In this document: positions 1-64,000 of the stretch, piece by piece
Numbering within the stretch: position 1 is the first letter of the stretch
Layout: every line of letters begins with the position of its first letter
Origin: Cytobacillus dafuensis
GTDB lineage: Bacteria; Bacillota; Bacilli; Bacillales; Cytobacillaceae
Direction: 5' to 3'
Length of the DNA: 64,000 nt
Assembly (NCBI RefSeq): GCF_007995155.1
Contig: NZ_CP042593.1
Location: 3,514,001 to 3,578,000 of the forward strand
Notes under the pieces: model-generated
Told to the model about the DNA's origin: nothing
Seen by the model: only the letters and a program-made list of their open reading frames with translations
Database searches by the model: none
Program-made: the position numbers and the translations under genes

Positions 1-80
1 ACTGTCTTTTCTTCAGGAAACATTTCACGAACAGCAATATCCGTAAATGTTGCTTTCGGACCTAAATACCCTACCTTCAC
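1..80 (-). CDS. pheA: Prephenate dehydratase, N-terminal fragment (runs off the window)
   Basis: Only the first 26 codons are inside the window. They read MKVGYLGPKATFTDIAV, the typical N-terminus of PheA, which converts prephenate to phenylpyruvate in phenylalanine synthesis. I chose the GTG at 80 because an AAGGGAG ribosome site ends 8 bases before it; an ATG two codons upstream sits too close to that site. It follows pheB on the same strand, as in B. subtilis, but after about 170 bases that contain a terminator-like hairpin. The catalytic and ACT domains lie outside the window. Confidence 0.85.
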   Translation of the reverse strand, partial: MKVGYLGPKATFTDIAVREMFPEEKT

Positions 81-215
81 GGTCATCTCTCCCTTGAATC
101 ACTTCTATATACATTACTAACACTTTACCACTTTAAATAGAGAATGTGTGTAAAAATTTAAAAAATTCGTCTGATGCCTATACACTTTATTTTTGTAAGA
201 CTAAGTCCTTCATAT

Positions 216-244
216 AAAAAAATGAGTGCCTGAACAGGCGCACA
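216..244 (-). terminator. Possible terminator between pheB and pheA
   Basis: On the minus strand a short GC stem (GCCTG / CAGGC, with a mismatch and further pairs outside it) is followed after a few bases by seven T. It lies just beyond the pheB stop. It may attenuate read-through into pheA, which has no obvious promoter of its own that I can point to. Confidence 0.45.
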
Positions 245-251
245 TATAACA

Positions 252-707
252 TTATGCACCTGAACCAAGCACCTCAACCTTTTCTACAAATTCTAATCTT
301 CTTAACTTTGTTAGCAATTCATCGATTTCAATTTCCATTTTCGTTACATTAAGGGATAGCGTAATATTGGCTCTTCCCTGTAAAGGAATTGTCTGATGAA
401 TGGTAAGAATATTACATCCTGCTGAAGCAACCACGCTCAATAATTGGGATAGGGTACCTGAGCGATCTTCTAAATAAAAAAACAATGTTATTATTTTTTC
501 TTTGACAACAGTATGAAAAGGAAAAACTGTATCTCGATATTTATAAAATGCACTTCTACTTAAATCAACCTTTTGAACAGCATCCCATACAGACTCTGCT
601 TTTCCTCTTTCTATCATTTCTTTTGCATCTAATGTTTTCTTCATTGCTTCAGGAAGAACATCTTCCCGAACTAAGAAAAATTTCTTATCGAATTTTTCAT
701 GTCTCAT
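252..707 (-). CDS. pheB: PheB-like ACT domain protein
   Basis: The 151-residue product matches the small PheB/UPF0735 family. Residues about 1-65 form a helical part with a helix-turn-helix look ([20 protein letters not shown]). Residues about 72-148 form one ACT domain with the typical opening [22 protein letters not shown] domains bind amino acids, so a regulatory role in phenylalanine synthesis is inferred from this domain and from pheA downstream. The start has GGAGTG 8 bases upstream. It follows obg by 27 bases and is probably in the spo0B-obg-pheB transcript. Its exact biochemical role is not known to me. Confidence 0.85.
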
Positions 708-734
708 ATTTACACTCCATTTAAACTTAAGAGA

Positions 735-2021
735 TTATTCAATGAACTCGAATTCATATTCAAGCAGCTTTACTATATCCCCGTCCTTCGCTCCTTTTTC
801 ACGAAGAGCATCATCGACACCCATTCCGCGAAGCTGTCTAGAAAAACGTCGGATAGATTCATCTCTGGAGAAGTCAGTCATTTTAAAGAGCTTCTCAATC
901 GCATCACCAGAAATGATAAATGTGCCAGCAGAATCTCTTGTGATAACAAATTCGGTTTGGTCAGCTTCATGTTTATAAACGACGCGGTGGACACCCGTTT
1001 CTTCTTCTTGATGTAATGGGAATTCTGGTGTTTCTTCAATTTTATCAGCAATAGCAAATAATAAATCTCTTAACCCTTGTCTTGTGATAGCGGAGATTGG
1101 GAAGATTGGAAAATCTTCTTTCATTTGCTCTCTAAATTTCTGAAGATTATCTTCTGCTCCAGGCATTTCCATTTTATTTGCCACTATGATTTGAGGCCTT
1201 TCGGTTAAGCGTAAATTATATTCTCTTAATTCCTTATTAATTGTTAAATAATCTTCATAAGGATCTCTACCTTCGATTGCCGCCATATCAATGACATGTA
1301 CGATAACCCGTGTACGCTCAATATGTCTCAAGAACTGATGACCAAGCCCTACTCCAGAGTGTGCACCTTCAATTAAACCCGGAAGATCGGCTAAAACAAA
1401 GCTGCGTCCATCTTCTGTTTCTACCATCCCTAAATTAGGCGCAATTGTTGTAAAATGATATTCTGCAATTTTCGGTCTAGCAGAAGAAACAACAGATAAA
1501 AGAGTTGATTTCCCTACACTTGGGAAGCCTACAAGTCCTGCATCTGCTAAAAGTTTTAATTCAAGAACGACTTCTCTCTCGATTCCAGGCTCTCCATGCT
1601 CTGATAATTCAGGAGCAGGATTTGATGGCGTTGCAAATCGAGTGTTACCTCTGCCGCCCCGTCCACCTTTTGCAATAATCGCCCTCTGCCCATGTTCTGT
1701 TAGGTCAGCTATTACTTCATTTGTTTCAGCATCTGTTACAACAGTACCAGGTGGAACCTTCACAATCATGTCCTTCGCGTTTCGGCCATGTTGATTTTTG
1801 GACATACCGTGTTCACCACGAGTAGCCTTGAAATGGCGTTGATAACGGAAATCCATTAGAGTACGCAAGCCTTCATTGACCTCGAAAACTACATCAGCGC
1901 CTTTTCCTCCGTCTCCTCCTGCAGGTCCGCCCATTGGTACATATTTTTCGCGGCGAAAAGCGACCATCCCATTGCCGCCATCTCCACCTTTAACATAAAT
2001 TTTTACCTGATCGACAAACAT
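735..2021 (-). CDS. obg: Obg family GTPase
   Basis: The 428 residues are the full usual length. The N-terminal glycine-rich Obg fold (about 1-158) is followed by a G domain with P-loop [11 protein letters not shown] near residue 165, G3 DLPGLIEGA, and G4 NKME. A C-terminal OCT domain (about 345-428) completes it. Obg binds the 50S ribosomal subunit, acts in late ribosome assembly and the stringent response, and is needed for Spo0A activation in B. subtilis. It lies directly downstream of spo0B, the classic spo0B-obg pair. The start has an AGGAGGAAT site at good distance. Confidence 0.97.
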
Positions 2022-2096
2022 ATTATTCCTCCTGTCTTAGCTGTCCTTACTTTCTGACAGCAAGAACTGTTAGTTTTACCTATGTAGATACGAAAA

Positions 2097-2651
2097 TTAT
2101 AATGACTTTGGATTATTTCTTGAAGGGATATAAAATTCCAGGGAAAGCTCTTTTTCTGTGAAAGCATGAACATCTATTTTAGGAAAAGACGAACTCTGTT
2201 CCAAAAATAGCTCAATTTGTTTCTTATCTGTTATTATTCCTCTAAAATCAAAAAAGAAACGGGTTCCATCTATCTGAGGATCAATTGTGACTGATAAATG
2301 ATTCTCGTGGAAACGCTTAATAGATGAGTTCAGGCAGACAAAAAAAGTGTCGGTCCAATTTGTGAGCAAATCATCGTCCAAGTGATCGATTTTTGAGCAT
2401 TCCAATATATCATATTCTACTTGAAACAAATGATTTTCCCAATTATATGTAAGAAGCAATGAGGCGAATTGAGGAATATTCAAATTAGAAAGCTTAGCTT
2501 CCTGCTGGGCCTCTACAACTATTTCATCGATAATTTCCTTTGCCCGGTCTATTTTATTTAGTGCTAGATTGCCTTTTATTAGTTGGATTTTATTTAGCCA
2601 GTCGTGGCGTGCATAGCGCAGCACCTCGATCATATTCCAATCTGTTCTCAT
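2097..2651 (-). CDS. spo0B: Sporulation initiation phosphotransferase Spo0B
   Basis: Spo0B relays phosphate from Spo0F to Spo0A in the sporulation phosphorelay. The motif RYARHDWLNKIQLIKGN marks the helical hairpin with the phospho-accepting histidine, residue 16 in this 184-residue model. The C-terminal half resembles a degenerate histidine-kinase ATPase fold. An open frame extends 27 codons further upstream, but GGAG lies 8 bases before the ATG at 2651 and homology begins there. It is separated from rpmA by a terminator and has a possible promoter of its own. It heads the group spo0B-obg-pheB. Confidence 0.92.
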   Translation of the reverse strand: MRTDWNMIEVLRYARHDWLNKIQLIKGNLALNKIDRAKEIIDEIVVEAQQEAKLSNLNIPQFASLLLTYNWENHLFQVEYDILECSKIDHLDDDLLTNWTDTFFVCLNSSIKRFHENHLSVTIDPQIDGTRFFFDFRGIITDKKQIELFLEQSSSFPKIDVHAFTEKELSLEFYIPSRNNPKSL

Positions 2652-2700
2652 AAATGCACTCCTACACAGTAGATTAAGTGTCAGAAGACTGCTTGCTGTT

Positions 2701-2728
2701 AGTATATCAAAAAACGAAGCAGCCGTAA
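2701..2728 (-). promoter_or_regulatory. Candidate spo0B promoter (extended -10)
   Basis: On the minus strand TGATATACT forms an extended -10 with a weak TTACGG -35 box 16 bases upstream. It lies about 50 bases before the chosen spo0B ATG and after the rpmA terminator. Found by eye only. Confidence 0.45.
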
Positions 2729-2762
2729 GCAATTATTACTAAATTATCAACATATAAAACCA

Positions 2763-2794
2763 AAAAGAAAACCCTAACCTTAATGGTTAGAGTT
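2763..2794 (-). terminator. rpmA operon terminator
   Basis: The minus strand reads AACTCTAACC, a 5-base loop, GGTTAGGGTT, then TTCTTTTT. The 10-pair stem has one G-U pair. It sits 12 bases after the rpmA stop and ends the rplU-prp-rpmA unit. Confidence 0.85.
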
Positions 2795-2806
2795 TCCACC
2801 AGAAGC

Positions 2807-3100
2807 TTAAGCTTCTTGAGCTACAGGATATACGCTAACTTGCTTACGATCACGGCCAAGGCGCTCGAATTTAACTACACCGTCCACTTTCGCGAAAAGT
2901 GTATCATCTCCACCTTTACCAACATTCACTCCAGGATAGATTCTTGTTCCGCGTTGACGGTAAAGAATTGAACCGCCAGTTACGAATTGACCGTCTGCAC
3001 GCTTAGCGCCAAGACGCTTAGAGATTGAGTCACGGCCGTTCTTTGTAGAACCTACTCCCTTTTTAGATGCGAATAATTGAAGATCTAATTTTAATAACAT
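2807..3100 (-). CDS. rpmA: 50S ribosomal protein L27 with cleavable N-terminal extension
   Basis: L27 (97 residues) lies at the peptidyl-transferase centre. The N-terminus [20 protein letters not shown] carries the Firmicutes extension ending LQLF. It is known in Staphylococcus aureus and other Firmicutes that Prp cleaves after the Phe to expose ASKKG. The gene for Prp is directly upstream and its stop codon touches this ATG, so substrate and protease are co-translated. The ribosome site GGAGGTGGAATAA overlaps the prp end. Confidence 0.97.
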
Positions 3101-3445
3101 TTATTCCACCTCCTGCTTTTTGAAGGTCATTTTTATATGCTGCCCGTATTGCTCTTCAATCGTTTGTAAGGAGACAACCATTCCTTCTAAAAGAAGTTGA
3201 ATTTTCTCATTTGTCTCTTCCGGTAAATTGACCGGAATAACACAACGGAGAAAGCCGTCTTCGTTTTGTTCAATTTCAGGGGTAATTCCGGTTAAGGTAT
3301 GTACCGCATTAATTGCACCAACCGATACAGCTGATACGCCTGCACAGACGATATCATTCCCTCTTTCAGCAAAGAAGGCATGGCCGCTAATTGTAAATGA
3401 TTGAATCATACCAGAGCTTTTACGATTAATCGCAATGTTAATCAT
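3101..3445 (-). CDS. prp: Ribosomal-processing cysteine protease Prp (YsxB)
   Basis: Prp removes the N-terminal extension of L27. The 114-residue model contains the family's catalytic pair in SGHAFFAERGNDIVCAGVSA, at His22 and Cys34. The ATG at 3445 has AAGGCGAG upstream and gives this standard numbering; a longer frame runs back into rplU without a better start. It lies between rplU (stop 3456, about 10 bases away) and rpmA (adjacent), the conserved Firmicutes arrangement that ties the enzyme to its substrate. Confidence 0.95.
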   Translation of the reverse strand: MINIAINRKSSGMIQSFTISGHAFFAERGNDIVCAGVSAVSVGAINAVHTLTGITPEIEQNEDGFLRCVIPVNLPEETNEKIQLLLEGMVVSLQTIEEQYGQHIKMTFKKQEVE

Positions 3446-3455
3446 TTTTCTCGCC

Positions 3456-3764
3456 TTAAGCGTTGATCTTTTCAATCACAACTTTAGTGTATGGTTGACG
3501 ATGACCTTGCTTTTTGCGATAGTTTTTCTTTGATTTGTACTTGAAAACAATGATCTTTTTTGCACGACCTTGCTTTTCAACTTTAGCTGTAACAGTAGCA
3601 CCTTCAACTACAGGGCTTCCTACTTTTACACTATCTCCGCCTACGAAAAGAACTTTGTCAAAAGTAACTGTTTCGCCTGCTTCAGAATTTAGCTTTTCGA
3701 TGTAGATAGCTTGACCTTCTTCTACTCGTACTTGCTTACCACCAGTTTCAATAATCGCGTACAT
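3456..3764 (-). CDS. rplU: 50S ribosomal protein L21
   Basis: The 102-residue product [17 protein letters not shown]... is standard bacterial L21, with the C-terminal [17 protein letters not shown] motif that contacts 23S rRNA. The ATG at 3764 has AGGAGGTG 6 bases upstream; a GTG three codons earlier overlaps that site and is rejected. It heads the rplU-prp-rpmA operon behind a structured leader of about 175 bases. Confidence 0.98.
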
Positions 3765-3941
3765 GAACTGCACCTCCTCTTAGACTAAGACTCGCCATCA
3801 TCAGGCGTTTCACTCGAAAAGCTTAAAGTACTAAGCTTTCAGTATAGGACCTCAAGCAAATGGCACTAAAGCTAATCATATGTGAGCAAAAGCTTAAACC
3901 TGTTCTGAGCGGTTGTAGCACGGGTGCGCTACAAACATAAC
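3765..3941 (-). promoter_or_regulatory. Probable L21 (rplU) leader RNA
   Basis: The untranslated leader before rplU is about 175 bases long and contains several inverted segments. The clearest is near its 5' end, where GTAGCGCAC is followed by GTGCTAC. Bacilli are known to carry an L21 leader at this place, thought to bind L21 for autoregulation. I assign it by position and by visible hairpins, not by a covariance search. Confidence 0.6.
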
Positions 3942-3947
3942 ATTAAA

Positions 3948-3977
3948 ATCCTATCATATAAGGGCTTAAAGTGTCAA
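3948..3977 (-). promoter_or_regulatory. rplU operon promoter inside the 3' end of rng
   Basis: The minus strand has a perfect TTGACA -35 (3972-3977), an 18-base spacer and TAGGAT as -10 (3948-3953). The -35 box overlaps the last codon and stop of the RNase E/G gene, so the ribosomal operon can start at this point independently. Confidence 0.7.
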
Positions 3978-5431
3978 TATACTTTTCTTTTTAACTCTTC
4001 CGGTTTTCCGAATTGACGAATTTCATAAAAGGGTTTTTCTGACTGTGTTACAACAAAAATAATTTCGAGTCCAAGTATTTCTTCGATTCTCTTTTTATAG
4101 CTATTCTGCTCACCTGAAAAGACTATTTTCACGTCTTCAGAAGTATCGATTAAGACGGCCTCATGATCTGCTCCACCATACTCCCATAGTTCACGCTCCA
4201 GGCGAAAAGCAACCGTTTCTGGACTTAATATTCGCCCTGTACCATCACAGGATGGGCACTTAACTGTAAGAGACTCAGAAATAGCAGGCTTTGTTTTTTT
4301 TCGTGTTAGTTGGAGAATTCCTAGCGGAGTAAAACCAACAAGATTCGTTCGTCTTTCATCCTTCTCTAATTCAGCTTTCATTATTTCTAGAATACAAAGC
4401 TTATCCTTTTCCTCTTTCATATCAATAAAGTCAATTAAAATCATGCCCCCGATATCACGAAGACGGATTTGTCTTACTGCCTCAATTGCAGCCCATTTAT
4501 TTGTTTTTATAATCGTTTCTCGAAGGTCATTTTTCCCGGAAAATTTCCCAGTATTTACATCAATGACGGTTAATGCTTCAGCTTCATCAAAAATAAGGTA
4601 CGCTCCATTCTCTAACCAAACAATTCGTTTTAAAGCCTTTTCAAATTCATGTTCTAACCGAAAGGCAGAAAAAATATTTTCCTTCCCGTTGTAAAGCTGG
4701 ACCTTTAGATGGCTATTTTTTTGAATTTCATGCTTGATGACTTGGTCATCGACAATGATTTCAGCAATATCCATTCTTGTTATTTCCTTCATGACCTCTT
4801 CTAAAAAAGAATTTTTTTCTAGCACGATTCTTGGCTTCTTAAAAGTGTTTGCTTTCGCAAGGAGTTCCTTATATTCTTGCCGCAGGTCTTCTATTTCTGC
4901 TATTAATTTTTCTTGTTTCACCTGACTGCTAGATGTCCGAAAAATAAAGCCCTCTTCTTGGAATTTTAGATCGTTGCCTAGGGTGCGCAAATCCGTTCTC
5001 AAACGATAATCTTCAATTTTTTTGGAAATGGCAACATATTTTCCATGTGGCATATAAATTATGTTTTCACCTTGGAACTCTATTATGCCCGTAAGTCGAG
5101 GCCCCTTTGTTCCTGCTGCATCTTTTTCTACTTGAACTAGCATCCTTTCTCCCTGGTGGACATAGGACGTAATACTTTGAGACCCTTTTTCGTCATCTGC
5201 TTGAACAAATGAAGCAAGTTTGTCCCTATGCAAATATCCCTTTTTACCTTCTCCAAGGTCGACGAAAGCAGCGTTCATTCCTGGAAGCACCTTATCAACA
5301 ATCCCTAAATATATATTACCTACGGATGATTGATGCCTCGGCTGATTGATTACAAGCTTTTCAACTTCATTATTCTTTAGTAATGCATAGCGTTTTTCCC
5401 TTGTTAAATGGTCAATAATCAATGTATACAA
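3974..5431 (-). CDS. rng: Ribonuclease E/G family endoribonuclease
   Basis: The 485-residue protein has the RNase G layout. An S1-like RNA-binding domain (about 37-125) is followed by the catalytic DNase I-like part. VIDVNTGKFSGK and MILIDFIDM hold the metal-binding aspartates, here Asp291 and Asp334. KCPSCDGTGR (Cys392, Cys395) is the Zn-link that joins subunits. No long E. coli-type C-terminal scaffold is present. The family cleaves single-stranded AU-rich RNA and matures rRNA. B. subtilis lacks this family and uses RNases Y and J, so its presence is notable. It follows spoIVFB by 21 bases. Confidence 0.95.
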   Translation of the reverse strand: MYTLIIDHLTREKRYALLKNNEVEKLVINQPRHQSSVGNIYLGIVDKVLPGMNAAFVDLGEGKKGYLHRDKLASFVQADDEKGSQSITSYVHQGERMLVQVEKDAAGTKGPRLTGIIEFQGENIIYMPHGKYVAISKKIEDYRLRTDLRTLGNDLKFQEEGFIFRTSSSQVKQEKLIAEIEDLRQEYKELLAKANTFKKPRIVLEKNSFLEEVMKEITRMDIAEIIVDDQVIKHEIQKNSHLKVQLYNGKENIFSAFRLEHEFEKALKRIVWLENGAYLIFDEAEALTVIDVNTGKFSGKNDLRETIIKTNKWAAIEAVRQIRLRDIGGMILIDFIDMKEEKDKLCILEIMKAELEKDERRTNLVGFTPLGILQLTRKKTKPAISESLTVKCPSCDGTGRILSPETVAFRLERELWEYGGADHEAVLIDTSEDVKIVFSGEQNSYKKRIEEILGLEIIFVVTQSEKPFYEIRQFGKPEELKRKVY

Positions 5432-5452
5432 ACGAATTCCTCACTTAAATAA

Positions 5453-6319
5453 TTAGTATGCGAATATCAGATCGCCTATCCTAGTAGTAACGTTCTTTTC
5501 TGAAAAATAGGCATGTAATAGCTCGTTTTCATCCATAGAACCTATTTCTTTTCCATCCTTTTCAATGATAATTGGGTGTTTATAGCCACGTTGAAACTTC
5601 TCCAGTACGTGAATAACCAGTTCATTATCATTTGCGACTAGCGGTTTTAATTTACGTACATCACTGTTTTTCCCATAATATCGTTCAAGAAGAAAACGAA
5701 TAAAAATATATCTGCTTTGCTTCCATTCATGGTATAGCGAAAATAGCAAAAATGCGATTATAACCCAAATATTTAAATTTAACGGTGATAATAATAAAAT
5801 CATCACAGCAAAAATAACCATACAGCCAATAGAAATTTGCAACGCTTGTCGATGTGCATTTGGAAATGCATGTTTGAGTGAAAAAAAGAGAAAAACTAAT
5901 TTTCCTCCATCTAAAGGCCAAATAGGCAACAGATTAAATAGCAAAACCATCAAATTATACTGAATAAATAAGTGATATAGCCCTTCGGAAATGAAAGAAA
6001 ATTGATATAGGATAAATGCCAGCCCTATCATCCAAAGATGCTGAAGAGGACCAGAAAGGATGACGATTACCTCTTCGCTTAATGGTCGATTCCCATGCTC
6101 ATCCACTTCTGCAACTCCACCAAATGGCAATAGAGATATTCTTTTTATCCGCCACGAAAAAAAAGACGCTGCTGCAGCATGCCCCATTTCATGAACAAAA
6201 ATGATCAGCAAAAGCAGAGACAACTCTAAAAAGTGAGCGGTTAAAACAGCTAATCCAATCACTACCCAAAGTAGAGGGTGAATATGAATATATTTTATCA
6301 ATCCTATTAATTTATTCAA
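5453..6319 (-). CDS. spoIVFB: Stage IV sporulation intramembrane protease SpoIVFB
   Basis: SpoIVFB is a site-2 metalloprotease in the outer forespore membrane that cleaves pro-sigma-K in the mother cell. The zinc site is HEMGH (His43, Glu44, His47) in a membrane helix, and the third ligand lies in LPIWPLDGG (Asp137). Six hydrophobic segments occupy residues 15-195. The C-terminal 80 residues resemble a CBS-type domain, which senses ATP in the B. subtilis enzyme. It overlaps the end of spoIVFA by 8 bases, and that partner controls it. Confidence 0.95.
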   Translation of the reverse strand: MNKLIGLIKYIHIHPLLWVVIGLAVLTAHFLELSLLLLIIFVHEMGHAAAASFFSWRIKRISLLPFGGVAEVDEHGNRPLSEEVIVILSGPLQHLWMIGLAFILYQFSFISEGLYHLFIQYNLMVLLFNLLPIWPLDGGKLVFLFFSLKHAFPNAHRQALQISIGCMVIFAVMILLLSPLNLNIWVIIAFLLFSLYHEWKQSRYIFIRFLLERYYGKNSDVRKLKPLVANDNELVIHVLEKFQRGYKHPIIIEKDGKEIGSMDENELLHAYFSEKNVTTRIGDLIFAY

Positions 6320-7088
6320 ATGGAATCACCTGTATAGGGTCAATGAAGTCATCACCCTTTTTTATGGCAAAATAAAAAGAACCATTCATCCCATCTTCCT
6401 GTGCAGTTGCCGATCCTAGCTCTGTACCTTTTTTTATATAATCCATAAATTTAACATTGATATTATCTAAATTTCCATACCATGATTCACTTTTATCCGC
6501 ATGCTTGATGACAATTGTTTTTCCAAATCCTTCTTTTTTCCCAGCGAATGTGACAAGCCCCTCACTCATTGCCACGACCGCAGCATCTTTGCTCGTTTCA
6601 ATTGTGATCCTTTGTCCGTTCTCTTGGAAATCCTCCACAATTTTAGCTGATGCGGGCAAGGCATACTCCGAGTTTGGTGATGAATCCTTCATGCCTTCTT
6701 TATCATCTTTGAAAGGCAATAATGCAAGTGGTTTTCCGAAACGATCTTCATACCAGTTGGCAACAGTGACAAATTGAAAATCTTCCTCCATCGATTTTTC
6801 CACAAAATCTCTTGCAGGCTCAAATGCTTCTGCATTATTTTTAAACATAATTGCCACTATCAAAAATAAGCAAGCAGAGAGTAGGATTTTAAATAAAAAA
6901 TATTCTTTTTTAAATAGAGGATGATTTCTCTCACCAGTGTTCCCTTCATATGAATATATTTTATCGAAGCCGTATCTTTCTTCATCTTCCGTCCACTTCA
7001 TTTGTTTATTTAAATTCTTAGTCGTTCTTCCATGTTCTCTTTTTCTATTCGCCACTCGTTTCCGAATTTCATCTGCTCGTGATCTCAT
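6312..7088 (-). CDS. spoIVFA: Stage IV sporulation protein SpoIVFA
   Basis: SpoIVFA holds SpoIVFB and BofA together in the outer forespore membrane and is itself cut by SpoIVB and CtpB. The 258 residues show a basic N-terminal tail, one membrane segment near 64-82, and a C-terminal LytM/M23 fold (about 165-250). The fold lacks the usual HxH zinc motif (SESWYGNLDN at that place), so it is probably structural. The stop overlaps the spoIVFB start, giving translational coupling. Confidence 0.92.
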   Translation of the reverse strand: MRSRADEIRKRVANRKREHGRTTKNLNKQMKWTEDEERYGFDKIYSYEGNTGERNHPLFKKEYFLFKILLSACLFLIVAIMFKNNAEAFEPARDFVEKSMEEDFQFVTVANWYEDRFGKPLALLPFKDDKEGMKDSSPNSEYALPASAKIVEDFQENGQRITIETSKDAAVVAMSEGLVTFAGKKEGFGKTIVIKHADKSESWYGNLDNINVKFMDYIKKGTELGSATAQEDGMNGSFYFAIKKGDDFIDPIQVIPFE

Positions 7089-7153
7089 ACTTCCCCATCA
7101 TTCCCTTACAATCTTTTGTACAAGTCTATGAGTTGTCCAAAGGGAGTATGACA

Positions 7154-7183
7154 GGAAAAAGCCAGGGAGCAACTCCCTGGCTT
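7154..7183 (-). terminator. minCD terminator
   Basis: Minus strand AAGCCAGGGAG, a 3-base loop, CTCCCTGGCTT, then TTTCC. The 11-pair stem is perfect and its 5' arm overlaps the minD stop codon. Confidence 0.9.
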
Positions 7184-7985
7184 ATTTAACGCCAAAAAAC
7201 TTTTTAATTTTCGAGAAAACACCTAAAGTTTCGTCCTCAAGTGGCTGAAGAGGGATAGATTCTCCCAAAATACGACGGGCAATATTGCGATAAGCAATGG
7301 ATGCTTTACTGTTTGGATTTAATGCAATCGGTTCGCCATGATTAGAAGCTTTTATGACTTCATCATCATCTGCAACAATTCCAATCAATTCGATTGAAAG
7401 ATGTGTTGCAATTTCATCGACATCTAGCATATCTCCATTTTTCATCAATTGATTACGTATACGATTTATCACTAATTTTGGCGACTCTACATTTTCTTCT
7501 TTTTCAAGTAAACCAATAATTCGATCTGCATCTCTTACAGCTGATACTTCTGGTGTTGTAACAACGATTGCCTTGTCTGCTCCAGCAACAGCATTTCTAT
7601 ATCCATGCTCAATTCCTGCAGGACAATCGATGATAACATAATCATAATCTTGTTTCAATTCATTGACGAGCTCTTTCATTTGCTCCGGAGTTACCGCCGT
7701 CTTGTCACTCGTTTGAGCAGCAGGCAGTAAATAAAGCATATCCTCAAAGCGCTTATCTTTTACAAGTGCTTGATGGATTTTACAACGCCCTTCCAATACA
7801 TCAACTAAATCATAGATAATACGATTTTCAAGTCCCATTACAACGTCTAAATTTCGGAGGCCAATGTCTGTATCGACGAGGCAAACCCTTTTCCCTTGCA
7901 GAGCTAAAGACGTACCAATATTCGCTGAGGTCGTTGTCTTTCCGACTCCACCTTTACCTGATGTAATGACAATTGCTACTCCCAT
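7182..7985 (-). CDS. minD: Septum-site-determining ATPase MinD
   Basis: MinD is a membrane-bound ATPase that recruits MinC to the cell poles and blocks polar division. The deviant Walker A motif SGKGGVGKTTTS (residues 9-20) carries the signature first lysine. DTDIGLRNLDVVMG and the switch IIDCPAGIEHG follow. The C-terminal VFSKIKKFFGVK is the amphipathic membrane-targeting helix. The length of 267 residues is usual. It starts 2 bases after minC and is followed by a strong terminator. Confidence 0.98.
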   Translation of the reverse strand: MGVAIVITSGKGGVGKTTTSANIGTSLALQGKRVCLVDTDIGLRNLDVVMGLENRIIYDLVDVLEGRCKIHQALVKDKRFEDMLYLLPAAQTSDKTAVTPEQMKELVNELKQDYDYVIIDCPAGIEHGYRNAVAGADKAIVVTTPEVSAVRDADRIIGLLEKEENVESPKLVINRIRNQLMKNGDMLDVDEIATHLSIELIGIVADDDEVIKASNHGEPIALNPNSKASIAYRNIARRILGESIPLQPLEDETLGVFSKIKKFFGVK

Positions 7986-7987
7986 AC

Positions 7988-8665
7988 CTATTGTCCTCCT
8001 TCCAATCTAGTAATATTCGGTCTTACATGCATTAACACTTGCAATCTATCAACCGTTATTTGATTTTCATCATTTATGTAAGCACATTCCATTTCCCTTT
8101 TATCTTCTTCTAGATAATTGTCAGGAGCTCTCGTAATACAATCACCTATTCGTATTTGTGAAGGCTTCATGATTGAAGCAGCTACAACGGCTTCTTTATT
8201 TCCATAAAAGCCTGCATGAGCTATTCCTTTCAAAGCCCCCATAATAAAAATATTTCCACCTGCAATGACTGTTCCTCCTGGATTAACATCACCGACGAGA
8301 AGCAAATCGCCAGCAACATGCAAAACTTGTCCAGACCTAATAATTCTAGCAATTGAAACAATCTCTTTATCTTCCTTTAATTTTGCTGCCTCTTCTTTTG
8401 TTATCACATTAGAGCTTATGGAATCAACGGCAAGATTCTTCTTTTGTCTAATTAATTCTTTTAGCTCCTCAACTTGTTCATTCGTTAAATATCTGTTACC
8501 AACCTGAAGTTTTACTGTAATTAAATGGTCTTCACGTGATCTAGAGCTCTCTGAAAGCTTATAATCAAGCTCCTTTTTCAATTCTTCATAGGAACAAGAA
8601 TCATCAAGTTGAAGGATTAACCCATCCTTTGTTCCCTTAATCATTACATTTTGAATTTTCTTCAT
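7988..8665 (-). CDS. minC: Septum-site-determining protein MinC
   Basis: MinC inhibits FtsZ assembly away from midcell. The N-terminal FtsZ-inhibiting domain spans about 1-100. The C-terminal beta-helix (about 105-210) contains the typical repeats [22 protein letters not shown] split around glycine turns and binds MinD. The 225-residue length is normal. It lies 319 bases after mreD and immediately before minD, as in B. subtilis. Confidence 0.96.
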
Positions 8666-8984
8666 GTCAAGATGTTCACCTCGTAAGAAAAGCGCTAAAC
8701 AACTACTTTTCTATTCCAAACCTAAGTTCAAAATAATATGTACTATGAATATTTTCAGTATTCCTATACTTAAATAAACGCAAGTTATCCCTAAAACAAG
8801 CATACCTTCTTTTTTAGAAAATCAAAAGAGGAAATGCTAAGTTGAAGGGTAAAAATAAAATCTATTAGATATAATTCGACAGAAACAATGTAATATCCTT
8901 TTTTAGCTCATTATTATTCCTTTTATAGACATGTGGAGCTTATGAAAAAGAACAGTCCCCCTTACGTCCTTTTTCATATTCCAA
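8666..8984. other. 319-base gap between mreD and minC
   Basis: No open frame of interest. It holds the imperfect hairpin at 8942-8977 just after mreD and an A+T-rich stretch that probably contains the minCD promoter; I could not single out a convincing -35/-10 pair. Confidence 0.6.
8942..8977 (-). terminator. Twelve-pair hairpin after mreD
   Basis: Minus strand ATGAAAAAGGAC, a 12-base loop, GTTCTTTTTCAT. One pair is G-U. There is no T-run after the stem, so it may be an mRNA 3'-end or a processing signal and not a classical intrinsic terminator. The T-stretch lies inside the 3' arm. Confidence 0.5.
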
Positions 8985-9500
8985 TTATACATCTAGGCTT
9001 GTTACTAAGTTTTCAAAATGCTTTTTGAGTGGATAAGCGACTATACACGTAATGACTAGATTAAATATGACTGTTGGTATTAGTCGAAGTGAAACAAAAG
9101 ATGAAAAATCCATGCTTGTCTGGTGTATTAAGAAGTTCATCTCGTATACTCCCATTTCTAATAGGATAACCCCCAAAATGGTCACAAGTGATACGATAAC
9201 TATATTTGTTTGAAGAATTTTCATTAGTTTTGACACGATATAAGATACTAAAGGAAAAATAAACAAATAGATCCCAATGATTTCGGTGTAAACAATATCG
9301 AATAGTAGACCAAAAATGAAGCTATAAATAATTCCATACTTTTTCGGACCATAAATTGTCAGAAATAATAAGGTTATCATTAAAAATCTTGGGACGATAA
9401 TTCGGGCATCATCAAGTAAACCTACAGGAAAGAGTTCTACAAATATACTTTCCGAAATGAAGATGAATAATAATAAGAGAGGAAGAAGGAATTTTCTCAC
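8985..9500 (-). CDS. mreD: Rod shape-determining protein MreD
   Basis: MreD is a small integral membrane partner of MreC in the elongation complex. The 171 residues show five or six hydrophobic helices and the family motif GLLFDIVYTEIIGIYLF near residues 64-80. It overlaps the mreC stop by 4 bases. Sequence conservation in MreD is generally low, so the assignment leans on hydrophobicity and position. Confidence 0.93.
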   Translation of the reverse strand: MRKFLLPLLLLFIFISESIFVELFPVGLLDDARIIVPRFLMITLLFLTIYGPKKYGIIYSFIFGLLFDIVYTEIIGIYLFIFPLVSYIVSKLMKILQTNIVIVSLVTILGVILLEMGVYEMNFLIHQTSMDFSSFVSLRLIPTVIFNLVITCIVAYPLKKHFENLVTSLDV

Positions 9501-10381
9501 AGTTCCTCCTCCTCATCATCTATCATATTTTTTAGTTCCGGCTTTACCATACTTCTTTTTACAACCATAACATGTTCAATATCATAAAAATTTGCACCTG
9601 GCTTGACGAATGCAGTTTGTGTAAGTCCATACTCTGCTGGTGTAACATCTACGACCTTTCCGATTGGAAGGTTTTTCGGGAACACCCCACCCATTCCAGA
9701 ACTGATAACATTTTGACCTTTCTTAATCTTCGCATCATATGGGATTCCTTTTAATAATAGAACTCCCTTTTCTTTGTCGTATCCTTCAATTAAGCCAAAG
9801 TAACTTTCTCCATCAGCTTGAACTTCAGCTGAAATACGATTTGTCGGATCCATTGAACTCAATAGCTGTACAGTAGAAGTAAAAGGCTCGGTGTTCTTTA
9901 TTTTTCCAATTAAGCCATTTGCCGTTAAAACAGGCATATCTTGTTCGATTCCATCTTTTGAGCCCTTATTTATGGTAAGCAGTTCATTCCATTTATCTGG
10001 ATTCCTTCCTACTACTGTTGCTTGTATAGGGTCAAAATCACTTAATGATTCTTTTTTATCAAGAATTTCACGAAGCTCAGCATTGTCCTTTTTCAGCATT
10101 TGTACTTCCGATTCGAGACGAGCAAGTTCATCTATTCTTTTTTTCAACTCTTTATTTTCAGTATATGTATTCTGCAAGTCTTTCAAATTGTCAAAAAAAC
10201 CAGCAACATAATGGGTTGGTCTTGAAACTGCCGTTTGCACCAAGCCAATCGTATCTTTAACAAATTGTTCTGGCCAGGTTAACTTATCACGATCCTTTAA
10301 AGAAAACCCAATCAATGCCACGAGAATAATGATGCTAACAAGCAAAATAATCAGGCGTTTATTCAGAAAAAACTGTGGCAT
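9497..10381 (-). CDS. mreC: Rod shape-determining protein MreC
   Basis: MreC is a single-pass scaffold that links cytoplasmic MreB to the wall-synthesis enzymes. It has a membrane anchor at about residues 9-28 and a coiled coil at about 60-110. The extracellular beta-barrel core (about 115-275) contains VVGRNPDKWNELLTINKG and GLIGKI. The acidic tail ends DDEEEEL. The 294-residue length is usual. It lies about 200 bases after mreB and overlaps mreD. Confidence 0.96.
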   Translation of the reverse strand: MPQFFLNKRLIILLVSIIILVALIGFSLKDRDKLTWPEQFVKDTIGLVQTAVSRPTHYVAGFFDNLKDLQNTYTENKELKKRIDELARLESEVQMLKKDNAELREILDKKESLSDFDPIQATVVGRNPDKWNELLTINKGSKDGIEQDMPVLTANGLIGKIKNTEPFTSTVQLLSSMDPTNRISAEVQADGESYFGLIEGYDKEKGVLLLKGIPYDAKIKKGQNVISSGMGGVFPKNLPIGKVVDVTPAEYGLTQTAFVKPGANFYDIEHVMVVKRSMVKPELKNMIDDEEEEL

Positions 10382-10514
10382 TCCTTACACCTCATTTCTA
10401 GAGATTAGAGGTGAGAAGTTTGATGACGAGGTAAGTGGCGAATATGCCATTTTCATTTATAATAACCTCATTCCCAAAACATAACCTCTATATTAAAAGT
10501 CAATACATAGGTGG

Positions 10515-10547
10515 AGCCCAATCACATTATTAAGTTGTGAGTGGGCT
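10515..10547 (-). repeat. Hairpin between mreB and mreC
   Basis: Minus strand AGCCCACTCACA, a 9-base loop, TGTGATTGGGCT. The stem has one mismatch and no T-run follows. It may stabilise or process mRNA between mreB and mreC. Confidence 0.45.
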
Positions 10548-10580
10548 TAAATAATATAAAAGATTTTATTCTGATTAATA

Positions 10581-11681
<1,101 letters not shown>

Positions 11682-11746
11682 TCAAATGCTTTGTTTTGTA
11701 ATAAAACTATGGTCAAATCGTGATAAATTTCATATTGACGTAAAAA

Positions 11747-11776
11747 AGCATAAATAATATTATAGCTTATCGTCAA
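11747..11776 (-). promoter_or_regulatory. Candidate mreB promoter
   Basis: Minus strand TTGACG (11771-11776), 18 bases, TATGCT (11747-11752). A TATAAT within the spacer offers an overlapping alternative with a poorer -35. Found by eye. Confidence 0.4.
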
Positions 11777-11790
11777 CTAAAAACATAGTG

Positions 11791-12480
11791 TTATAAATAC
11801 CCTTTTTCCTTTAAACTCACAAATTTATTTTCCCCAATAATAAGATGATCGAGCACGTCAATTCCAATTATTTTTCCACATTCAGATAGACGCTTTGTCA
11901 CCTCGATATCCTCTCTGCTCGGAGTTGGGTCACCGCTCGGATGATTATGTGCACAAATGATAGAAGCAGCCGAACGCCTGAAAGCTTCTTTAAACACCTC
12001 TCTTGGGTGTACAATTGAGGCATTTAAGCTGCCGATAAAGATAGTCTGCTTGTGCAGTACTTGATTTTTTGTATTAAGATAAAGGCATACAAAATGCTCC
12101 TGCGACAGAAATCTCATATCATTCATCACATATTTCGCTCCATCCTCTGGAGAGCGAATCGTATATCGATCGTCAAATGATAAATTTGATATTCTTCTGC
12201 CAATTTCTACTGCAGCTAACAGCTGAATGGCTTTTGCGGTTCCAATGCCTTTTATGGATGTGATTTCATCTAATGATGCATCCTTTAATAATCTTAACCC
12301 TTCAAAATGCGTTAAAAGCCGATTAGACAATTGAAGAACTGATTCATCCTTTGTCCCTGTTCGAAGTAGAATGGCTACAAGTTCATGAGTAGATAAACTT
12401 TGTGGTCCATTTTGAATAAATCGCTCCCTTGGACGTTCATCCTGTGGAAAATCCTTAATTAATAAGGATTGAGTTTGCAT
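11791..12480 (-). CDS. radC: RadC family JAB/MPN domain protein
   Basis: The 229 residues combine an N-terminal helix-hairpin-helix part (SIKGIGTAKAIQLLA, about 75-90) with a C-terminal JAMM metalloprotease-like domain. AHNHPSGDPTPSREDIE holds His178, His180 and Asp184, an intact metal site. Despite the name, a DNA-repair role is not established for the family. It lies between maf and mreB, the usual Bacillus order. The start has GGGAGGAATTATTAC with normal spacing. Confidence 0.95.
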   Translation of the reverse strand: MQTQSLLIKDFPQDERPRERFIQNGPQSLSTHELVAILLRTGTKDESVLQLSNRLLTHFEGLRLLKDASLDEITSIKGIGTAKAIQLLAAVEIGRRISNLSFDDRYTIRSPEDGAKYVMNDMRFLSQEHFVCLYLNTKNQVLHKQTIFIGSLNASIVHPREVFKEAFRRSAASIICAHNHPSGDPTPSREDIEVTKRLSECGKIIGIDVLDHLIIGENKFVSLKEKGYL

Positions 12481-12534
12481 GTAATAATTCCTCCCTTATT
12501 ATACAGATGTAAGGGAGTTTAGATGAAAAAATAT

Positions 12535-13113
12535 TTATTTAGAAAATGGCATCACATACCCTGCATTTCTTAATTCTCGAACTGTTTTTGAAATAGGGAG
12601 GCCCATAACAGAGAAATAGTCACCGTCAATTTTTTTGACTAGCATGCTGCCGAAGCCTTGAATCCCATATGCCCCCGCTTTATCAAACGGTTCACCGGTG
12701 TCAATGTAAGCATTTATTTCTTCATCCGAAAGCTCCCAAAACACCACGTCTGATTTTACATAGAATTTTATTTCATTTTCAGGAGCAACTATCGTAACCC
12801 CCGTATAAACAGAATGCTCTTTCCCAGACAAATTTTTAATCATTGAATATGCATCTGCTCTGTCCTTTGGTTTTCCTAAAACAATCTCATCTAAAACAAC
12901 GATTGTATCAGCACCAATTACAAATGAATTAGGGTGTTGCATACTTACCGCTTTTGCTTTTCTGCTGCTAAGCTCCATGACAATTTCTCCCGGGGTTAAT
13001 TCGGGATCAAAGTTTTCATCAACATCACTGCTGGATACTTCAAATGTTATATGAAGATTTTCAAGAAGTTCTTTTCGTCGTGGAGAAGAAGAGGCTAAAA
13101 TGAGGTTTTGCAT
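12535..13113 (-). CDS. maf: Maf nucleoside triphosphate pyrophosphatase
   Basis: Maf proteins hydrolyse dTTP, UTP and modified nucleotides to monophosphates and affect septum formation. The 192 residues open LILASSSPRRKELL, the phosphate-binding loop. GADTIV (about residue 68) has the catalytic aspartate, and DKAGAYGIQGFG and DGDYFSVMGLP are the further family motifs. It sits between radC and spoIIB. Confidence 0.96.
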   Translation of the reverse strand: MQNLILASSSPRRKELLENLHITFEVSSSDVDENFDPELTPGEIVMELSSRKAKAVSMQHPNSFVIGADTIVVLDEIVLGKPKDRADAYSMIKNLSGKEHSVYTGVTIVAPENEIKFYVKSDVVFWELSDEEINAYIDTGEPFDKAGAYGIQGFGSMLVKKIDGDYFSVMGLPISKTVRELRNAGYVMPFSK

Positions 13114-13261
13114 ATTATCACCTGACCTTATATTCGTATCAATTTGGGAGATACATTATCATCGTACCAAAAATCAATTGGACAAACAATTTTTAACCCG
13201 ACAAATATCGTAAATTTTACTTTTTCCTTTTGAAAAAGTTTTAAGAAATAATGCATATAAA

Positions 13262-13294
13262 GGAGCCTGTCGAAAAATAATTGCAACAGACTCC
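13262..13294 (-). terminator. Probable spoIIB terminator
   Basis: Minus strand GGAGTCTGTTG, an 11-base loop, CGACAGGCTCC, then TTTATAT. The 11-pair stem has two G-U pairs. It lies about 80 bases after the spoIIB stop. Confidence 0.6.
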
Positions 13295-13370
13295 AATAAT
13301 ATGCATTATTTCCTAGAAAATATTCGATTTAGAGTGGATAATGTCAATATTTAGAATGAGTTATGCAGAT

Positions 13371-14456
13371 TTATGAGATAGACTGGAAGGTGGAAAGAAC
13401 TCTTAATAAATGCTGTTGGAGTTTTGTTAACACATTAGAGTCATTTGACTCACTATAAGCTTTTAACTGTGCATAGGCAAGGTCCAATTCACTTTTTAGT
13501 GAAATGATTCCTTCGTCCTTGAATTGATCCGTTTTAATAGCTTTTAAAATCGCAGCTTGCTTTTCGATATTATTTAAAGTTTCTTCTGATATACTATTGT
13601 CTACTGCAGCTTCAGTCGCTCCTGCTGTCATTATCTCAAAAATGAACGGTGCAGCTTCTATAAACTTTTTTTCTTCAGGAAGAAGACCATTTATTGACTT
13701 CTCTTCGAATGTAACTGGTTTAGCAAAAACCTCAATGTCCTTTCCCTTTAATTGTTGACCCAACTCTTTAGCGTCCTCGATACTATTAGCCACACTTAAA
13801 TAAAGAACGGCTTGCTCATTCATCTCAATGATCTGAGAAGGAATTCCTTTTTGAATATAATCCTCTTGAACTTGTTTTGCTGATTCTACAGTAGAGAACA
13901 CGCCTCCTTGAATGACAAATGTCGAAAGTGGTTTAATGAATACGGTCTCTGAGCCTTCTTCTTTTTCTTCTGGGGCCGGTTCAGCAATAACTGGAAGTTC
14001 GGTTTCCGTCGTGTTTTCAGTTTTGACTAATTTCAACATAATAATGCCGAAGCTTGTACCTAACAGAATGGCAAAAAAAACAGTAATAAAAACAGAAGTA
14101 AGTAAACCATTGCGGTTATTCTTTTTCAGACTACTTCCGAAAGCACTTAAACCTTTCTTATTAGACTTTTTCGATTGCGTTGCTATTTTATATTCTACTA
14201 AGTCCGGTTGTTCAAATGTATCTTCAGGTAGGATCCAATCAAAATTGTCATCGTCAGTTGTTTCTTTAGTTGCTGCTGCTTCATTTGAAGAAAAATAATC
14301 GAAATTAACCTTTTGATCTTCGTCTACTATCAATCTATCATTCTCTAAATCCTCTTGATTTAATTTATTCTCCGGAATCTTATTTTCTTCATATGAACGC
14401 TGATTTCCATTAATTTTTATCGTAATTGTTCTCTCTTTATCCGGCCTGTTCACCAT
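13371..14456 (-). CDS. spoIIB: Stage II sporulation protein B, SPOR domain membrane protein
   Basis: SpoIIB acts at the sporulation septum, where it helps place SpoIIM/P/D and start septal wall thinning before engulfment. The 361-residue model has a cytoplasmic acidic N-terminus beginning with ERTITIKINGNQRSYEEN, a membrane helix at about 117-141, and a SPOR peptidoglycan-binding domain at about 175-245 (STFVIQGGVFSTVESAKQ). A helical C-terminal part of about 110 residues follows. The start at 14456 sits behind GGAGGGAGGAC; a GTG one codon later is equally possible. Identification rests on architecture plus position between maf and the prepilin peptidase region. Confidence 0.85.
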   Translation of the reverse strand: MVNRPDKERTITIKINGNQRSYEENKIPENKLNQEDLENDRLIVDEDQKVNFDYFSSNEAAATKETTDDDNFDWILPEDTFEQPDLVEYKIATQSKKSNKKGLSAFGSSLKKNNRNGLLTSVFITVFFAILLGTSFGIIMLKLVKTENTTETELPVIAEPAPEEKEEGSETVFIKPLSTFVIQGGVFSTVESAKQVQEDYIQKGIPSQIIEMNEQAVLYLSVANSIEDAKELGQQLKGKDIEVFAKPVTFEEKSINGLLPEEKKFIEAAPFIFEIMTAGATEAAVDNSISEETLNNIEKQAAILKAIKTDQFKDEGIISLKSELDLAYAQLKAYSESNDSNVLTKLQQHLLRVLSTFQSIS

Positions 14457-14508
14457 TCGTCCTCCCTCCATGTAAATGGCTAATTTTGTTTCATCCTATC
14501 ATATCAAC

Positions 14509-14542
14509 AAAAAAAAATAACAAGACTTTTGTCGTCTTGTTA
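14509..14542 (-). terminator. Type IV pilus operon terminator
   Basis: Minus strand TAACAAGAC, a 7-base loop, GTCTTGTTA, then nine T. The 5' arm begins with the pilO stop codon. It isolates spoIIB from the pilus operon. Confidence 0.92.
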
Positions 14543-15337
14543 CCTTGGATTTTCGTCAAATTTTTCAAGAGAATCATCTTTTTCTTTCTCAAATTCATTT
14601 GAAATATCTTCCGAAATACTAAACGGATTTTTTTTGCCGCTTGGCTTCGGAACTTCCATTTTTGGAAGTTGATCAATTAAATCAGCTAGATTTGGCATAT
14701 AAAATGTTGCAATCGTGATTTGAGAAGTAATCAATTCTTTATCTTGATCCGTAGAAATAACCTCTTCAAGTCCGGTAATTTCTAATTTTTCGACTAGAAT
14801 GATACGCTCCTGAGATTCAAGTGTTTCGATAAATTTTTCAAGTTCAAAATAGCTCGGAGATTGAACAGTTAATACAGCAGTTGTTTTCTTCATTCCCGAA
14901 GGCATTGGAATATTTGATTTTTTATCGTCTACTTGTTCAGCCTCCGTTTTATCAGTATTTATTTCTTCATTAGCTGTATTTGTATTTTCTGATTCAATAA
15001 TATCTCCATCAGAAAACTCCATCTCCAGTACTAAACTATCTGAAACAACCTCTGCTTTTTCTATATCAAGTAATAATTGTTCGACTAAAGGCTTAACGGG
15101 AATCTGTTTTTGCAGCGATTCTGTGCTTGTAAAAGTATCAGACTGTGGATCATCAGGTATATGGCTTTCAACAGCTTCAAACAGCTTCTCAGTAGAACGC
15201 AATTCACTTTCTTTCGTAGATAATGCTGTTTTCAATGGCTGAATATAGAAAAAGTAGACTCCAGTAAAAAACATGATTAATACAATTACTACTAAGATAC
15301 CAATTTGCTTCTCTTTTTTTGGAAATTGAAGGGTCAT
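14540..15337 (-). CDS. pilO: Type IV pilus inner-membrane protein PilO-like
   Basis: PilO pairs with PilN in the alignment subcomplex of type IV pili. The 265-residue protein has a short cytoplasmic N-terminus, one membrane helix (about 13-33, ILVVIVLIMFFTGVYFFYI) and a coiled-coil stretch. A ferredoxin-like domain follows (about 150-220, TVQSPSYFELEKFIETLES). The last 35 residues are charged and rich in Glu, Lys and Ser, longer than usual. It overlaps pilN by 4 bases and is the last gene of the pilus operon. Assignment is by topology and order; sequence identity in this family is low. Confidence 0.85.
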   Translation of the reverse strand: MTLQFPKKEKQIGILVVIVLIMFFTGVYFFYIQPLKTALSTKESELRSTEKLFEAVESHIPDDPQSDTFTSTESLQKQIPVKPLVEQLLLDIEKAEVVSDSLVLEMEFSDGDIIESENTNTANEEINTDKTEAEQVDDKKSNIPMPSGMKKTTAVLTVQSPSYFELEKFIETLESQERIILVEKLEITGLEEVISTDQDKELITSQITIATFYMPNLADLIDQLPKMEVPKPSGKKNPFSISEDISNEFEKEKDDSLEKFDENPR

Positions 15338-15960
15338 GATTCATTCCTTCCTTGATTTTCCGCTTGCACATCTGCTTTTATCACGGATCTATTTAGAATT
15401 ATTTCATAATCCGCAAGATAACGTGGAATATACTGTTCCTCATGGTCCGTTCTCGCCGTTTGTTCTGTCTCTTCTTCAGTTGGTTCATTCGCAGTTAAAG
15501 TAATTAACCTTACATCCTCGATCCAATCTGTATCAAGCATAGATTTTAAATAGTAGGATGCTTCACGTTTTGTGTCAAACTGAACAAGCAACTGAATATT
15601 GCCTGTTTCTTCATATTGAATAGATTGAATAAAACCTCGTTCAGGCAACAACTCTGTAAATTTCCTTAACAAAGGAACTGTCTTAATCGGGTACTCCTTG
15701 GCCCATTCCACTGCCTTTTCTAGTTCTTCTAGCGAATTTGCTGATTCCGCATCAGTCATCTTTTTCTCATCAATCTCAATTAATTGCTGAGTTGTTGAGA
15801 TTTGCTGTTCAACTGTTTTTATTTTTGCTTTATATGATTGGCCTACCCACATTGTAATGAATATGCCTACTAAAAAGAAAAATATTAAAACTCCGACTAG
15901 CACAAAAAGAGCTGTATTTCTCGATTCCTTTTTCGGTAATAGGTTAATCTCAACGAGCAT
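15334..15960 (-). CDS. pilN: Type IV pilus assembly protein PilN-like
   Basis: PilN binds PilM through its conserved cytoplasmic N-terminus, seen here as MLVEINLLPKKES. A membrane helix (about 18-40) and a coiled coil lead to a periplasm-type fold (about 105-150, GFIQSIQYEETGNIQLLVQF) that pairs with PilO. The 208 residues fit the family. It starts 2 bases after pilM and overlaps pilO, so the three are translationally coupled. Confidence 0.92.
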   Translation of the reverse strand: MLVEINLLPKKESRNTALFVLVGVLIFFFLVGIFITMWVGQSYKAKIKTVEQQISTTQQLIEIDEKKMTDAESANSLEELEKAVEWAKEYPIKTVPLLRKFTELLPERGFIQSIQYEETGNIQLLVQFDTKREASYYLKSMLDTDWIEDVRLITLTANEPTEEETEQTARTDHEEQYIPRYLADYEIILNRSVIKADVQAENQGRNES

Positions 15961-15962
15961 AA

Positions 15963-16955
15963 TTACACCTCTTTTAATGCAAGCCCCAGAGCTAGATAAT
16001 GCGTCCTCGGAAGACTATCTTCTGTTGCTGAAGTTATTGAATTTATATTTAAAGTTTGAAGGGGGACATCAAATCTCTTCTCCATTTCTTTTTTTATTAG
16101 GTCAAGAAGCGGATGATCCCCATTTAGTAATATTTTTGAGACTTGCTGATTTCCTTGATTAATTGAATAACGATAGAAATCCATGAATTTTCTTATTTCC
16201 TTATAAATATCCTCCAATTGTAACAGCAGATCATTTGTTTCCCCGCTATATTGGAGGTTCTGCTTTCCAGCCTTATTCATATTAACATTCCACTTATCTT
16301 CATCAAAATCTATTAATAAATGGTGCATAAAAAAAGGAAGATGATTTTCAAAGATACAGATGTTTACTACGTTCGTATCAAATTGAACCATTAGTAATCT
16401 TTCAGCCTTATCCTGTAAGCCTAATTGATGGTAAAGCCGATAAAGTGAAAGCGAAGAAATATCTGCCGCATCAGGTATGAGTTTAACACCAGACAGCAAA
16501 TTGGAGTATTCTAAAACATTTTCTTCATTGCTGGCAAAAACGAGAACTTCACTCTTTTCTTTCCCTTTTGAAACTGTATACGTATCAAAGACAGGCTCAT
16601 CGAATGGAAGATGGATTCTTGTACCAAGTTCTAAATATAAATAGCCATTGATTTCGTCATCCTTCACATCTGCTGGAATCTCGACTTTTCGAATGATGAC
16701 ATAAGAATCTGGCACAATAAAACGAACAAATCGCTTTTGAATCTTCCAATCTACAATACATTCTTCTAGAATCATTGCTAAAGTTTCATGTTCAATAATC
16801 TTCCCGTCTCTAATGATGCCTAACGGAATAAACCGCTCTCCCCATCGAAGAATAGTAGGCGGCTTTGCTTGCTTCAATTCGACAAAACGAATGGAATAGT
16901 CATTGATAATAATATTTACCGTACGGTTTTTACGCGAAAAAAGGGAAAGAGCCAT
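15963..16955 (-). CDS. pilM: Type IV pilus assembly protein PilM (actin-like)
   Basis: PilM is a cytoplasmic FtsA/actin-fold protein that connects the pilus motors to the PilN-PilO membrane complex. The 330 residues show the actin-like start VNIIINDYSIRFVELKQ, IPADVKDDEINGYLYLELG, and LMVQFDTNVVNICIFENH at the phosphate-2 position. The usual GAxxT-like glycines at this loop are reduced, so nucleotide binding may be weak. It lies directly before pilN. Confidence 0.92.
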   Translation of the reverse strand: MALSLFSRKNRTVNIIINDYSIRFVELKQAKPPTILRWGERFIPLGIIRDGKIIEHETLAMILEECIVDWKIQKRFVRFIVPDSYVIIRKVEIPADVKDDEINGYLYLELGTRIHLPFDEPVFDTYTVSKGKEKSEVLVFASNEENVLEYSNLLSGVKLIPDAADISSLSLYRLYHQLGLQDKAERLLMVQFDTNVVNICIFENHLPFFMHHLLIDFDEDKWNVNMNKAGKQNLQYSGETNDLLLQLEDIYKEIRKFMDFYRYSINQGNQQVSKILLNGDHPLLDLIKKEMEKRFDVPLQTLNINSITSATEDSLPRTHYLALGLALKEV

Positions 16956-16985
16956 ATGAAAAACTCCTTAGTTAAAATCCTGTTG

Positions 16986-17735
16986 CTAATAAAGCACTAA
17001 ATAAAATTGGATGATCAAATCACCGTAAAAATAAGCTGTCAAAGTTCCTGCAGCAATAAAAGGACCAAAGGGAATCGGGTTTTTCCTTTTTAGTTTTCCT
17101 GTTATTAATCCAATAACACCAAAAAGAGAACCATATAAGGTTGCGATAAAAAAAGATAGCAGAACTAGTTTAAACCCTAGGACAAATCCAAGAACAGCAA
17201 ACAGCTTAATATCTCCGCCCCCCATTCCTCCTTTGCTAATGATCGCAATAAGCAGAAGAAGTAGAAATCCAGCAGCTGCTCCTAAAAGGGAATCCCACCA
17301 TGGTTCAAGTGGAATGAAGATTCGTTCCAACAAAAAAATCCCCATAAAAAAAACCAGCACTTTATCAGGGATAATCATATAAGTGACATCAGAAACGAAA
17401 ATAATCATAAATAATGAGATTAGCGTCCACGCGACAAATAGCTCACTAGTCCAACCTATTATAAGTGGAGCTGCTGCAAACAAAAGCCCTGTCATAAGTT
17501 CAACAATTGGATAAAGAGGAGAAATGCGCGCCTTACACTGGCGGCATTTCCCTCCCTGAATCACGAATGAAAATACTGGAATCAGCTCGAATGCTGTAAG
17601 CTTATGCTGGCAACTTGGACAGGCTGAGCGCGGTGTGACGATTGACTTTTTTTGTGGTACTCGCAGGCCAACAACGTTGTAGAAGGAGCCGAGTATTAGA
17701 CCAATTATCAATATATAGATTAGTATAAAATACAT
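16986..17735 (-). CDS. pilD: Prepilin peptidase and N-methyltransferase (PilD/ComC type)
   Basis: This membrane aspartyl protease cleaves the class III leader of prepilins and methylates the new N-terminus. The N-terminal cytoplasmic part carries two CxxC pairs (CPSCQH and CRQCKA). The active-site aspartates are in FVSDVTYMIIPD and GMGGGDIKL, the family GxGD motif. Eight hydrophobic segments fill the rest of the 249 residues. In B. subtilis the same place next to spoIIB is held by comC, so this is likely its orthologue, here inside a pilus operon. It should process all four pilin-like proteins of the window. Confidence 0.95.
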   Translation of the reverse strand: MYFILIYILIIGLILGSFYNVVGLRVPQKKSIVTPRSACPSCQHKLTAFELIPVFSFVIQGGKCRQCKARISPLYPIVELMTGLLFAAAPLIIGWTSELFVAWTLISLFMIIFVSDVTYMIIPDKVLVFFMGIFLLERIFIPLEPWWDSLLGAAAGFLLLLLIAIISKGGMGGGDIKLFAVLGFVLGFKLVLLSFFIATLYGSLFGVIGLITGKLKRKNPIPFGPFIAAGTLTAYFYGDLIIQFYLVLY

Positions 17736-17776
17736 AGGCTAACACTCCAATAAATATACGTTTATGAAATCTTTAA

Positions 17777-18208
17777 TTATTCGTTTTTATCACTATAATC
17801 ATAACTATTTACTTCAGAAATTGTTCCTTCAAATTTTGCAGGGGAAGTTTGACCTTTAGCAGTAATACCTTCTTTTGCTGTTGCATCAATACTTGGTGTA
17901 CCATTTTCAAACTCTACAGTATAAGATACTAGATTTTCTACCTCATTTATAAATTCTTTGAATTTTTCATTATCTTCATCAAGTGAGGTATTACCATCGA
18001 CCTCATAGGAAGCCGAGTATAATTTAGCCGCATTTAACACTTGAAGGGCATCAGCTTTTGCAGCATCATATTTCGACTTTGCAATTATATTTCCTATACT
18101 AGGTACTGCAATCGCCGCAATAATCCCTAAAATAACTACAACCGCTAGTAATTCAATAAGTGTCAACCCTCTTTGATCTTTTAATCTTTGTCCAATTTTC
18201 TTTAACAT
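17777..18208 (-). CDS. pilA: Major type IV pilin
   Basis: The 143-residue prepilin has a short basic leader ending QRG, then LTLIELLAVVVILGIIAAIAVP. The cleavage site is after Gly14, and Glu5 of the mature protein (Glu19) is present. The globular part is acidic, has no cysteine, and is only about 95 residues, typical of Gram-positive type IV or pseudopilins. The start has AGAGGAAGGTTAGT upstream. It is flanked by pilC and pilD, and a gap of 99 bases before it may hold an extra promoter. A ComGC-like competence pseudopilin is the alternative, but the PilT and PilMNO neighbours favour a true pilus. Confidence 0.9.
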   Translation of the reverse strand: MLKKIGQRLKDQRGLTLIELLAVVVILGIIAAIAVPSIGNIIAKSKYDAAKADALQVLNAAKLYSASYEVDGNTSLDEDNEKFKEFINEVENLVSYTVEFENGTPSIDATAKEGITAKGQTSPAKFEGTISEVNSYDYSDKNE

Positions 18209-18251
18209 ACTAACCTTCCTCTCATTTTCTGTGATATAAGTCCTATTTATA

Positions 18252-18280
18252 ATTATACTATCAAATTACTATAAAACTAG
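18252..18280 (-). promoter_or_regulatory. Possible internal promoter before pilA
   Basis: The 99-base pilC-pilA gap has a minus-strand TATAAT (18252-18257), with a poor CTAGTT-like -35 about 17 bases upstream. Strong separate expression of the major pilin would make sense, but the -35 match is weak. Confidence 0.35.
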
Positions 18281-18307
18281 TAAATTTTGTTAATATTTTG
18301 CAAATGA

Positions 18308-19513
18308 TTATCCTACTTGATTAAATATTTCAAACATCGGGACCATAATCGACGTGACAATTGTTCCAACTATGCCTGCAAGTACGACAATCATAAGTGG
18401 TTCGATTAGAGATTTGATTCTATCTGTACTGTTTTCAACTTCTTTTTCATAGAAATCAGCTACTTTGCCGAGCATAGCGTCGAGCACACCTGTTTCCTCA
18501 CCAATCGCGATCATTTGTGTCACTAGCGGTGGAAAGGCCCAATGCTTTTTCATTGGTTCTGTCAATGATTGCCCTTTTTCAAGTGAATTTCTTGATTGGC
18601 GAATGACTCGTGCCATCACTTCATTTTCGACGATTTTTTCAACGATCGACATTGCTTGTAAAATAGGGACTGAGCTAGTAAATAATGAGCTCATGGTCCT
18701 TGTCATCCTCGCTAATACAGCCTTTTGCAGCATCTTTCCAAACACAGGAATGCGTAGAATGAGTAAGTCCAAATAGTATTTCGTACGCAGGTTCTTTCTT
18801 AGGATAGCAATTGTCATACCAAATGCAAGAATCATCATTAGAATTAACCACCAATAGGCCTGCATAAATTCGCTTGAGCTTAAAACAAAACGGGTAATGG
18901 CAGGCAGTTCACCGCCAAAATCTTCAAACATGGCCACAAATGTTGGAACAACTGCTACTAATAAGAAAATAACAACCGCAATTGCTATGATACCAACAAC
19001 AACTGGATAGGCAAGTGCTGAAATAATTTTTTGCTTCGTGTTATGCTGCTTTTCAAAATGATCAGCAAGCCTTTCCAGTGTTTCATCCATATTCCCACCC
19101 GCTTCACCTGCTCTAACCATGTTGATAAATATGGGTGTGAATATTTTATTATTTTTTGCGGCAGAATCTGATAACGGAATCCCCTCACGCAGGTCTTGTT
19201 CGATATCAAGCAGAACTTTCTTTAATGGTTTACTCTCCGTTTGTTCAGCAAGTATTCTCGTAGAATTAACTACAGATACACCCGCTTTTAATAAAGTTGA
19301 AAACTGTCTTAGGAAAATAACAAAATGCTGAAGTTTAACAGGATTGCCAATTGAAATATCTTTTGTCAAGAAGGATTCAGGAATTTGGGCAATTTCAAGT
19401 ACCCGAATATCTTCCTCCTTCAGCTTAAGCATTGCCTCCCTTTTTGAATTAGCTTGAATGACACCCTCTTTTTTTCCTTTACGGTCTCTTCCTGAGTATT
19501 TAAATCGTGCCAT
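18308..19513 (-). CDS. pilC: Type IV pilus inner-membrane platform protein PilC
   Basis: PilC is the membrane platform on which the motor ATPases turn. The 401-residue model begins MARFKYSGRDRKGKKEGVI, the usual N-terminus, then has two T2SSF domains. The first contains FLRQFSTLLKAGVSVVNS and the second MTRTMSSLFTSSVPILQAM, both family signatures. Three membrane helices are visible near 170-190, 225-245 and 375-395. The ATG lies one base after the pilT stop; a longer frame would run far into pilT and is rejected. Confidence 0.96.
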   Translation of the reverse strand: MARFKYSGRDRKGKKEGVIQANSKREAMLKLKEEDIRVLEIAQIPESFLTKDISIGNPVKLQHFVIFLRQFSTLLKAGVSVVNSTRILAEQTESKPLKKVLLDIEQDLREGIPLSDSAAKNNKIFTPIFINMVRAGEAGGNMDETLERLADHFEKQHNTKQKIISALAYPVVVGIIAIAVVIFLLVAVVPTFVAMFEDFGGELPAITRFVLSSSEFMQAYWWLILMMILAFGMTIAILRKNLRTKYYLDLLILRIPVFGKMLQKAVLARMTRTMSSLFTSSVPILQAMSIVEKIVENEVMARVIRQSRNSLEKGQSLTEPMKKHWAFPPLVTQMIAIGEETGVLDAMLGKVADFYEKEVENSTDRIKSLIEPLMIVVLAGIVGTIVTSIMVPMFEIFNQVG

Positions 19514-19514
19514 A

Positions 19515-20564
19515 TTAAATGATAATCTCCTGTAAAAAGGGTTCTGCAGCTTCTTTGGAAATAATGCCTGCATGGACGAGATCATTAATACTACTCTCAA
19601 GTGTATGCATTCCTTGAGCACGAGACGTTTGCATAATGCTTATGATTTGATGGATCTTTTCATTGCGAATAAGATTGCCAACCGCCGCATTATTCATTAA
19701 TATTTCAGTTGCTGCTTTCCGCCCTTGCTTATCTTCTCGGCGAAAAAGCCGTTGGGATATGACCGCTACTAAAACAGAAGCCAGTTGAATTCTAATTTGA
19801 GGCTGCTGGGACGGTGGAAAGACATCAATTATTCGATTAATCGTTGCTGGAGCACTTGATGTATGCAGGGTTCCTAACACTAAATGCCCCGTCTCAGCTG
19901 CCGTAATCGCTGTTTGTATCGTTTCCAAATCTCGCATTTCCCCGACAAGGATTATGTCAGGGTCCTGCCGTAATGCCGCTCTTAGGCCATTGGCAAAATT
20001 CATCGTATCAAATCCTACTTCTCGCTGATCAATAATTGAATTCCCATGTTTATGGAGATACTCAATTGGATCTTCAAGGGTAATAATATGTTTTCGCATC
20101 GTATTATTCATGTACTGAATCATAGAAGCAAGGGTTGTTGATTTGCCGCTTCCAGTTGGGCCTGTCACAAGGACAAGGCCCTGTGGTTTTTCTGAAATCT
20201 TCCGTAATACATTGGGCAATTCCAACTCATCAATGGATGGAATTTTCGTAGGAACCACCCTTATCGCCAGAGAAATACAAGAACGTTGATGATATGTATT
20301 TACACGAAACCGAGAAACACCTGGGATGCCATATGAAAAATCTAATTCTCCCTTATCCTTAAAATGAGTCCACATACGATCCGGTATAACCGCTTTTGCC
20401 ATTCCTTCTGTCTCATCGGGCTTCAGGATCTCTTTTCCATATTTTTTCAATTCGCCATTGATCCGCATAATAGGTTGAACGCCTACCGTTAAATGAAGAT
20501 CTGAAGCTTTTAATTCAAATGCGGCGCGTAATAAATATTCTATTTTATCTTTCACTATTTGCAC
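19515..20564 (-). CDS. pilT: Twitching motility retraction ATPase PilT
   Basis: PilT is the hexameric ATPase that depolymerises the pilus and drives retraction. The 349 residues contain the PAS-like N domain, Walker A GPTGSGKSTTLASM, and the Asp and His boxes (ITLEDPIEYLHKH, TGHLVLGTLHTSSA). DPDIILVGEMRDLETI forms Walker B. The PilT-specific AIRVVP motif is present (LAIRVVPTKIP). It follows pilB by 2 bases and is coupled to pilC. Its presence separates this system from the ComG competence machine of B. subtilis, which lacks a PilT. Confidence 0.96.
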   Translation of the reverse strand: MQIVKDKIEYLLRAAFELKASDLHLTVGVQPIMRINGELKKYGKEILKPDETEGMAKAVIPDRMWTHFKDKGELDFSYGIPGVSRFRVNTYHQRSCISLAIRVVPTKIPSIDELELPNVLRKISEKPQGLVLVTGPTGSGKSTTLASMIQYMNNTMRKHIITLEDPIEYLHKHGNSIIDQREVGFDTMNFANGLRAALRQDPDIILVGEMRDLETIQTAITAAETGHLVLGTLHTSSAPATINRIIDVFPPSQQPQIRIQLASVLVAVISQRLFRREDKQGRKAATEILMNNAAVGNLIRNEKIHQIISIMQTSRAQGMHTLESSINDLVHAGIISKEAAEPFLQEIII

Positions 20565-20566
20565 CC

Positions 20567-22228
20567 CTATTCGAGTGTTGCTACTCTCAATACTTCTTCT
20601 GTCGTTGTTAAACCTTGTTTTACTTTTAATAAGCCATCATCTACAAGAAAAATCGTTTTATGTTTAATAGCTAATTCTCTTAATCTTGCAATAGATTCTC
20701 CATTCATAATCGTGCGTCTTATTTCATCATTTATTACTAGCACTTCATGTATAGCAATTCGTCCTTTATAGCCTGTCATACTACAAGAGGAACATCCCCG
20801 TCCACGAATTACTTTTTCTATATTCATACCTCTTCTTGCAAAAATTTCAATTTCCCGTTTAGAAGGTACATGCTCCTCTGCACAATCTCGGCATACCCTT
20901 CTTACAAGCCTCTGGGCAATAATTCCGCTTAGTGATGAGGCAACTAAAAATGGCTCTACTCCCATATCCATTAATCTAGTAATCGTCCCAATCGAATCAT
21001 TTGTATGCAAAGTACTAAGTACAAGATGTCCTGTTAACGAAGCACGAATCGCAACTTCAACTGTTTCCTTATCCCTAATTTCTCCGACCATAATAATATT
21101 CGGATCTTGGCGGAGAATGGAACGAAGACCTGTAGCGAAAGTCATACCAATATTCGTGTTTACTTGAATTTGATTGATTCCTTCCAATTGGTACTCAACA
21201 GGGTCTTCAATTGTAATAATATTAACCTCTTCACTATTCAATTTATTTAATGCTGCATATAAAGTAGAGGATTTTCCTGAGCCAGTAGGACCTGTTATCA
21301 GAACAATCCCAGTTGGCTTTTCAATCATTTCTATGAACCGTTTTAAATTTAATTTATTAAAGCCAAGTTTATTTATATCATTTAATGAACTGCCTAAATC
21401 AAGGATCCGCAAAACTATTTTTTCACCAAAAACTGTCGGCAAAGTAGATACACGTAAATCTACTGGATGGAAATCGAGATTTACCTTTATTCTGCCATCC
21501 TGAGGAATACGGTGTTCTGTAATATCTAAATTGGCCATTATTTTTATTCTTGCTGTTAAAACACCCTGCATATGCTTTGGAAGAACTCGTTCTACTCTTA
21601 ATACTCCATCTATTCGGTATCGAACAATTACCTTCGTTTCTTGATGATCGATATGAATATCACTTGCTTTCATCGAAACTGCATTTGAAATTATTTGATT
21701 TACTAATCGCACAATAGGAGAGTCTTGATCCGTAATTTTTTCTTCTTGGTGACTTTCAGTTTGAGGATTATCACTTATTAATTCTTCAAAGCCTTCATCA
21801 ATGTCATAGTATTTATTAATTGCTCTTAAAATATCATCTTTCGTTGCAATCGCCGTCTCAATTTGGAAACCTGTTGATAATCGCAAATCATCGATAGAAA
21901 AGAAGTCCATCGGGTCTGCCATAGCGACATAAAGCTTGTCCCCTTCTTTTTTTAGAGGAATTAAAAGCTGCCGTTTTGCTGTTTCCTTTGAAATAATACT
22001 AAATAGTTTTGTGTCAAATGGATATCGATATAAACTAATATGAGGAATTCCAAGCTGAAATTCAAGTACTTCAATAAGCTGTTGCTCTGTAATATATCCC
22101 CTTTGCAGTAAAGCATCACCGAGTCTTTGTCCTTCACTTTTTTCCTTTAATGTAGTGTGTAGCTGATCTTCAGTTAATAGACCAGCATCAATAAGTAGAT
22201 CCCCAAGCCGTTTTCGGATTTGTTTCAT
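20567..22228 (-). CDS. pilB: Type IV pilus extension ATPase PilB
   Basis: PilB (553 residues) powers pilus extension. It has the N-terminal MshEN repeats (RLGDLLIDAGLLTEDQL and RLGDALLQRGYITEQQL) that bind c-di-GMP in some family members. A linker and the GspE ATPase core follow, with Walker A GPTGSGKSSTLYAAL near residue 315 and Walker B DPNIIMVGEIRDKETV. Four cysteines in CRDC and CSSC form the zinc motif. The MshEN region makes direct control by the diguanylate cyclase encoded nearby plausible, which is inference. It begins the pilB-pilT-pilC block. Confidence 0.96.
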   Translation of the reverse strand: MKQIRKRLGDLLIDAGLLTEDQLHTTLKEKSEGQRLGDALLQRGYITEQQLIEVLEFQLGIPHISLYRYPFDTKLFSIISKETAKRQLLIPLKKEGDKLYVAMADPMDFFSIDDLRLSTGFQIETAIATKDDILRAINKYYDIDEGFEELISDNPQTESHQEEKITDQDSPIVRLVNQIISNAVSMKASDIHIDHQETKVIVRYRIDGVLRVERVLPKHMQGVLTARIKIMANLDITEHRIPQDGRIKVNLDFHPVDLRVSTLPTVFGEKIVLRILDLGSSLNDINKLGFNKLNLKRFIEMIEKPTGIVLITGPTGSGKSSTLYAALNKLNSEEVNIITIEDPVEYQLEGINQIQVNTNIGMTFATGLRSILRQDPNIIMVGEIRDKETVEVAIRASLTGHLVLSTLHTNDSIGTITRLMDMGVEPFLVASSLSGIIAQRLVRRVCRDCAEEHVPSKREIEIFARRGMNIEKVIRGRGCSSCSMTGYKGRIAIHEVLVINDEIRRTIMNGESIARLRELAIKHKTIFLVDDGLLKVKQGLTTTEEVLRVATLE

Positions 22229-22252
22229 ACATCATCCCTGCTTTATTGGTGA

Positions 22253-23584
22253 TTATTTCATTTGTTCCTTTGGTTTCCCCCAAAGATCATTTGTATTTTC
22301 GATCGTTCCAGATGAATCATCAGTGTTTTCTGGAGATGCAGATTTTACATCATCATTTTGACTCTCGGTAGTGTTAACATTTTCTTCCGAAGGAGACTCT
22401 TCTTGTAATTCATTATTATTTTTTTCTTTATTAATTAGCCCGTACACTTCAATACGATGAATTGGCGGATAATAATCCTCTGAGATTTCTTCTCTACTTA
22501 AAAACGCACCGTTTTCATCATAAACTTCACGGAAAACTTTAATTATTAACCCTTCTTTTCCTTCGGTTTTAACTTTTTTTTCATTCGGGTTCAATAGTGG
22601 GCTATAATGCTTGATTGTTTTCGGTTTAAAGGTCTGTTCATCCTGTTTCGTAATAACATATTTATTCAAAAAGGTCGTCCCTTTTAGCGATAAAGTTAAT
22701 GTATTCTCACGCAACAGAAGGTCAATGACATAACCATTATCATTTGGATTAGCAAAAATCAAATCCATGCTTTTTTCGGCATCAACCTTTGCTTCAAATC
22801 CTAATTGTGCATATTCAGGTTTATCATTGCTAATATATCTTTCAATTATTGGAAAATTAGTTGGTAAAATTAATTGATAAATTGCCGTAGCTAATTTATT
22901 AATAGCAATTGGAGATTCCTTTTCCAATCCATTCTCTTCAAGGAATTTTAAAAGAGAAAATTGAGAATTTGGTTGAATTTCGATAGTTGATAGCTTTTCT
23001 ATTATCCGCCTCATGTCAGCGTCTGTATCCTTGAATTCTATACTAGATTCATTAATAACAGCATTCTGATTTTTGTTTGCACCCATTAAATAGTTCTCTA
23101 GACTAAATTCTAAATTTTCGGATTCTAATATCTTGGCACTCTTTAATAAGTCTGACATTAGCTTATCAAAGTCAATCATATCACTATTTAATGATGGGAA
23201 TGAATCAAGGATTTCATTCTCTAATGTATTATTTTCAAAATCAACAAGCAGCATATTTTTCTGTCCATTATTTACAGACTTCACTGAATCAACAATGTTA
23301 AACCGAAAATGAGAATTATTTAGTAATATTTTTTTCTCTTTATATCTAATATGTATATTCATTTCTTCTAACCAACGGGTCAATTGTTCGTCCACTAGTT
23401 GCATCGCTTCTGTTTCAGTTTTCCCTGAAACATCTACAATACCAGCCGTCGTTCCTTCGGCAAAGGTGTTTGTATTATTCAAAATCGAATGAAATGCTGA
23501 GGCACCAAAATGTGAGAAGGAAAAGATAAAAAAAGTGCATAGAAATAGAATGATAAATAGTTTAACTCCTAGCATATTTCTCAC
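22253..23584 (-). CDS. Secreted or membrane-anchored divergent VanW-like / G5 domain protein
   Basis: The 443 residues begin with a signal or anchor segment (about 8-28). A YoaR-type part follows (AGIVDVSGKTETEAMQLVDE, about 47-66). Residues about 203-290 align with the VanW domain, but the usual GGGxCQxST core is replaced by AINKLATAIYQLILP. A G5-like domain (about 310-380, ending VYDENGAFLSREEISEDYY) and an acidic Ser/Asn-rich tail complete it. G5 domains are wall- or sugar-associated. It lies 24 bases before pilB, so a role in passing the pilus through the wall is an inference. No function is established. Confidence 0.65.
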   Translation of the reverse strand: MRNMLGVKLFIILFLCTFFIFSFSHFGASAFHSILNNTNTFAEGTTAGIVDVSGKTETEAMQLVDEQLTRWLEEMNIHIRYKEKKILLNNSHFRFNIVDSVKSVNNGQKNMLLVDFENNTLENEILDSFPSLNSDMIDFDKLMSDLLKSAKILESENLEFSLENYLMGANKNQNAVINESSIEFKDTDADMRRIIEKLSTIEIQPNSQFSLLKFLEENGLEKESPIAINKLATAIYQLILPTNFPIIERYISNDKPEYAQLGFEAKVDAEKSMDLIFANPNDNGYVIDLLLRENTLTLSLKGTTFLNKYVITKQDEQTFKPKTIKHYSPLLNPNEKKVKTEGKEGLIIKVFREVYDENGAFLSREEISEDYYPPIHRIEVYGLINKEKNNNELQEESPSEENVNTTESQNDDVKSASPENTDDSSGTIENTNDLWGKPKEQMK

Positions 23585-23616
23585 ATGCGGACTCTCCTTT
23601 ATACTTACATGAAACT

Positions 23617-24456
23617 TTATTTATGAAAAACTAGTTCTTCAATTTCAATCTCATCATTTGAAATAGATTCTCTATTCTCTTTTTGTTCAGTATTACTTGC
23701 TCGAGTAAGTTCAATTTCCTCTATTTCTTCCATTTCGACATCAATTCGATGTTGAACAAGTTCAAGATTTTCTTTAAAGTCAATGTCATTTGTTTCTATT
23801 AATTTTTCAATTTCAGACATATTAACGGTTGCAAACTCATTCTCATCATATTCAAATTTTACATCGATAGAGTCATGGTTATCGAATTTAATCGCTCGAT
23901 TCGTTAGGAATGAGATATCTTCTTCCATATCTAGTAAATCATCTTTTTTTTCATAATGACTTAATTCTGTTTCAAATTTCTTAAAATTATCTTCCAGAAT
24001 CTGAATGTCCTTTTGCTTTTCAGATTCATCGTCTACGTTTTTGAGAATATGATCTTCTTCAAGAGGGTTTTCTATTTGTTCTGTTGCATTTAAATCATTG
24101 GCAGATGTAATCGATTCTAGTTCTAATTGTGGCTTTGAATCCACTTTTTCCATATATAAATTTTCATGTTCTTGGATGTTTGGTTTCTTTTCTTTTAATC
24201 TGATATTTGACTGGGAAGACAAACTCTTCGCAAATTTCTTCTCTAAAATAAATGTAGTTAAAATGATCAGCAATATTATAATCAGCACTGATTGAAAAAG
24301 TTGGAATTGAGTATTGGCCATAAGCCCTACATTGGCAAAAAGAAATGCAATACCAATTAAACCTAATTTCTCTTTAATTGAATACCCAATCGGTAACAAA
24401 AACATTATTGGAATAAGAATAATCAATGAGGCTATTGCCAAAATAAAGGCTACCAC
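23617..24456 (-). CDS. Three-helix membrane protein with long acidic cytoplasmic tail, unknown function
   Basis: The product (279 residues) has three hydrophobic helices in its first 75 residues, then about 200 highly charged residues rich in Glu, Asp, Asn and Lys, predicted mostly helical or disordered. I do not recognise the family. The GTG at 24456 is chosen because AGGGGGG lies 7 bases upstream; an ATG five codons earlier overlaps that site. It is the first gene of the minus-strand pilus operon and faces the divergent minor pilin genes across 183 bases. Its position suggests a pilus-specific regulator or scaffold, which is unproven. Confidence 0.7.
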   Translation of the reverse strand: MVAFILAIASLIILIPIMFLLPIGYSIKEKLGLIGIAFLFANVGLMANTQFQLFQSVLIIILLIILTTFILEKKFAKSLSSQSNIRLKEKKPNIQEHENLYMEKVDSKPQLELESITSANDLNATEQIENPLEEDHILKNVDDESEKQKDIQILEDNFKKFETELSHYEKKDDLLDMEEDISFLTNRAIKFDNHDSIDVKFEYDENEFATVNMSEIEKLIETNDIDFKENLELVQHRIDVEMEEIEEIELTRASNTEQKENRESISNDEIEIEELVFHK

Positions 24457-24490
24457 TCTATCCCCCCTCATGAAAGTATAATCCGAATCT

Positions 24491-24520
24491 ACTATAAAAA
24501 CCGCAGGAAATTTGTTACAA
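24491..24520 (-). promoter_or_regulatory. Candidate promoter of the pilus operon
   Basis: Minus strand TTGTAA (24515-24520), 18 bases, TATAGT (24491-24496), about 35 bases before the first start codon. Found by eye. Confidence 0.45.
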
Positions 24521-24554
24521 TTTTTCAAAAACTACTAAAAAAGTCCTATTATGA

Positions 24555-24583
24555 CTTATATTGATTGATTCATATTGTATAAT
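24555..24583 (+). promoter_or_regulatory. Candidate promoter of the minor pilin operon
   Basis: A consensus TATAAT (24578-24583) has CTTATA 17 bases upstream as a weak -35. It lies about 55 bases before the first minor pilin start and back to back with the pilus operon promoter. Confidence 0.4.
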
Positions 24584-24639
24584 AAATAAAAGCGATTGAG
24601 AAGATTGTTTGTTTAAACTTCAGTATGGAGGAAAAGAAG

Positions 24640-25062
24640 ATGAACCAAAAAGGGATTACGTTATTAGAAGTGCTGCTATCAATGTTAATACTCTCCATCA
24701 TATTAGTCTCTTTTTTTAGTTTCTTCTCCCAATCAGCAGTATTCATAAAAAAAAATGATGATAAATTATCTGCTGTAAATACTGCTCAAATGGTATTAAA
24801 TATATTGCAAGAAAATGAGAAAAAAAACACACTTTATTTACCACAAAGTGTTTTAGAGGACGTTAATAGTGGTAAATCAAGTATTATTACTAATGAAATG
24901 GATGAATTTAGCACATTATTAAATCAAGATATACAGTCTAGTTTTAAGATAAGTCTAGAATTTAAAGAAGGATATGAAAAATTAATACAAGTCAAAATAA
25001 TGGTAAGTGACCCCAAAAATAATAAAAATGAAGCTAAAACCTATACATATATAAGCAGGTGA
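24640..25062 (+). CDS. Minor pilin-like protein (PilV/PilI type)
   Basis: The 140-residue prepilin reads MNQKG before the cut and ITLLEVLLSMLILSIILVSFF after it, with Glu5 of the mature form present. The start at 24640 has GGAGG 8 bases upstream; an in-frame ATG five codons earlier overlaps that site. The globular part is rich in Lys and Asn. It is the first of three tandem minor pilins on the plus strand, divergent from the main pilus operon, and should be a substrate of the prepilin peptidase at 17 kb. The order (V, W, X type) matches minor pilin operons that prime pilus assembly. Confidence 0.82.
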   Translation: MNQKGITLLEVLLSMLILSIILVSFFSFFSQSAVFIKKNDDKLSAVNTAQMVLNILQENEKKNTLYLPQSVLEDVNSGKSSIITNEMDEFSTLLNQDIQSSFKISLEFKEGYEKLIQVKIMVSDPKNNKNEAKTYTYISR

Positions 25063-25067
25063 AAGAT

Positions 25068-25538
25068 GTGAAAATTTTTTCTGAAAAAGGGTTAACCTTA
25101 ATCGAAGTACTAGCGACTTTGACAATTTCATTCATTATTTTTGGGTCTATATATGGTGTTTTTATTAGTGTAAACAAAAATTATACTGGTTTAACCGAAA
25201 AAAACAATTTAAGTCAGGAAGCAAATATAATTATTACTACTATAAAAAAATACTATCTAGCAAACTCTGAATTTATATTAAAATACAATGAAGATAAAGA
25301 AACAGTTTTTATTGGTAAAAATGATAGTGAACCACTTATCGCTCTAACAGATCAAAATATTAAAATAGAAGAATTTTTAGCTTGTAAAGAAGAGATAACG
25401 GGCATGAACAAGAAAAAATGTGAAGATGAGGATAAATACGAAAATATCACAACATGGGAACCACTTTATCTAAAAATAACACTCTCAAATAAAAAAGGTC
25501 AGAAATATAACATTGATACAATGATTAATAAGTATTAG
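25068..25538 (+). CDS. Minor pilin-like protein (PilW/PilJ type)
   Basis: The 156-residue prepilin has the leader MKIFSEKG and then LTLIEVLATLTISFIIFGSIY, again with Glu5. I chose the GTG at 25068 because AGGTG lies about 8 bases before it; another GTG at 25059 overlaps the stop of the preceding gene. The body has two cysteines (ACKEE and KKKCED) that may form a disulfide. It is the second gene of the minor pilin group and is coupled to its neighbours by short spacing. The function is inferred from the leader and the gene order only. Confidence 0.8.
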   Translation: MKIFSEKGLTLIEVLATLTISFIIFGSIYGVFISVNKNYTGLTEKNNLSQEANIIITTIKKYYLANSEFILKYNEDKETVFIGKNDSEPLIALTDQNIKIEEFLACKEEITGMNKKKCEDEDKYENITTWEPLYLKITLSNKKGQKYNIDTMINKY

Positions 25539-25548
25539 GAGTGAATTT

Positions 25549-26478
25549 ATGAAGAATGAGAAAGGGTCATCCTTAATAGTAGTATTACTAATCATTACTT
25601 TAATTTCAGTATTTTCTCTTGTTATTATGAGTTCTACTGTAAACTCTCGCTTACAATTTAATAGTACTGAAAAAACAAATGTTTCAACGGATATTGCAGA
25701 AATGGGGATAACCCATTATTATACTTTGTTTAAAAAACTAGCAAAAGAGGCCTATTCTGACGCAGACACAGAAACTATAGACTGGGTAAAAAAATATTCA
25801 AAAAACAATAAAAGTAAGGATGAGCCTACACAACAGGAAATAATAGACTATTTTAATGAGCAATTTTGTAGCAATCTTTTAAATTACCAAGAAGTTAAAA
25901 TTAATTATGAATCTATCTTTCCGATTGAAAATGAAAAGTATCAATTATACGTTACTAATTCACCGTCTGAAACAGCATGTGCTAAGACCTTAAATACATT
26001 GGAATTTACATTCACGAGTATAGGAGAGTTTGAAAAACAAAAAAAGGAATTAACTGGTACTATTACAATGAATAAAGGTAATGAGATAAACGATCCAGCT
26101 CCTTCTCATCCTCCTGATTCTAATCATTTCAAATACATAGTTAATAACAAAATATATAATAAGTATTACGATGGTTCAGTTTATTTTAAAGAGAGAATTG
26201 ACATGAACGGAAATAGTAAAGAATTAGTCATCAACGGTGATGCTTATTTTGCTAAAGGTTTGGTTCTTAATGGAAATGTTACTTTAAAGATTAACGGAAA
26301 TGCCTATTTTCTCGACGTAAGAAAGAATGGAAGTTCAGGAAATATTTGTGTAACTGGGCAAACTTTCAAAATACAAGACTCAACGTTGATACCTTATCCT
26401 CTTCCTGGAAATTCTTGTTCATCAAACAACGACAAATGGGATCCTGACTCACTCAATATTGATGTTGAGTATAATTAA
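25549..26478 (+). CDS. Minor pilin-like tip protein (PilX/GspK type) with repetitive C-terminal domain
   Basis: The 309-residue product has a leader MKNEKG followed by SSLIVVLLIITLISVFSLVI. The residue at mature position 5 is Val, not Glu. In GspK and PilX-type proteins loss of Glu5 marks the subunit at the pilus tip. Residues about 200-285 contain repeated units such as ELVINGDAYFAKG and TLKINGNAYFLD. These look like a short beta-helix, similar in pattern to bactofilin or PilX-associated adhesin parts. Five cysteines occur. It starts behind GGAGTGAATTT and ends at a bidirectional terminator. An adhesive role is inference. Confidence 0.78.
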   Translation: MKNEKGSSLIVVLLIITLISVFSLVIMSSTVNSRLQFNSTEKTNVSTDIAEMGITHYYTLFKKLAKEAYSDADTETIDWVKKYSKNNKSKDEPTQQEIIDYFNEQFCSNLLNYQEVKINYESIFPIENEKYQLYVTNSPSETACAKTLNTLEFTFTSIGEFEKQKKELTGTITMNKGNEINDPAPSHPPDSNHFKYIVNNKIYNKYYDGSVYFKERIDMNGNSKELVINGDAYFAKGLVLNGNVTLKINGNAYFLDVRKNGSSGNICVTGQTFKIQDSTLIPYPLPGNSCSSNNDKWDPDSLNIDVEYN

Positions 26479-26486
26479 TAGCTATT

Positions 26487-26523
26487 AAAAAAGCAGCTAG
26501 AACTAAAGTTCTGCTGCTTTTTT
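26487..26523. terminator. Bidirectional terminator between minor pilins and diguanylate cyclase
   Basis: AAAAAAGCAGC and GCTGCTTTTTT flank an inner AGAAC/GTTCT stem with one bulge. T-rich ends on both strands serve the converging genes. The 3' arm overlaps the cyclase stop codon. Confidence 0.88.
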
Positions 26524-28237
26524 ATTTCACATACTCCGCCACTCGATTCCTTCCTGCTCTTTTCGCACCAACATATAAAGCCCTGTCAGCATGACGTATG
26601 AGTGTAAGAGGATTGTCTGCATCCTGCAGAGCTGTGGCTACGCCGATAGATACAGTGATTTGAACTTGCCGAGTTAGTTCCTTCGGCCCAATATGCTGGT
26701 CGAGAGTGAATAGGTGGTTAGCAATTAATCTTCTTATTAATTCGGCGGTTGTAAGGGCTTCTTCCTTTTCAATATTCGGAAGAAGGATGACAAATTCTTC
26801 ACCGCCGTAACGAGCAACCGTTCCAGTATGATCTATTATACTCATTAGTTCAGTTGCAAGTTGACGAAGGATTTCATTTCCGCTTTGATGACCATAGGTG
26901 TCATTAATGGATTTGAAATGGTCAATATCAAGAATTATTAATGATAATGATTCTTTTTCTTGATTTTTCAAGCTCTCAAATTCGCTGAATAATACATTTT
27001 CGAAATAACGATAATTGTAAAGGCTCGTTAGCGCGCAGCGTTCACTCAAGGCTTTTGTTTTTTCGTAATTTCTTGCATTCTCGATCGCAATAGCAAAGTG
27101 AGAGCAAAGAATATCGACAATCATTAGCTGAGATTTTTTATATGATCTTTTTTGAGTTGAAGCAAGCAAAAGAACTCCTGTTACTTGGCTATTGCGAACA
27201 ATAGGGACACTTAATACGCTTTCCACATTCTCAGGCATATACCCTTTCACAATATGTTTCCATTCTTTTTCTGAGCTGTATAATGCTGATTTTTTCTGCT
27301 CCCATACTTGACCGCTGATACCTTCACTCTTTTTGAGCGGCTGTATGTTGAAGGATTTTCTTTCTCCTTTTTCAACTTGGCGAATGAGATGAAGCTCTTC
27401 ATTATCAACAATGTCAAGAATATATGCATAATCAACAGGGAGCATTTCAGTCAACTTCTGAATAAATAAATCTAATACTTCATCCATATTAAGTCTTTCA
27501 GCAAGTTGATGACCGATATCTGTTGCTTTTTGTAGAAGCTCATTAATATTTTTACTAGCAGAATAAAGATTTAGTGTGATAGACAGACTAGCAAATGGGA
27601 CACTAACAAAGATGACTGCTAAAAATCCAACTTCCTTATGTAGAATATAAAGGACTAAACCAATCGGTAATGACATAAAAGTTGTGATTGTCTCCCAAAC
27701 AAAGTCTTTACCAAAAACTTCTCTTTTTCCTTTATATATACTATAGTTAATCACCGCTATGAATAAATGATTAAAAAAATAAGAGAGAACGGGATAAATG
27801 ACATATAGCCAAAGTGATAGTCCTTCTTCGTAAAAACTAGCACCGGTATCCCCTACAATATAATAAAAGATCCCACCACTCAGTAAAGATACGAGAAAAA
27901 ACATAATGGAGTTGAGAGGAATCCTATAAAATTGTTCCTTTGATAGTCGTATTCTTATAAAGAGCACAGCTAACGTCAATTGAGCAATTACAAGCTCTAT
28001 AAACAAGCCAAAAGTTAAAAAAACGGCCCAAGAAACCCATTGTAACAAAAAGATCGGAGCACCATTAATGACCATTGGAGTTGCCGCTACAAAGAATGCT
28101 AGACATAAAAATAATAGAATGTCTACAATATCAAAAGAGATTTGAGGAGGATACATCCGATAAGTTAGCCATAAACCAGTTGGGAAAACTAATAGCCATA
28201 AAGCCCAAATTAATTTTTTCTTATTAGAGCTAACCAT
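26522..28237 (-). CDS. Membrane diguanylate cyclase with GAF and GGDEF domains
   Basis: The enzyme makes cyclic di-GMP from two GTP. The 571 residues show an N-terminal membrane sensor of about seven helices (10-225), a GAF domain (about 250-390) and a GGDEF domain (about 400-571). The active loop is RYGGEEF (GGEEF at 478-482), with substrate residues LDIDHFKSINDTYGH. The inhibitory RxxD I-site nine residues before the loop is absent (Asp and Gly at those places), so product inhibition is unlikely. It converges on the minor pilin operon. Control of the neighbouring pilus through PilB is a reasonable guess. The ligand of the sensor is unknown. Confidence 0.92.
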   Translation of the reverse strand: MVSSNKKKLIWALWLLVFPTGLWLTYRMYPPQISFDIVDILLFLCLAFFVAATPMVINGAPIFLLQWVSWAVFLTFGLFIELVIAQLTLAVLFIRIRLSKEQFYRIPLNSIMFFLVSLLSGGIFYYIVGDTGASFYEEGLSLWLYVIYPVLSYFFNHLFIAVINYSIYKGKREVFGKDFVWETITTFMSLPIGLVLYILHKEVGFLAVIFVSVPFASLSITLNLYSASKNINELLQKATDIGHQLAERLNMDEVLDLFIQKLTEMLPVDYAYILDIVDNEELHLIRQVEKGERKSFNIQPLKKSEGISGQVWEQKKSALYSSEKEWKHIVKGYMPENVESVLSVPIVRNSQVTGVLLLASTQKRSYKKSQLMIVDILCSHFAIAIENARNYEKTKALSERCALTSLYNYRYFENVLFSEFESLKNQEKESLSLIILDIDHFKSINDTYGHQSGNEILRQLATELMSIIDHTGTVARYGGEEFVILLPNIEKEEALTTAELIRRLIANHLFTLDQHIGPKELTRQVQITVSIGVATALQDADNPLTLIRHADRALYVGAKRAGRNRVAEYVK

Positions 28238-28317
28238 TTATTCTCCCCCCTCCAATGATCTTTCTAGGTCATTAGTAACATTAACATCTTATCAAATTTT
28301 CTATTTAATGTCACATA

Positions 28318-29625
28318 TCATTTTTCTAAATATTTCGATATATAAGGTTTAACTTCAGATAAAAAGTATAGGGATCCAGTCACGATTAGAACTTCATCAG
28401 CCTTTACGGTACGAATGTTTTCTTCAAGTGTCATTGCCCAATTTTTATTATATTGCTTATTTTTATTCCTACTCAGATCAAATAGATTCTCAGCTCGTGC
28501 TGCTCTCGGATAATTAAATTCAACAAAAGTTATTTTATCAGCTATAGCATCTAATTTATTGATCATATTATCTAATTTTTTGTCCGATAAAGCTGTAAAA
28601 ATAATGTTCTTTTTATTATCAGGATAGCGTTTTTCAAGCTCACTGACTAATGCCTCTATTCCTTCCTCATTATGGGCACCATCAATTATGACTAAAGGGG
28701 TATTTGACACGACTTCAAATCTGCCAGGCCAATATGCCTTTTTAAGACCTGAATATACATGCTCGTCCTCTATTAAAAAAGAATAGTACTTGTTTAAAAT
28801 CTCAATAGCCATAACGGATAATGATGCATTTTCAGTCTGATGCTTTCCAAACATTGAAATTTCGAGATTCTCCCATTTCCTAAAAGGGGTTTGCTGCGTA
28901 AATCCCTCACCCGTATCTCTTGATACATGTTCATTAATCAAGAATTGGCTGCCAAGGGAATACATAGTCGCTTTCTTTTCAATTGCTATATTTTTTATAA
29001 TTTGTAGTGCATCCCCTTGTTTAACAGCTGTAACGATACTAACACCCGGCTTAATGATCCCCGCTTTTTCAAAAGCAATGTCAGTATGGGTTTCTCCTAA
29101 GATGCCTGTATGGTCTAGGCCAATGCTAGTAATGATAGATAATATCGGTAATATAATATTCGTTGAATCAAATCTGCCGCCAAGTCCCACTTCAAAAAGG
29201 GCAATGTCAACAGGGTTCACGCGCCCAAAATATTGAAGAGCCATTGCCGTAATAATTTCAAATTCGGTCGGTCCTCCGAATTCGCTTTCTTCCAATTCTA
29301 AAGATAGTGGGTAGATGTCGTTAGCTAATCGAACAATCTCCTCGTCGCTAATTGGCATTCCATTTAAGGATATTCTTTCATTAAACTGTTCAAAATATGG
29401 GGATGTGAACGTCCCCACTACATAACCAGCCTCCTGAAGAATCGAGCGTAGATATGTAACTGTTGAGCCCTTCCCATTTGTACCACCAATATGAATAGAT
29501 TTAATCCTTCTTTCTGGATGATCTAGCTTTTCCATCATCCATTCCATTCTTTTAAGTCCTGGTTTTACTCCAAGCCTTAACCTTGAGTGAATCCATGAAA
29601 CAGCCTCTTCATATGTAGTAAACAC
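28318..29625 (-). CDS. folC: Folylpolyglutamate synthase / dihydrofolate synthase
   Basis: FolC adds glutamate to folates, and in many bacteria also makes dihydrofolate. The 435 residues contain the Mur-ligase P-loop IGGTNGKGSTVTYL near residue 45, TSPYFEQFNERI, EVGLGGRFDSTN and IDGAHNEEGIEAL. The start has a weak GGGGGCAG site upstream. It follows valS by about 240 bases and lies before the diguanylate cyclase, in the order valS-folC known from B. subtilis, where comC comes next. Confidence 0.96.
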   Translation of the reverse strand: MFTTYEEAVSWIHSRLRLGVKPGLKRMEWMMEKLDHPERRIKSIHIGGTNGKGSTVTYLRSILQEAGYVVGTFTSPYFEQFNERISLNGMPISDEEIVRLANDIYPLSLELEESEFGGPTEFEIITAMALQYFGRVNPVDIALFEVGLGGRFDSTNIILPILSIITSIGLDHTGILGETHTDIAFEKAGIIKPGVSIVTAVKQGDALQIIKNIAIEKKATMYSLGSQFLINEHVSRDTGEGFTQQTPFRKWENLEISMFGKHQTENASLSVMAIEILNKYYSFLIEDEHVYSGLKKAYWPGRFEVVSNTPLVIIDGAHNEEGIEALVSELEKRYPDNKKNIIFTALSDKKLDNMINKLDAIADKITFVEFNYPRAARAENLFDLSRNKNKQYNKNWAMTLEENIRTVKADEVLIVTGSLYFLSEVKPYISKYLEK

Positions 29626-29814
29626 AATAACTGCCCCCTATCGAAAAAAACATGAATATGTATTTTTTTACTTTTGATACTGTTTAAAGCAAAAATATGA
29701 ACGGTATTATCGTCATTTCGCTCAGTATTCGATTATATCAGTCGCCTATTTACAATATATCGGTCAGTTTACGCCATTTATCAGCTACTAATAATGATTC
29801 TTTTAAAGCATGAG

Positions 29815-29846
29815 GAAGACGAATCCAAAGAACTGGATTCGTCTTC
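29815..29846 (-). terminator. Strong hairpin after valS
   Basis: Minus strand GAAGACGAATCCA, a 6-base loop, TGGATTCGTCTTC: 13 perfect pairs starting 18 bases after the valS stop. The bases after it are CTCATGCTTTT, so the T-run is weak. Confidence 0.7.
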
Positions 29847-29863
29847 TAACTTTTTCAAAGTGC

Positions 29864-32509
29864 TTATTCACCTTTTAATTCTTTAATCCGAGCTTCAACA
29901 GCCGCTCTCTTCTCGCTGTAATCTTTTTCTTTTTCCTTCTCTTCCTCAATCACTTTTTCAGGAGCTTTCTTAATAAAGCCTTCATTGCTCAGCTTCTTTT
30001 GAACCCGTTCAACTTCATTATTAAGCTTTTCCCATTCCTTCTGCAGACGGGCAACCTCTTCTTCTATATTGATGAGCCCTTCTAATGGAAGGATGATCTC
30101 CACACCTGTAACAATGGATGTCATTGCTTTTTCAGGTGTTTCCGGATCCAGCGCAGCCGTTAATTCTTCTGGGTTACAGAAGCGTTCAATAAACTTAAGG
30201 TTTTTCTCTAATGTTGATAAAACATCCTGATCTTTTGCCTTCAAGATCATCTTTATTTTCTTGCTCATCGGAGTATTTACTTCTGCTCGGCTATTACGTA
30301 CTGAGCGAATGATTTCAACTAAGAGCTTCATCTCATTGGAGGCTTGCTGATCAGTAAATTCTGCTTGAGCTTTCGGCCATTCGGCAATGGTAATAGACTC
30401 GCCAGAATGAGGAAGGTTTTGCCAAATCTCCTCTGTAATAAATGGCATGAATGGATGCAATAATCGCATCGTATTGTCTAATACGTAAGCCAGAATTGAA
30501 CGGGTTGTTTTCTTAGCCGCTTCATCATCTCCATATAATGGAAGCTTCGCCATTTCGATATACCAATCACAGAAATCATCCCAAATAAAATTATATAGTA
30601 CACGGCCAACTTCTCCGAATTCGTATCGGTCGGATAATCTTGTAACTGTTTCAATGGTTTCATTTAAACGAGTTAAGATCCATTTATCCGCAACAGATTT
30701 TTCGCCTGTTAAGTCGATCTCTTCGAATGTTAATCCATCCATATTCATTAATGCGAAACGAGAAGCATTCCAAATTTTGTTCGCAAAGTTCCATGTTGCC
30801 TCCACTTTGTCGATGCTAAAACGCAAGTCATGCCCTGGTGAGCTTCCTGTTGATAGGAAGTAGCGCAGTGAGTCTGCACCGTACTTATCTACTACATCCA
30901 TTGGATCAACACCGTTGCCAAGGGATTTACTCATCTTTCTGCCCTCAGCATCACGAACAAGACCGTGAATTAAAACATCTTTAAATGGTCTTTGATCCGT
31001 AAATTCTAAACCTTGGAAAATCATACGAGATACCCAGAAGAAAATGATATCATAGCCTGTTACGAGGCAATCTGTTGGGTAATATCGTTTAAAGTCCGCA
31101 GATTCAGTATCTGGCCAGCCCATTGTTGAGAACGGCCATAACGCAGAACTAAACCATGTATCTAAAACGTCTTTGTCCTGTTCCCAGTTCTCGATATCTT
31201 CTGGTGCTTCATGAGCTACATATACCTCTCCAGTCTCTTTATGATACCAAGCTGGAATACGATGTCCCCACCAAAGCTGGCGTGAAATACACCAATCACG
31301 AATATTTTCCATCCAACGCATGTAAGTATTTTCAAATCGTTCTGGAACAAAGTTTACTTTTTCTTCTTTTGATTGGAGCTCAATCGCTTTATCAGCAAGC
31401 GGCTGCATTTTAACGAACCATTGTGTTGAAAGATACGGCTCTACCACTGCTCCGCTTCTCTCAGAATGTCCAACTGAATGCATATGCTCTTCAATTTTGA
31501 ATAAAATACCTTGATCTTGTAAATCCTTAACGATTTGCTTACGGCATTCGAAGCGATCTAATCCAGTGTATTTATCAGCTTTATTATTCATGGTACCGTC
31601 TTCGTTCATGACAAGAACACGTTCAAGATTATGACGATTACCAATTTCAAAGTCATTTGGGTCATGTGCTGGCGTAATTTTTACCGCACCTGAACCGAAT
31701 TCCATATCAACATAATCATCGCCGACAATTGGAATCTCGCGGCCCACAATTGGAAGAGTAACTGTTTTTCCAATTAAGTGCTTATAGCGGTCATCTTCCG
31801 GATGAACAGCTACAGCAGTATCTCCAAGCATTGTTTCTGGGCGAGTTGTTGCAATTTCAATATGTCCGGAGCCATCTGTAAGAGGATATTTCATATGATA
31901 AAATGCACCCTGTACATCTTTATGAATAACCTCAATATCAGAAAGAGCTGTCTTCGTAGACGGATCCCAGTTAATAATATATTCGCCTCGGTAAATTAGA
32001 CCCTTCTTGTAAAGAGAAACAAATACTTCGCGAACAGCTTTTGATAATCCTTCATCTAGCGTAAAGCGCTCACGGCTATAATCAAGACCAAGTCCAATCT
32101 TAGACCATTGCTCACGAATATGACTTGCATATTCCTCTTTCCATTTCCAAGTTTCCTCAACAAATTTCTCACGGCCTAAATCATAGCGCGATTTTCCTTC
32201 ACTGCGGAGCTTTTCCTCTACCTTTGCTTGGGTAGCAATTCCAGCATGGTCCATTCCTGGCAGCCATAGTACATCATAGCCTTGCATACGCTTCATACGC
32301 GTTAAAATATCCTGTAGGGTTGTATCCCATGCATGACCAAGATGAAGCCTTCCCGTAACATTCGGCGGTGGGATAACGATTGTATAAGGCTGTTTATTCT
32401 GATCATCCTTCGCCTCAAAAAACTTACCCTTTAGCCACCATTCATAACGTCCTTGTTCAATTGATTGTGGATCATACTTTGTAGGCATTGTTATTTCCTT
32501 CGTTTCCAT
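29864..32509 (-). CDS. valS: Valyl-tRNA synthetase
   Basis: ValS charges tRNA-Val. The 881-residue protein has the class I HIGH motif as [14 protein letters not shown], the editing (CP1) domain with [13 protein letters not shown], and KMSKSLGN for ATP binding. The anticodon-binding domain follows, then the C-terminal coiled coil (from about residue 810, [19 protein letters not shown]). The start is the ATG at 32509, or a GTG one codon before; AAGGGGA lies upstream of both. Expression is controlled by the valine T-box leader just upstream. Confidence 0.98.
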
Positions 32510-32530
32510 CACATTTCATCCCCTTTACAA

Positions 32531-32835
32531 ATAAAAAACTCCATTCGCCATAAAAGGACGAATGGAGTATGCTTCGCGGTACCACCTTTTTTTCAAACAG
32601 AAAGAAGAGCAGAATCTAGACAGTTGTCTAGCTCTAAAAAACGTCATTCCTGTTTGACTCTTAAATAGATAACGGATTTCCCGTCTTTCACTACACGATT
32701 TTGCAATCTTTCGCGAAAGAAGCTCAAGGGCGACCTTCCAACGGTTCTACTTAGAAAACCTTTCAGCTAATGGTTTTCCTCTCTAAAAGCAAATAGCCAT
32801 TGTACTATTCCCTATCCTCGCTGATTATTTTTATT
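32531..32835 (-). promoter_or_regulatory. T-box riboswitch, valine-specific (valS leader)
   Basis: The minus strand has the T-box sequence AAGGTGGTACCGCG (32574-32588), followed by a terminator (ACTCCATTCGTCC, loop, GGCGAATGGAGT, TTTTTTAT). Stem I contains AGAGAG and the loop GAAGGTCGCC, whose GTC at 32732-32734 is a valine specifier codon. Uncharged tRNA-Val should stabilise the antiterminator and let valS be transcribed. The identity of the specifier fits the downstream gene. Confidence 0.93.
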
Positions 32836-32841
32836 ATCAAT

Positions 32842-32871
32842 ATATTACCTATAAATTAGGACTGTCGTCAA
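32842..32871 (-). promoter_or_regulatory. Candidate valS promoter
   Basis: Minus strand TTGACG (32866-32871), 18 bases, TAATAT (32842-32847), placed just upstream of the T-box leader. Confidence 0.5.
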
Positions 32872-33061
32872 TCATTATTCCTTTTTTATTTTCATTTTAT
32901 ACAACGATAATTAGCAGTGTTCCATATTTTATTTAATTTTATTCAAAGAGCTATCAGTAAATTTACAATGTAATTTGGATTATATATTGTATGGTAGGCA
33001 CTAATAAAGGTTGTCCTACATAGAATAATTTGAGAAAAATTTCGAAAGAGGGCATGTTCCA

Positions 33062-33253
33062 ATGAGAAGAAAGTATAATCCTTATGGTTTGCCACCGTGG
33101 CTAAGAACAATTAGGGGGGGATGCTCGCAATTTATTATTCCATTTTGCTGTTTTCAAGGAATAAGAGTGATTATTTTTCCAACAACATTTGATGTTTTGT
33201 TTCTTGCTATTCTGATATTAATTGCGGTAGCCTTTCGTTTTGAATGGCTATAA
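33062..33253 (+). CDS. Small conserved-looking membrane protein, unknown function
   Basis: The 63-residue product begins MRRKYNPYGLPPWLRTIRGG and has two hydrophobic stretches, about 22-40 and 43-60. A GAGGG site lies about 10 bases before the ATG and a bidirectional terminator follows directly. The NPYGLPPWLR start looks familiar from small hypothetical proteins of Bacillus, but I cannot confirm a family. It is one of few plus-strand genes and converges with ysxE. Confidence 0.6.
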   Translation: MRRKYNPYGLPPWLRTIRGGCSQFIIPFCCFQGIRVIIFPTTFDVLFLAILILIAVAFRFEWL

Positions 33254-33283
33254 AAGCCCAAAATTCTATTTAATTTTGGGCTT
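33254..33283. terminator. Bidirectional terminator between the small membrane protein gene and ysxE
   Basis: AAGCCCAAAATT and AATTTTGGGCTT form 12 perfect pairs around a 6-base loop. T-rich stretches lie on the plus side; on the minus side the hairpin overlaps the last ysxE codons. Confidence 0.8.
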
Positions 33284-34340
33284 CTTCTTTTGGTTGGACT
33301 TCTTCTTTTGGTTGGGCAGCTGCCTTTGCTTCTGCTTTTTGCCGCTCTATTTCTTCCATTCGCATCAAAACGTATTCAGTATTTTTAAGGAGCCAATATT
33401 GCTTCTGAAAATGTAACGTCGATTTCCTTTCTCCATTCCCATAACGGTTTTTAAAATACCTTTCTGCAGAACGCATAACAGCTCCTGGATGGGCAAAATA
33501 GCTTTGAAATAGGAGGAATTCATCCTCTTTAAATGGGGAAAATTTCAGATACGTATAAATCCATTCAATACATTCTTCTGATCTTTTTGGATAGGATTTC
33601 AATGTTCGTGAAAGGAATGGTAATATATCATGAATCGGCGAGCCTTGTTTGGCTCGTTCAAAATTTGAGAAATAACCATAACCCTTTTCATTATATAAAA
33701 AATGTTCAGTTGAGATTTTTCCGTGAACCGTTACAATACGCGCCTTTTCACTGTCCTTCGTCTTCTCATACCAATCTTTTAATTTTTTTATCGAGAAATT
33801 TAAAGCCTGATAGATATCATGATAAGAAAGTATATACGATAATTCAAAGGGAGACATATATTCCCTTTGCTCACAGGTCTCCAAAAATCCTTCTAAAAAT
33901 TCCAGTTCCTTTTCCCATTCCTGCAATGTTTTTTCATAATGCTCCGTTCTCTCTTCTTTTTTGATTGTTATTTCCTTTGAAGATAAGGAATGAAGTCTGG
34001 CTAACTCACGAAAGAGCTGATGGTGGCGCTCATATCGGTTTTCTTTTTCTTCATTTGCTAGCCATGGCATGAGGTAATACATTTCATTTTCATGCAAAAC
34101 AGCATATCGACCATCAACAGTTGGGAAAATCGGCACGATACGGTTATAGCCTTTTTGATATAAATCTTGAACATGCCGAATAAAATCACCGCCATGCTTG
34201 GGGTTGATTTTTTTCATGGCAAATATACCTTTATTTGTATAGATTTTTTGAACTAAGCCATATTCTTCAACAAAATGTGGTTCAAGGGCATATTGTTTTA
34301 AAATCGGATATACCCTATTTAATCGATTCTTTTCATACAT
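33270..34340 (-). CDS. ysxE: Spore coat-associated protein YsxE (CotS family)
   Basis: YsxE belongs to the CotS/kinase-like spore coat family (aminoglycoside phosphotransferase fold) and in B. subtilis is a mother-cell coat protein next to spoVID. The 356-residue model has the phosphotransferase-type segment VTVHGKISTEHFLYNEKGYG, in which the catalytic HGD reads HGK, so kinase activity is doubtful. The C-terminus carries a repeated KEE(V/A)QPKEE stretch. The ATG at 34340 has a GAGTGA site; a GTG three codons earlier is weaker. It follows spoVID after a repeat-rich gap of about 330 bases. Confidence 0.88.
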   Translation of the reverse strand: MYEKNRLNRVYPILKQYALEPHFVEEYGLVQKIYTNKGIFAMKKINPKHGGDFIRHVQDLYQKGYNRIVPIFPTVDGRYAVLHENEMYYLMPWLANEEKENRYERHHQLFRELARLHSLSSKEITIKKEERTEHYEKTLQEWEKELEFLEGFLETCEQREYMSPFELSYILSYHDIYQALNFSIKKLKDWYEKTKDSEKARIVTVHGKISTEHFLYNEKGYGYFSNFERAKQGSPIHDILPFLSRTLKSYPKRSEECIEWIYTYLKFSPFKEDEFLLFQSYFAHPGAVMRSAERYFKNRYGNGERKSTLHFQKQYWLLKNTEYVLMRMEEIERQKAEAKAAAQPKEEVQPKEEAQN

Positions 34341-34666
34341 AAGAATCACTCACTTTCATAGAAAAGCGGAAGCACCTTGGTCAGGCTAGACATTTCAAAA
34401 AGTAGAAACAAAATGGCCGGACAGGTTAATGTTTCCCTGCCCAGCCTGTTTTTATCGCAGATTAACGAGCAGTAAGACCCCCACAAGGTTGCGAGAGAAT
34501 CAAAGAAACCTAAGTGGGGGATCAACTGCCCGTAAAGGCCGATAAAATGAACACAGACTAAAAGCGCCACATCGTGTGGCAACGTCTGCGTGACCCACTT
34601 CCTGTGGGCCGCAACTAACCATCAGTGGGGGATGAAAAAACCCCCACTGATGGAAGTTTCACTTTA
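34341..34666. repeat. Repeat-rich gap between spoVID and ysxE
   Basis: The stretch begins (plus strand) with AGAAAAGCGGAAGCACCTTG, the end signature of the 46-kb and 55-kb repeats, joined directly to GCTAGACA, as if the middle of the element were deleted. Further palindromes follow: CCCCCAC/GTGGGGG near 34474-34515, CCACATCGTGTGG near 34567, CCCAC/GTGGG near 34592, and the hairpin at 34619-34653. No protein-coding potential is evident. Confidence 0.7.
34619..34653 (-). terminator. Thirteen-pair hairpin directly after spoVID
   Basis: CCATCAGTGGGGG and CCCCCACTGATGG pair perfectly around a 9-base loop that is all T on the minus strand except the last three bases. It begins 13 bases after the spoVID stop. 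A terminator or an mRNA stabiliser is likely; no T-run follows the stem. Confidence 0.6.
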
Positions 34667-35839
34667 TCATTTTTGATGGGCTACGGTAACTGGAATATAG
34701 AGAACTTGCCCTTCATATATATCTTGATTTATTTCTATATGATTCACACTAAGTAGTCTTTGAACAGTAATATCGTATCTTTCGGCAATCGTATCGACTG
34801 TATCTCCATTCTGAACGATACATACTTTTAACTTTGCGATATTATCTTCCGTCTTCCGCGCAAAAAACTCCGTTAATGTCATGCTTTTCTTTTTGGAGAA
34901 CATTTTCTTTTTTTTCGGGGCTGCCTCTTCTTTTTCTGCTGCTGCCATTTGTTCCTCTTGCTCAAAAAATTCTTCTTCTACCCATTCTTCATCTTGTTCA
35001 GCTGCATCCTCTAATGCCTCTACTTCCTGTTCAGGAATGTCCTCAGTTTCTGGCATTTTATAAATTTCTTCAGCAGTTGGTGTTGATTTTTTACTTCTTT
35101 GGGCAGTGAAGGAGACCTCTGGCTCTACTCTCACTTTTACCTCTTCTATTATCTCTTCTCGTATCTCATCTAAAATCTCTACTTTTATCTCACTTAAATC
35201 CCTTTTCTCTTTCTCGACTAATTCTGGTTGCTTTCTAGCTTCAGCTTCAAATGGAATATAAATATCTTCTTTTTCTTCAGGCAGCTCCTCTTCTACTATT
35301 TCTTTAGAAGGTCTTTCCATAGTTCCTGGATCTACTTCTGAAACAGCGACAGAAGATCGATTTATCGTCTCAAATTCTTCTTCCTTTTCAAATGATGGGG
35401 AACTCTGCTGATCACCATAAAGGCCAGAAATAGTTAAATTGGCTGTTAATTTCATGCAGCTTCTCTCAGGAAATACATAATCAAATGATTCAACAATAAC
35501 ATCAATTTCTTGAATGTTTTGGATCCTATTATTCGGAATCGTAATATCCACTGGGAAGTAATGTGTAAATTCGCAAACTCCCTCTTCTCTTTCTTCAACG
35601 TATTGGATAAATTTTGGGGCTTTAAATATTTCCTCATTTTCAACTGCCCCAGTGTAATACCGCTTATACTCGCCTGATAGCTGGAGAGCACCTTGGATCG
35701 TTACATATTGATCATTTTCCTGTATGAGAATATCTGGGTCTAGGGAAATCGTAATTAAATCATCTACTTCCTGTCCTTTTTGAAACCAGACGGACTCTTC
35801 TAAAGAAAATCGTAAACACGATTGGTTTCCTTGAGACAA
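34667..35839 (-). CDS. spoVID: Spore coat morphogenetic protein SpoVID
   Basis: SpoVID encases the spore and recruits coat proteins together with SpoIVA and SafA. The 390-residue model starts at TTG 35839, giving MSQGNQSCLRFSLEESVWFQ, which matches the family start. AAAGGAGGAG lies 5 bases upstream, whereas an earlier GTG has no ribosome site. The N-terminal beta-rich domain (about 10-150) is followed by a long acidic Glu-rich middle. A C-terminal LysM domain spans about 340-388 (VQNGDTVDTIAERYDI), which binds lipid II or peptidoglycan in the B. subtilis protein. It follows hemL and precedes ysxE. Confidence 0.92.
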   Translation of the reverse strand: MSQGNQSCLRFSLEESVWFQKGQEVDDLITISLDPDILIQENDQYVTIQGALQLSGEYKRYYTGAVENEEIFKAPKFIQYVEEREEGVCEFTHYFPVDITIPNNRIQNIQEIDVIVESFDYVFPERSCMKLTANLTISGLYGDQQSSPSFEKEEEFETINRSSVAVSEVDPGTMERPSKEIVEEELPEEKEDIYIPFEAEARKQPELVEKEKRDLSEIKVEILDEIREEIIEEVKVRVEPEVSFTAQRSKKSTPTAEEIYKMPETEDIPEQEVEALEDAAEQDEEWVEEEFFEQEEQMAAAEKEEAAPKKKKMFSKKKSMTLTEFFARKTEDNIAKLKVCIVQNGDTVDTIAERYDITVQRLLSVNHIEINQDIYEGQVLYIPVTVAHQK

Positions 35840-35888
35840 AGCGACTCCTCCTTTCGTAACCTTCACGTTAAATCACTATGTCATTTAC

Positions 35889-35917
35889 ACTTTATGAGAA
35901 GGATTATTTTTTTATGA
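35889..35917 (-). promoter_or_regulatory. Candidate sigma-E promoter of spoVID
   Basis: Minus strand TCATAAA (35911-35917), a 14-base spacer, CATAAAGT (35889-35896). This resembles the sigma-E pattern (-35 ATA-rich, -10 CATACAAT) with correct spacing, and spoVID is a sigma-E gene in B. subtilis. Matched by eye. Confidence 0.45.
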
Positions 35918-35938
35918 TTGAAAAAGCAAGCACGCCAT

Positions 35939-35969
35939 AAAAAAAAACACCCATCTAAAAAGATGAGTG
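35939..35969 (-). terminator. hem operon terminator
   Basis: Minus strand ACACTCATC, a 6-base loop, GATGGGTGT, then a run of T. Nine pairs with one G-U, 8 bases after the hemL stop. Confidence 0.92.
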
Positions 35970-35977
35970 TCTGTTCA

Positions 35978-37267
35978 TTATCCTTTAAGCTTTGAAAAAG
36001 CAATATCTACTGCTTGTAGTGTTTTTTCAATATCCTCATCACTATGAGCAGTTGATAGGAATAGGCCTTCAAATTGAGAAGGTGGAAGAAATACACCTTG
36101 ATTTGCCATTTCACGATAATAAGAAGCAAAATAATCTAAGTTTGACGTCTTAGCTGTTTCAAAATTAATAACATCTTCATTTGTGAAGAAGAATCCAATC
36201 ATAGACCCAGCACGGTTAAATGTAAGAGGAATATCATACTTTTTGGCAGCTGCAGTAATACCTACCTCTAACATATCCCCTTTACGCTGGAATTCCTTAT
36301 ATGAATCTGGTGTTAATTGGCTTAATGTTTCATAGCCTGCAGTCATCGCTAATGGATTCCCTGATAGCGTTCCTGCCTGATAAATTGGCCCGCTCGGTGC
36401 AATTTGTTCCATAATTTCAGCTTTACCGCCGTATGCTCCAACCGGAAGTCCCCCGCCTATTACTTTTCCTAAACAAGTAATATCTGGTGTGACATTAAAA
36501 TACCCTTGTGCACAATGATATCCAACACGGAAGCCTGTCATTACTTCATCAAAAATTAACAGCGCTCCATATTGAGTTGTAATCTCTCTCAAACCTTCTA
36601 AGAAACCTGGCTGTGGTGGGACAACACCCATGTTACCTGCAACTGGCTCTGCAATAATACATGCAATATCTTCTCCAAAGTGCTCAAAGGCATATTTAAC
36701 ACTTTCAAGATCATTATAAGGAACTGTAATCGTATTTTTAGCTACACTTTCTGGCACTCCAGGGCTATCTGGAAGTCCGAGAGTCGCAACACCTGATCCT
36801 GCCTTAATAAGCAGAGAATCGCCATGACCGTGATAACAGCCTTCAAATTTCAAAATTTTATTCCTTCCAGTATAACCGCGGGCAAGTCGTAAAGCACTCA
36901 TTGTTGCTTCTGTTCCAGATGACACCATACGAATGATTTCAATGGATGGGACTCTTTCTATTACAAGCTTAGCCAATTCATTTTCTGTTACAGTTGGGGC
37001 GCCGAAGCTAGTCCCCATTTCAGCAACCTTCTTGATGGACTCAACAACACGATCATTGGAATGTCCCAAGATTAATGGGCCCCATGACAAAACATAATCA
37101 ATATATTCATTTCCATCAATATCGTAAATTTTCGAGCCTTTTCCTCTTTCCATAAAAATTGGATTCATTTTTACCGATTTAAATGCTCGAACTGGTGAGT
37201 TCACTCCTCCAGGCATTAACGTACCAGCTTCTTTAAAAGCTTGAATAGATTTCTCATATGAGCGCAT
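35978..37267 (-). CDS. hemL: Glutamate-1-semialdehyde 2,1-aminomutase
   Basis: HemL makes 5-aminolevulinate from glutamate-1-semialdehyde using PLP. The 429 residues start [14 protein letters not shown] and show the PLP lysine in [16 protein letters not shown], plus [11 protein letters not shown] and [16 protein letters not shown]. The second ATG (37267) is chosen because AGAGGG overlaps the first. It is the last gene of hemAXCDBL and is followed by a strong terminator. Confidence 0.97.
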
Positions 37268-37291
37268 CTTCATCCCTCTTTTCCTTTTATT

Positions 37292-38266
37292 TTACTTTTT
37301 TATCCATCTAGCTGCATCTTTTGCATGATATGTAATGATTAAGTCACAGCCTGCTCGTTTCATTCCAGTCAACATTTCCATTACAATTCTTTCTTCATCG
37401 ATCCAACCGTTCTCTGCAGCTGCTTTTACCATTGAATATTCTCCACTCACATTATAAATAACAAGCGGCAGATTTATATTATTTTTCACATCGCGAACGA
37501 TATCAAGATAAGGCATTCCAGGCTTAACAATGATAAAGTCTGCACCCTCTATTAAATCAGACTCTGCTTCCCGTAATGCTTCCATCCGGTTTGCAGGATC
37601 CATTTGATAAGCTTTTCTATCTCCAAATTGCGGAGTACTATCAGCAGCATCCCGGAATGGACCATAGAAGGCTGAAGAATATTTCACCGCATAGGACATA
37701 ATCGGTACATTTTCAAAGCCCGCCTCATCAAGTCCTGCACGAATGGCGGCAACGAATCCATCCATCATATTAGAAGGAGCAATAATATCTGCACCTGCTT
37801 TTGCTTGGCTAACAGCAGTCTGTACCAATAATTTAAGGGAAGGATCATTTAACACCTGTCCATTTTCGATTAAACCACAATGGCCATGACTTGTGTATTC
37901 ACAGAGACAAGTATCAGCAATAACAATTATTTCAGGATACTTATCTTTAATAAGGCGCGTAGCTTCCTGTACAATTCCATGGTCATGATAAGCTTGCTGT
38001 CCACATTCGTCCTTTTCAAGTGGAATTCCGAAAAGAAGCACAGATTTAATGCCTAATGAAACAACCTCATCCATTTCCTCTTCAAGATGATCCAATGATA
38101 AATTATAGATTCCAGGCATAGAGGATATTTCTCTTTTAATATTATGGCCCTCAGCAACAAAAATTGGGTAAATGAAATCATCTATGCTTAAATGATTTTC
38201 ACGGACTAATGCTCTCATGTTCTCACTTTGACGAAGTCTTCTATGACGCGTAAATTGGATATTCAT
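37292..38266 (-). CDS. hemB: Delta-aminolevulinic acid dehydratase (porphobilinogen synthase)
   Basis: HemB joins two aminolevulinate molecules to porphobilinogen. The 324 residues carry the zinc-site cysteines in [14 protein letters not shown]. The two Schiff-base lysines are in [17 protein letters not shown] and [13 protein letters not shown]. The length is standard. It lies 19 bases after hemD and 24 before hemL in the operon. Confidence 0.98.
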
Positions 38267-38285
38267 ATTGGATTCACTCCTTTGG

Positions 38286-39071
38286 TTATTTATCTTCCAC
38301 TATTAAATACTCAATAATGCTTTTTATCATATGATCGACCGTATAAATTCGTGGTTCACAATGAATTTTGAACCCATACGATTCAATTCTTGCTTTTGTT
38401 ACTGGACCAATACAGCTAATAATACATTCATCAAGCTTTTGTACAAGGTTATTTTCCCTAATAACCTTCATAAAATGATCAACTGTTGATGGACTTGTAA
38501 ATGGCAAGATATCCAGATTATTAGCTGAAATTCTTTCAATTAATTGCTCTCTGCTTTCCTCAGGAAAAAAAGTCTCATATATGATTATTTCATCAACAAA
38601 AGCGCCCTTTTCCGTTAAAGTAGTACATATATAATCTCGAGCTAGATTCCCTTTAGGGATCAATATCTTTATTCCTGGTTCAATAAGTGACAAAAACTCT
38701 TTAACGAAGCCTTCAGCAACATATTCGTTTGGTATAAAATCTACGTTAAAACCTGCTTGCGTTAAGCAGCCTGCCGTCTTCCTGCCAATCGCTGCAATTC
38801 TCGGCAGCTTGCTTTTTCGAATATGATCACTAAACTCAAGGAATGTTTCTACAGTTATATCACTTGTAAAAATAATCCAATCATACAAATGCAACTGGTT
38901 TAATCTCTCAACAATTTCCTTTGTTTCCTTTAAAGGTTTGAAGGCTATGAGTGGGATTTCAACTGGTATTCCGCCATAGCTATTAACAAGATCAGAAAAG
39001 GATTTTGCCTGTTCCTTCCCTCTCGGTACTAATACTGTTTTTCCTTGTAGAGGGAGGGTCTGACGGGTCAT
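38286..39071 (-). CDS. hemD: Uroporphyrinogen-III synthase
   Basis: HemD closes hydroxymethylbilane to uroporphyrinogen III with inversion of ring D. The 261 residues form the two-domain bilobed fold. Recognisable parts are [43 protein letters not shown] and [14 protein letters not shown]. The family is poorly conserved, so position between hemC and hemB supports the call. Its ATG overlaps the hemC stop by 4 bases. Confidence 0.95.
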
Positions 39072-40003
39072 TCGCCATCAAGCTCCTTTTTTACTTGATC
39101 AATTAATTTTTTTGCACCTTGCTGAATTAACAAATTAGCAGCTTCTTTTCCAAGCTCTTCAGGATTGCTACCTTTTACTTGTTCTGAATAAATAATTTTG
39201 CCATCAGGGGATCCGACTAAGCATGTTAAAACAATTTCATCTTGCTTATTGATCTCTGCAAACCCTGCAATAGGTACTTGGCAGCCTCCTTCCATTTCAT
39301 GAAGGAATGACCGTTCAGCCCTTACAGTAGCATCTGTTTGTTTGCATGAGAATTTATTTAATAATTCTAGAAGCTCTCCGTCATTTCCTCGGCACTCGAT
39401 TGATAGTGCCCCTTGACCAATTGCAGGTAAGCAAATATCTGGATCTAAAAACTCTGTTACTACATCTGTAGCCCAACCCAATCTTTTTAAACCAGCGGCA
39501 GCTAAAATGATTGCATCATATTCATCGGTTTCTAGTTTCGCTAGTCTTGTATCAATATTTCCTCTAATCCATTTAATCTCTAAGTCTGGACGGCGTGCTA
39601 ATATTTGAGCCGCTCTTCGTAAGCTGCTTGTTCCAATAACAGATCCAGGCTTAAGCTCTGAAAAACGAATATGCCCTTTAGAAATGAGTGCATCTCTATG
39701 GTCTTCTCTTTCAGGAATACAGCCGATAACTAGTCCTTCTGGAAGCATAGCCGGCATGTCCTTCATACTATGGACAGCCATATCAATTTCTTTATCAAGC
39801 ATTGCCTGTTCGATTTCCTTTACAAACAATCCCTTTCCACCAACCTTAGATAGCGTAACATCCAATATCTGATCACCTTTTGTAACGATTTCCTTTACCT
39901 CGAAATCAAAGGAAGGATCTATAGCTTTTAATTGATCAATAACCCAATTTGTTTGTGTTAATGCAAGTTTACTTCTGCGCGAACCAACAATAATTTTTCT
40001 CAT
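39068..40003 (-). CDS. hemC: Porphobilinogen deaminase (hydroxymethylbilane synthase)
   Basis: HemC links four porphobilinogens into hydroxymethylbilane on a dipyrromethane cofactor. The 311 residues include [16 protein letters not shown] at the start, [16 protein letters not shown] with catalytic Asp, and the cofactor-attachment cysteine in [13 protein letters not shown]. Its ATG has AGGAGGCTATC upstream. A gap of about 120 bases separates it from hemX, in which I see no clear terminator. Confidence 0.98.
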
Positions 40004-40122
40004 GATAGCCTCCTAATTTTTCACATAAGCCATGATCTTGGCGACAGTGACAGATATAAAATCATCAATCAGTGGGTTCTAGCACCCTTTTCTACAATCA
40101 CATTCAAAATACAATTGCTGCT

Positions 40123-40956
40123 TTAAGAATACCAAAAGTGGAAAGATGATAGTTTTCCAAAAAGAAAGAAATTAATTAAGACAATTAAAAAGGATGCAAT
40201 ATTCCATAAAGCTAATCGTTTACCTGCTAAACCTTTTCCTATTTTTAAATAGAGGAAAATGCCGTATACAACAAGAACAACGAAAGAGCCTAGAACCTTT
40301 GGATCGTACCAAATCATATTTGGAACCTTTATATAAGCCCATTGTGTACCAAGGATTAAGCTAATAATTAGCAAGGGAACACCTATTACATTTAGAACAT
40401 AAGAAATGTTTTCTAGCTTAGATAAATCAGAAAGACGCAATAAACGAGTTCCCCATTTTTTCCTTTTTAATAAGTCATATTGGATTAAATATAATACTGA
40501 AACTACAAATGATAGAGAAAAAGCCCCGTAAGATAGAATGGCTACTGTAATATGTATAAGCAGCAGTTCTGAAATGAGCTTTTGTGCCATAACATGGGAC
40601 TCATACTGAATAGGTGCGAAGGTATGGATCGCCATAATAATGAAGCCAAGCACATTTGTAAAAAAGACAATAAAATCTACCCGAAGCACACGGTTTATCA
40701 CTAATGATAAAGTAATAAGCACCCATGCATAAAAATATAACCCTTCAAATATTGTAAGCACAGGAAATCTCCCTGTTTTTACCATATAAAGAACAAGAAA
40801 CATTGTTTGTAAAACCCATACAAATGCAAGTAACCAGAAGGCAATTCGGTTTGCCTTCCGGTTAGACGTTAGAAAATCAATAAAATATAATAGGACACTT
40901 AAGGCATACAGAACAACTGTAACTTCATGCAGTCGTGTCATATAGATGTCAAACAT
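40123..40956 (-). CDS. hemX: HemX, CcsA-like integral membrane protein
   Basis: The 277 residues form about eight hydrophobic helices of the cytochrome c assembly (CcsA/CcmC) type, with the tryptophan-containing loop TQWAYIKVPNMIWYDPK late in the protein. In B. subtilis HemX lowers the amount of HemA protein, so it is a negative factor in haem synthesis. It lies 14 bases after hemA, the standard second position of the operon. Confidence 0.94.
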   Translation of the reverse strand: MFDIYMTRLHEVTVVLYALSVLLYFIDFLTSNRKANRIAFWLLAFVWVLQTMFLVLYMVKTGRFPVLTIFEGLYFYAWVLITLSLVINRVLRVDFIVFFTNVLGFIIMAIHTFAPIQYESHVMAQKLISELLLIHITVAILSYGAFSLSFVVSVLYLIQYDLLKRKKWGTRLLRLSDLSKLENISYVLNVIGVPLLIISLILGTQWAYIKVPNMIWYDPKVLGSFVVLVVYGIFLYLKIGKGLAGKRLALWNIASFLIVLINFFLFGKLSSFHFWYS

Positions 40957-40970
40957 AGTCAGAACTCCTC

Positions 40971-42317
40971 TTATGGTTGAAGGGAAGCCTGTGACATTTG
41001 AGCGACAATTCGTTGTGAATCAGCAGCTACAGCATTCTTTCGCTCAGAAACAAGTTCTTCTATATTAAAGATTTTTATAAATAATTCTAATGCCTCATCA
41101 GCGTCTTTTCCTCCGGCCATTTCTTTTGCCTGTAGAATAGGATCCTTTAACAGCTGATTAATAATACTTTTTGTGTGCTTATTAAGCACTTTTTTATCAC
41201 GTTCCGTTAAATTTGGAAGTTTTCTTTCTATACTTGTCATCGTTTCAATCTGAATGGCAAGTGCTTTTTCACGTAAAGCAGATATTACTGGAACGACACC
41301 AAGCATATTCAGCCATTGTTTAAAATCAACAATTTCCTTTTCAATCATTAGCTCGATCACTTCTGCAGCCTTTTTGCGTTCCTGCAAGTTTGCTTCAACA
41401 ATTCCTTCTAAATCATCAATATCATATAGGAAAACACTATCTAAATCTGCGAGCATCGGATCTAAGTCCCGTGGTACAGCGATGTCTACCATGAATAGCG
41501 GCTTTCCTTTTCTCATTTTTTCAACATTTACCATCATATCTTTCGTAATAACAAATTCTTTAGCTCCTGTTGAACTAATAAGAATGTCAGCCTCGATTAG
41601 CGAGCATTGAAGCTCTTGAAGAGTCTTTGCGCTTCCAGCGTATCGCTCTGCTAAATCATGTGCTTTTTCATAAGTACGATTAATGACGGTTACTTTGCTA
41701 GCACCATTTGCATGAAGATTTTGAATAGCAAGCTCTCCCATTTTTCCAGCACCTAAAATAAGAACATGTTTATTCTCTATGGAACCAAATATCTTTTTGG
41801 CTAACTCTACTGCTGCATAGCTTACAGAAACAGCATTAGCACCTATTTCAGTTTCTGAATGGGCTCTTTTAGCCAGTGTAATGGCTTGCTTAAATAAATG
41901 ATTGAAAACGGTTCCAGTTGTATGTTCAGCCTGTGCTTGCAGAAAGCCTGAACGAACTTGTCCTAAAATCTGGGTTTCACCAAGAATCATGGAATTTAAA
42001 CCACAAACAACATTAAATAAATGATCAATTGCCCCATCTTGCTCATAAATAAACAAATAAGGAGAAAACTCATCTTTTTCTATTTGAAACCACTCTGACA
42101 AAAATTCTTTTATATAGTAACGGCCTGTATGAAGCTGATCAACAACCGCATAAATTTCAGTACGATTACATGTAGACAGAATAACATTCTCTAAAATGCT
42201 TTTTTTATTCTTTAATGTATTTATAGCATCTGTGAGTTGAGAAGGGTTAAACGTCAATCGTTCTCGAATTTCGACAGGGGCTGTTTTATAATTTAGACCG
42301 ACAACCAATATATGCAT
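40971..42317 (-). CDS. hemA: Glutamyl-tRNA reductase
   Basis: HemA reduces glutamyl-tRNA to glutamate-1-semialdehyde, the first committed step of haem synthesis. The catalytic cysteine is in [15 protein letters not shown], the NADPH site in [13 protein letters not shown], and the dimerisation helix at the C-terminus. The 448 residues are the normal length. It begins the operon. A minus-strand TACAAT about 45 bases upstream may be the -10; a degenerate PerR-box-like sequence overlaps it but is too weak to claim. Confidence 0.97.
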
Positions 42318-42550
42318 TTAAATTGACACCCCCAAATAAATGGCACAATCCTATTCTAATTGTAGCACTTTTAACTTTCTATTTTATGCGAAAATGTGAA
42401 CAGAAATCGAACTCATATGATAAAATATTCATTGTGTTCAATTGCTATAAGTTTTGTACCCTTTTTATTTTCGACAAAATACTCCCTTATGTACAGTACC
42501 AAAAATAACTAATAGATTCAAGTGAACCTTATTGGAAGCGGTGTGTAAAT

Positions 42551-43036
42551 ATGAAAAATCAGCGAATTTTTCCAGGAATTATCCTTATTGGCTTTGGAGC
42601 ATATTTCTTTCTTCAACAGTCAAATATTACTGTTTTGCAGCCTTATTTCACTTGGCCAAGCCTTTTAATCATTATTGGTATTGCCTTTTTATTTCAAGGC
42701 TATGGCGCAAAGGATTATCATGCCATTCTTCCTGGGGTCATCTTAACTGGCTTTGGTTTGCATTTTCATATTGTTAATCGACTGGAAATATGGCCTGATA
42801 ATATAGGTATTTTTATTTTAATCATCGCTCTTGGCTTTTTACTCCAGTATCAAAAGACAAGAACAGGATTATTTCAAGGCATTCTTTTTTTGATCCTTGC
42901 ATCCTTACTATTGTTTTACGATCGTATCGCAATCTGGTTAGGCTTATTAGAAAGCGGCGTTTCAAACGCTTGGAAATTTTGGCCTGCAATATTCATACTT
43001 GCTGGAGCCTATTTTCTCTTTATTAAAAAGAAATAG
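42551..43036 (+). CDS. ysxD: YsxD-like four-to-five helix membrane protein
   Basis: The 161 residues consist almost wholly of hydrophobic helices. They hold two related units (IFPGIILIGFGAYFFL and ILPGVILTGFGLHFHI), the pattern of the LiaI-LiaF/DUF5668 transmembrane domain. It ends in KKK. A GCGGTGTG site precedes the ATG. It lies on the plus strand between hemA and ysxC, where I recall B. subtilis having ysxD; the name is given on that positional basis. The function is unknown, and a cell-envelope stress link is only suggested by LiaF resemblance. Confidence 0.7.
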   Translation: MKNQRIFPGIILIGFGAYFFLQQSNITVLQPYFTWPSLLIIIGIAFLFQGYGAKDYHAILPGVILTGFGLHFHIVNRLEIWPDNIGIFILIIALGFLLQYQKTRTGLFQGILFLILASLLLFYDRIAIWLGLLESGVSNAWKFWPAIFILAGAYFLFIKKK

Positions 43037-43074
43037 AAAAGACAGGGATTATTATCTTTCCCTGTCTTTTCTAT
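43033..43074. terminator. Bidirectional terminator between ysxD and ysxC
   Basis: ATAGAAAAGACAGGGA and TCCCTGTCTTTTCTAT form 16 perfect pairs around a 10-base loop and serve both converging genes. Confidence 0.93.
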
Positions 43075-43097
43075 TCATAAACTGAATCTTTAATTAC

Positions 43098-43679
43098 CTA
43101 CATATAGCTTTCAATCACAGACCATGCCTCATCTTTTCCATGCCCTGTTTCAGATGAAAAAAGAATGAGATGATCATTCGGATCAAGATCTAGTGTTTCT
43201 TTTGTGATTTTAATATGCTTTTGCCACTTCGACTTAGGAATTTTATCAGCCTTCGTCGCGATGATGATGCACGGAATTTCATAATGCTTTAAAAAACCAT
43301 ACATCATTGTATCATCCTGTGTTGGGGGATGCCGCAAATCAACGATTAAAACGACAGCCTTTAGCTGCTCTCTAGACGTTAAATACGTTTCGATCATTTT
43401 GCCCCATGCTTCACGTTCCTTTTTTGAAACTTTTGCATAGCCATAGCCGGGAACATCGACAAAATGTAAAATTTCATTAATGATGAAAAAGTTCAATGTT
43501 TGCGTTTTTCCTGGTTTCGATGATGTTCTTGCTAAGCTTTTTCGATTTAACATTTTGTTGATAAAAGAGGATTTTCCAACATTGGATCTTCCTGCTAATG
43601 CAAACTCAGGCAAAGTCTGATCAGGATATTGATCAGGCTTTACCGCACTAATAACGATTTCCGCTGAATTCACTTTCAC
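43098..43679 (-). CDS. ysxC: Ribosome biogenesis GTPase YsxC/EngB
   Basis: This essential small GTPase acts in assembly of the 50S subunit. The 193 residues hold G1 [16 protein letters not shown]3 DVPGYGYA, and G4 [11 protein letters not shown]. Its start overlaps the lonA stop by 4 bases, the usual lonA-ysxC pairing. Confidence 0.97.
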
Positions 43680-46003
43680 TCTTGGACACCGCCTGACAAT
43701 GCATGCTTTAATACTTCATCTACATGAGAGACTAGGACAAAATCAAGATCGTCTCGTACACTTTCAGGAATATCATCAATGTCCTTCTCATTATCCTTTG
43801 GAAGAATAATTTTTGTTAATCCTGCTCGATGGGCACTTAATGTTTTTTCTTTCACCCCACCAATTGGCAGAACTCGTCCTCGTAATGTAATTTCTCCTGT
43901 CATTCCAACCTCTTTCCGAATCGGATTTCCTGAAAGTGCTGATACAAGTGCAGTTGCCATCGTAATACCTGCCGACGGACCATCTTTAGGTACTGCTCCT
44001 TCTGGCACATGAATATGAATATCATATTTTTCATGGAAACCTTCTTCAATTCCGAGTTCAACTGCTTTTGACCTGACATAGCTAAATGCAGCTTGAGCAG
44101 ATTCTTTCATGACATCACCAAGCTTCCCTGTGAGCACAAGCTTTCCTTTTCCTGGTGAAAGGGAAACTTCAATTTGAAGTGTATCCCCACCAACTGTCGT
44201 GTAAGCAAGACCAGTTGCAACACCAATTTGATCTTCAAGCTCAGCTTGCCCATAACGAAACTTCGGCTTGCCTAAAAAATCCTCAATATTCTTCTCGGAA
44301 ATGATGACTTTTTTCTTGTCGCCAGCAACAATTATTTTCGCTGTTTTACGGCAAATGGTTGCTAGTTGGCGTTCTAGACCACGAACTCCAGCTTCCCTTG
44401 TATAAAATCGAACAACCTTTTGAAATGCCTCATCACGAATTTGAAGCTGAGATTTCGTCAAACCATGCTCTTTAATTTGCTTTGGTAATAGGTGGTCCTT
44501 AGCGATATGAACCTTTTCTAGCTCTGTATAGCCTGCGATTGTAATAATCTCCATCCGGTCACGAAGCGGTCCTGGGATCGTTGATAAGTCATTTGCTGTT
44601 GCAATAAACATTACTTTAGAAAGATCATAGGTTTCTTCAATATAATGATCGCTAAAGTTATGATTTTGTTCAGGGTCCAAGACTTCTAGCATCGCTGAAG
44701 ATGGGTCGCCGCGAAAATCACTCGACATCTTATCAATTTCATCTAGCAAAAACACTGGATTTATTGTTCCAGCTTTCTTCATTCCTTGAATAATTCGGCC
44801 AGGCATTGCACCCACATACGTTCTTCTGTGACCGCGAATTTCCGATTCATCACGAACTCCACCTAGGGAAATACGGACGAAATTTCTGTTAAGTGATGTA
44901 GCAATAGAACGAGCTAAGCTTGTTTTTCCTACGCCTGGTGGTCCTGCTAGACAGAGAATCGGTCCTTTTAGAGAATTGGTTAGCTTCTGAACTGCTAAAT
45001 ATTCAAGAACACGCTCTTTTACGTTTTCAAGACCATAATGATCATTGTTTAAAATGCGATCTGCTTTATGAATGTCTATATCATCTTCTGTCGCCTTATT
45101 CCATGGTAAGGAAATGAGCCACTCAATATAATTACGAATGACCCCGCTTTCTGCTGAGCTTGAAGGGATTTTTTCGTATCTTTCAAGTTCCTTCAATGCA
45201 GTCAATTGGACATGTTCAGGCATACCAGCCTTTTCAATCTTTTCGGTAAGGTCAGCGATTTCACCTGTTTTGCCTTCCTTCTCTCCAAGTTCTTTCTGAA
45301 TGGCTTTCATTTGTTCGCGCAAATAATATTCCTTTTGCGTACGCTCCATCGATTTCTTAACACGCTGGCCAATTTTCTTTTCTAAATTTAATACTTCTCT
45401 TTCGTTATGAATGATTTCAATAACACGATTCATACGGTCTTTTACATGAAATGTTTCTAAAATATCCTGCTTTTCCTTAAGCTTCAAAGGTAAATGAGAT
45501 GAAATAATATCTGCCATTCGGCCAGGTTCTTCAATATCTGCAACAGCTGAATATGTTTCTGCTGATACTTTTTTTGACACCTTTATGTATTGTTCAAAGT
45601 ACTCTAGCATCGTGCGCATTAATGCTTGATCCTCGACATCCTTTGTTAGCTTTTCATCAAATACTTCTATACTTACAGCAAAGTGGCTTGCTTCATCTTT
45701 AAAATCAATAATTTGCGCTCTTTTTAGCCCCTCTACTAATACCCGAATTGTCCCATTCGGTAGCTTGAGCATTTGTTTAACACGCGTTAATGTTCCTATT
45801 TTGTATAGATCCTCTTCTGCTGGTTCATCTATAGATATTTCTTTTTGCGTAGTTAGGAAAATTAAATGGTCATCTACCATCGCTTTTTCGAGAGCCTCTA
45901 CCGACTTTTCTCGGCCCACATCTAAGTGAAGAACCATTGTCGGATAAACAAGTAAACCCCGAAGCGGCAGGAGGGGGACGATGATTTCTTTCTTTTTCGC
46001 CAA
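43676..46003 (-). CDS. lonA: ATP-dependent protease LonA
   Basis: LonA degrades misfolded and regulatory proteins. The 775 residues contain the N-terminal substrate domain (about 1-205) and an AAA+ domain with [15 protein letters not shown] and FLLDEIDKM. The protease domain has the Ser-Lys dyad serine in [15 protein letters not shown]. The start is TTG at 46003, with GGAGGTG 7 bases upstream and the residues [20 protein letters not shown] matching the family start. It is co-translated with ysxC. Confidence 0.97.
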
Positions 46004-46187
46004 ACCAAAAGCACCTCCATATTACATATCATTATTAGCATAATGTAAAACATCAATCAGTGAGGGGTCCAAATCCAACACTTTTTGTAAGTTGAACTTA
46101 TCACATTCAGAACGCCACTTCCTGTGATAATTTTGCTAATATTTTCTTTGTACAATTCTAACTTATTTATGTGACACTGTCTAATAC
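46004..46187. other. Upstream region of lonA
   Basis: A TTGATG box followed after 16-17 bases by TAATGAT is a possible lonA promoter on the minus strand (about 46025-46055). I found no CtsR-type heptad repeat. AACGCCACTTCCTGTG near 46110 resembles palindromes at 34.6 and 48.2 kb. Confidence 0.35.
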
Positions 46188-46328
46188 GAAAAGCGGAGGC
46201 GTCTTGATCAGCACCGACAAGCATAAGACAGACCAGCGAGAAGGTTGCTGTTTAACCTTCTTGATGGACTGACTTATGACCTCGAGGTGCTAGACGCCGG
46301 AGCTAGACAATAAGAAAAGCGAAAGCCT
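46188..46328. repeat. Intergenic inverted-repeat element, copy A
   Basis: About 140 bases run from GAAAAGCGGAGGCG to a second GAAAAGCG. Nested inverted pairs are GGCGTCT/AGACGCC, GCACC/GGTGC, CATAAG/CTTATG and GAGAAGGTT/AACCTTCTT. The same element is at 55.6 kb in reverse orientation, with different bases but the same pairing. It lies between lonB and lonA. Confidence 0.85.
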
Positions 46329-46339
46329 TATTGTACATA

Positions 46340-46381
46340 AATAAAACTCCGGCTTAGAATACAAATCTATAAGCCGAAGTT
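46340..46381 (-). terminator. lonB terminator
   Basis: Minus strand AACTTCGGCTTA, a 13-base loop, TAAGCCGGAGTT, then TTATTTAT. Twelve pairs, one G-U, 9 bases after the lonB stop. Confidence 0.85.
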
Positions 46382-46389
46382 AAGCCACC

Positions 46390-48057
46390 CTAAATGCTTT
46401 CTTTTTTTGCCAATTCGATTGAAGCCGTGATGGATTGTTCCCGATGGAAGTTCTTAATTAATGCAATGTCAAAAACTTCATTTAAATGGCTTACAGGGAT
46501 TATGTTAATTCCAGTTATATCTTTCAGTATAGATTGCATATTTTCTTTTGGAATTATGACGGTTTTTGCTCCAGCTTTTTTCGCTGCCTTCACTTTAGGA
46601 TAGATTCCTCCAACTGGTTTTACATACCCATGGATACTAATTTCTCCAGTCATTGCAACTGTATGATCAATTGGGTATTTATAGATGGCTGAGTATATAC
46701 CACTTGCCATTGCTATCCCTGCAGAAGGTCCATCTATCGGAATCCCTCCTGGAAAATTCACATGAATATCATAGTCATCTGCTGGAACTCCCATTGAACG
46801 AAGGACTGTAATGACATTTTCAATTGATCCTCTTGCCATGCTCTTTCTACGTATCGATTTACCTTGGCCTCCAATACTTTCTTCTTCTACAATTCCGGTA
46901 ATATTAATGCTGCCCTTTTCTCTTGCTGGAATAACGGTTACCTCTATATCAAGGAGAGCACCTGTATTTGGACCGTAAACAGCTAGACCATTCACTAACC
47001 CAACCTCTGATTTTGAATTAATTTTTCTTTCCATTCTTGGTGTAAGCTGGCTAGATTGAATAACCCATTCTATCTCTTCATCTTTTATGTAACTTCTATC
47101 CTCTGTAATAGCTAATCCTGCAGCAATTTGAATCATATTAACCGCTTCACGGCCATTTCGTGCATAGGAAGACAATATGATTAATCCATTATCACTAATT
47201 GAGAGATTAACCTTTTCTGCCGCTTTTCTTCCGACTTCCACTATTTCTTCTTCCGTCAATTCTCTAAAAAAAACTTCCATGCATCTCGAGCGAATAGCAG
47301 GCGGAATTTCATTCGGTGTTCTTGTCGTTGCCCCTATTAGTCTAAAATCAGCCGGGAGGCCATTTTTAAAAATATCATGTATATGACTAGGAATTTGGGT
47401 ATTTTCCTCATTGTAATAAGCACTTTCAAGAAATACTTTTCGATCTTCTAATACTTTTAATAATTTGTTCATTTGGATTGGATGCAGCTCTCCAATCTCA
47501 TCAATAAACAAAACACCACCATGAGCGTTTGTTACAGCCCCTTGTTTAGGCTGAGGGATTCCCGCTTGTCCCATAGCTCCAGCACCCTGGTATATTGGAT
47601 CATGGACTGAGCCTATTAAAGGGTCGGCAATTCCTCTTTCATCAAAGCGGGCAGTTGTTGCATCCAATTCGATAAACACCGATGAAGGCTTAAATGGAGA
47701 TTTTGCCGTTTTTTTCGCTTCTTCTAAAACAAGTCTTGCAGCAGCAGTTTTTCCAACCCCTGGTGGACCATAAATGATAACATGCTGAGGATTTGGACTG
47801 CATAAAGCAGCTTTTAACGATTTAATTCCATCTTCTTGACCGACTATGTCTGCAAAGCTAGATGGACGAACTTTTTCTGCTAAAGGCTCAGTTAAAGAGA
47901 TGGATCTCATTTTTTTCAATTGGTCCATTTCTTTTTTCGATTCTCGATCGATAGACACTTTTTGTGTTCTCTGATTTTTAAGCAAATTCCAGAAATATAG
48001 ACCAATCACAATTCCAAAAAACAGTTGAATAAATAAGGCGATCCCCGTCCAACTCAT
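46390..48057 (-). CDS. lonB: Membrane-anchored ATP-dependent protease LonB
   Basis: LonB is the forespore-associated Lon relative of spore formers. The 555-residue model starts MSWTGIALFIQLFFGIVIGL, a single membrane anchor, with CAGGAGGGAAACGT upstream. A frame extending 18 codons further lacks such a site. The AAA+ part has [18 protein letters not shown] and GVLFIDEIGELHP, and the protease part IDGPSAGIAMASGIYSA with the catalytic serine. A 500-base repeat-bearing gap separates it from clpX. Confidence 0.95.
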   Translation of the reverse strand: MSWTGIALFIQLFFGIVIGLYFWNLLKNQRTQKVSIDRESKKEMDQLKKMRSISLTEPLAEKVRPSSFADIVGQEDGIKSLKAALCSPNPQHVIIYGPPGVGKTAAARLVLEEAKKTAKSPFKPSSVFIELDATTARFDERGIADPLIGSVHDPIYQGAGAMGQAGIPQPKQGAVTNAHGGVLFIDEIGELHPIQMNKLLKVLEDRKVFLESAYYNEENTQIPSHIHDIFKNGLPADFRLIGATTRTPNEIPPAIRSRCMEVFFRELTEEEIVEVGRKAAEKVNLSISDNGLIILSSYARNGREAVNMIQIAAGLAITEDRSYIKDEEIEWVIQSSQLTPRMERKINSKSEVGLVNGLAVYGPNTGALLDIEVTVIPAREKGSINITGIVEEESIGGQGKSIRRKSMARGSIENVITVLRSMGVPADDYDIHVNFPGGIPIDGPSAGIAMASGIYSAIYKYPIDHTVAMTGEISIHGYVKPVGGIYPKVKAAKKAGAKTVIIPKENMQSILKDITGINIIPVSHLNEVFDIALIKNFHREQSITASIELAKKESI

Positions 48058-48147
48058 ACGTTTCCCTCCTGCATAATAGTTCTCGCTGATATATGCTAGT
48101 ATCTCCCTCACTGAGTTGGAATAAACAAGTTTTTAATGTAAAAAGAT

Positions 48148-48460
48148 GGAGAAACGGAAGCACCTGGCTCGAGAAGGAACGCGGATAAAGAACGCCACGA
48201 CCTGTGGCAACGTCCACATAAAGAAAACTCACCGATTGGCGAGCCTTGGAAAGGCGAAGACAGAGGCGTAGTTGCACTTATCGCATACATGCTACGTCCT
48301 CCCAAAAGCTTCTCTTTTGGTCGTGCGATGTATCTCTGACGAAGCTTTCCTTATCCTGTGGCATTCGCCCGACTAGGACACCCTCGTAAAAGCTATCGCT
48401 TTTCCTTCGTGCGATGTTAATCGCTATCGAAGCCTTCCTTGTCCTGTTCGTTGTACTTTA
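48148..48460. repeat. Mosaic repeat region between clpX and lonB
   Basis: It opens GAGAAACGGAAGCACCTGG, a variant of the repeat end seen at 34.3 kb. It contains AACGCCACGACCTGTGGCAA, matching the palindrome at 34.57 kb. Two direct copies of a roughly 58-base unit follow (48304-48359 and 48388-48447), sharing AAAAGCT, CGTGCGATGT, CGAAGC and CCTTGTCCTGT-like blocks. No coding potential is evident. The lonB promoter must lie within or before it. Confidence 0.7.
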
Positions 48461-48526
48461 TTCCTAAAATTAGCAACTACTTCGGATCATCTTCTGCGCT
48501 GGCAATTTATACTTTCTTTACGTATA

Positions 48527-48560
48527 ACAAAAGCCAAACCGAAATTGGTTTGGCTTTGTT
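48527..48560 (-). terminator. clpX terminator
   Basis: Minus strand AAAGCCAAACC, a 6-base loop, GGTTTGGCTTT, then TGTTAT. Eleven perfect pairs just after the clpX stop. Confidence 0.88.
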
Positions 48561-48562
48561 AT

Positions 48563-49828
48563 TTATGCTGATGTTTTTCGTTCTTCGTCAACGATTGTCC
48601 CATCCTCTAGAATTAGCTTAGGAGACGAATTATCAATGACTGTTTCTTTTGTAATGATACATTTTTTAATATCATCACGAGATGGGAGCTCAAACATTAC
48701 GTCAAGCATGATTCCTTCAATAATTGAACGTAAGCCACGCGCTCCTGTTTTACGTTCAATTGCTCTTTTCGCAATTTCTACTAATGCAGCTTCGTCAAAT
48801 TCAAGCTCAACATCATCAAGTTCAAGCATCTTTTGATATTGTTTAACTAACGCATTTTTAGGTTTTGTAAGAATTTCAATCAATGCTTCCTCATCAAGCG
48901 GAGTCAGACTGGAAATAACCGGCAAACGCCCGATGAATTCAGGTATTAATCCAAATTTTAATAAATCCTCAGGAAGGACCTTTGATAATAGATCTTTTTG
49001 CTCCACTTCATTTTGTTTCGGATCAGAGCCAAAGCCAATTACTTTTTGACCAAGACGGCGTTTAATTATTTGCTCAATGCCATCAAATGCACCACCACAA
49101 ATAAATAAGATATTGGTTGTATCAATTTGAATAAATTCTTGGTGTGGGTGCTTACGTCCACCTTGAGGTGGGACGCTGGCAACTGTGCCCTCTAAAATTT
49201 TTAACAAAGCTTGCTGAACCCCTTCACCAGACACATCTCTTGTGATAGAAGGATTTTCTGATTTGCGTGCAACTTTATCGATTTCATCAATATAGATAAT
49301 GCCTTTTTCCGCTTTTTCTACATCATAATCAGCAGACTGAATAAGCTTTAAAAGTATATTCTCAACATCCTCACCAACATATCCAGCTTCAGTTAATGAA
49401 GTTGCATCTGCAATGGCAAACGGTACATTTAAAATACGTGCAAGTGTTTGTGCAAGTAATGTTTTTCCGCTTCCTGTAGGTCCAATCATGGCGATATTAC
49501 TTTTGGATAGCTCGACATCGTCGATTTTACTATTAGAATTAATACGCTTGTAATGATTGTAAACAGCTACAGATAAAGATTTTTTAGCCTGTTCTTGGCC
49601 GATAACGTATTCATCGAGAATATCACGAATTTCGGAAGGCTTCGGCACATCTTTGAACTCAACTTCTTCTTCCGTGCCCAGCTCCTCTTCTACAATTTCA
49701 GTGCATAATTCAATACATTCATCACATATATATACGCCAGGACCAGCAACTAGTTTGCGCACTTGATCCTGTGTTTTCCCACAGAAAGAACACTTTAATT
49801 GCCCTTTTTCATCATTAAATTTAAACAA
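48563..49828 (-). CDS. clpX: ClpX, ATPase subunit of the Clp protease
   Basis: ClpX unfolds substrates for ClpP. The 421-residue model starts at TTG 49828, giving [19 protein letters not shown], the family start. GGGGTGAAGGA lies just upstream, while a GTG three codons earlier overlaps it. The zinc domain has Cys13, Cys16, Cys35 and Cys38. The AAA+ motor has [27 protein letters not shown] and the pore loop [14 protein letters not shown] and the ClpP-binding loop IGF (KVIGFGSD) are present. It lies between tig and lonB as in B. subtilis. Confidence 0.97.
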
Positions 49829-49863
49829 TTCCTTCACCCCTTGAAAAACTTCAAATCATTAAA

Positions 49864-49892
49864 TATATACTGTGAATCATATGCAAACTCAA
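49864..49892 (-). promoter_or_regulatory. Candidate clpX promoter
   Basis: Minus strand TTGAGT (49887-49892), 17 bases, TATATA (49864-49869), about 35 bases before the TTG start. Found by eye. Confidence 0.45.
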
Positions 49893-50286
49893 TTGGTTTT
49901 TTAGCTTTATTATGGTCAAGAAAATTATACATTTCTCATATTAGAAAAATGTCTATCTCATGTCTTCTTATTTGTTATGTATTGCATTGTAACACATTTA
50001 TACTATGGACAGGAAATAAAAACTCTTATAAACATGATCATTATGTAATACCTGTTTACATTGTGGATTCACAATTAATACGCAGCTAAAAATTTTCCCA
50101 ATAAGCTAAGCTTAACCATTATTATTCAAATTAAGTCGAATTAATTTATCCAAAAACTTCATATGTATTTTATTTATTAAATTTCGGTGATATTTGGAAA
50201 TTAGAGATTAAAATTAATTCCTAATCAAATGAAAATTCTAAATATGTATTCCTTGTTAATTAAATCTTGGCTTCGTTAATCTTCCC

Positions 50287-50340
50287 TGTTGATTTCCGCA
50301 GCAGGCACTCGCTTTCCGCTCCAATCAACAACACAATAGC
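50287..50340. repeat. Palindromic intergenic repeat
   Basis: Outer arms TGTTGATT and AATCAACA enclose a G+C-rich core (TCCGCAGCAGGCACTCGC, then TTTCCGCTCC). The composition differs sharply from the surrounding A+T-rich gap. I have the impression that sequences of this kind recur in other Bacillus genomes, but only one copy is in this window. Confidence 0.55.
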
Positions 50341-50389
50341 ATGCTTTAACATAGCCTAAAACTTGAATTTATGTATGTATATTGTATAA

Positions 50390-50418
50390 AACAAGGCACG
50401 ATCATATCGCGCCTTGTT
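50390..50418 (-). terminator. tig terminator
   Basis: Minus strand AACAAGGCGCGAT, a 3-base loop, ATCGTGCCTTGTT, then TTAT. Thirteen pairs with one G-U, about 50 bases after the tig stop. Confidence 0.88.
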
Positions 50419-50467
50419 CATTATGTTTTCTTATTGTCTAACTTGGTGTATTTTGTCAGTATTTCAA

Positions 50468-51757
50468 TTATTTTTCAACAGTTTTGCTGTTTTCTACAAG
50501 GAAATCAACTGCTTTTTTAATTTGAAGGTCTGCTTTAACACCTTCTAAGCTGCCAAGTGCTTTTTGAATGCTTTCAACTGTCATGTTATACATTTCAGAC
50601 ATTTTTGTAAGCTCAGCATTTACATCCTCATCAGTTGCTTCAATCTTTTCAGCTTTTGCAATTGCTTCTAATGTTAAGTTTACACGAACGCGTTTTTCAG
50701 CTTCTTCTTTCATTTGCTCACGTAATGCATTTTGATCTTGACCTGAGAATTGGAAGTATAGATCAAGGTTCATTCCTTGCATTTGAAGACGCTGTTCAAA
50801 TTCTTTTACCATACGATCAACTTCTGAATCAATCATGACTGATGGTAGATCAATTTCTGCATTTTTTGTAGCTTGTTCTACAACTGTATCTTGTACAACA
50901 TGCTCAGCCTCATGCTTTTTGCTGTCAGCTAGGCGTGTTTTTACTTTTTCTTTAAGTGCTTCTAAAGATTCAACTTCCTCGTCTACATCTTTTGCAAACT
51001 CGTCATTTAGTTCAGGAAGTTCCTTTGTTTTGATTTCATGTACAGTCACTTTGAATACAGCAGGCTTACCAGCTAATTCAGCAGCATGATATTCTTCAGG
51101 GAATGTAACTTCCACATCTTTAGATTCGCCAGAAGCTGTACCTACCAATTGATCTTCAAATCCCGGAATGAATTGTCCAGAACCAAGTTCAAGAGAGAAG
51201 TTTTCAGCTTTGCCGCCTTCAAAAGCTTCACCGTCAACAAATCCTTCAAAGTCGATTACAACAGTATCGCCATTTTCAGCTTTTCCTTCTTCTTTTACAA
51301 CAAGCTCAGCCTGTTTTTCTTGCATAGACTTTAATTCATTATTAACATCTTCCTCAGTTACTTCTGTATTGAATTTTTCCACTTCAATACCTTTGTAATC
51401 GCCAAGTTTTACTTCAGGCTTTAAAGTAACTTTTGCAGTGAAAATAAAGCTTTTGCCCTTTTCAATTTGCTCTACATCGATTTCAGGGCGATCTACTGGC
51501 TCAATTCCAGTTTCTTCAATTGCATCTGCGTATGCGTTAGGAAGCAGGAAATCAACTGCATCTTGGTAAAGTGACTCTACGCCGAAACGTTTTTCAAACA
51601 TTCCACGAGGCATTTTTCCTTTACGGAATCCAGGTACATTAATTTGTTTTACTACTTTTTTAAATGCAGCGTCTAATCCTTCAGTTACTTTCTCTGCATC
51701 TACTTCAATTGTAAGAACTCCAAGGTTCCCTTCAAGCTTTTCAAATTTTGCAGACAT
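50468..51757 (-). CDS. tig: Trigger factor, ribosome-bound chaperone and prolyl isomerase
   Basis: Trigger factor binds nascent chains at the ribosome exit. The 429 residues start [20 protein letters not shown]. The ribosome-binding loop is [18 protein letters not shown], an FKBP domain follows (about 150-245, [17 protein letters not shown]), and the C-terminal chaperone part is helical. The ATG at 51757 has GGAGGG about 11 bases upstream; a 25-codon upstream extension is not conserved. It precedes clpX. Confidence 0.97.
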
Positions 51758-51919
51758 ATGATTATTTCCCTCCAACAAATCTATTAGCATTTCATTCGTA
51801 ACGAATTGGTATTGATACAGCTTGATTTCCAAGCGTTACCTTTTTTTTACACAATAAATACCATTTACATATACAACCATTATATTATAACATACGAACC
51901 CGAGCTTTCAACAAAGAAC

Positions 51920-52954
51920 CTATAAATTGGCGGATGAAATTTCTTCTATTTTCATTAAAATTAATCCTGCTCTTATCAATTCTTCTTCCTTGACATGATA
52001 GAGCTGTGAGAGCTCTTCCAGTGATTGCGATAAACCAAGATACTCTGCCGCAAGAGAATGGTAGGCTGCCCCCCAAACTTCATCCATAAAAGGTTCTAGC
52101 TGAAATGGGTAAATAATGAGATTATGTCGAGCTATTAAACTTTTGATATGTTCATAAAGGATCGGGTCTTCATGTTCAAGTTGATTTGCTACGACATGAA
52201 ACAATCTTTTCATCTGTGTCTGCTCATGAACTCCAAGCAGATTGGCCGGTTTAAATGCTTGTTTCCTGTCAAGCTTTTCTACAATAACTTCCTTTTCATA
52301 TTCATGTTCAGTTAAAACATTTAAAAGCATGGTTTTGAAGAATGGTTGCCCTTCTTTTAATTGAAGATATGATTTAATTTCATCTATAAAAGGCCTTATA
52401 TTTCGTTCAGCAAGCTGGGCTGCGAGCATGATCTGCTCTTGTTGATCATTAATTGATATAAGGTTTAGCTCCTGATGATTAGGTTCATGTTCATCAGCAG
52501 GACCTTCAGTTAATCCTATCTCTTGATTTGAATCTATCATCCTTTTGCTGAATTCAAGCAATCGTGTAAATTGTTCAAGCTTGTCATGCGGTATTTCTTT
52601 TTCTTCTATTAATATTTCAATCGTAGCAACAATTTCATCATATTGATGTAATTGTACAAGAATCATTAAATATAGATCAATAATTTGAATATAGTCTCCT
52701 AGCCCCTTTTGGAGCATGCTATTTGCTAACTCTTTTGCTTCTGAAAGACGGCCGGCTTCAAAATAAGCAAGAACAAGACCAATATGGATTTCATTATCGT
52801 TATGCTCTAATGCCATAGCTCCTTCAAGATATTCAATAGCTTCCCGAAATTTTTTTTGTTGAAGACATTCTAACCCTTTTTCCATAAGCCTTTTTTCTAG
52901 ATCGGGAAAAAGAATAATTTTATCATTTAGTTTTTTCCGATCACGTTTTTTCAT
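51920..52954 (-). CDS. ysoA: TPR-repeat protein YsoA
   Basis: The 344-residue protein has tetratricopeptide-like helices in its first half (GLECLQQKKFREAIEYLEGA, then LVLAYFEAGRLSEAKELA). The mainly helical second half contains a DUF3196-type segment. The ATG at 52954 has AGAGGCG about 9 bases before it; a GTG three codons upstream overlaps the site. It sits between leuD and tig, the place of ysoA in B. subtilis. Its function is unknown; TPRs indicate protein binding. Confidence 0.85.
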   Translation of the reverse strand: MKKRDRKKLNDKIILFPDLEKRLMEKGLECLQQKKFREAIEYLEGAMALEHNDNEIHIGLVLAYFEAGRLSEAKELANSMLQKGLGDYIQIIDLYLMILVQLHQYDEIVATIEILIEEKEIPHDKLEQFTRLLEFSKRMIDSNQEIGLTEGPADEHEPNHQELNLISINDQQEQIMLAAQLAERNIRPFIDEIKSYLQLKEGQPFFKTMLLNVLTEHEYEKEVIVEKLDRKQAFKPANLLGVHEQTQMKRLFHVVANQLEHEDPILYEHIKSLIARHNLIIYPFQLEPFMDEVWGAAYHSLAAEYLGLSQSLEELSQLYHVKEEELIRAGLILMKIEEISSANL

Positions 52955-53052
52955 AATTGTCACGCCTCTAATGTATTTTTGAGCTTATCTTGCAAACCTT
53001 TTTACTGATTAAGTTAAAATACTTTTTTATGTAGTTTAGCACGGGATTTTCG

Positions 53053-53094
53053 AAAAAACAAAAAGATTCACAGTGCAATCTGCAAATCTTTTTG
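53053..53094 (-). terminator. ilv-leu operon terminator
   Basis: Minus strand CAAAAAGATT, a 16-base loop with further weak pairs, AATCTTTTTG, then TTTTTT. A second small hairpin (ACTTGGC/GCCAAGT) stands directly after the leuD stop at about 53198-53220. Confidence 0.85.
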
Positions 53095-53227
53095 GCTAAT
53101 TGATATGATTAAATTTTTTTACGTACAAAAGTGAATTTGTATTTTAATATAGTATCTGCAAAAAAGATCTCATCAGAATAACTAAGCATTCGCCGAAAGG
53201 ACTTGGCCATCGCCAAGTTTTTATAAT

Positions 53228-53821
53228 TTATGAAACTACATCTCCTAATTTTTCAAACTCCGAAATTTTCTCTTCTAATTGAAGAGTAATCTCAATTTCA
53301 TCCCAACCATTTAAAAGCATTTTCTTCCAATAACTATTAATTGGAAAAGTCGTTGAGAAGCCATTATTATCTGCAATTGTTTCATTTTCTAAATCCACTT
53401 TTAATTGATATGGTTGATCTTTTGCTTTTGCTAATAAATAATTTACCTCTTCAGTTTGTAATTTAATTGGGAGCATGCCGTTCTTTAGACAGTTTTGATG
53501 AAAAATATCTGCAAAAGAAGGTGCTATTACCACTTTAAATCCATAATCCAACAAAGCCCATGGCGCATGTTCCCTTGAAGAACCGCATCCAAAATTCTCA
53601 TTGGCAATTAATATGGAGGCTTTTTGATTCTGAACCTGATTCAACTCAAAGTCAGGATTAGGTTCTCCATTTTTCATAAAACGCCAATCATAGAATAAGA
53701 ATTGACCAAAGCCTGTTTTTTCTATTCTTTTTAAAAATTGCTTAGGAATAATCTGATCAGTATCTATGTTTGCCCTGTCAATAGCTACTGCTTTCCCCTC
53801 TAAAACTTTAAAGCCACTCAT
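53228..53821 (-). CDS. leuD: 3-isopropylmalate dehydratase small subunit
   Basis: LeuD forms with LeuC the isomerase of leucine synthesis. The 197 residues contain IDTDQIIPKQFLK and the small-subunit swivel motif NFGCGSSREHAPWALLDYG. The ATG at 53821 has GGAGG 8 bases upstream. It is the last gene of the ilv-leu operon, 51 bases after leuC. Confidence 0.97.
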   Translation of the reverse strand: MSGFKVLEGKAVAIDRANIDTDQIIPKQFLKRIEKTGFGQFLFYDWRFMKNGEPNPDFELNQVQNQKASILIANENFGCGSSREHAPWALLDYGFKVVIAPSFADIFHQNCLKNGMLPIKLQTEEVNYLLAKAKDQPYQLKVDLENETIADNNGFSTTFPINSYWKKMLLNGWDEIEITLQLEEKISEFEKLGDVVS

Positions 53822-53872
53822 ATACAATTCCTCCTATTTCGATTAGCAACAATATCGCATTTTCTTCTTTTC

Positions 53873-55285
53873 TTAAACTGTTTCAGCAGCACTCATGGCC
53901 CCAACATCTACAAACCGGCCATAAACTGCTGCTGCTGCAGCCATGGCTGGACTAACTAAGTGTGTTCTTGCACCAGACCCTTGGCGGCCTTCAAAATTAC
54001 GGTTAGAAGTTGATGCACAATGTTCTCCACTTGGGACAATATCATTGTTCATACTTAAGCACATACTGCAGCCTGAATCGCGCCATTCAAAGCCTGCCTG
54101 CTTAAAAATGACATCCAACCCTTCTGATTCTGCGAGTTTCTTCACGGCTTGTGAGCCAGGTACAACTAGCGCCCTTACAGTTGGATGAACTTTATTTCCT
54201 CTTGCAATACTTGCAGCCTGTCGCAAATCTTCAATTCTAGAATTTGTACATGATCCAATAAAAACATGCTGAATCTTAATATCCTCAATTTTTTGCCCTT
54301 CCTGCAATCCCATATAGGCTAAAGCCCTTTCAAGGGATTTTTTTTCTAATTCCGAAGTGCAATCATTGATTGTTGGAATTCTTTCATTTATTTTTCCCGT
54401 CATTGATGGATTTGTTCCCCAGCTTACCATTGGGGCAATATTATTGGCATCAATAGTAATTACCCTATCATAGGAAGCATCATCATCTGATACAAGCTCT
54501 TGCCATTTTTTTACTGCCACATAGAAACCCTCATCCTTGGGAGCATATCTTCTTCCTTTTATATAGGAGAAAGTTGTTTCATCTGGACTAACAAGGCCTG
54601 CACGGGCCCCTCCTTCAATAGACATATTGCAGATCGTCATTCGTTCTTCCATTGACATCCTTCTAATAGTATCACCACAGTATTCAATGACATGACCTGT
54701 ACCAAAATCTATCCCATATTTTGCTAGTATATAAAGAATGACATCTTTTGCTGTTACACCTTTTCTAAGGCTGCCATTAATTTCAAGCTTTAATGTTTTA
54801 GGCTTTACTCTCCATATGGTCTGGGTTGCTAATACATGTTCAACTTCGCTTGTCCCAATGCCAAAAGCTATAGATCCAAAAGCACCATGGGTAGAAGTAT
54901 GGCTATCTCCACAAACAATCGTCATGCCTGGCTGTGTCAAGCCTTGCTCAGGTCCAATGACATGGACAATTCCTTGATCTGGGCTATCAATACCAGCTAA
55001 TTGAATACCAAACTCTGAGCAATTCTTTTCTAAAGTTGTCATTTGATTTAATGCGACAGCATCATTAATCTCATATCGATTATCTGTTGGGATATTATGG
55101 TCGACAGTAGCAAAAGTTTTATCTGGTTTTCTTACCTTTCTATTTTTCATTCTTAAGCCTGAAAATGCTTGTGGAGAAGTAACCTCATGGACTAAATGAA
55201 GATCAATATACAATAAATCAGGTTTCCCTTCCTCCTGATGAACGACATGCTTTTCCCATATTTTATCAATAATAGATTTTCCCAT
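53873..55285 (-). CDS. leuC: 3-isopropylmalate dehydratase large subunit
   Basis: LeuC holds the catalytic [4Fe-4S] cluster. Cysteine ligands are in [13 protein letters not shown] and [24 protein letters not shown] is also present. The 470-residue model starts [15 protein letters not shown] with AAGGAGAAGG upstream; a frame 19 codons longer runs into the hairpin region. Unlike its neighbours it is separated from leuB by 460 bases of repeats and a hairpin. Confidence 0.97.
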
Positions 55286-55310
55286 ACTATTCCTTCTCCT
55301 TTTAAAAGAA

Positions 55311-55332
55311 ACACGACCAAAGCTGGCCGTGT
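55311..55332 (-). terminator. Hairpin just upstream of leuC
   Basis: Minus strand ACACGGCC, a 6-base loop, GGTCGTGT, then TTCTTTT. Eight pairs with one G-U. It could terminate part of the leuB transcripts or protect the 5' end of a processed leuCD mRNA. It lies about 25 bases before the leuC start. Confidence 0.6.
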
Positions 55333-55357
55333 CACTTTCCATTTTCTATTTTTAAGC

Positions 55358-55604
55358 CCCCAGGCACTTATGCTTTTCTATTTGTCTAGCTTCGACGTAC
55401 ACGACGTACTAGTGCCTACTTTGCCACATGACGTGGCGGTTCAGTCGGCTAGCGCCTAGAGGCTCGAGGTCATAAGCCAGTCTGCCAAGAAGGTTAAAGA
55501 ACAACCTTCTCGTCATCCCGCCTTATGCTTGTCGCCCCTGAGCACTAAGGAAGGCTCCTTAGAATCATCTTCGCAGGAACAATCGGCTCTTTGATTGTTC
55601 CGAA
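55358..55604. repeat. Composite repeat, copy B1, between leuB and leuC
   Basis: It contains AGGCACT/AGTGCCT arms, the palindrome GCCACATGACGTGGC, and the core of the 46-kb element (CTCGAGGTCATAAG, AAGAAGGTTAAAGAACAACC, CTTATGCTTGTCG). A perfect hairpin GGAACAATC/GATTGTTCC follows at 55577-55602. The stem pairs that are perfect in copies A and B2 are partly broken here, so this copy looks degenerate. Confidence 0.75.
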
Positions 55605-55749
55605 GGCGCTTACGCTTTTCTATTTGTCTAGCTCCAGCGCCTAGGGGCTCGAGGTCATAAGTCAATCCATCAAGAAGGTTAAAGAACAACCTTCTCGCTG
55701 GCTCGCCTTATGCTTGTCGCCCCTGACCAAGGCGCTTACGCTTTTCTAT
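55605..55749. repeat. Intergenic inverted-repeat element, copy B2
   Basis: CGCTTTTCTATTTGTCTAGC opens the element and CGCTTACGCTTTTCTAT closes it. Nested pairs are AGCGCCT/AGGCGCT, GGGGC/GCCCC, CATAAG/CTTATG and AGAAGGTT/AACCTTCT. Read on the minus strand its end abuts leuB so closely that the leuB stop TAG is formed by the element border. Confidence 0.85.
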
Positions 55750-56858
55750 GCATAAGCACTCATGATGTTCAAAATTGCTGCATTGTCAAGTAGTGTGGCT
55801 TTAACTTCTTCTACCATTTCAGTGGTTGAGACTTTTTTCTTTGCAAATGACATAATGTCCGGTGTCCGATATCCTGCATCTAGAACCTGATTAACAGCCT
55901 GTTCAACCGCTTCAGCTTCTTCGTTCATTCCAAAAGATAGACGAAGCATCATTGCTGCAGAAAGCATCATCGCAATAGGATTTGCAATATTTTTGCCTTC
56001 GATGTCTGGAGCAGAGCCATGAATTGGCTCGTATAAATATGGCCCATTTTGTGAAAGGCTTGCTGAAGGCAGCATTCCTAATGATCCTGTTAGTACAGAA
56101 GCCTCATCACTTAAAATATCTCCAAACATATTTTCTGTTACAACAACATCGAATTGTTTCGGTTTTTTAATCATTTGCATCGCAGCATTATCCACTAACA
56201 TATGCTCTAGAACGACTTCAGGATATTCCTTCCCTACTTCTTCTGCCACTTCTCTCCACATTCGACTAGATTCTAAAACATTGGCTTTATCAACAGAAGT
56301 TACTTTTCCTTTTCTTGTTTTTGCAAGCTCAAACGCAAGCTTAATAACTCTTTGCATTTCCTTTCTTTGATAAAATAAAGTATCTACAACTGCATCTTCA
56401 CCATTTTTCTTTGTTCGTTCACTTGGTTTTCCGAAGTATAAGCCACCTGTCAATTCCCTAACCATTACCATATCTACACCTTCAATTACTTCATTTCTAA
56501 GCGGTGAAGATTCAGCCAAACTTGGATAGTAATTTGTTGGCCTCAAGTTAGCAAAGAGATTTAAATCTTTACGAATTTTTAATAAGCCACGCTCAGGACG
56601 AAGGTGGACAGGCTGACGCTCCCATTTATATCCGCCAACTGCACCTAGTAAAACCGCATCGCTTTGTTTACATAGCTCAACAGTTTCATCGGGCAGTGGG
56701 GTTCCAACCGCATCAATTGCTTCTCCACCGATTTTTCCGTATTGAAAATAAAACTGGTGACCGAAACGCTCTGCAACAGCCTGTAAAATTTCAATCGCTC
56801 CTTTTACAACCTCTTTGCCGATCCCATCTCCTGGTAATACTGCGATACGCTTTTTCAT
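55746..56858 (-). CDS. leuB: 3-isopropylmalate dehydrogenase
   Basis: LeuB oxidises and decarboxylates 3-isopropylmalate with NAD. The 370 residues contain VLPGDGIGKEVV, VRELTGGLYFGKPS and the nucleotide motif IHGSAPDIEGKNIANPIAM. The last residues NAAILNIMSAYA, followed by TAG, run into the border of the adjacent repeat, so the C-terminus may have been reshaped by it. It follows leuA by about 37 bases. Confidence 0.96.
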   Translation of the reverse strand: MKKRIAVLPGDGIGKEVVKGAIEILQAVAERFGHQFYFQYGKIGGEAIDAVGTPLPDETVELCKQSDAVLLGAVGGYKWERQPVHLRPERGLLKIRKDLNLFANLRPTNYYPSLAESSPLRNEVIEGVDMVMVRELTGGLYFGKPSERTKKNGEDAVVDTLFYQRKEMQRVIKLAFELAKTRKGKVTSVDKANVLESSRMWREVAEEVGKEYPEVVLEHMLVDNAAMQMIKKPKQFDVVVTENMFGDILSDEASVLTGSLGMLPSASLSQNGPYLYEPIHGSAPDIEGKNIANPIAMMLSAAMMLRLSFGMNEEAEAVEQAVNQVLDAGYRTPDIMSFAKKKVSTTEMVEEVKATLLDNAAILNIMSAYA

Positions 56859-56895
56859 TTTTATCCCCCCGTTGTTTGATAATGACTGTTAAGTT

Positions 56896-59479
<2,584 letters not shown>

Positions 59480-59514
59480 TTATTTTTAATAACTATATCG
59501 ACGTTTTTGCTTGG

Positions 59515-60033
59515 TCAAACAATTGAATATGCTTTAGTTTGGCTTAATGAAGGCTGGGTTCCTCGTGGGAAAGCAGTCGTTCCTGTTCTGGCGAGTTCTT
59601 TTATTCCGTATGGCTTGATAAGCTCAATGAATGCCTCGATTTTTTCTGATTCTCCAGTTATTTGAATAACAAGGCTTTCCTTCCCCACATCAATGACATT
59701 TGCTCGAAATGGTTCAATTAAAGAATAAATTTCATTTCTTATTTGTGGGGTTGAAAGAACTTTAATTAAAGCTAGTTCTCTTGCAACAATTGCTTGGTCA
59801 GTAATATCTATTACTTTTAAGACATCAATTTGCTTATTTAGCTGTTTTGTAATTTGTTCTGTTTCTCGATCACTATCTACATGTATCACACATGTAATTC
59901 TAGATACCCCTTCATGTTCAGTTAGCCCAACAGAAATACTTTCAATATTATAATTTCGCTTGGAAAATAAATTAGTAATTCTATTTAATACCCCAGGGCG
60001 ATTTAATACTGTCATACTAATCGTTCTTTTCAA
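59515..60033 (-). CDS. ilvH: Acetolactate synthase small (regulatory) subunit
   Basis: IlvH confers valine feedback on IlvB. The 172 residues hold an N-terminal ACT domain ([20 protein letters not shown]) and a second ACT-like half from about residue 80. The start overlaps the ilvB stop by 4 bases. Confidence 0.97.
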
Positions 60034-61751
60034 GGCTTAGCACCTACCATTTCATGCAATCCTTTTCCTGGTGCGATCATTGGATATACATTTTCATTTG
60101 GATCAATTCTAAAATCTAGCAGAACTGGCTCACGATTATTTAGAACCTCGTTTAATATTTCCTCTGCCTGTTCCACTGAACTGATGACATAACCTTTTAT
60201 TTCATAGGCTTCAGCTAGTTTCACAAAGGAAGGCTGCACGGAGATTTTACTATGAGAAAAACGTGATTCATAAAAAATCTCTTGCCACTGGCGGACCATT
60301 CCTAAAGAGTGATTATTAAAAATGCAAATCTTAATCGGGAGGTTAAACTCCCTAATAACTGCAAGCTCTTGAGTCGACATTTGGAAGCCAGCATCTCCTA
60401 GAACGGCAACCACACATGCATCTGGATCAGCAAACTGAGCTCCGATACTGGCTGGGAGGCCAAATCCCATCGTTCCTAATCCTCCTGAAGTCACCCATCT
60501 ATCTGCTTGATTGAAACGATAATATTGTGCAGCCCACATTTGGTGCTGACCAACATCTGTTACCACAATAGCTTTACCTTCCGTTTTCTTGAAAAGCATT
60601 TCCATTGTCTTTTGAGGTTTTATAGAACCTTCGCTTGACTCGCCATAATAATAGGGGTATTCCTCCTGCCATTTTTGAATTTGTTCATGCCATTCTTTAT
60701 CGGCAGGCGGCTTGCCATTTTGCTGAACTAACTGCTTTAATGCTTCTTTTGCATCCGCTACAATTGGAATGGCTGTTGGTACATTTTTTCCAATTTCTGC
60801 TGGATCAATATCAATATGGGCAACTGTTGCATTTGGAGCGAAATGCTGTAAATTTCCTGTCAGTCGATCATCAAATCGTGCCCCAATATTGATTAATAAA
60901 TCACATTCACTTAATCCCATATTTGATGCGTAACAGCCATGCATTCCTGCTAACCCAACAAATAGTTTGTGATTTGCTGGAAATCCACCTAATCCTAGCA
61001 ATGTATGAATAACTGGAATTTGTTGTTGCTCTGCATATTTCTTTAATTCATCTGATGCTTTTGCATGTAGGACGCCTGCTCCAGCCAGTATTACTGGCTT
61101 TTTAGCCCCGCTAACCGCTTCTGTTAATTTACGAATTTGTAAATAGTTAGGATGAAGTGTCGGCTGATATCCAGGTAAGTTTATTTCTTGCTCTATTGGA
61201 GGTTTTGATACAGAAGCTGCAATGTCTTTTGGTATATCGATCAGGACTGGTCCAGGTCTTCCGCTTGATGCTATATAAAATGCCTCTTTAACAATCCTTG
61301 GAATATCTTCAATGTTACGAACTTGATAGTTATATTTTGTTATAGGGGTTGTAATCCCAAGAATATCTGCTTCTTGAAAAGCATCTGATCCAATTACACT
61401 AGTTGCCACCTGACCAGTGAAAACGACAAGCGGTAACGAGTCCATCATGGCATCTGTAAGTCCTGTGACAATGTTAGTAGCTCCAGGACCTGATGTAGCG
61501 ATGACAACTCCCGGCTTTCCTGAAATCCTTGCATACCCCTCAGCTGCGTGAATTCCCCCCTGTTCATGTCTAGGTAAAACGTGGAGAATTTTTGAATGAT
61601 ATAATTTGTCATAAATCGGTAAGACTGCTCCTCCTGGATATCCAAAAATCACTTCAACCTTTTCCTTCTCCAATGCTTCTAATAACAGATCAGCACCTGT
61701 GACCATTTCTGTCTCAGCCTTTGTTTCTGTAAAGGCAGCTTCCTGCAACAT
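60030..61751 (-). CDS. ilvB: Acetolactate synthase large subunit
   Basis: IlvB is the thiamine-diphosphate enzyme that starts branched-chain amino acid synthesis. The 573 residues show [14 protein letters not shown], the catalytic glutamate in [15 protein letters not shown], and the TPP site [19 protein letters not shown]. The FAD-binding middle domain is intact. It begins behind AGGAGGTTAAATTAGA and directly after the leucine T-box terminator. Confidence 0.98.
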
Positions 61752-61792
61752 TCTAATTTAACCTCCTCTTTGTTCCTTTTTTTAATTCAAAA

Positions 61793-62075
61793 TAAAAAGC
61801 CCTTTCATCCCTCATACACCTACTTATACTAGGTAAAGGGATGAAAAGGCTTTAAAACCTGTTCCACGGTACCACCCTAAATTCACGCTATTAACGTGCA
61901 CTTATGAACAGCTGAAATGCTGTTCGTTTTGATAACGGGTGGTAACACCCGACCAACTCTACTAAAAGAATCTTTCAAGCTGATGCTCTGAGGTGAGTTC
62001 ACTTTATGAAGGAATTACCGGCTTTCAGCAGCCGCCGGCTCTCTGTAAATTCCTATGCATAAGCTACTTATCCTC
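61793..62075 (-). promoter_or_regulatory. T-box riboswitch, leucine-specific (ilv-leu leader)
   Basis: Minus strand AGGGTGGTACCGTGG (61864-61878) is the T-box. The terminator follows as AAGCCTTTTCATCCCT, a long loop, AGGGATGAAAGGGCTT, TTTTATTTT. Stem I ends with GTGAACTCACCTCAGAGC, where CTC (61995-61997) is a leucine specifier codon. Uncharged tRNA-Leu should relieve termination of the whole ilvBHC-leuABCD operon. Confidence 0.93.
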
Positions 62076-62099
62076 TTCTTTGCTTTTTCAATATTCCTT

Positions 62100-62458
62100 A
62101 TTTTATTACCGCTTTAAACGACTGAATTTTTAGGTTAAAAAAAACTACTTATTATAAGAGTTCGCTAACCAAAAGGAACTGTTTATTATATTTTTGAATT
62201 TTTTGTTTTCTTATATTGAGGACTATCTTACGCCCATTTTATTAAACCGTCAACACCTTATTTGTGAATTATTTGATAATTTCAACAAATCAGATTTATT
62301 GTATCCGCTTTCATTGTTGATATATTAAAGATCTGAAGCCTTTAATATTTTTTTATATTTTTTTGTGAACATAGGAAATTTTGAATCAAATTCTACAGTT
62401 AAAGTGTAATTTTGGGGAATAGCCATGTTAAACAATAATCATGAACAAAGCCTTGAAA
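62100..62458. other. Upstream region of the ilv-leu operon
   Basis: A+T-rich and without genes. A minus-strand TATAAT at 62151-62156 is the likely -10 of the operon, with no good -35 at 17 bases. AAATTCAAAAAT near 62190 is a poor CodY-box match. I could not identify CcpA or TnrA sites with confidence. Confidence 0.4.
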
Positions 62459-62460
62459 AT

Positions 62461-62485
62461 AAAAAAACTCACCATAAAGGTGAGT
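62461..62485 (-). terminator. tRNA-Arg terminator
   Basis: Minus strand ACTCACC, a 5-base loop, GGTGAGT, then six or more T. It ends the single-tRNA transcript. Confidence 0.9.
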
Positions 62486-62521
62486 AGATGTTGGTAGATA
62501 TGTAACAATTTGATGTGTTAA

Positions 62522-62598
<77 letters not shown>

Positions 62599-62662
62599 AT
62601 TAATAAATTTTTAAATTTTAAATGCTTTAAAAACTGTGATGTCACTTTCAAGGACAAGTTTT

Positions 62663-62691
62663 ATTATATTAGACTAATAATCAAAAGTCAA
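62663..62691 (-). promoter_or_regulatory. tRNA-Arg promoter
   Basis: Minus strand TTGACT (62686-62691), 17 bases, TATAAT (62663-62668), about 65 bases before the tRNA. A near-consensus sigma-A promoter. Confidence 0.85.
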
Positions 62692-62712
62692 CATAAAATA
62701 TAAAATATTTTC

Positions 62713-62738
62713 TGAGGGAAGCTTTATTGCTTCCCTCA
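62713..62738 (-). terminator. rph-rdgB-ysnB terminator
   Basis: Minus strand TGAGGGAAGC, a 6-base loop, GCTTCCCTCA, then GAAAATATTTT. Ten perfect pairs just after ysnB, with a moderate T tail. Confidence 0.75.
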
Positions 62739-62753
62739 ATAAGTATATGCCGT

Positions 62754-63275
62754 TTACTCTTTTTTTGGAAGTGAAAATTTCTGAGTTAATTCACTAATTT
62801 CTCCTTTCTCTAATTCAAATACACGGAGATTGACCTCAGCACTTTCTATTTCCAAAATAACATATGTCTTTTCTGTTCTCCCTCTTGGCTGTTTAATGCT
62901 CCCAGGATTGATGAATAATATGTTATCGATCATTTCTGCACCAAGATAATGTGAATGGCCGAAACAAACAATACTGGCATCGAGTTCCTTTGCCCGATAG
63001 CTTAAGTTCATTAATGTCGATTTCACGGAATAGAGGTGACCATGAGTAACTAACACTCTATAATCTCCAATATTTTCTACATGATCCTCTGGAAAATTTT
63101 TATCAAAATCACAATTTCCACGAACAACTGCAAATCCATTTAAGCACGGATCATTAGCTGCTAGCTCTGAATCCCCACAATGAATCATAAGATCAACTTC
63201 CATAGCATGCTTTTCCTTAATCGAAGTTAAATCCCCGCTTAGTCTATGACTGTCGCTTACAATTAAGATTTTCAT
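62754..63275 (-). CDS. ysnB: YsnB, YfcE/MJ0936-family metallophosphoesterase
   Basis: The 173 residues carry all motifs of the small calcineurin-like phosphodiesterases: VSDSHR (9-11 region), IHCGDSE, VRGNCDF, VTHGHLY and GHSHYLG, with FINPGSIKQPRG near the end. Two metal ions are expected. The physiological substrate is unknown. It starts 2 bases after rdgB, so both are co-translated, the B. subtilis order rph-ysnA-ysnB. Confidence 0.94.
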   Translation of the reverse strand: MKILIVSDSHRLSGDLTSIKEKHAMEVDLMIHCGDSELAANDPCLNGFAVVRGNCDFDKNFPEDHVENIGDYRVLVTHGHLYSVKSTLMNLSYRAKELDASIVCFGHSHYLGAEMIDNILFINPGSIKQPRGRTEKTYVILEIESAEVNLRVFELEKGEISELTQKFSLPKKE

Positions 63276-63277
63276 AC

Positions 63278-63883
63278 TTATTTTCCCTCTGAAAAGAGGA
63301 TTGGAAGCTGACTTTCTAACTTTCGTAGAGCATGAGCGCGGTGACTAATATGTGCTTTTTCTTCAGGAATTAGCTCTGCCATCGCTTTATCTTTTTCGAT
63401 AACATAAAAAATAGGATCGTAGCCGAAACCAAATGTTCCTCTTTTTTCCCGTAAAATCATCCCTTCACATGTCCCAGTGACAGTGAAGGTTTCAAGACCA
63501 GGCGCTGCAACCGCTAATGCACAGTAAAATCTTGCTTGGCGATCGTCATCAGCAACATTTTGCAATTCTCCCAGCACCTTAACCATATTGGCTTCGTCAC
63601 TTTTTTCTTCTCCTGCATACCTTGCTGAAAAAATACCTGGCCGTCCATTAAGCGCATCGATTGCTAGTCCAGAATCATCGGCAATGACGATTTTATCCAA
63701 AGCCTTCGAGATCGTTTCTGCTTTTAAAATGGCATTTTCCTCAAACGTATTCCCTGTTTCATCAACATCATGCAATTCAGGGAAATCTAATAATGTTTTG
63801 ACCTTATAGCCTAATGGTCGGAACATGTCCTCAAACTCTTTTGCTTTCCCAGCATTTTTTGTGGCAATGATTACTTCCTGCAT
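63278..63883 (-). CDS. rdgB: XTP/dITP diphosphatase (RdgB/HAM1 family)
   Basis: The enzyme cleans the nucleotide pool by hydrolysing dITP and XTP. The 201 residues contain [17 protein letters not shown] at the start and [34 protein letters not shown] holds the catalytic acid, and [10 protein letters not shown] and [10 protein letters not shown] follow. In B. subtilis the gene is ysnA. It begins 19 bases after the rph stop. Confidence 0.96.
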
Positions 63884-63902
63884 TCTAAGCCTTCCTCTCC
63901 GC

Positions 63903-64000
63903 TTATTTTTTCCTAGTATTTATTTTGTTTGTGATCTCTTCGCCAAGAGCTTCTTTTTGCATTTCGAATATGGCCGCAAGTCCCTCTTGTGCAGATCTTA
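63903..64000 (-). CDS. rph: Ribonuclease PH, C-terminal fragment (runs off the window)
   Basis: Thirty-one codons remain, ending [18 protein letters not shown] and then NTRKK. This fits the C-terminal helix of RNase PH, the phosphorolytic 3' tRNA-trimming exoribonuclease, and the expected neighbour upstream of rdgB and ysnB. The core of the protein is outside the window, so the call rests on position and a short match. Confidence 0.75.

Follow-up and report, generated by a model that had tools for sequence, protein, structure and literature searches.

A type IVa pilus locus at the folC-spoIIB site of Cytobacillus dafuensis, with lone comC as its probable relic

The folC-spoIIB interval of Cytobacillus dafuensis holds an intact type IVa pilus locus at 14.5-26.5 kb of the window, the whole 64,000-nt stretch of DNA analysed (GCF_007995155.1, NZ_CP042593.1 positions 3,514,001 to 3,578,000; coordinates below are window positions). 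Our preferred reading, to which we give a probability of about 0.85, is that the locus encodes a retractable pilus that was ancestral at this site and repeatedly lost, that pilD is comC and would serve both this pilus and ComG, and that the lone comC of other genomes is a relic. Gene content, synteny, remnants, a single peptidase and motif conservation are read directly from the sequences.

Gene content of the interval

The site carries pilB, pilT, pilC, the major pilin gene, pilD, pilM, pilN and pilO. Ahead of pilB in the same unit lie genes for a VanW-G5 protein and an acidic membrane protein, and beside folC stand three divergently read minor-pilin genes and the gene of a GAF-GGDEF protein.

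13371..14471, minus strand: spoIIB (flank), from synteny and a SPOR match (8e-4) just below cut-off
14540..15337, minus strand: pilO, 265 aa, from orthologue profiles
15334..15960, minus strand: pilN, 208 aa, N-terminal INLLP, from orthologue profiles
15963..16955, minus strand: pilM, 330 aa, PF11104 (PilM_2) 2.5e-18
16986..17735, minus strand: pilD = comC, prepilin peptidase, 249 aa, PF06750 and PF01478
17777..18208, minus strand: pilA, major pilin, 143 aa, N_methyl 3.9e-8
18308..19513, minus strand: pilC, platform, about 401 aa, T2SSF 2.8e-66
19515..20564, minus strand: pilT, retraction ATPase, 349 aa, T2SSE, TIGR01420 479 bits (cut-off 319)
20567..22228, minus strand: pilB, extension ATPase, 553 aa, PF00437 (T2SSE), PF05157 (MshEN), NF053729
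22253..23584, minus strand: VanW-G5 protein, 443 aa, PF04294 and PF07501
23617..24528, minus strand: acidic protein with hydrophobic N-terminal part, 303 aa, no Pfam or NCBIfam match
24625..25062, plus strand: minor pilin 1, N_methyl 1.1e-6
25059..25538, plus strand: minor pilin 2, N_methyl 4.8e-4, 20.0 bits, just missing the cut-off of 21.2
25549..26478, plus strand: candidate minor pilin 3 with variable C-terminal part, from position and an N-terminus judged by eye
26522..28237, minus strand: GAF-GGDEF diguanylate cyclase, GGEEF active site, PF00990 6e-42, GAF_2 1.5e-15
28318..29625, minus strand: folC (flank), Mur ligase domains

A first-pass annotation of this DNA had named the pil genes, and all of them are open and lie where it placed them. 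Its "two extra genes" correspond to the VanW-G5 protein and the 303-aa protein without a family match. The start of pilC is inferred, as the mechanical ORF reaches 19621 and the Cytobacillus citreus orthologue has 401 aa. Comparison with C. citreus gave dN/dS of 0.05-0.30 for the machinery genes and the VanW-G5 gene, which indicates that these genes are not decaying. A search of Rfam over 11-31 kb returned no match at E 0.1, and promoter- and terminator-like sites were as numerous as in shuffles.

Pfam matches of PilB and PilC are far above cut-offs, and the retraction ATPase PilT passes the curated PilT/PilU model TIGR01420. Against the curated NCBIfam models PilB (624/676 bits) and PilM (97/133 bits) fall below cut-off. 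PilN and PilO of the window have no Pfam match at E<=0.001 and no NCBIfam match above cut-off, and complete the PilM-PilN-PilO set through orthologue profiles only. At E<=0.01, 23/30 PilN orthologues match Pfam PilN and 12/27 PilO orthologues match Pfam PilO, the window's PilO being outside those 12; the orthologue profiles find solved PilN and PilO structures at E 1e-9 and 4e-9, respectively. PMC6916266 describes PilM-PilN-PilO as specific to type IVa pili. From this gene content we infer a retractable pilus, with PilB extending and PilT retracting the fibre via the PilC platform, PilM-PilN-PilO forming a putative membrane alignment complex, and a probable motile or adhesive role.

The prepilin peptidase is accompanied by pilins with class III signal peptides, with N_methyl marginal on minor pilin 2 and absent on minor pilin 3. 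PilA, which has diverged from its C. citreus counterpart, carries the signal peptide QRG/LTLIE (slash, cleavage site placed by eye). For minor pilin 3 no pilin family matches, and nothing scores above cut-off in Pfam or NCBIfam; a homologue search found three relatives besides itself, and lengths in the family range from 135 to 1220 aa. The pilins look to have been exchanged between close relatives.

The VanW-G5 protein begins with a hydrophobic helix, and we take it to be membrane-anchored and external (topology by eye). Its predicted structure (mean pLDDT 82) matches solved structures at E<=0.001 only through G5-containing entries. The gene is present in 71/78 complete pil loci of the order and 0/23 lone-comC loci, and the acidic protein gene in 59/78 and 0/23. 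A secretin would not be needed in a one-membrane cell, and the VanW-G5 protein is a candidate guide of the fibre through the wall. Its C-terminal DLWGK motif is not order-wide (2/75, one more with ELWGK).

PilB has an N-terminal pair of MshEN motifs at residues 7-58 (NF053729, 60 bits, cut-off 38). Residues G9, G37 and Q58 are found in 81/81 PilB proteins, and the two repeats deviate from the consensus at positions 30 and 35, both K. PilB is predicted to bind c-di-GMP through this domain, and extension would respond to it. The GAF-GGDEF gene (26522-28237) was absent from the first-pass gene list. The membrane part of its product was assigned by eye, and the gene is kept in 9/23 lone-comC loci, so its link to the pilus is not exclusive.

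A single peptidase and a separate ComG operon

PilD is the sole match to PF06750 or PF01478 in the genome and the sole A24 peptidase found. Across the order an A24_N peptidase is present in 119/120 genomes, in single copy in 118. A comG operon is present about 185 kb from the pil locus and passes the ComGA and ComGC cut-offs, whereas the pil locus stays below them: PilB scores 263 bits against the ComGA cut-off of 300, and the pil-locus pilin 19.5 against the ComGC cut-off of 75. These scores and the family matches bear out the first-pass proposal of a pilus locus that includes PilT and the PilM-N-O set and is distinct from ComG, and the check it suggested, for a separate comG operon, gave a positive result. 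As the only A24 peptidase found, PilD is proposed to serve ComG too, and would cleave the prepilins of both systems. B. subtilis ComC does for ComG the job expected of PilD and is of the same family; the other pil genes are missing there.

The site across the order

Our census covers 120 species of the order, and besides the window 119 regions were fetched, chosen by a peptidase match, so that G053, which lacks one, was left out. A complete pil locus is present in 78/120 species (77/119 fetched regions and the window). In 71/78 a flank gene of the folC-spoIIB site is in view; the other 7 have none in the fetched stretch, and the locus is therefore not always at this site. A lone comC between folC and spoIIB was found in 22 genomes, or 23 including G037. 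Just one ComGA/PilB-type match at E<=1e-60 occurs in 21/23 lone genomes, which accordingly have no PilB at that threshold. Complete loci occur in 38/47 families, and 11 families have both states. Complete loci and lone comC stand side by side within genera g6, g33, g42, g47 and g51, and complete and remnant-bearing loci within g23 and g31.

Remnants of neighbouring pil genes adjoin reduced comC loci in seven genomes, as expected of relics. In six, truncated, frameshifted or leftover genes stand next to a peptidase that is still intact: G098 (pieces of minor pilins, and a pilM match over 212 of 334), G101 (pilM split over two frames, a truncated pilN, a pilO piece), G071 (the start of the acidic-protein gene, the end of pilO), G025 (pilB, pilT, pilC and pilA gone, pilM, pilN and pilO kept), G011 (pilB gone, only the end of pilT) and G083 (a leftover pilin gene). 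In the seventh, G059, a pilin piece lies by a lone comC. Searching the other lone loci by tblastn gave no pil remnants, including in genus g46, the nearest to B. subtilis by Maf. The lone ComC rows do not form one clade (AU p 2e-49, with the long-branched L035, L053, L055 and L063, all lone comC, omitted). A flank-gene tree (80 rows, restricted to those that have two or more of maf, radC and folC) has 15 changes of state, although the trees, made without L108 (the second G088 locus) and class rows L140-L160, are unrooted and change counts on them cannot tell gain from loss.

The remnants suggest that the direction was loss: the pil locus would have been ancestral at the site and lost many times, with the peptidase retained, probably because the competence pilus needs it, and B. 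subtilis comC would be what remains of it, in the gene order folC-comC-spoIIB. The first-pass annotation had the pil locus standing in place of comC. Comparison across the order did not bear out that direction: one and the same genus can contain both states, and reduced loci carry remnants. By position and by phylogeny pilD corresponds to comC, with lone comC favoured as the reduced state.

Gain, in which an ancestral lone comC was adopted as pilD by pil operons repeatedly inserted around it, is compatible with the change counts. It also has a parallel in clinical Paenibacillus thiaminolyticus strains, whose locus, similarly built (PilB with MshEN motif, PilT, PilC, peptidase, PilM-N-O), is read as a mobile insertion in PMC9765702; here, in contrast, a syntenic site is shared by most complete loci of the order. 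Gain requires repeated insertion that leaves comC in mid-operon, in the same gene order, and both the remnants beside reduced loci and the position of folC upstream of pil genes in 8/21 regions outside the order (21 of 60 chosen regions fetched) argue against it. We consider it very unlikely.

Two other functions were weighed against a retractable pilus with its own role. Type IVa pili drive DNA uptake in other phyla, and pil genes serving uptake jointly with ComG would fit the shared peptidase and the three genomes with comGA in two pieces 13-50 kb apart (G014, G108 and G113), all with complete pil loci. ComGA exceeds its cut-off in 115/120 genomes (ComGB in 4 of the other 5), yet at E<=1e-60 a PilB-type match is missing from 35/120. 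ComG is therefore independent of pil, and joint uptake is unlikely. In lone-comC G043 comGA is in two overlapping frames, which weakens the retention argument for that genome. A pseudopilus resembling type II secretion is highly improbable: PilB and PilC come near the type II models (GspE 606/630, GspF 393/424), but PilT is above its curated cut-off, PilM is present, and published descriptions (PMC9765702, PMC6916266) confine PilT and PilM-N-O to pili.

Relation to known systems and meaning

The remark that type IV pili are less studied in Bacillaceae was fair, although pil operons of Bacillales had been listed in 2011 (Imam 2011, PMC3244431), in Bacillus sp. NRRL B-14911 (B. infantis), two Geobacillus and an Exiguobacterium. 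As here, a pil operon stands alongside a com operon in these cases, and NRRL B-14911, like the C. dafuensis genome, has tad operons as well; the portion of that paper covered here does not take up the folC-spoIIB site, a comC relic, or the genes of the VanW-G5 and acidic proteins. Streptococcus sanguinis has a comparable type IVa pilus, likewise in a monoderm cell and with PilM-N-O, PilT and minor pilins; PMC6916266 describes the species as the only streptococcus to have one and its pilus as probably acquired, whereas the locus here is order-wide. B. subtilis comC has been termed a distant loner (PMC10790768), and our literature search did not find a reading of lone comC as a pil-operon relic.

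A fuller reconstruction is possible, and we offer it tentatively, as less probable than not: the ancestor of the order may have had a c-di-GMP-controlled folC-spoIIB pilus in which a monoderm-specific wall module (VanW-G5 and acidic proteins) replaced the secretin and pilin and minor-pilin cassettes were exchanged, with B. subtilis comC as its last surviving gene. For decades work on B. subtilis comC has treated it as a competence gene. If our reading is true, its position apart from comG is explained as the leftover of a vanished pilus operon, and the order becomes a natural set of cases in which the same loss recurs, intermediates included. The order would also serve to test peptidase sharing and pilus passage across a thick wall, and the census suggests that most of its species still have a retractable pilus, one that B. 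subtilis, their model organism, may have lost.

The pil locus and its neighbours

The Cytobacillus dafuensis genome (G000) is a single contig of 4.9 Mb. Gene content at the folC-spoIIB site bears out the first-pass annotation, which had proposed a pil locus here: it is a real and quite ordinary type IVa pilus locus. Reading from folC, a minus-strand gene for a GAF-GGDEF protein is followed by three minor-pilin genes on the plus strand and then, back on the minus strand, by genes for an acidic protein and a VanW-G5 protein, pilB, pilT, pilC, the major pilin gene, pilD, pilM, pilN and pilO (PilN and PilO being identified via orthologue profiles only), after which come spoIIB, maf, radC and mreB on the same strand. 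Because the gaps from the acidic-protein gene to spoIIB are at most about 100 bases throughout (with an inferred pilC start), a single transcription unit is plausible. The candidate third minor pilin (25549-26478) has an N-terminus with a weak, sub-threshold match to tapirin, a cellulose-binding protein.

Four clear T2SSE ATPases are encoded in the genome (PilB, PilT, ComGA and one of a tad-type locus), and a fifth, weak match fits SpoIIIAA. A separate comG operon, a question raised by the first-pass annotation, is present, with ComGA, GB, GC, GD and GF over curated cut-offs. The genome thus has pil, com and tad systems, the tad-type locus (L162, 0.682-0.698 Mb) encoding an ATPase, two T2SSF proteins, TadE, and SAF-domain and ParA-like proteins. 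Searched with both A24 families, the genome yielded one peptidase, the pilD product of the pil locus; barring some unrecognised enzyme, this predicted PilD must also process ComG prepilins.

In PilB, residues 7-58 score above cut-off with the c-di-GMP motif model of NCBIfam. Glycines 9 and 37 and glutamine 58 are invariant in 81 PilB proteins, and lysine occupies position 30 in 80/81 and position 35 in 75/81, both departures from the MshEN consensus. The adjoining cyclase has an intact GGEEF. As its gene is present in 33/46 of the complete loci that show folC and also in 9/23 lone comC loci, its functional link to the pilus is no more than possible.

Distribution across the order

We searched 120 genomes of the order, including G000. 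A24_N is present in 119, as a single copy in 118 of these, and ComGA is over cut-off in 115. Among the remaining five genomes, ComGA is matched more weakly in G077 and in G043, where the match falls in two overlapping frames, and comGA of G014, G108 and G113 is split into two pieces 13-50 kb apart, as though an inserted element had interrupted the gene; ComGB is over cut-off in four and under it in G077. At least two ComGA/PilB-type matches at E<=1e-60 occur in 85/120 genomes.

Peptidase regions were fetched from 118 of these genomes (n = 119; two from G088, none from G053), together with 21 of the 60 selected beyond the order, and genes were labelled with profiles made from the window's genes. 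The order regions comprise 77 complete loci, 22 with a lone comC between folC and spoIIB (23 with G037, whose called start overlapped folC), 13 partial and 6 elsewhere. Six of the partial loci are reduced; of the others, G018 proves complete when searched by tblastn, a contig end breaks off G057, the G086 and G116 regions are without pilT, G089 and the second locus of G088 have a different gene arrangement, and G114 is a weak stray match.

Of the 78 complete loci, that of the window included, 46 show folC, 67 show spoIIB, 43 show both and 71 show any flank gene; no flank gene is in view in seven. The folC-spoIIB interval, to which the first-pass annotation had pointed for comparison, spans 7.7-17.0 kb in complete loci (n = 43) versus 0.9-3.7 kb in 21/22 lone loci, the other being G073 at 7.8 kb. 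Outside the order, folC lies upstream of the pil genes in 8/21 regions. More than one gene of the major-pilin profile is found in 16 of the order's complete loci (L024, L032 and L048 among them), often between pilO and spoIIB, and many order genomes have a further PilM_2 match, to a frame of ~720 aa that often lies ~200 kb from pilM.

By profile, VanW-G5 is present in 71/78 complete and 0/23 lone loci, and the acidic protein in 59/78 and 0/23; weak tblastn matches to VanW in the lone G033 and G043 regions lie past folC, outside the interval. The predicted VanW-G5 structure (mean pLDDT 82) combines a hydrophobic helix and a G5 domain with a long N-terminal region that matches no solved structure. 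LysM is matched by 3/27 PilO orthologues (alignment A3), which may be another hint of wall contact.

Probable mosaicism of the pilin genes

DNA identity to the close relative Cytobacillus citreus (pilM identity 93%) is 93% over 10000-17715 and 92% over 18018-23854. The pilin stretch between them (17715-18018) is diverged, as is the DNA past 23854, within the acidic-protein gene, to the end of the C. citreus locus. Protein identity is 87-98% for the machinery and VanW-G5, 59% for the major pilin and 32-42% for the minor pilins and acidic protein; dS is 0.8-2.2 for the major pilin, minor pilins and acidic protein versus 0.1-0.3 for the machinery and VanW-G5. From these comparisons, exchange by recombination is the likely source of the divergent pilin stretches, which fits surface-exposed subunits under diversifying pressure. 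Between this genome and C. citreus, the genes for the pilin and minor pilins and the greater part of that for the acidic protein (17715-18018 and 23854-26478) look exchanged, with the machinery conserved. Of 13 further genome pairs, G085-G115 and G005-G118 have the major pilin as the only outlier, and in most of the others divergence at fourfold sites is too high to judge.

Loss or gain at the comC site

Imam 2011 lists pil operons in at least four Bacillales and regards the Bacillus one as possibly a first report; according to Denise 2019 and Pelicic 2019, T4aP occur in Firmicutes, and PMC10790768 describes comC as a "distant loner". We found no account of comC as a relic in the accessible portions of open-licence papers. 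In PMC9765702, the reference strain for a Paenibacillus pil "insertion" retains a truncated pilB, so a deletion in the reference could be the alternative.

Remnants or leftover pil genes lie next to an intact peptidase in G098, G101, G071, G083, G025 and G011, and the lone locus of G059 has a pilin piece; for G098 as for G071, two sisters from its genus carry a complete locus. In an unrooted, quick-search PilD/ComC tree (118 rows), lone ComC proteins are dispersed among PilD with 13 state changes. In the full PilD tree, all four long end branches are lone ComC. A tree that keeps 19 lone rows together, set against 81 complete ones, is 385 log units worse (AU test, p 2e-49). A maf+radC+folC tree (80 rows: 53 complete, 23 lone, 4 partial; also unrooted, quick search) requires 15 state changes, or 17 with partial rows taken as reduced. 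By Maf, the genus nearest to B. subtilis is g46 (G112 79%, G043 64%), both of these genomes being lone; its family also holds the complete locus G082, which does not join g46 on the flank tree.

As these trees are unrooted, the direction of change, read here as loss, is argued from the remnants and from how implausible it is that insertions around comC happened repeatedly. The first-pass annotation had the pil locus standing in place of a lone comC; a complete locus does occupy the site, but its history probably runs the other way. The surprise of this otherwise ordinary pil locus is its position and its history, in the light of which comC looks like the remainder of a lost pil operon.
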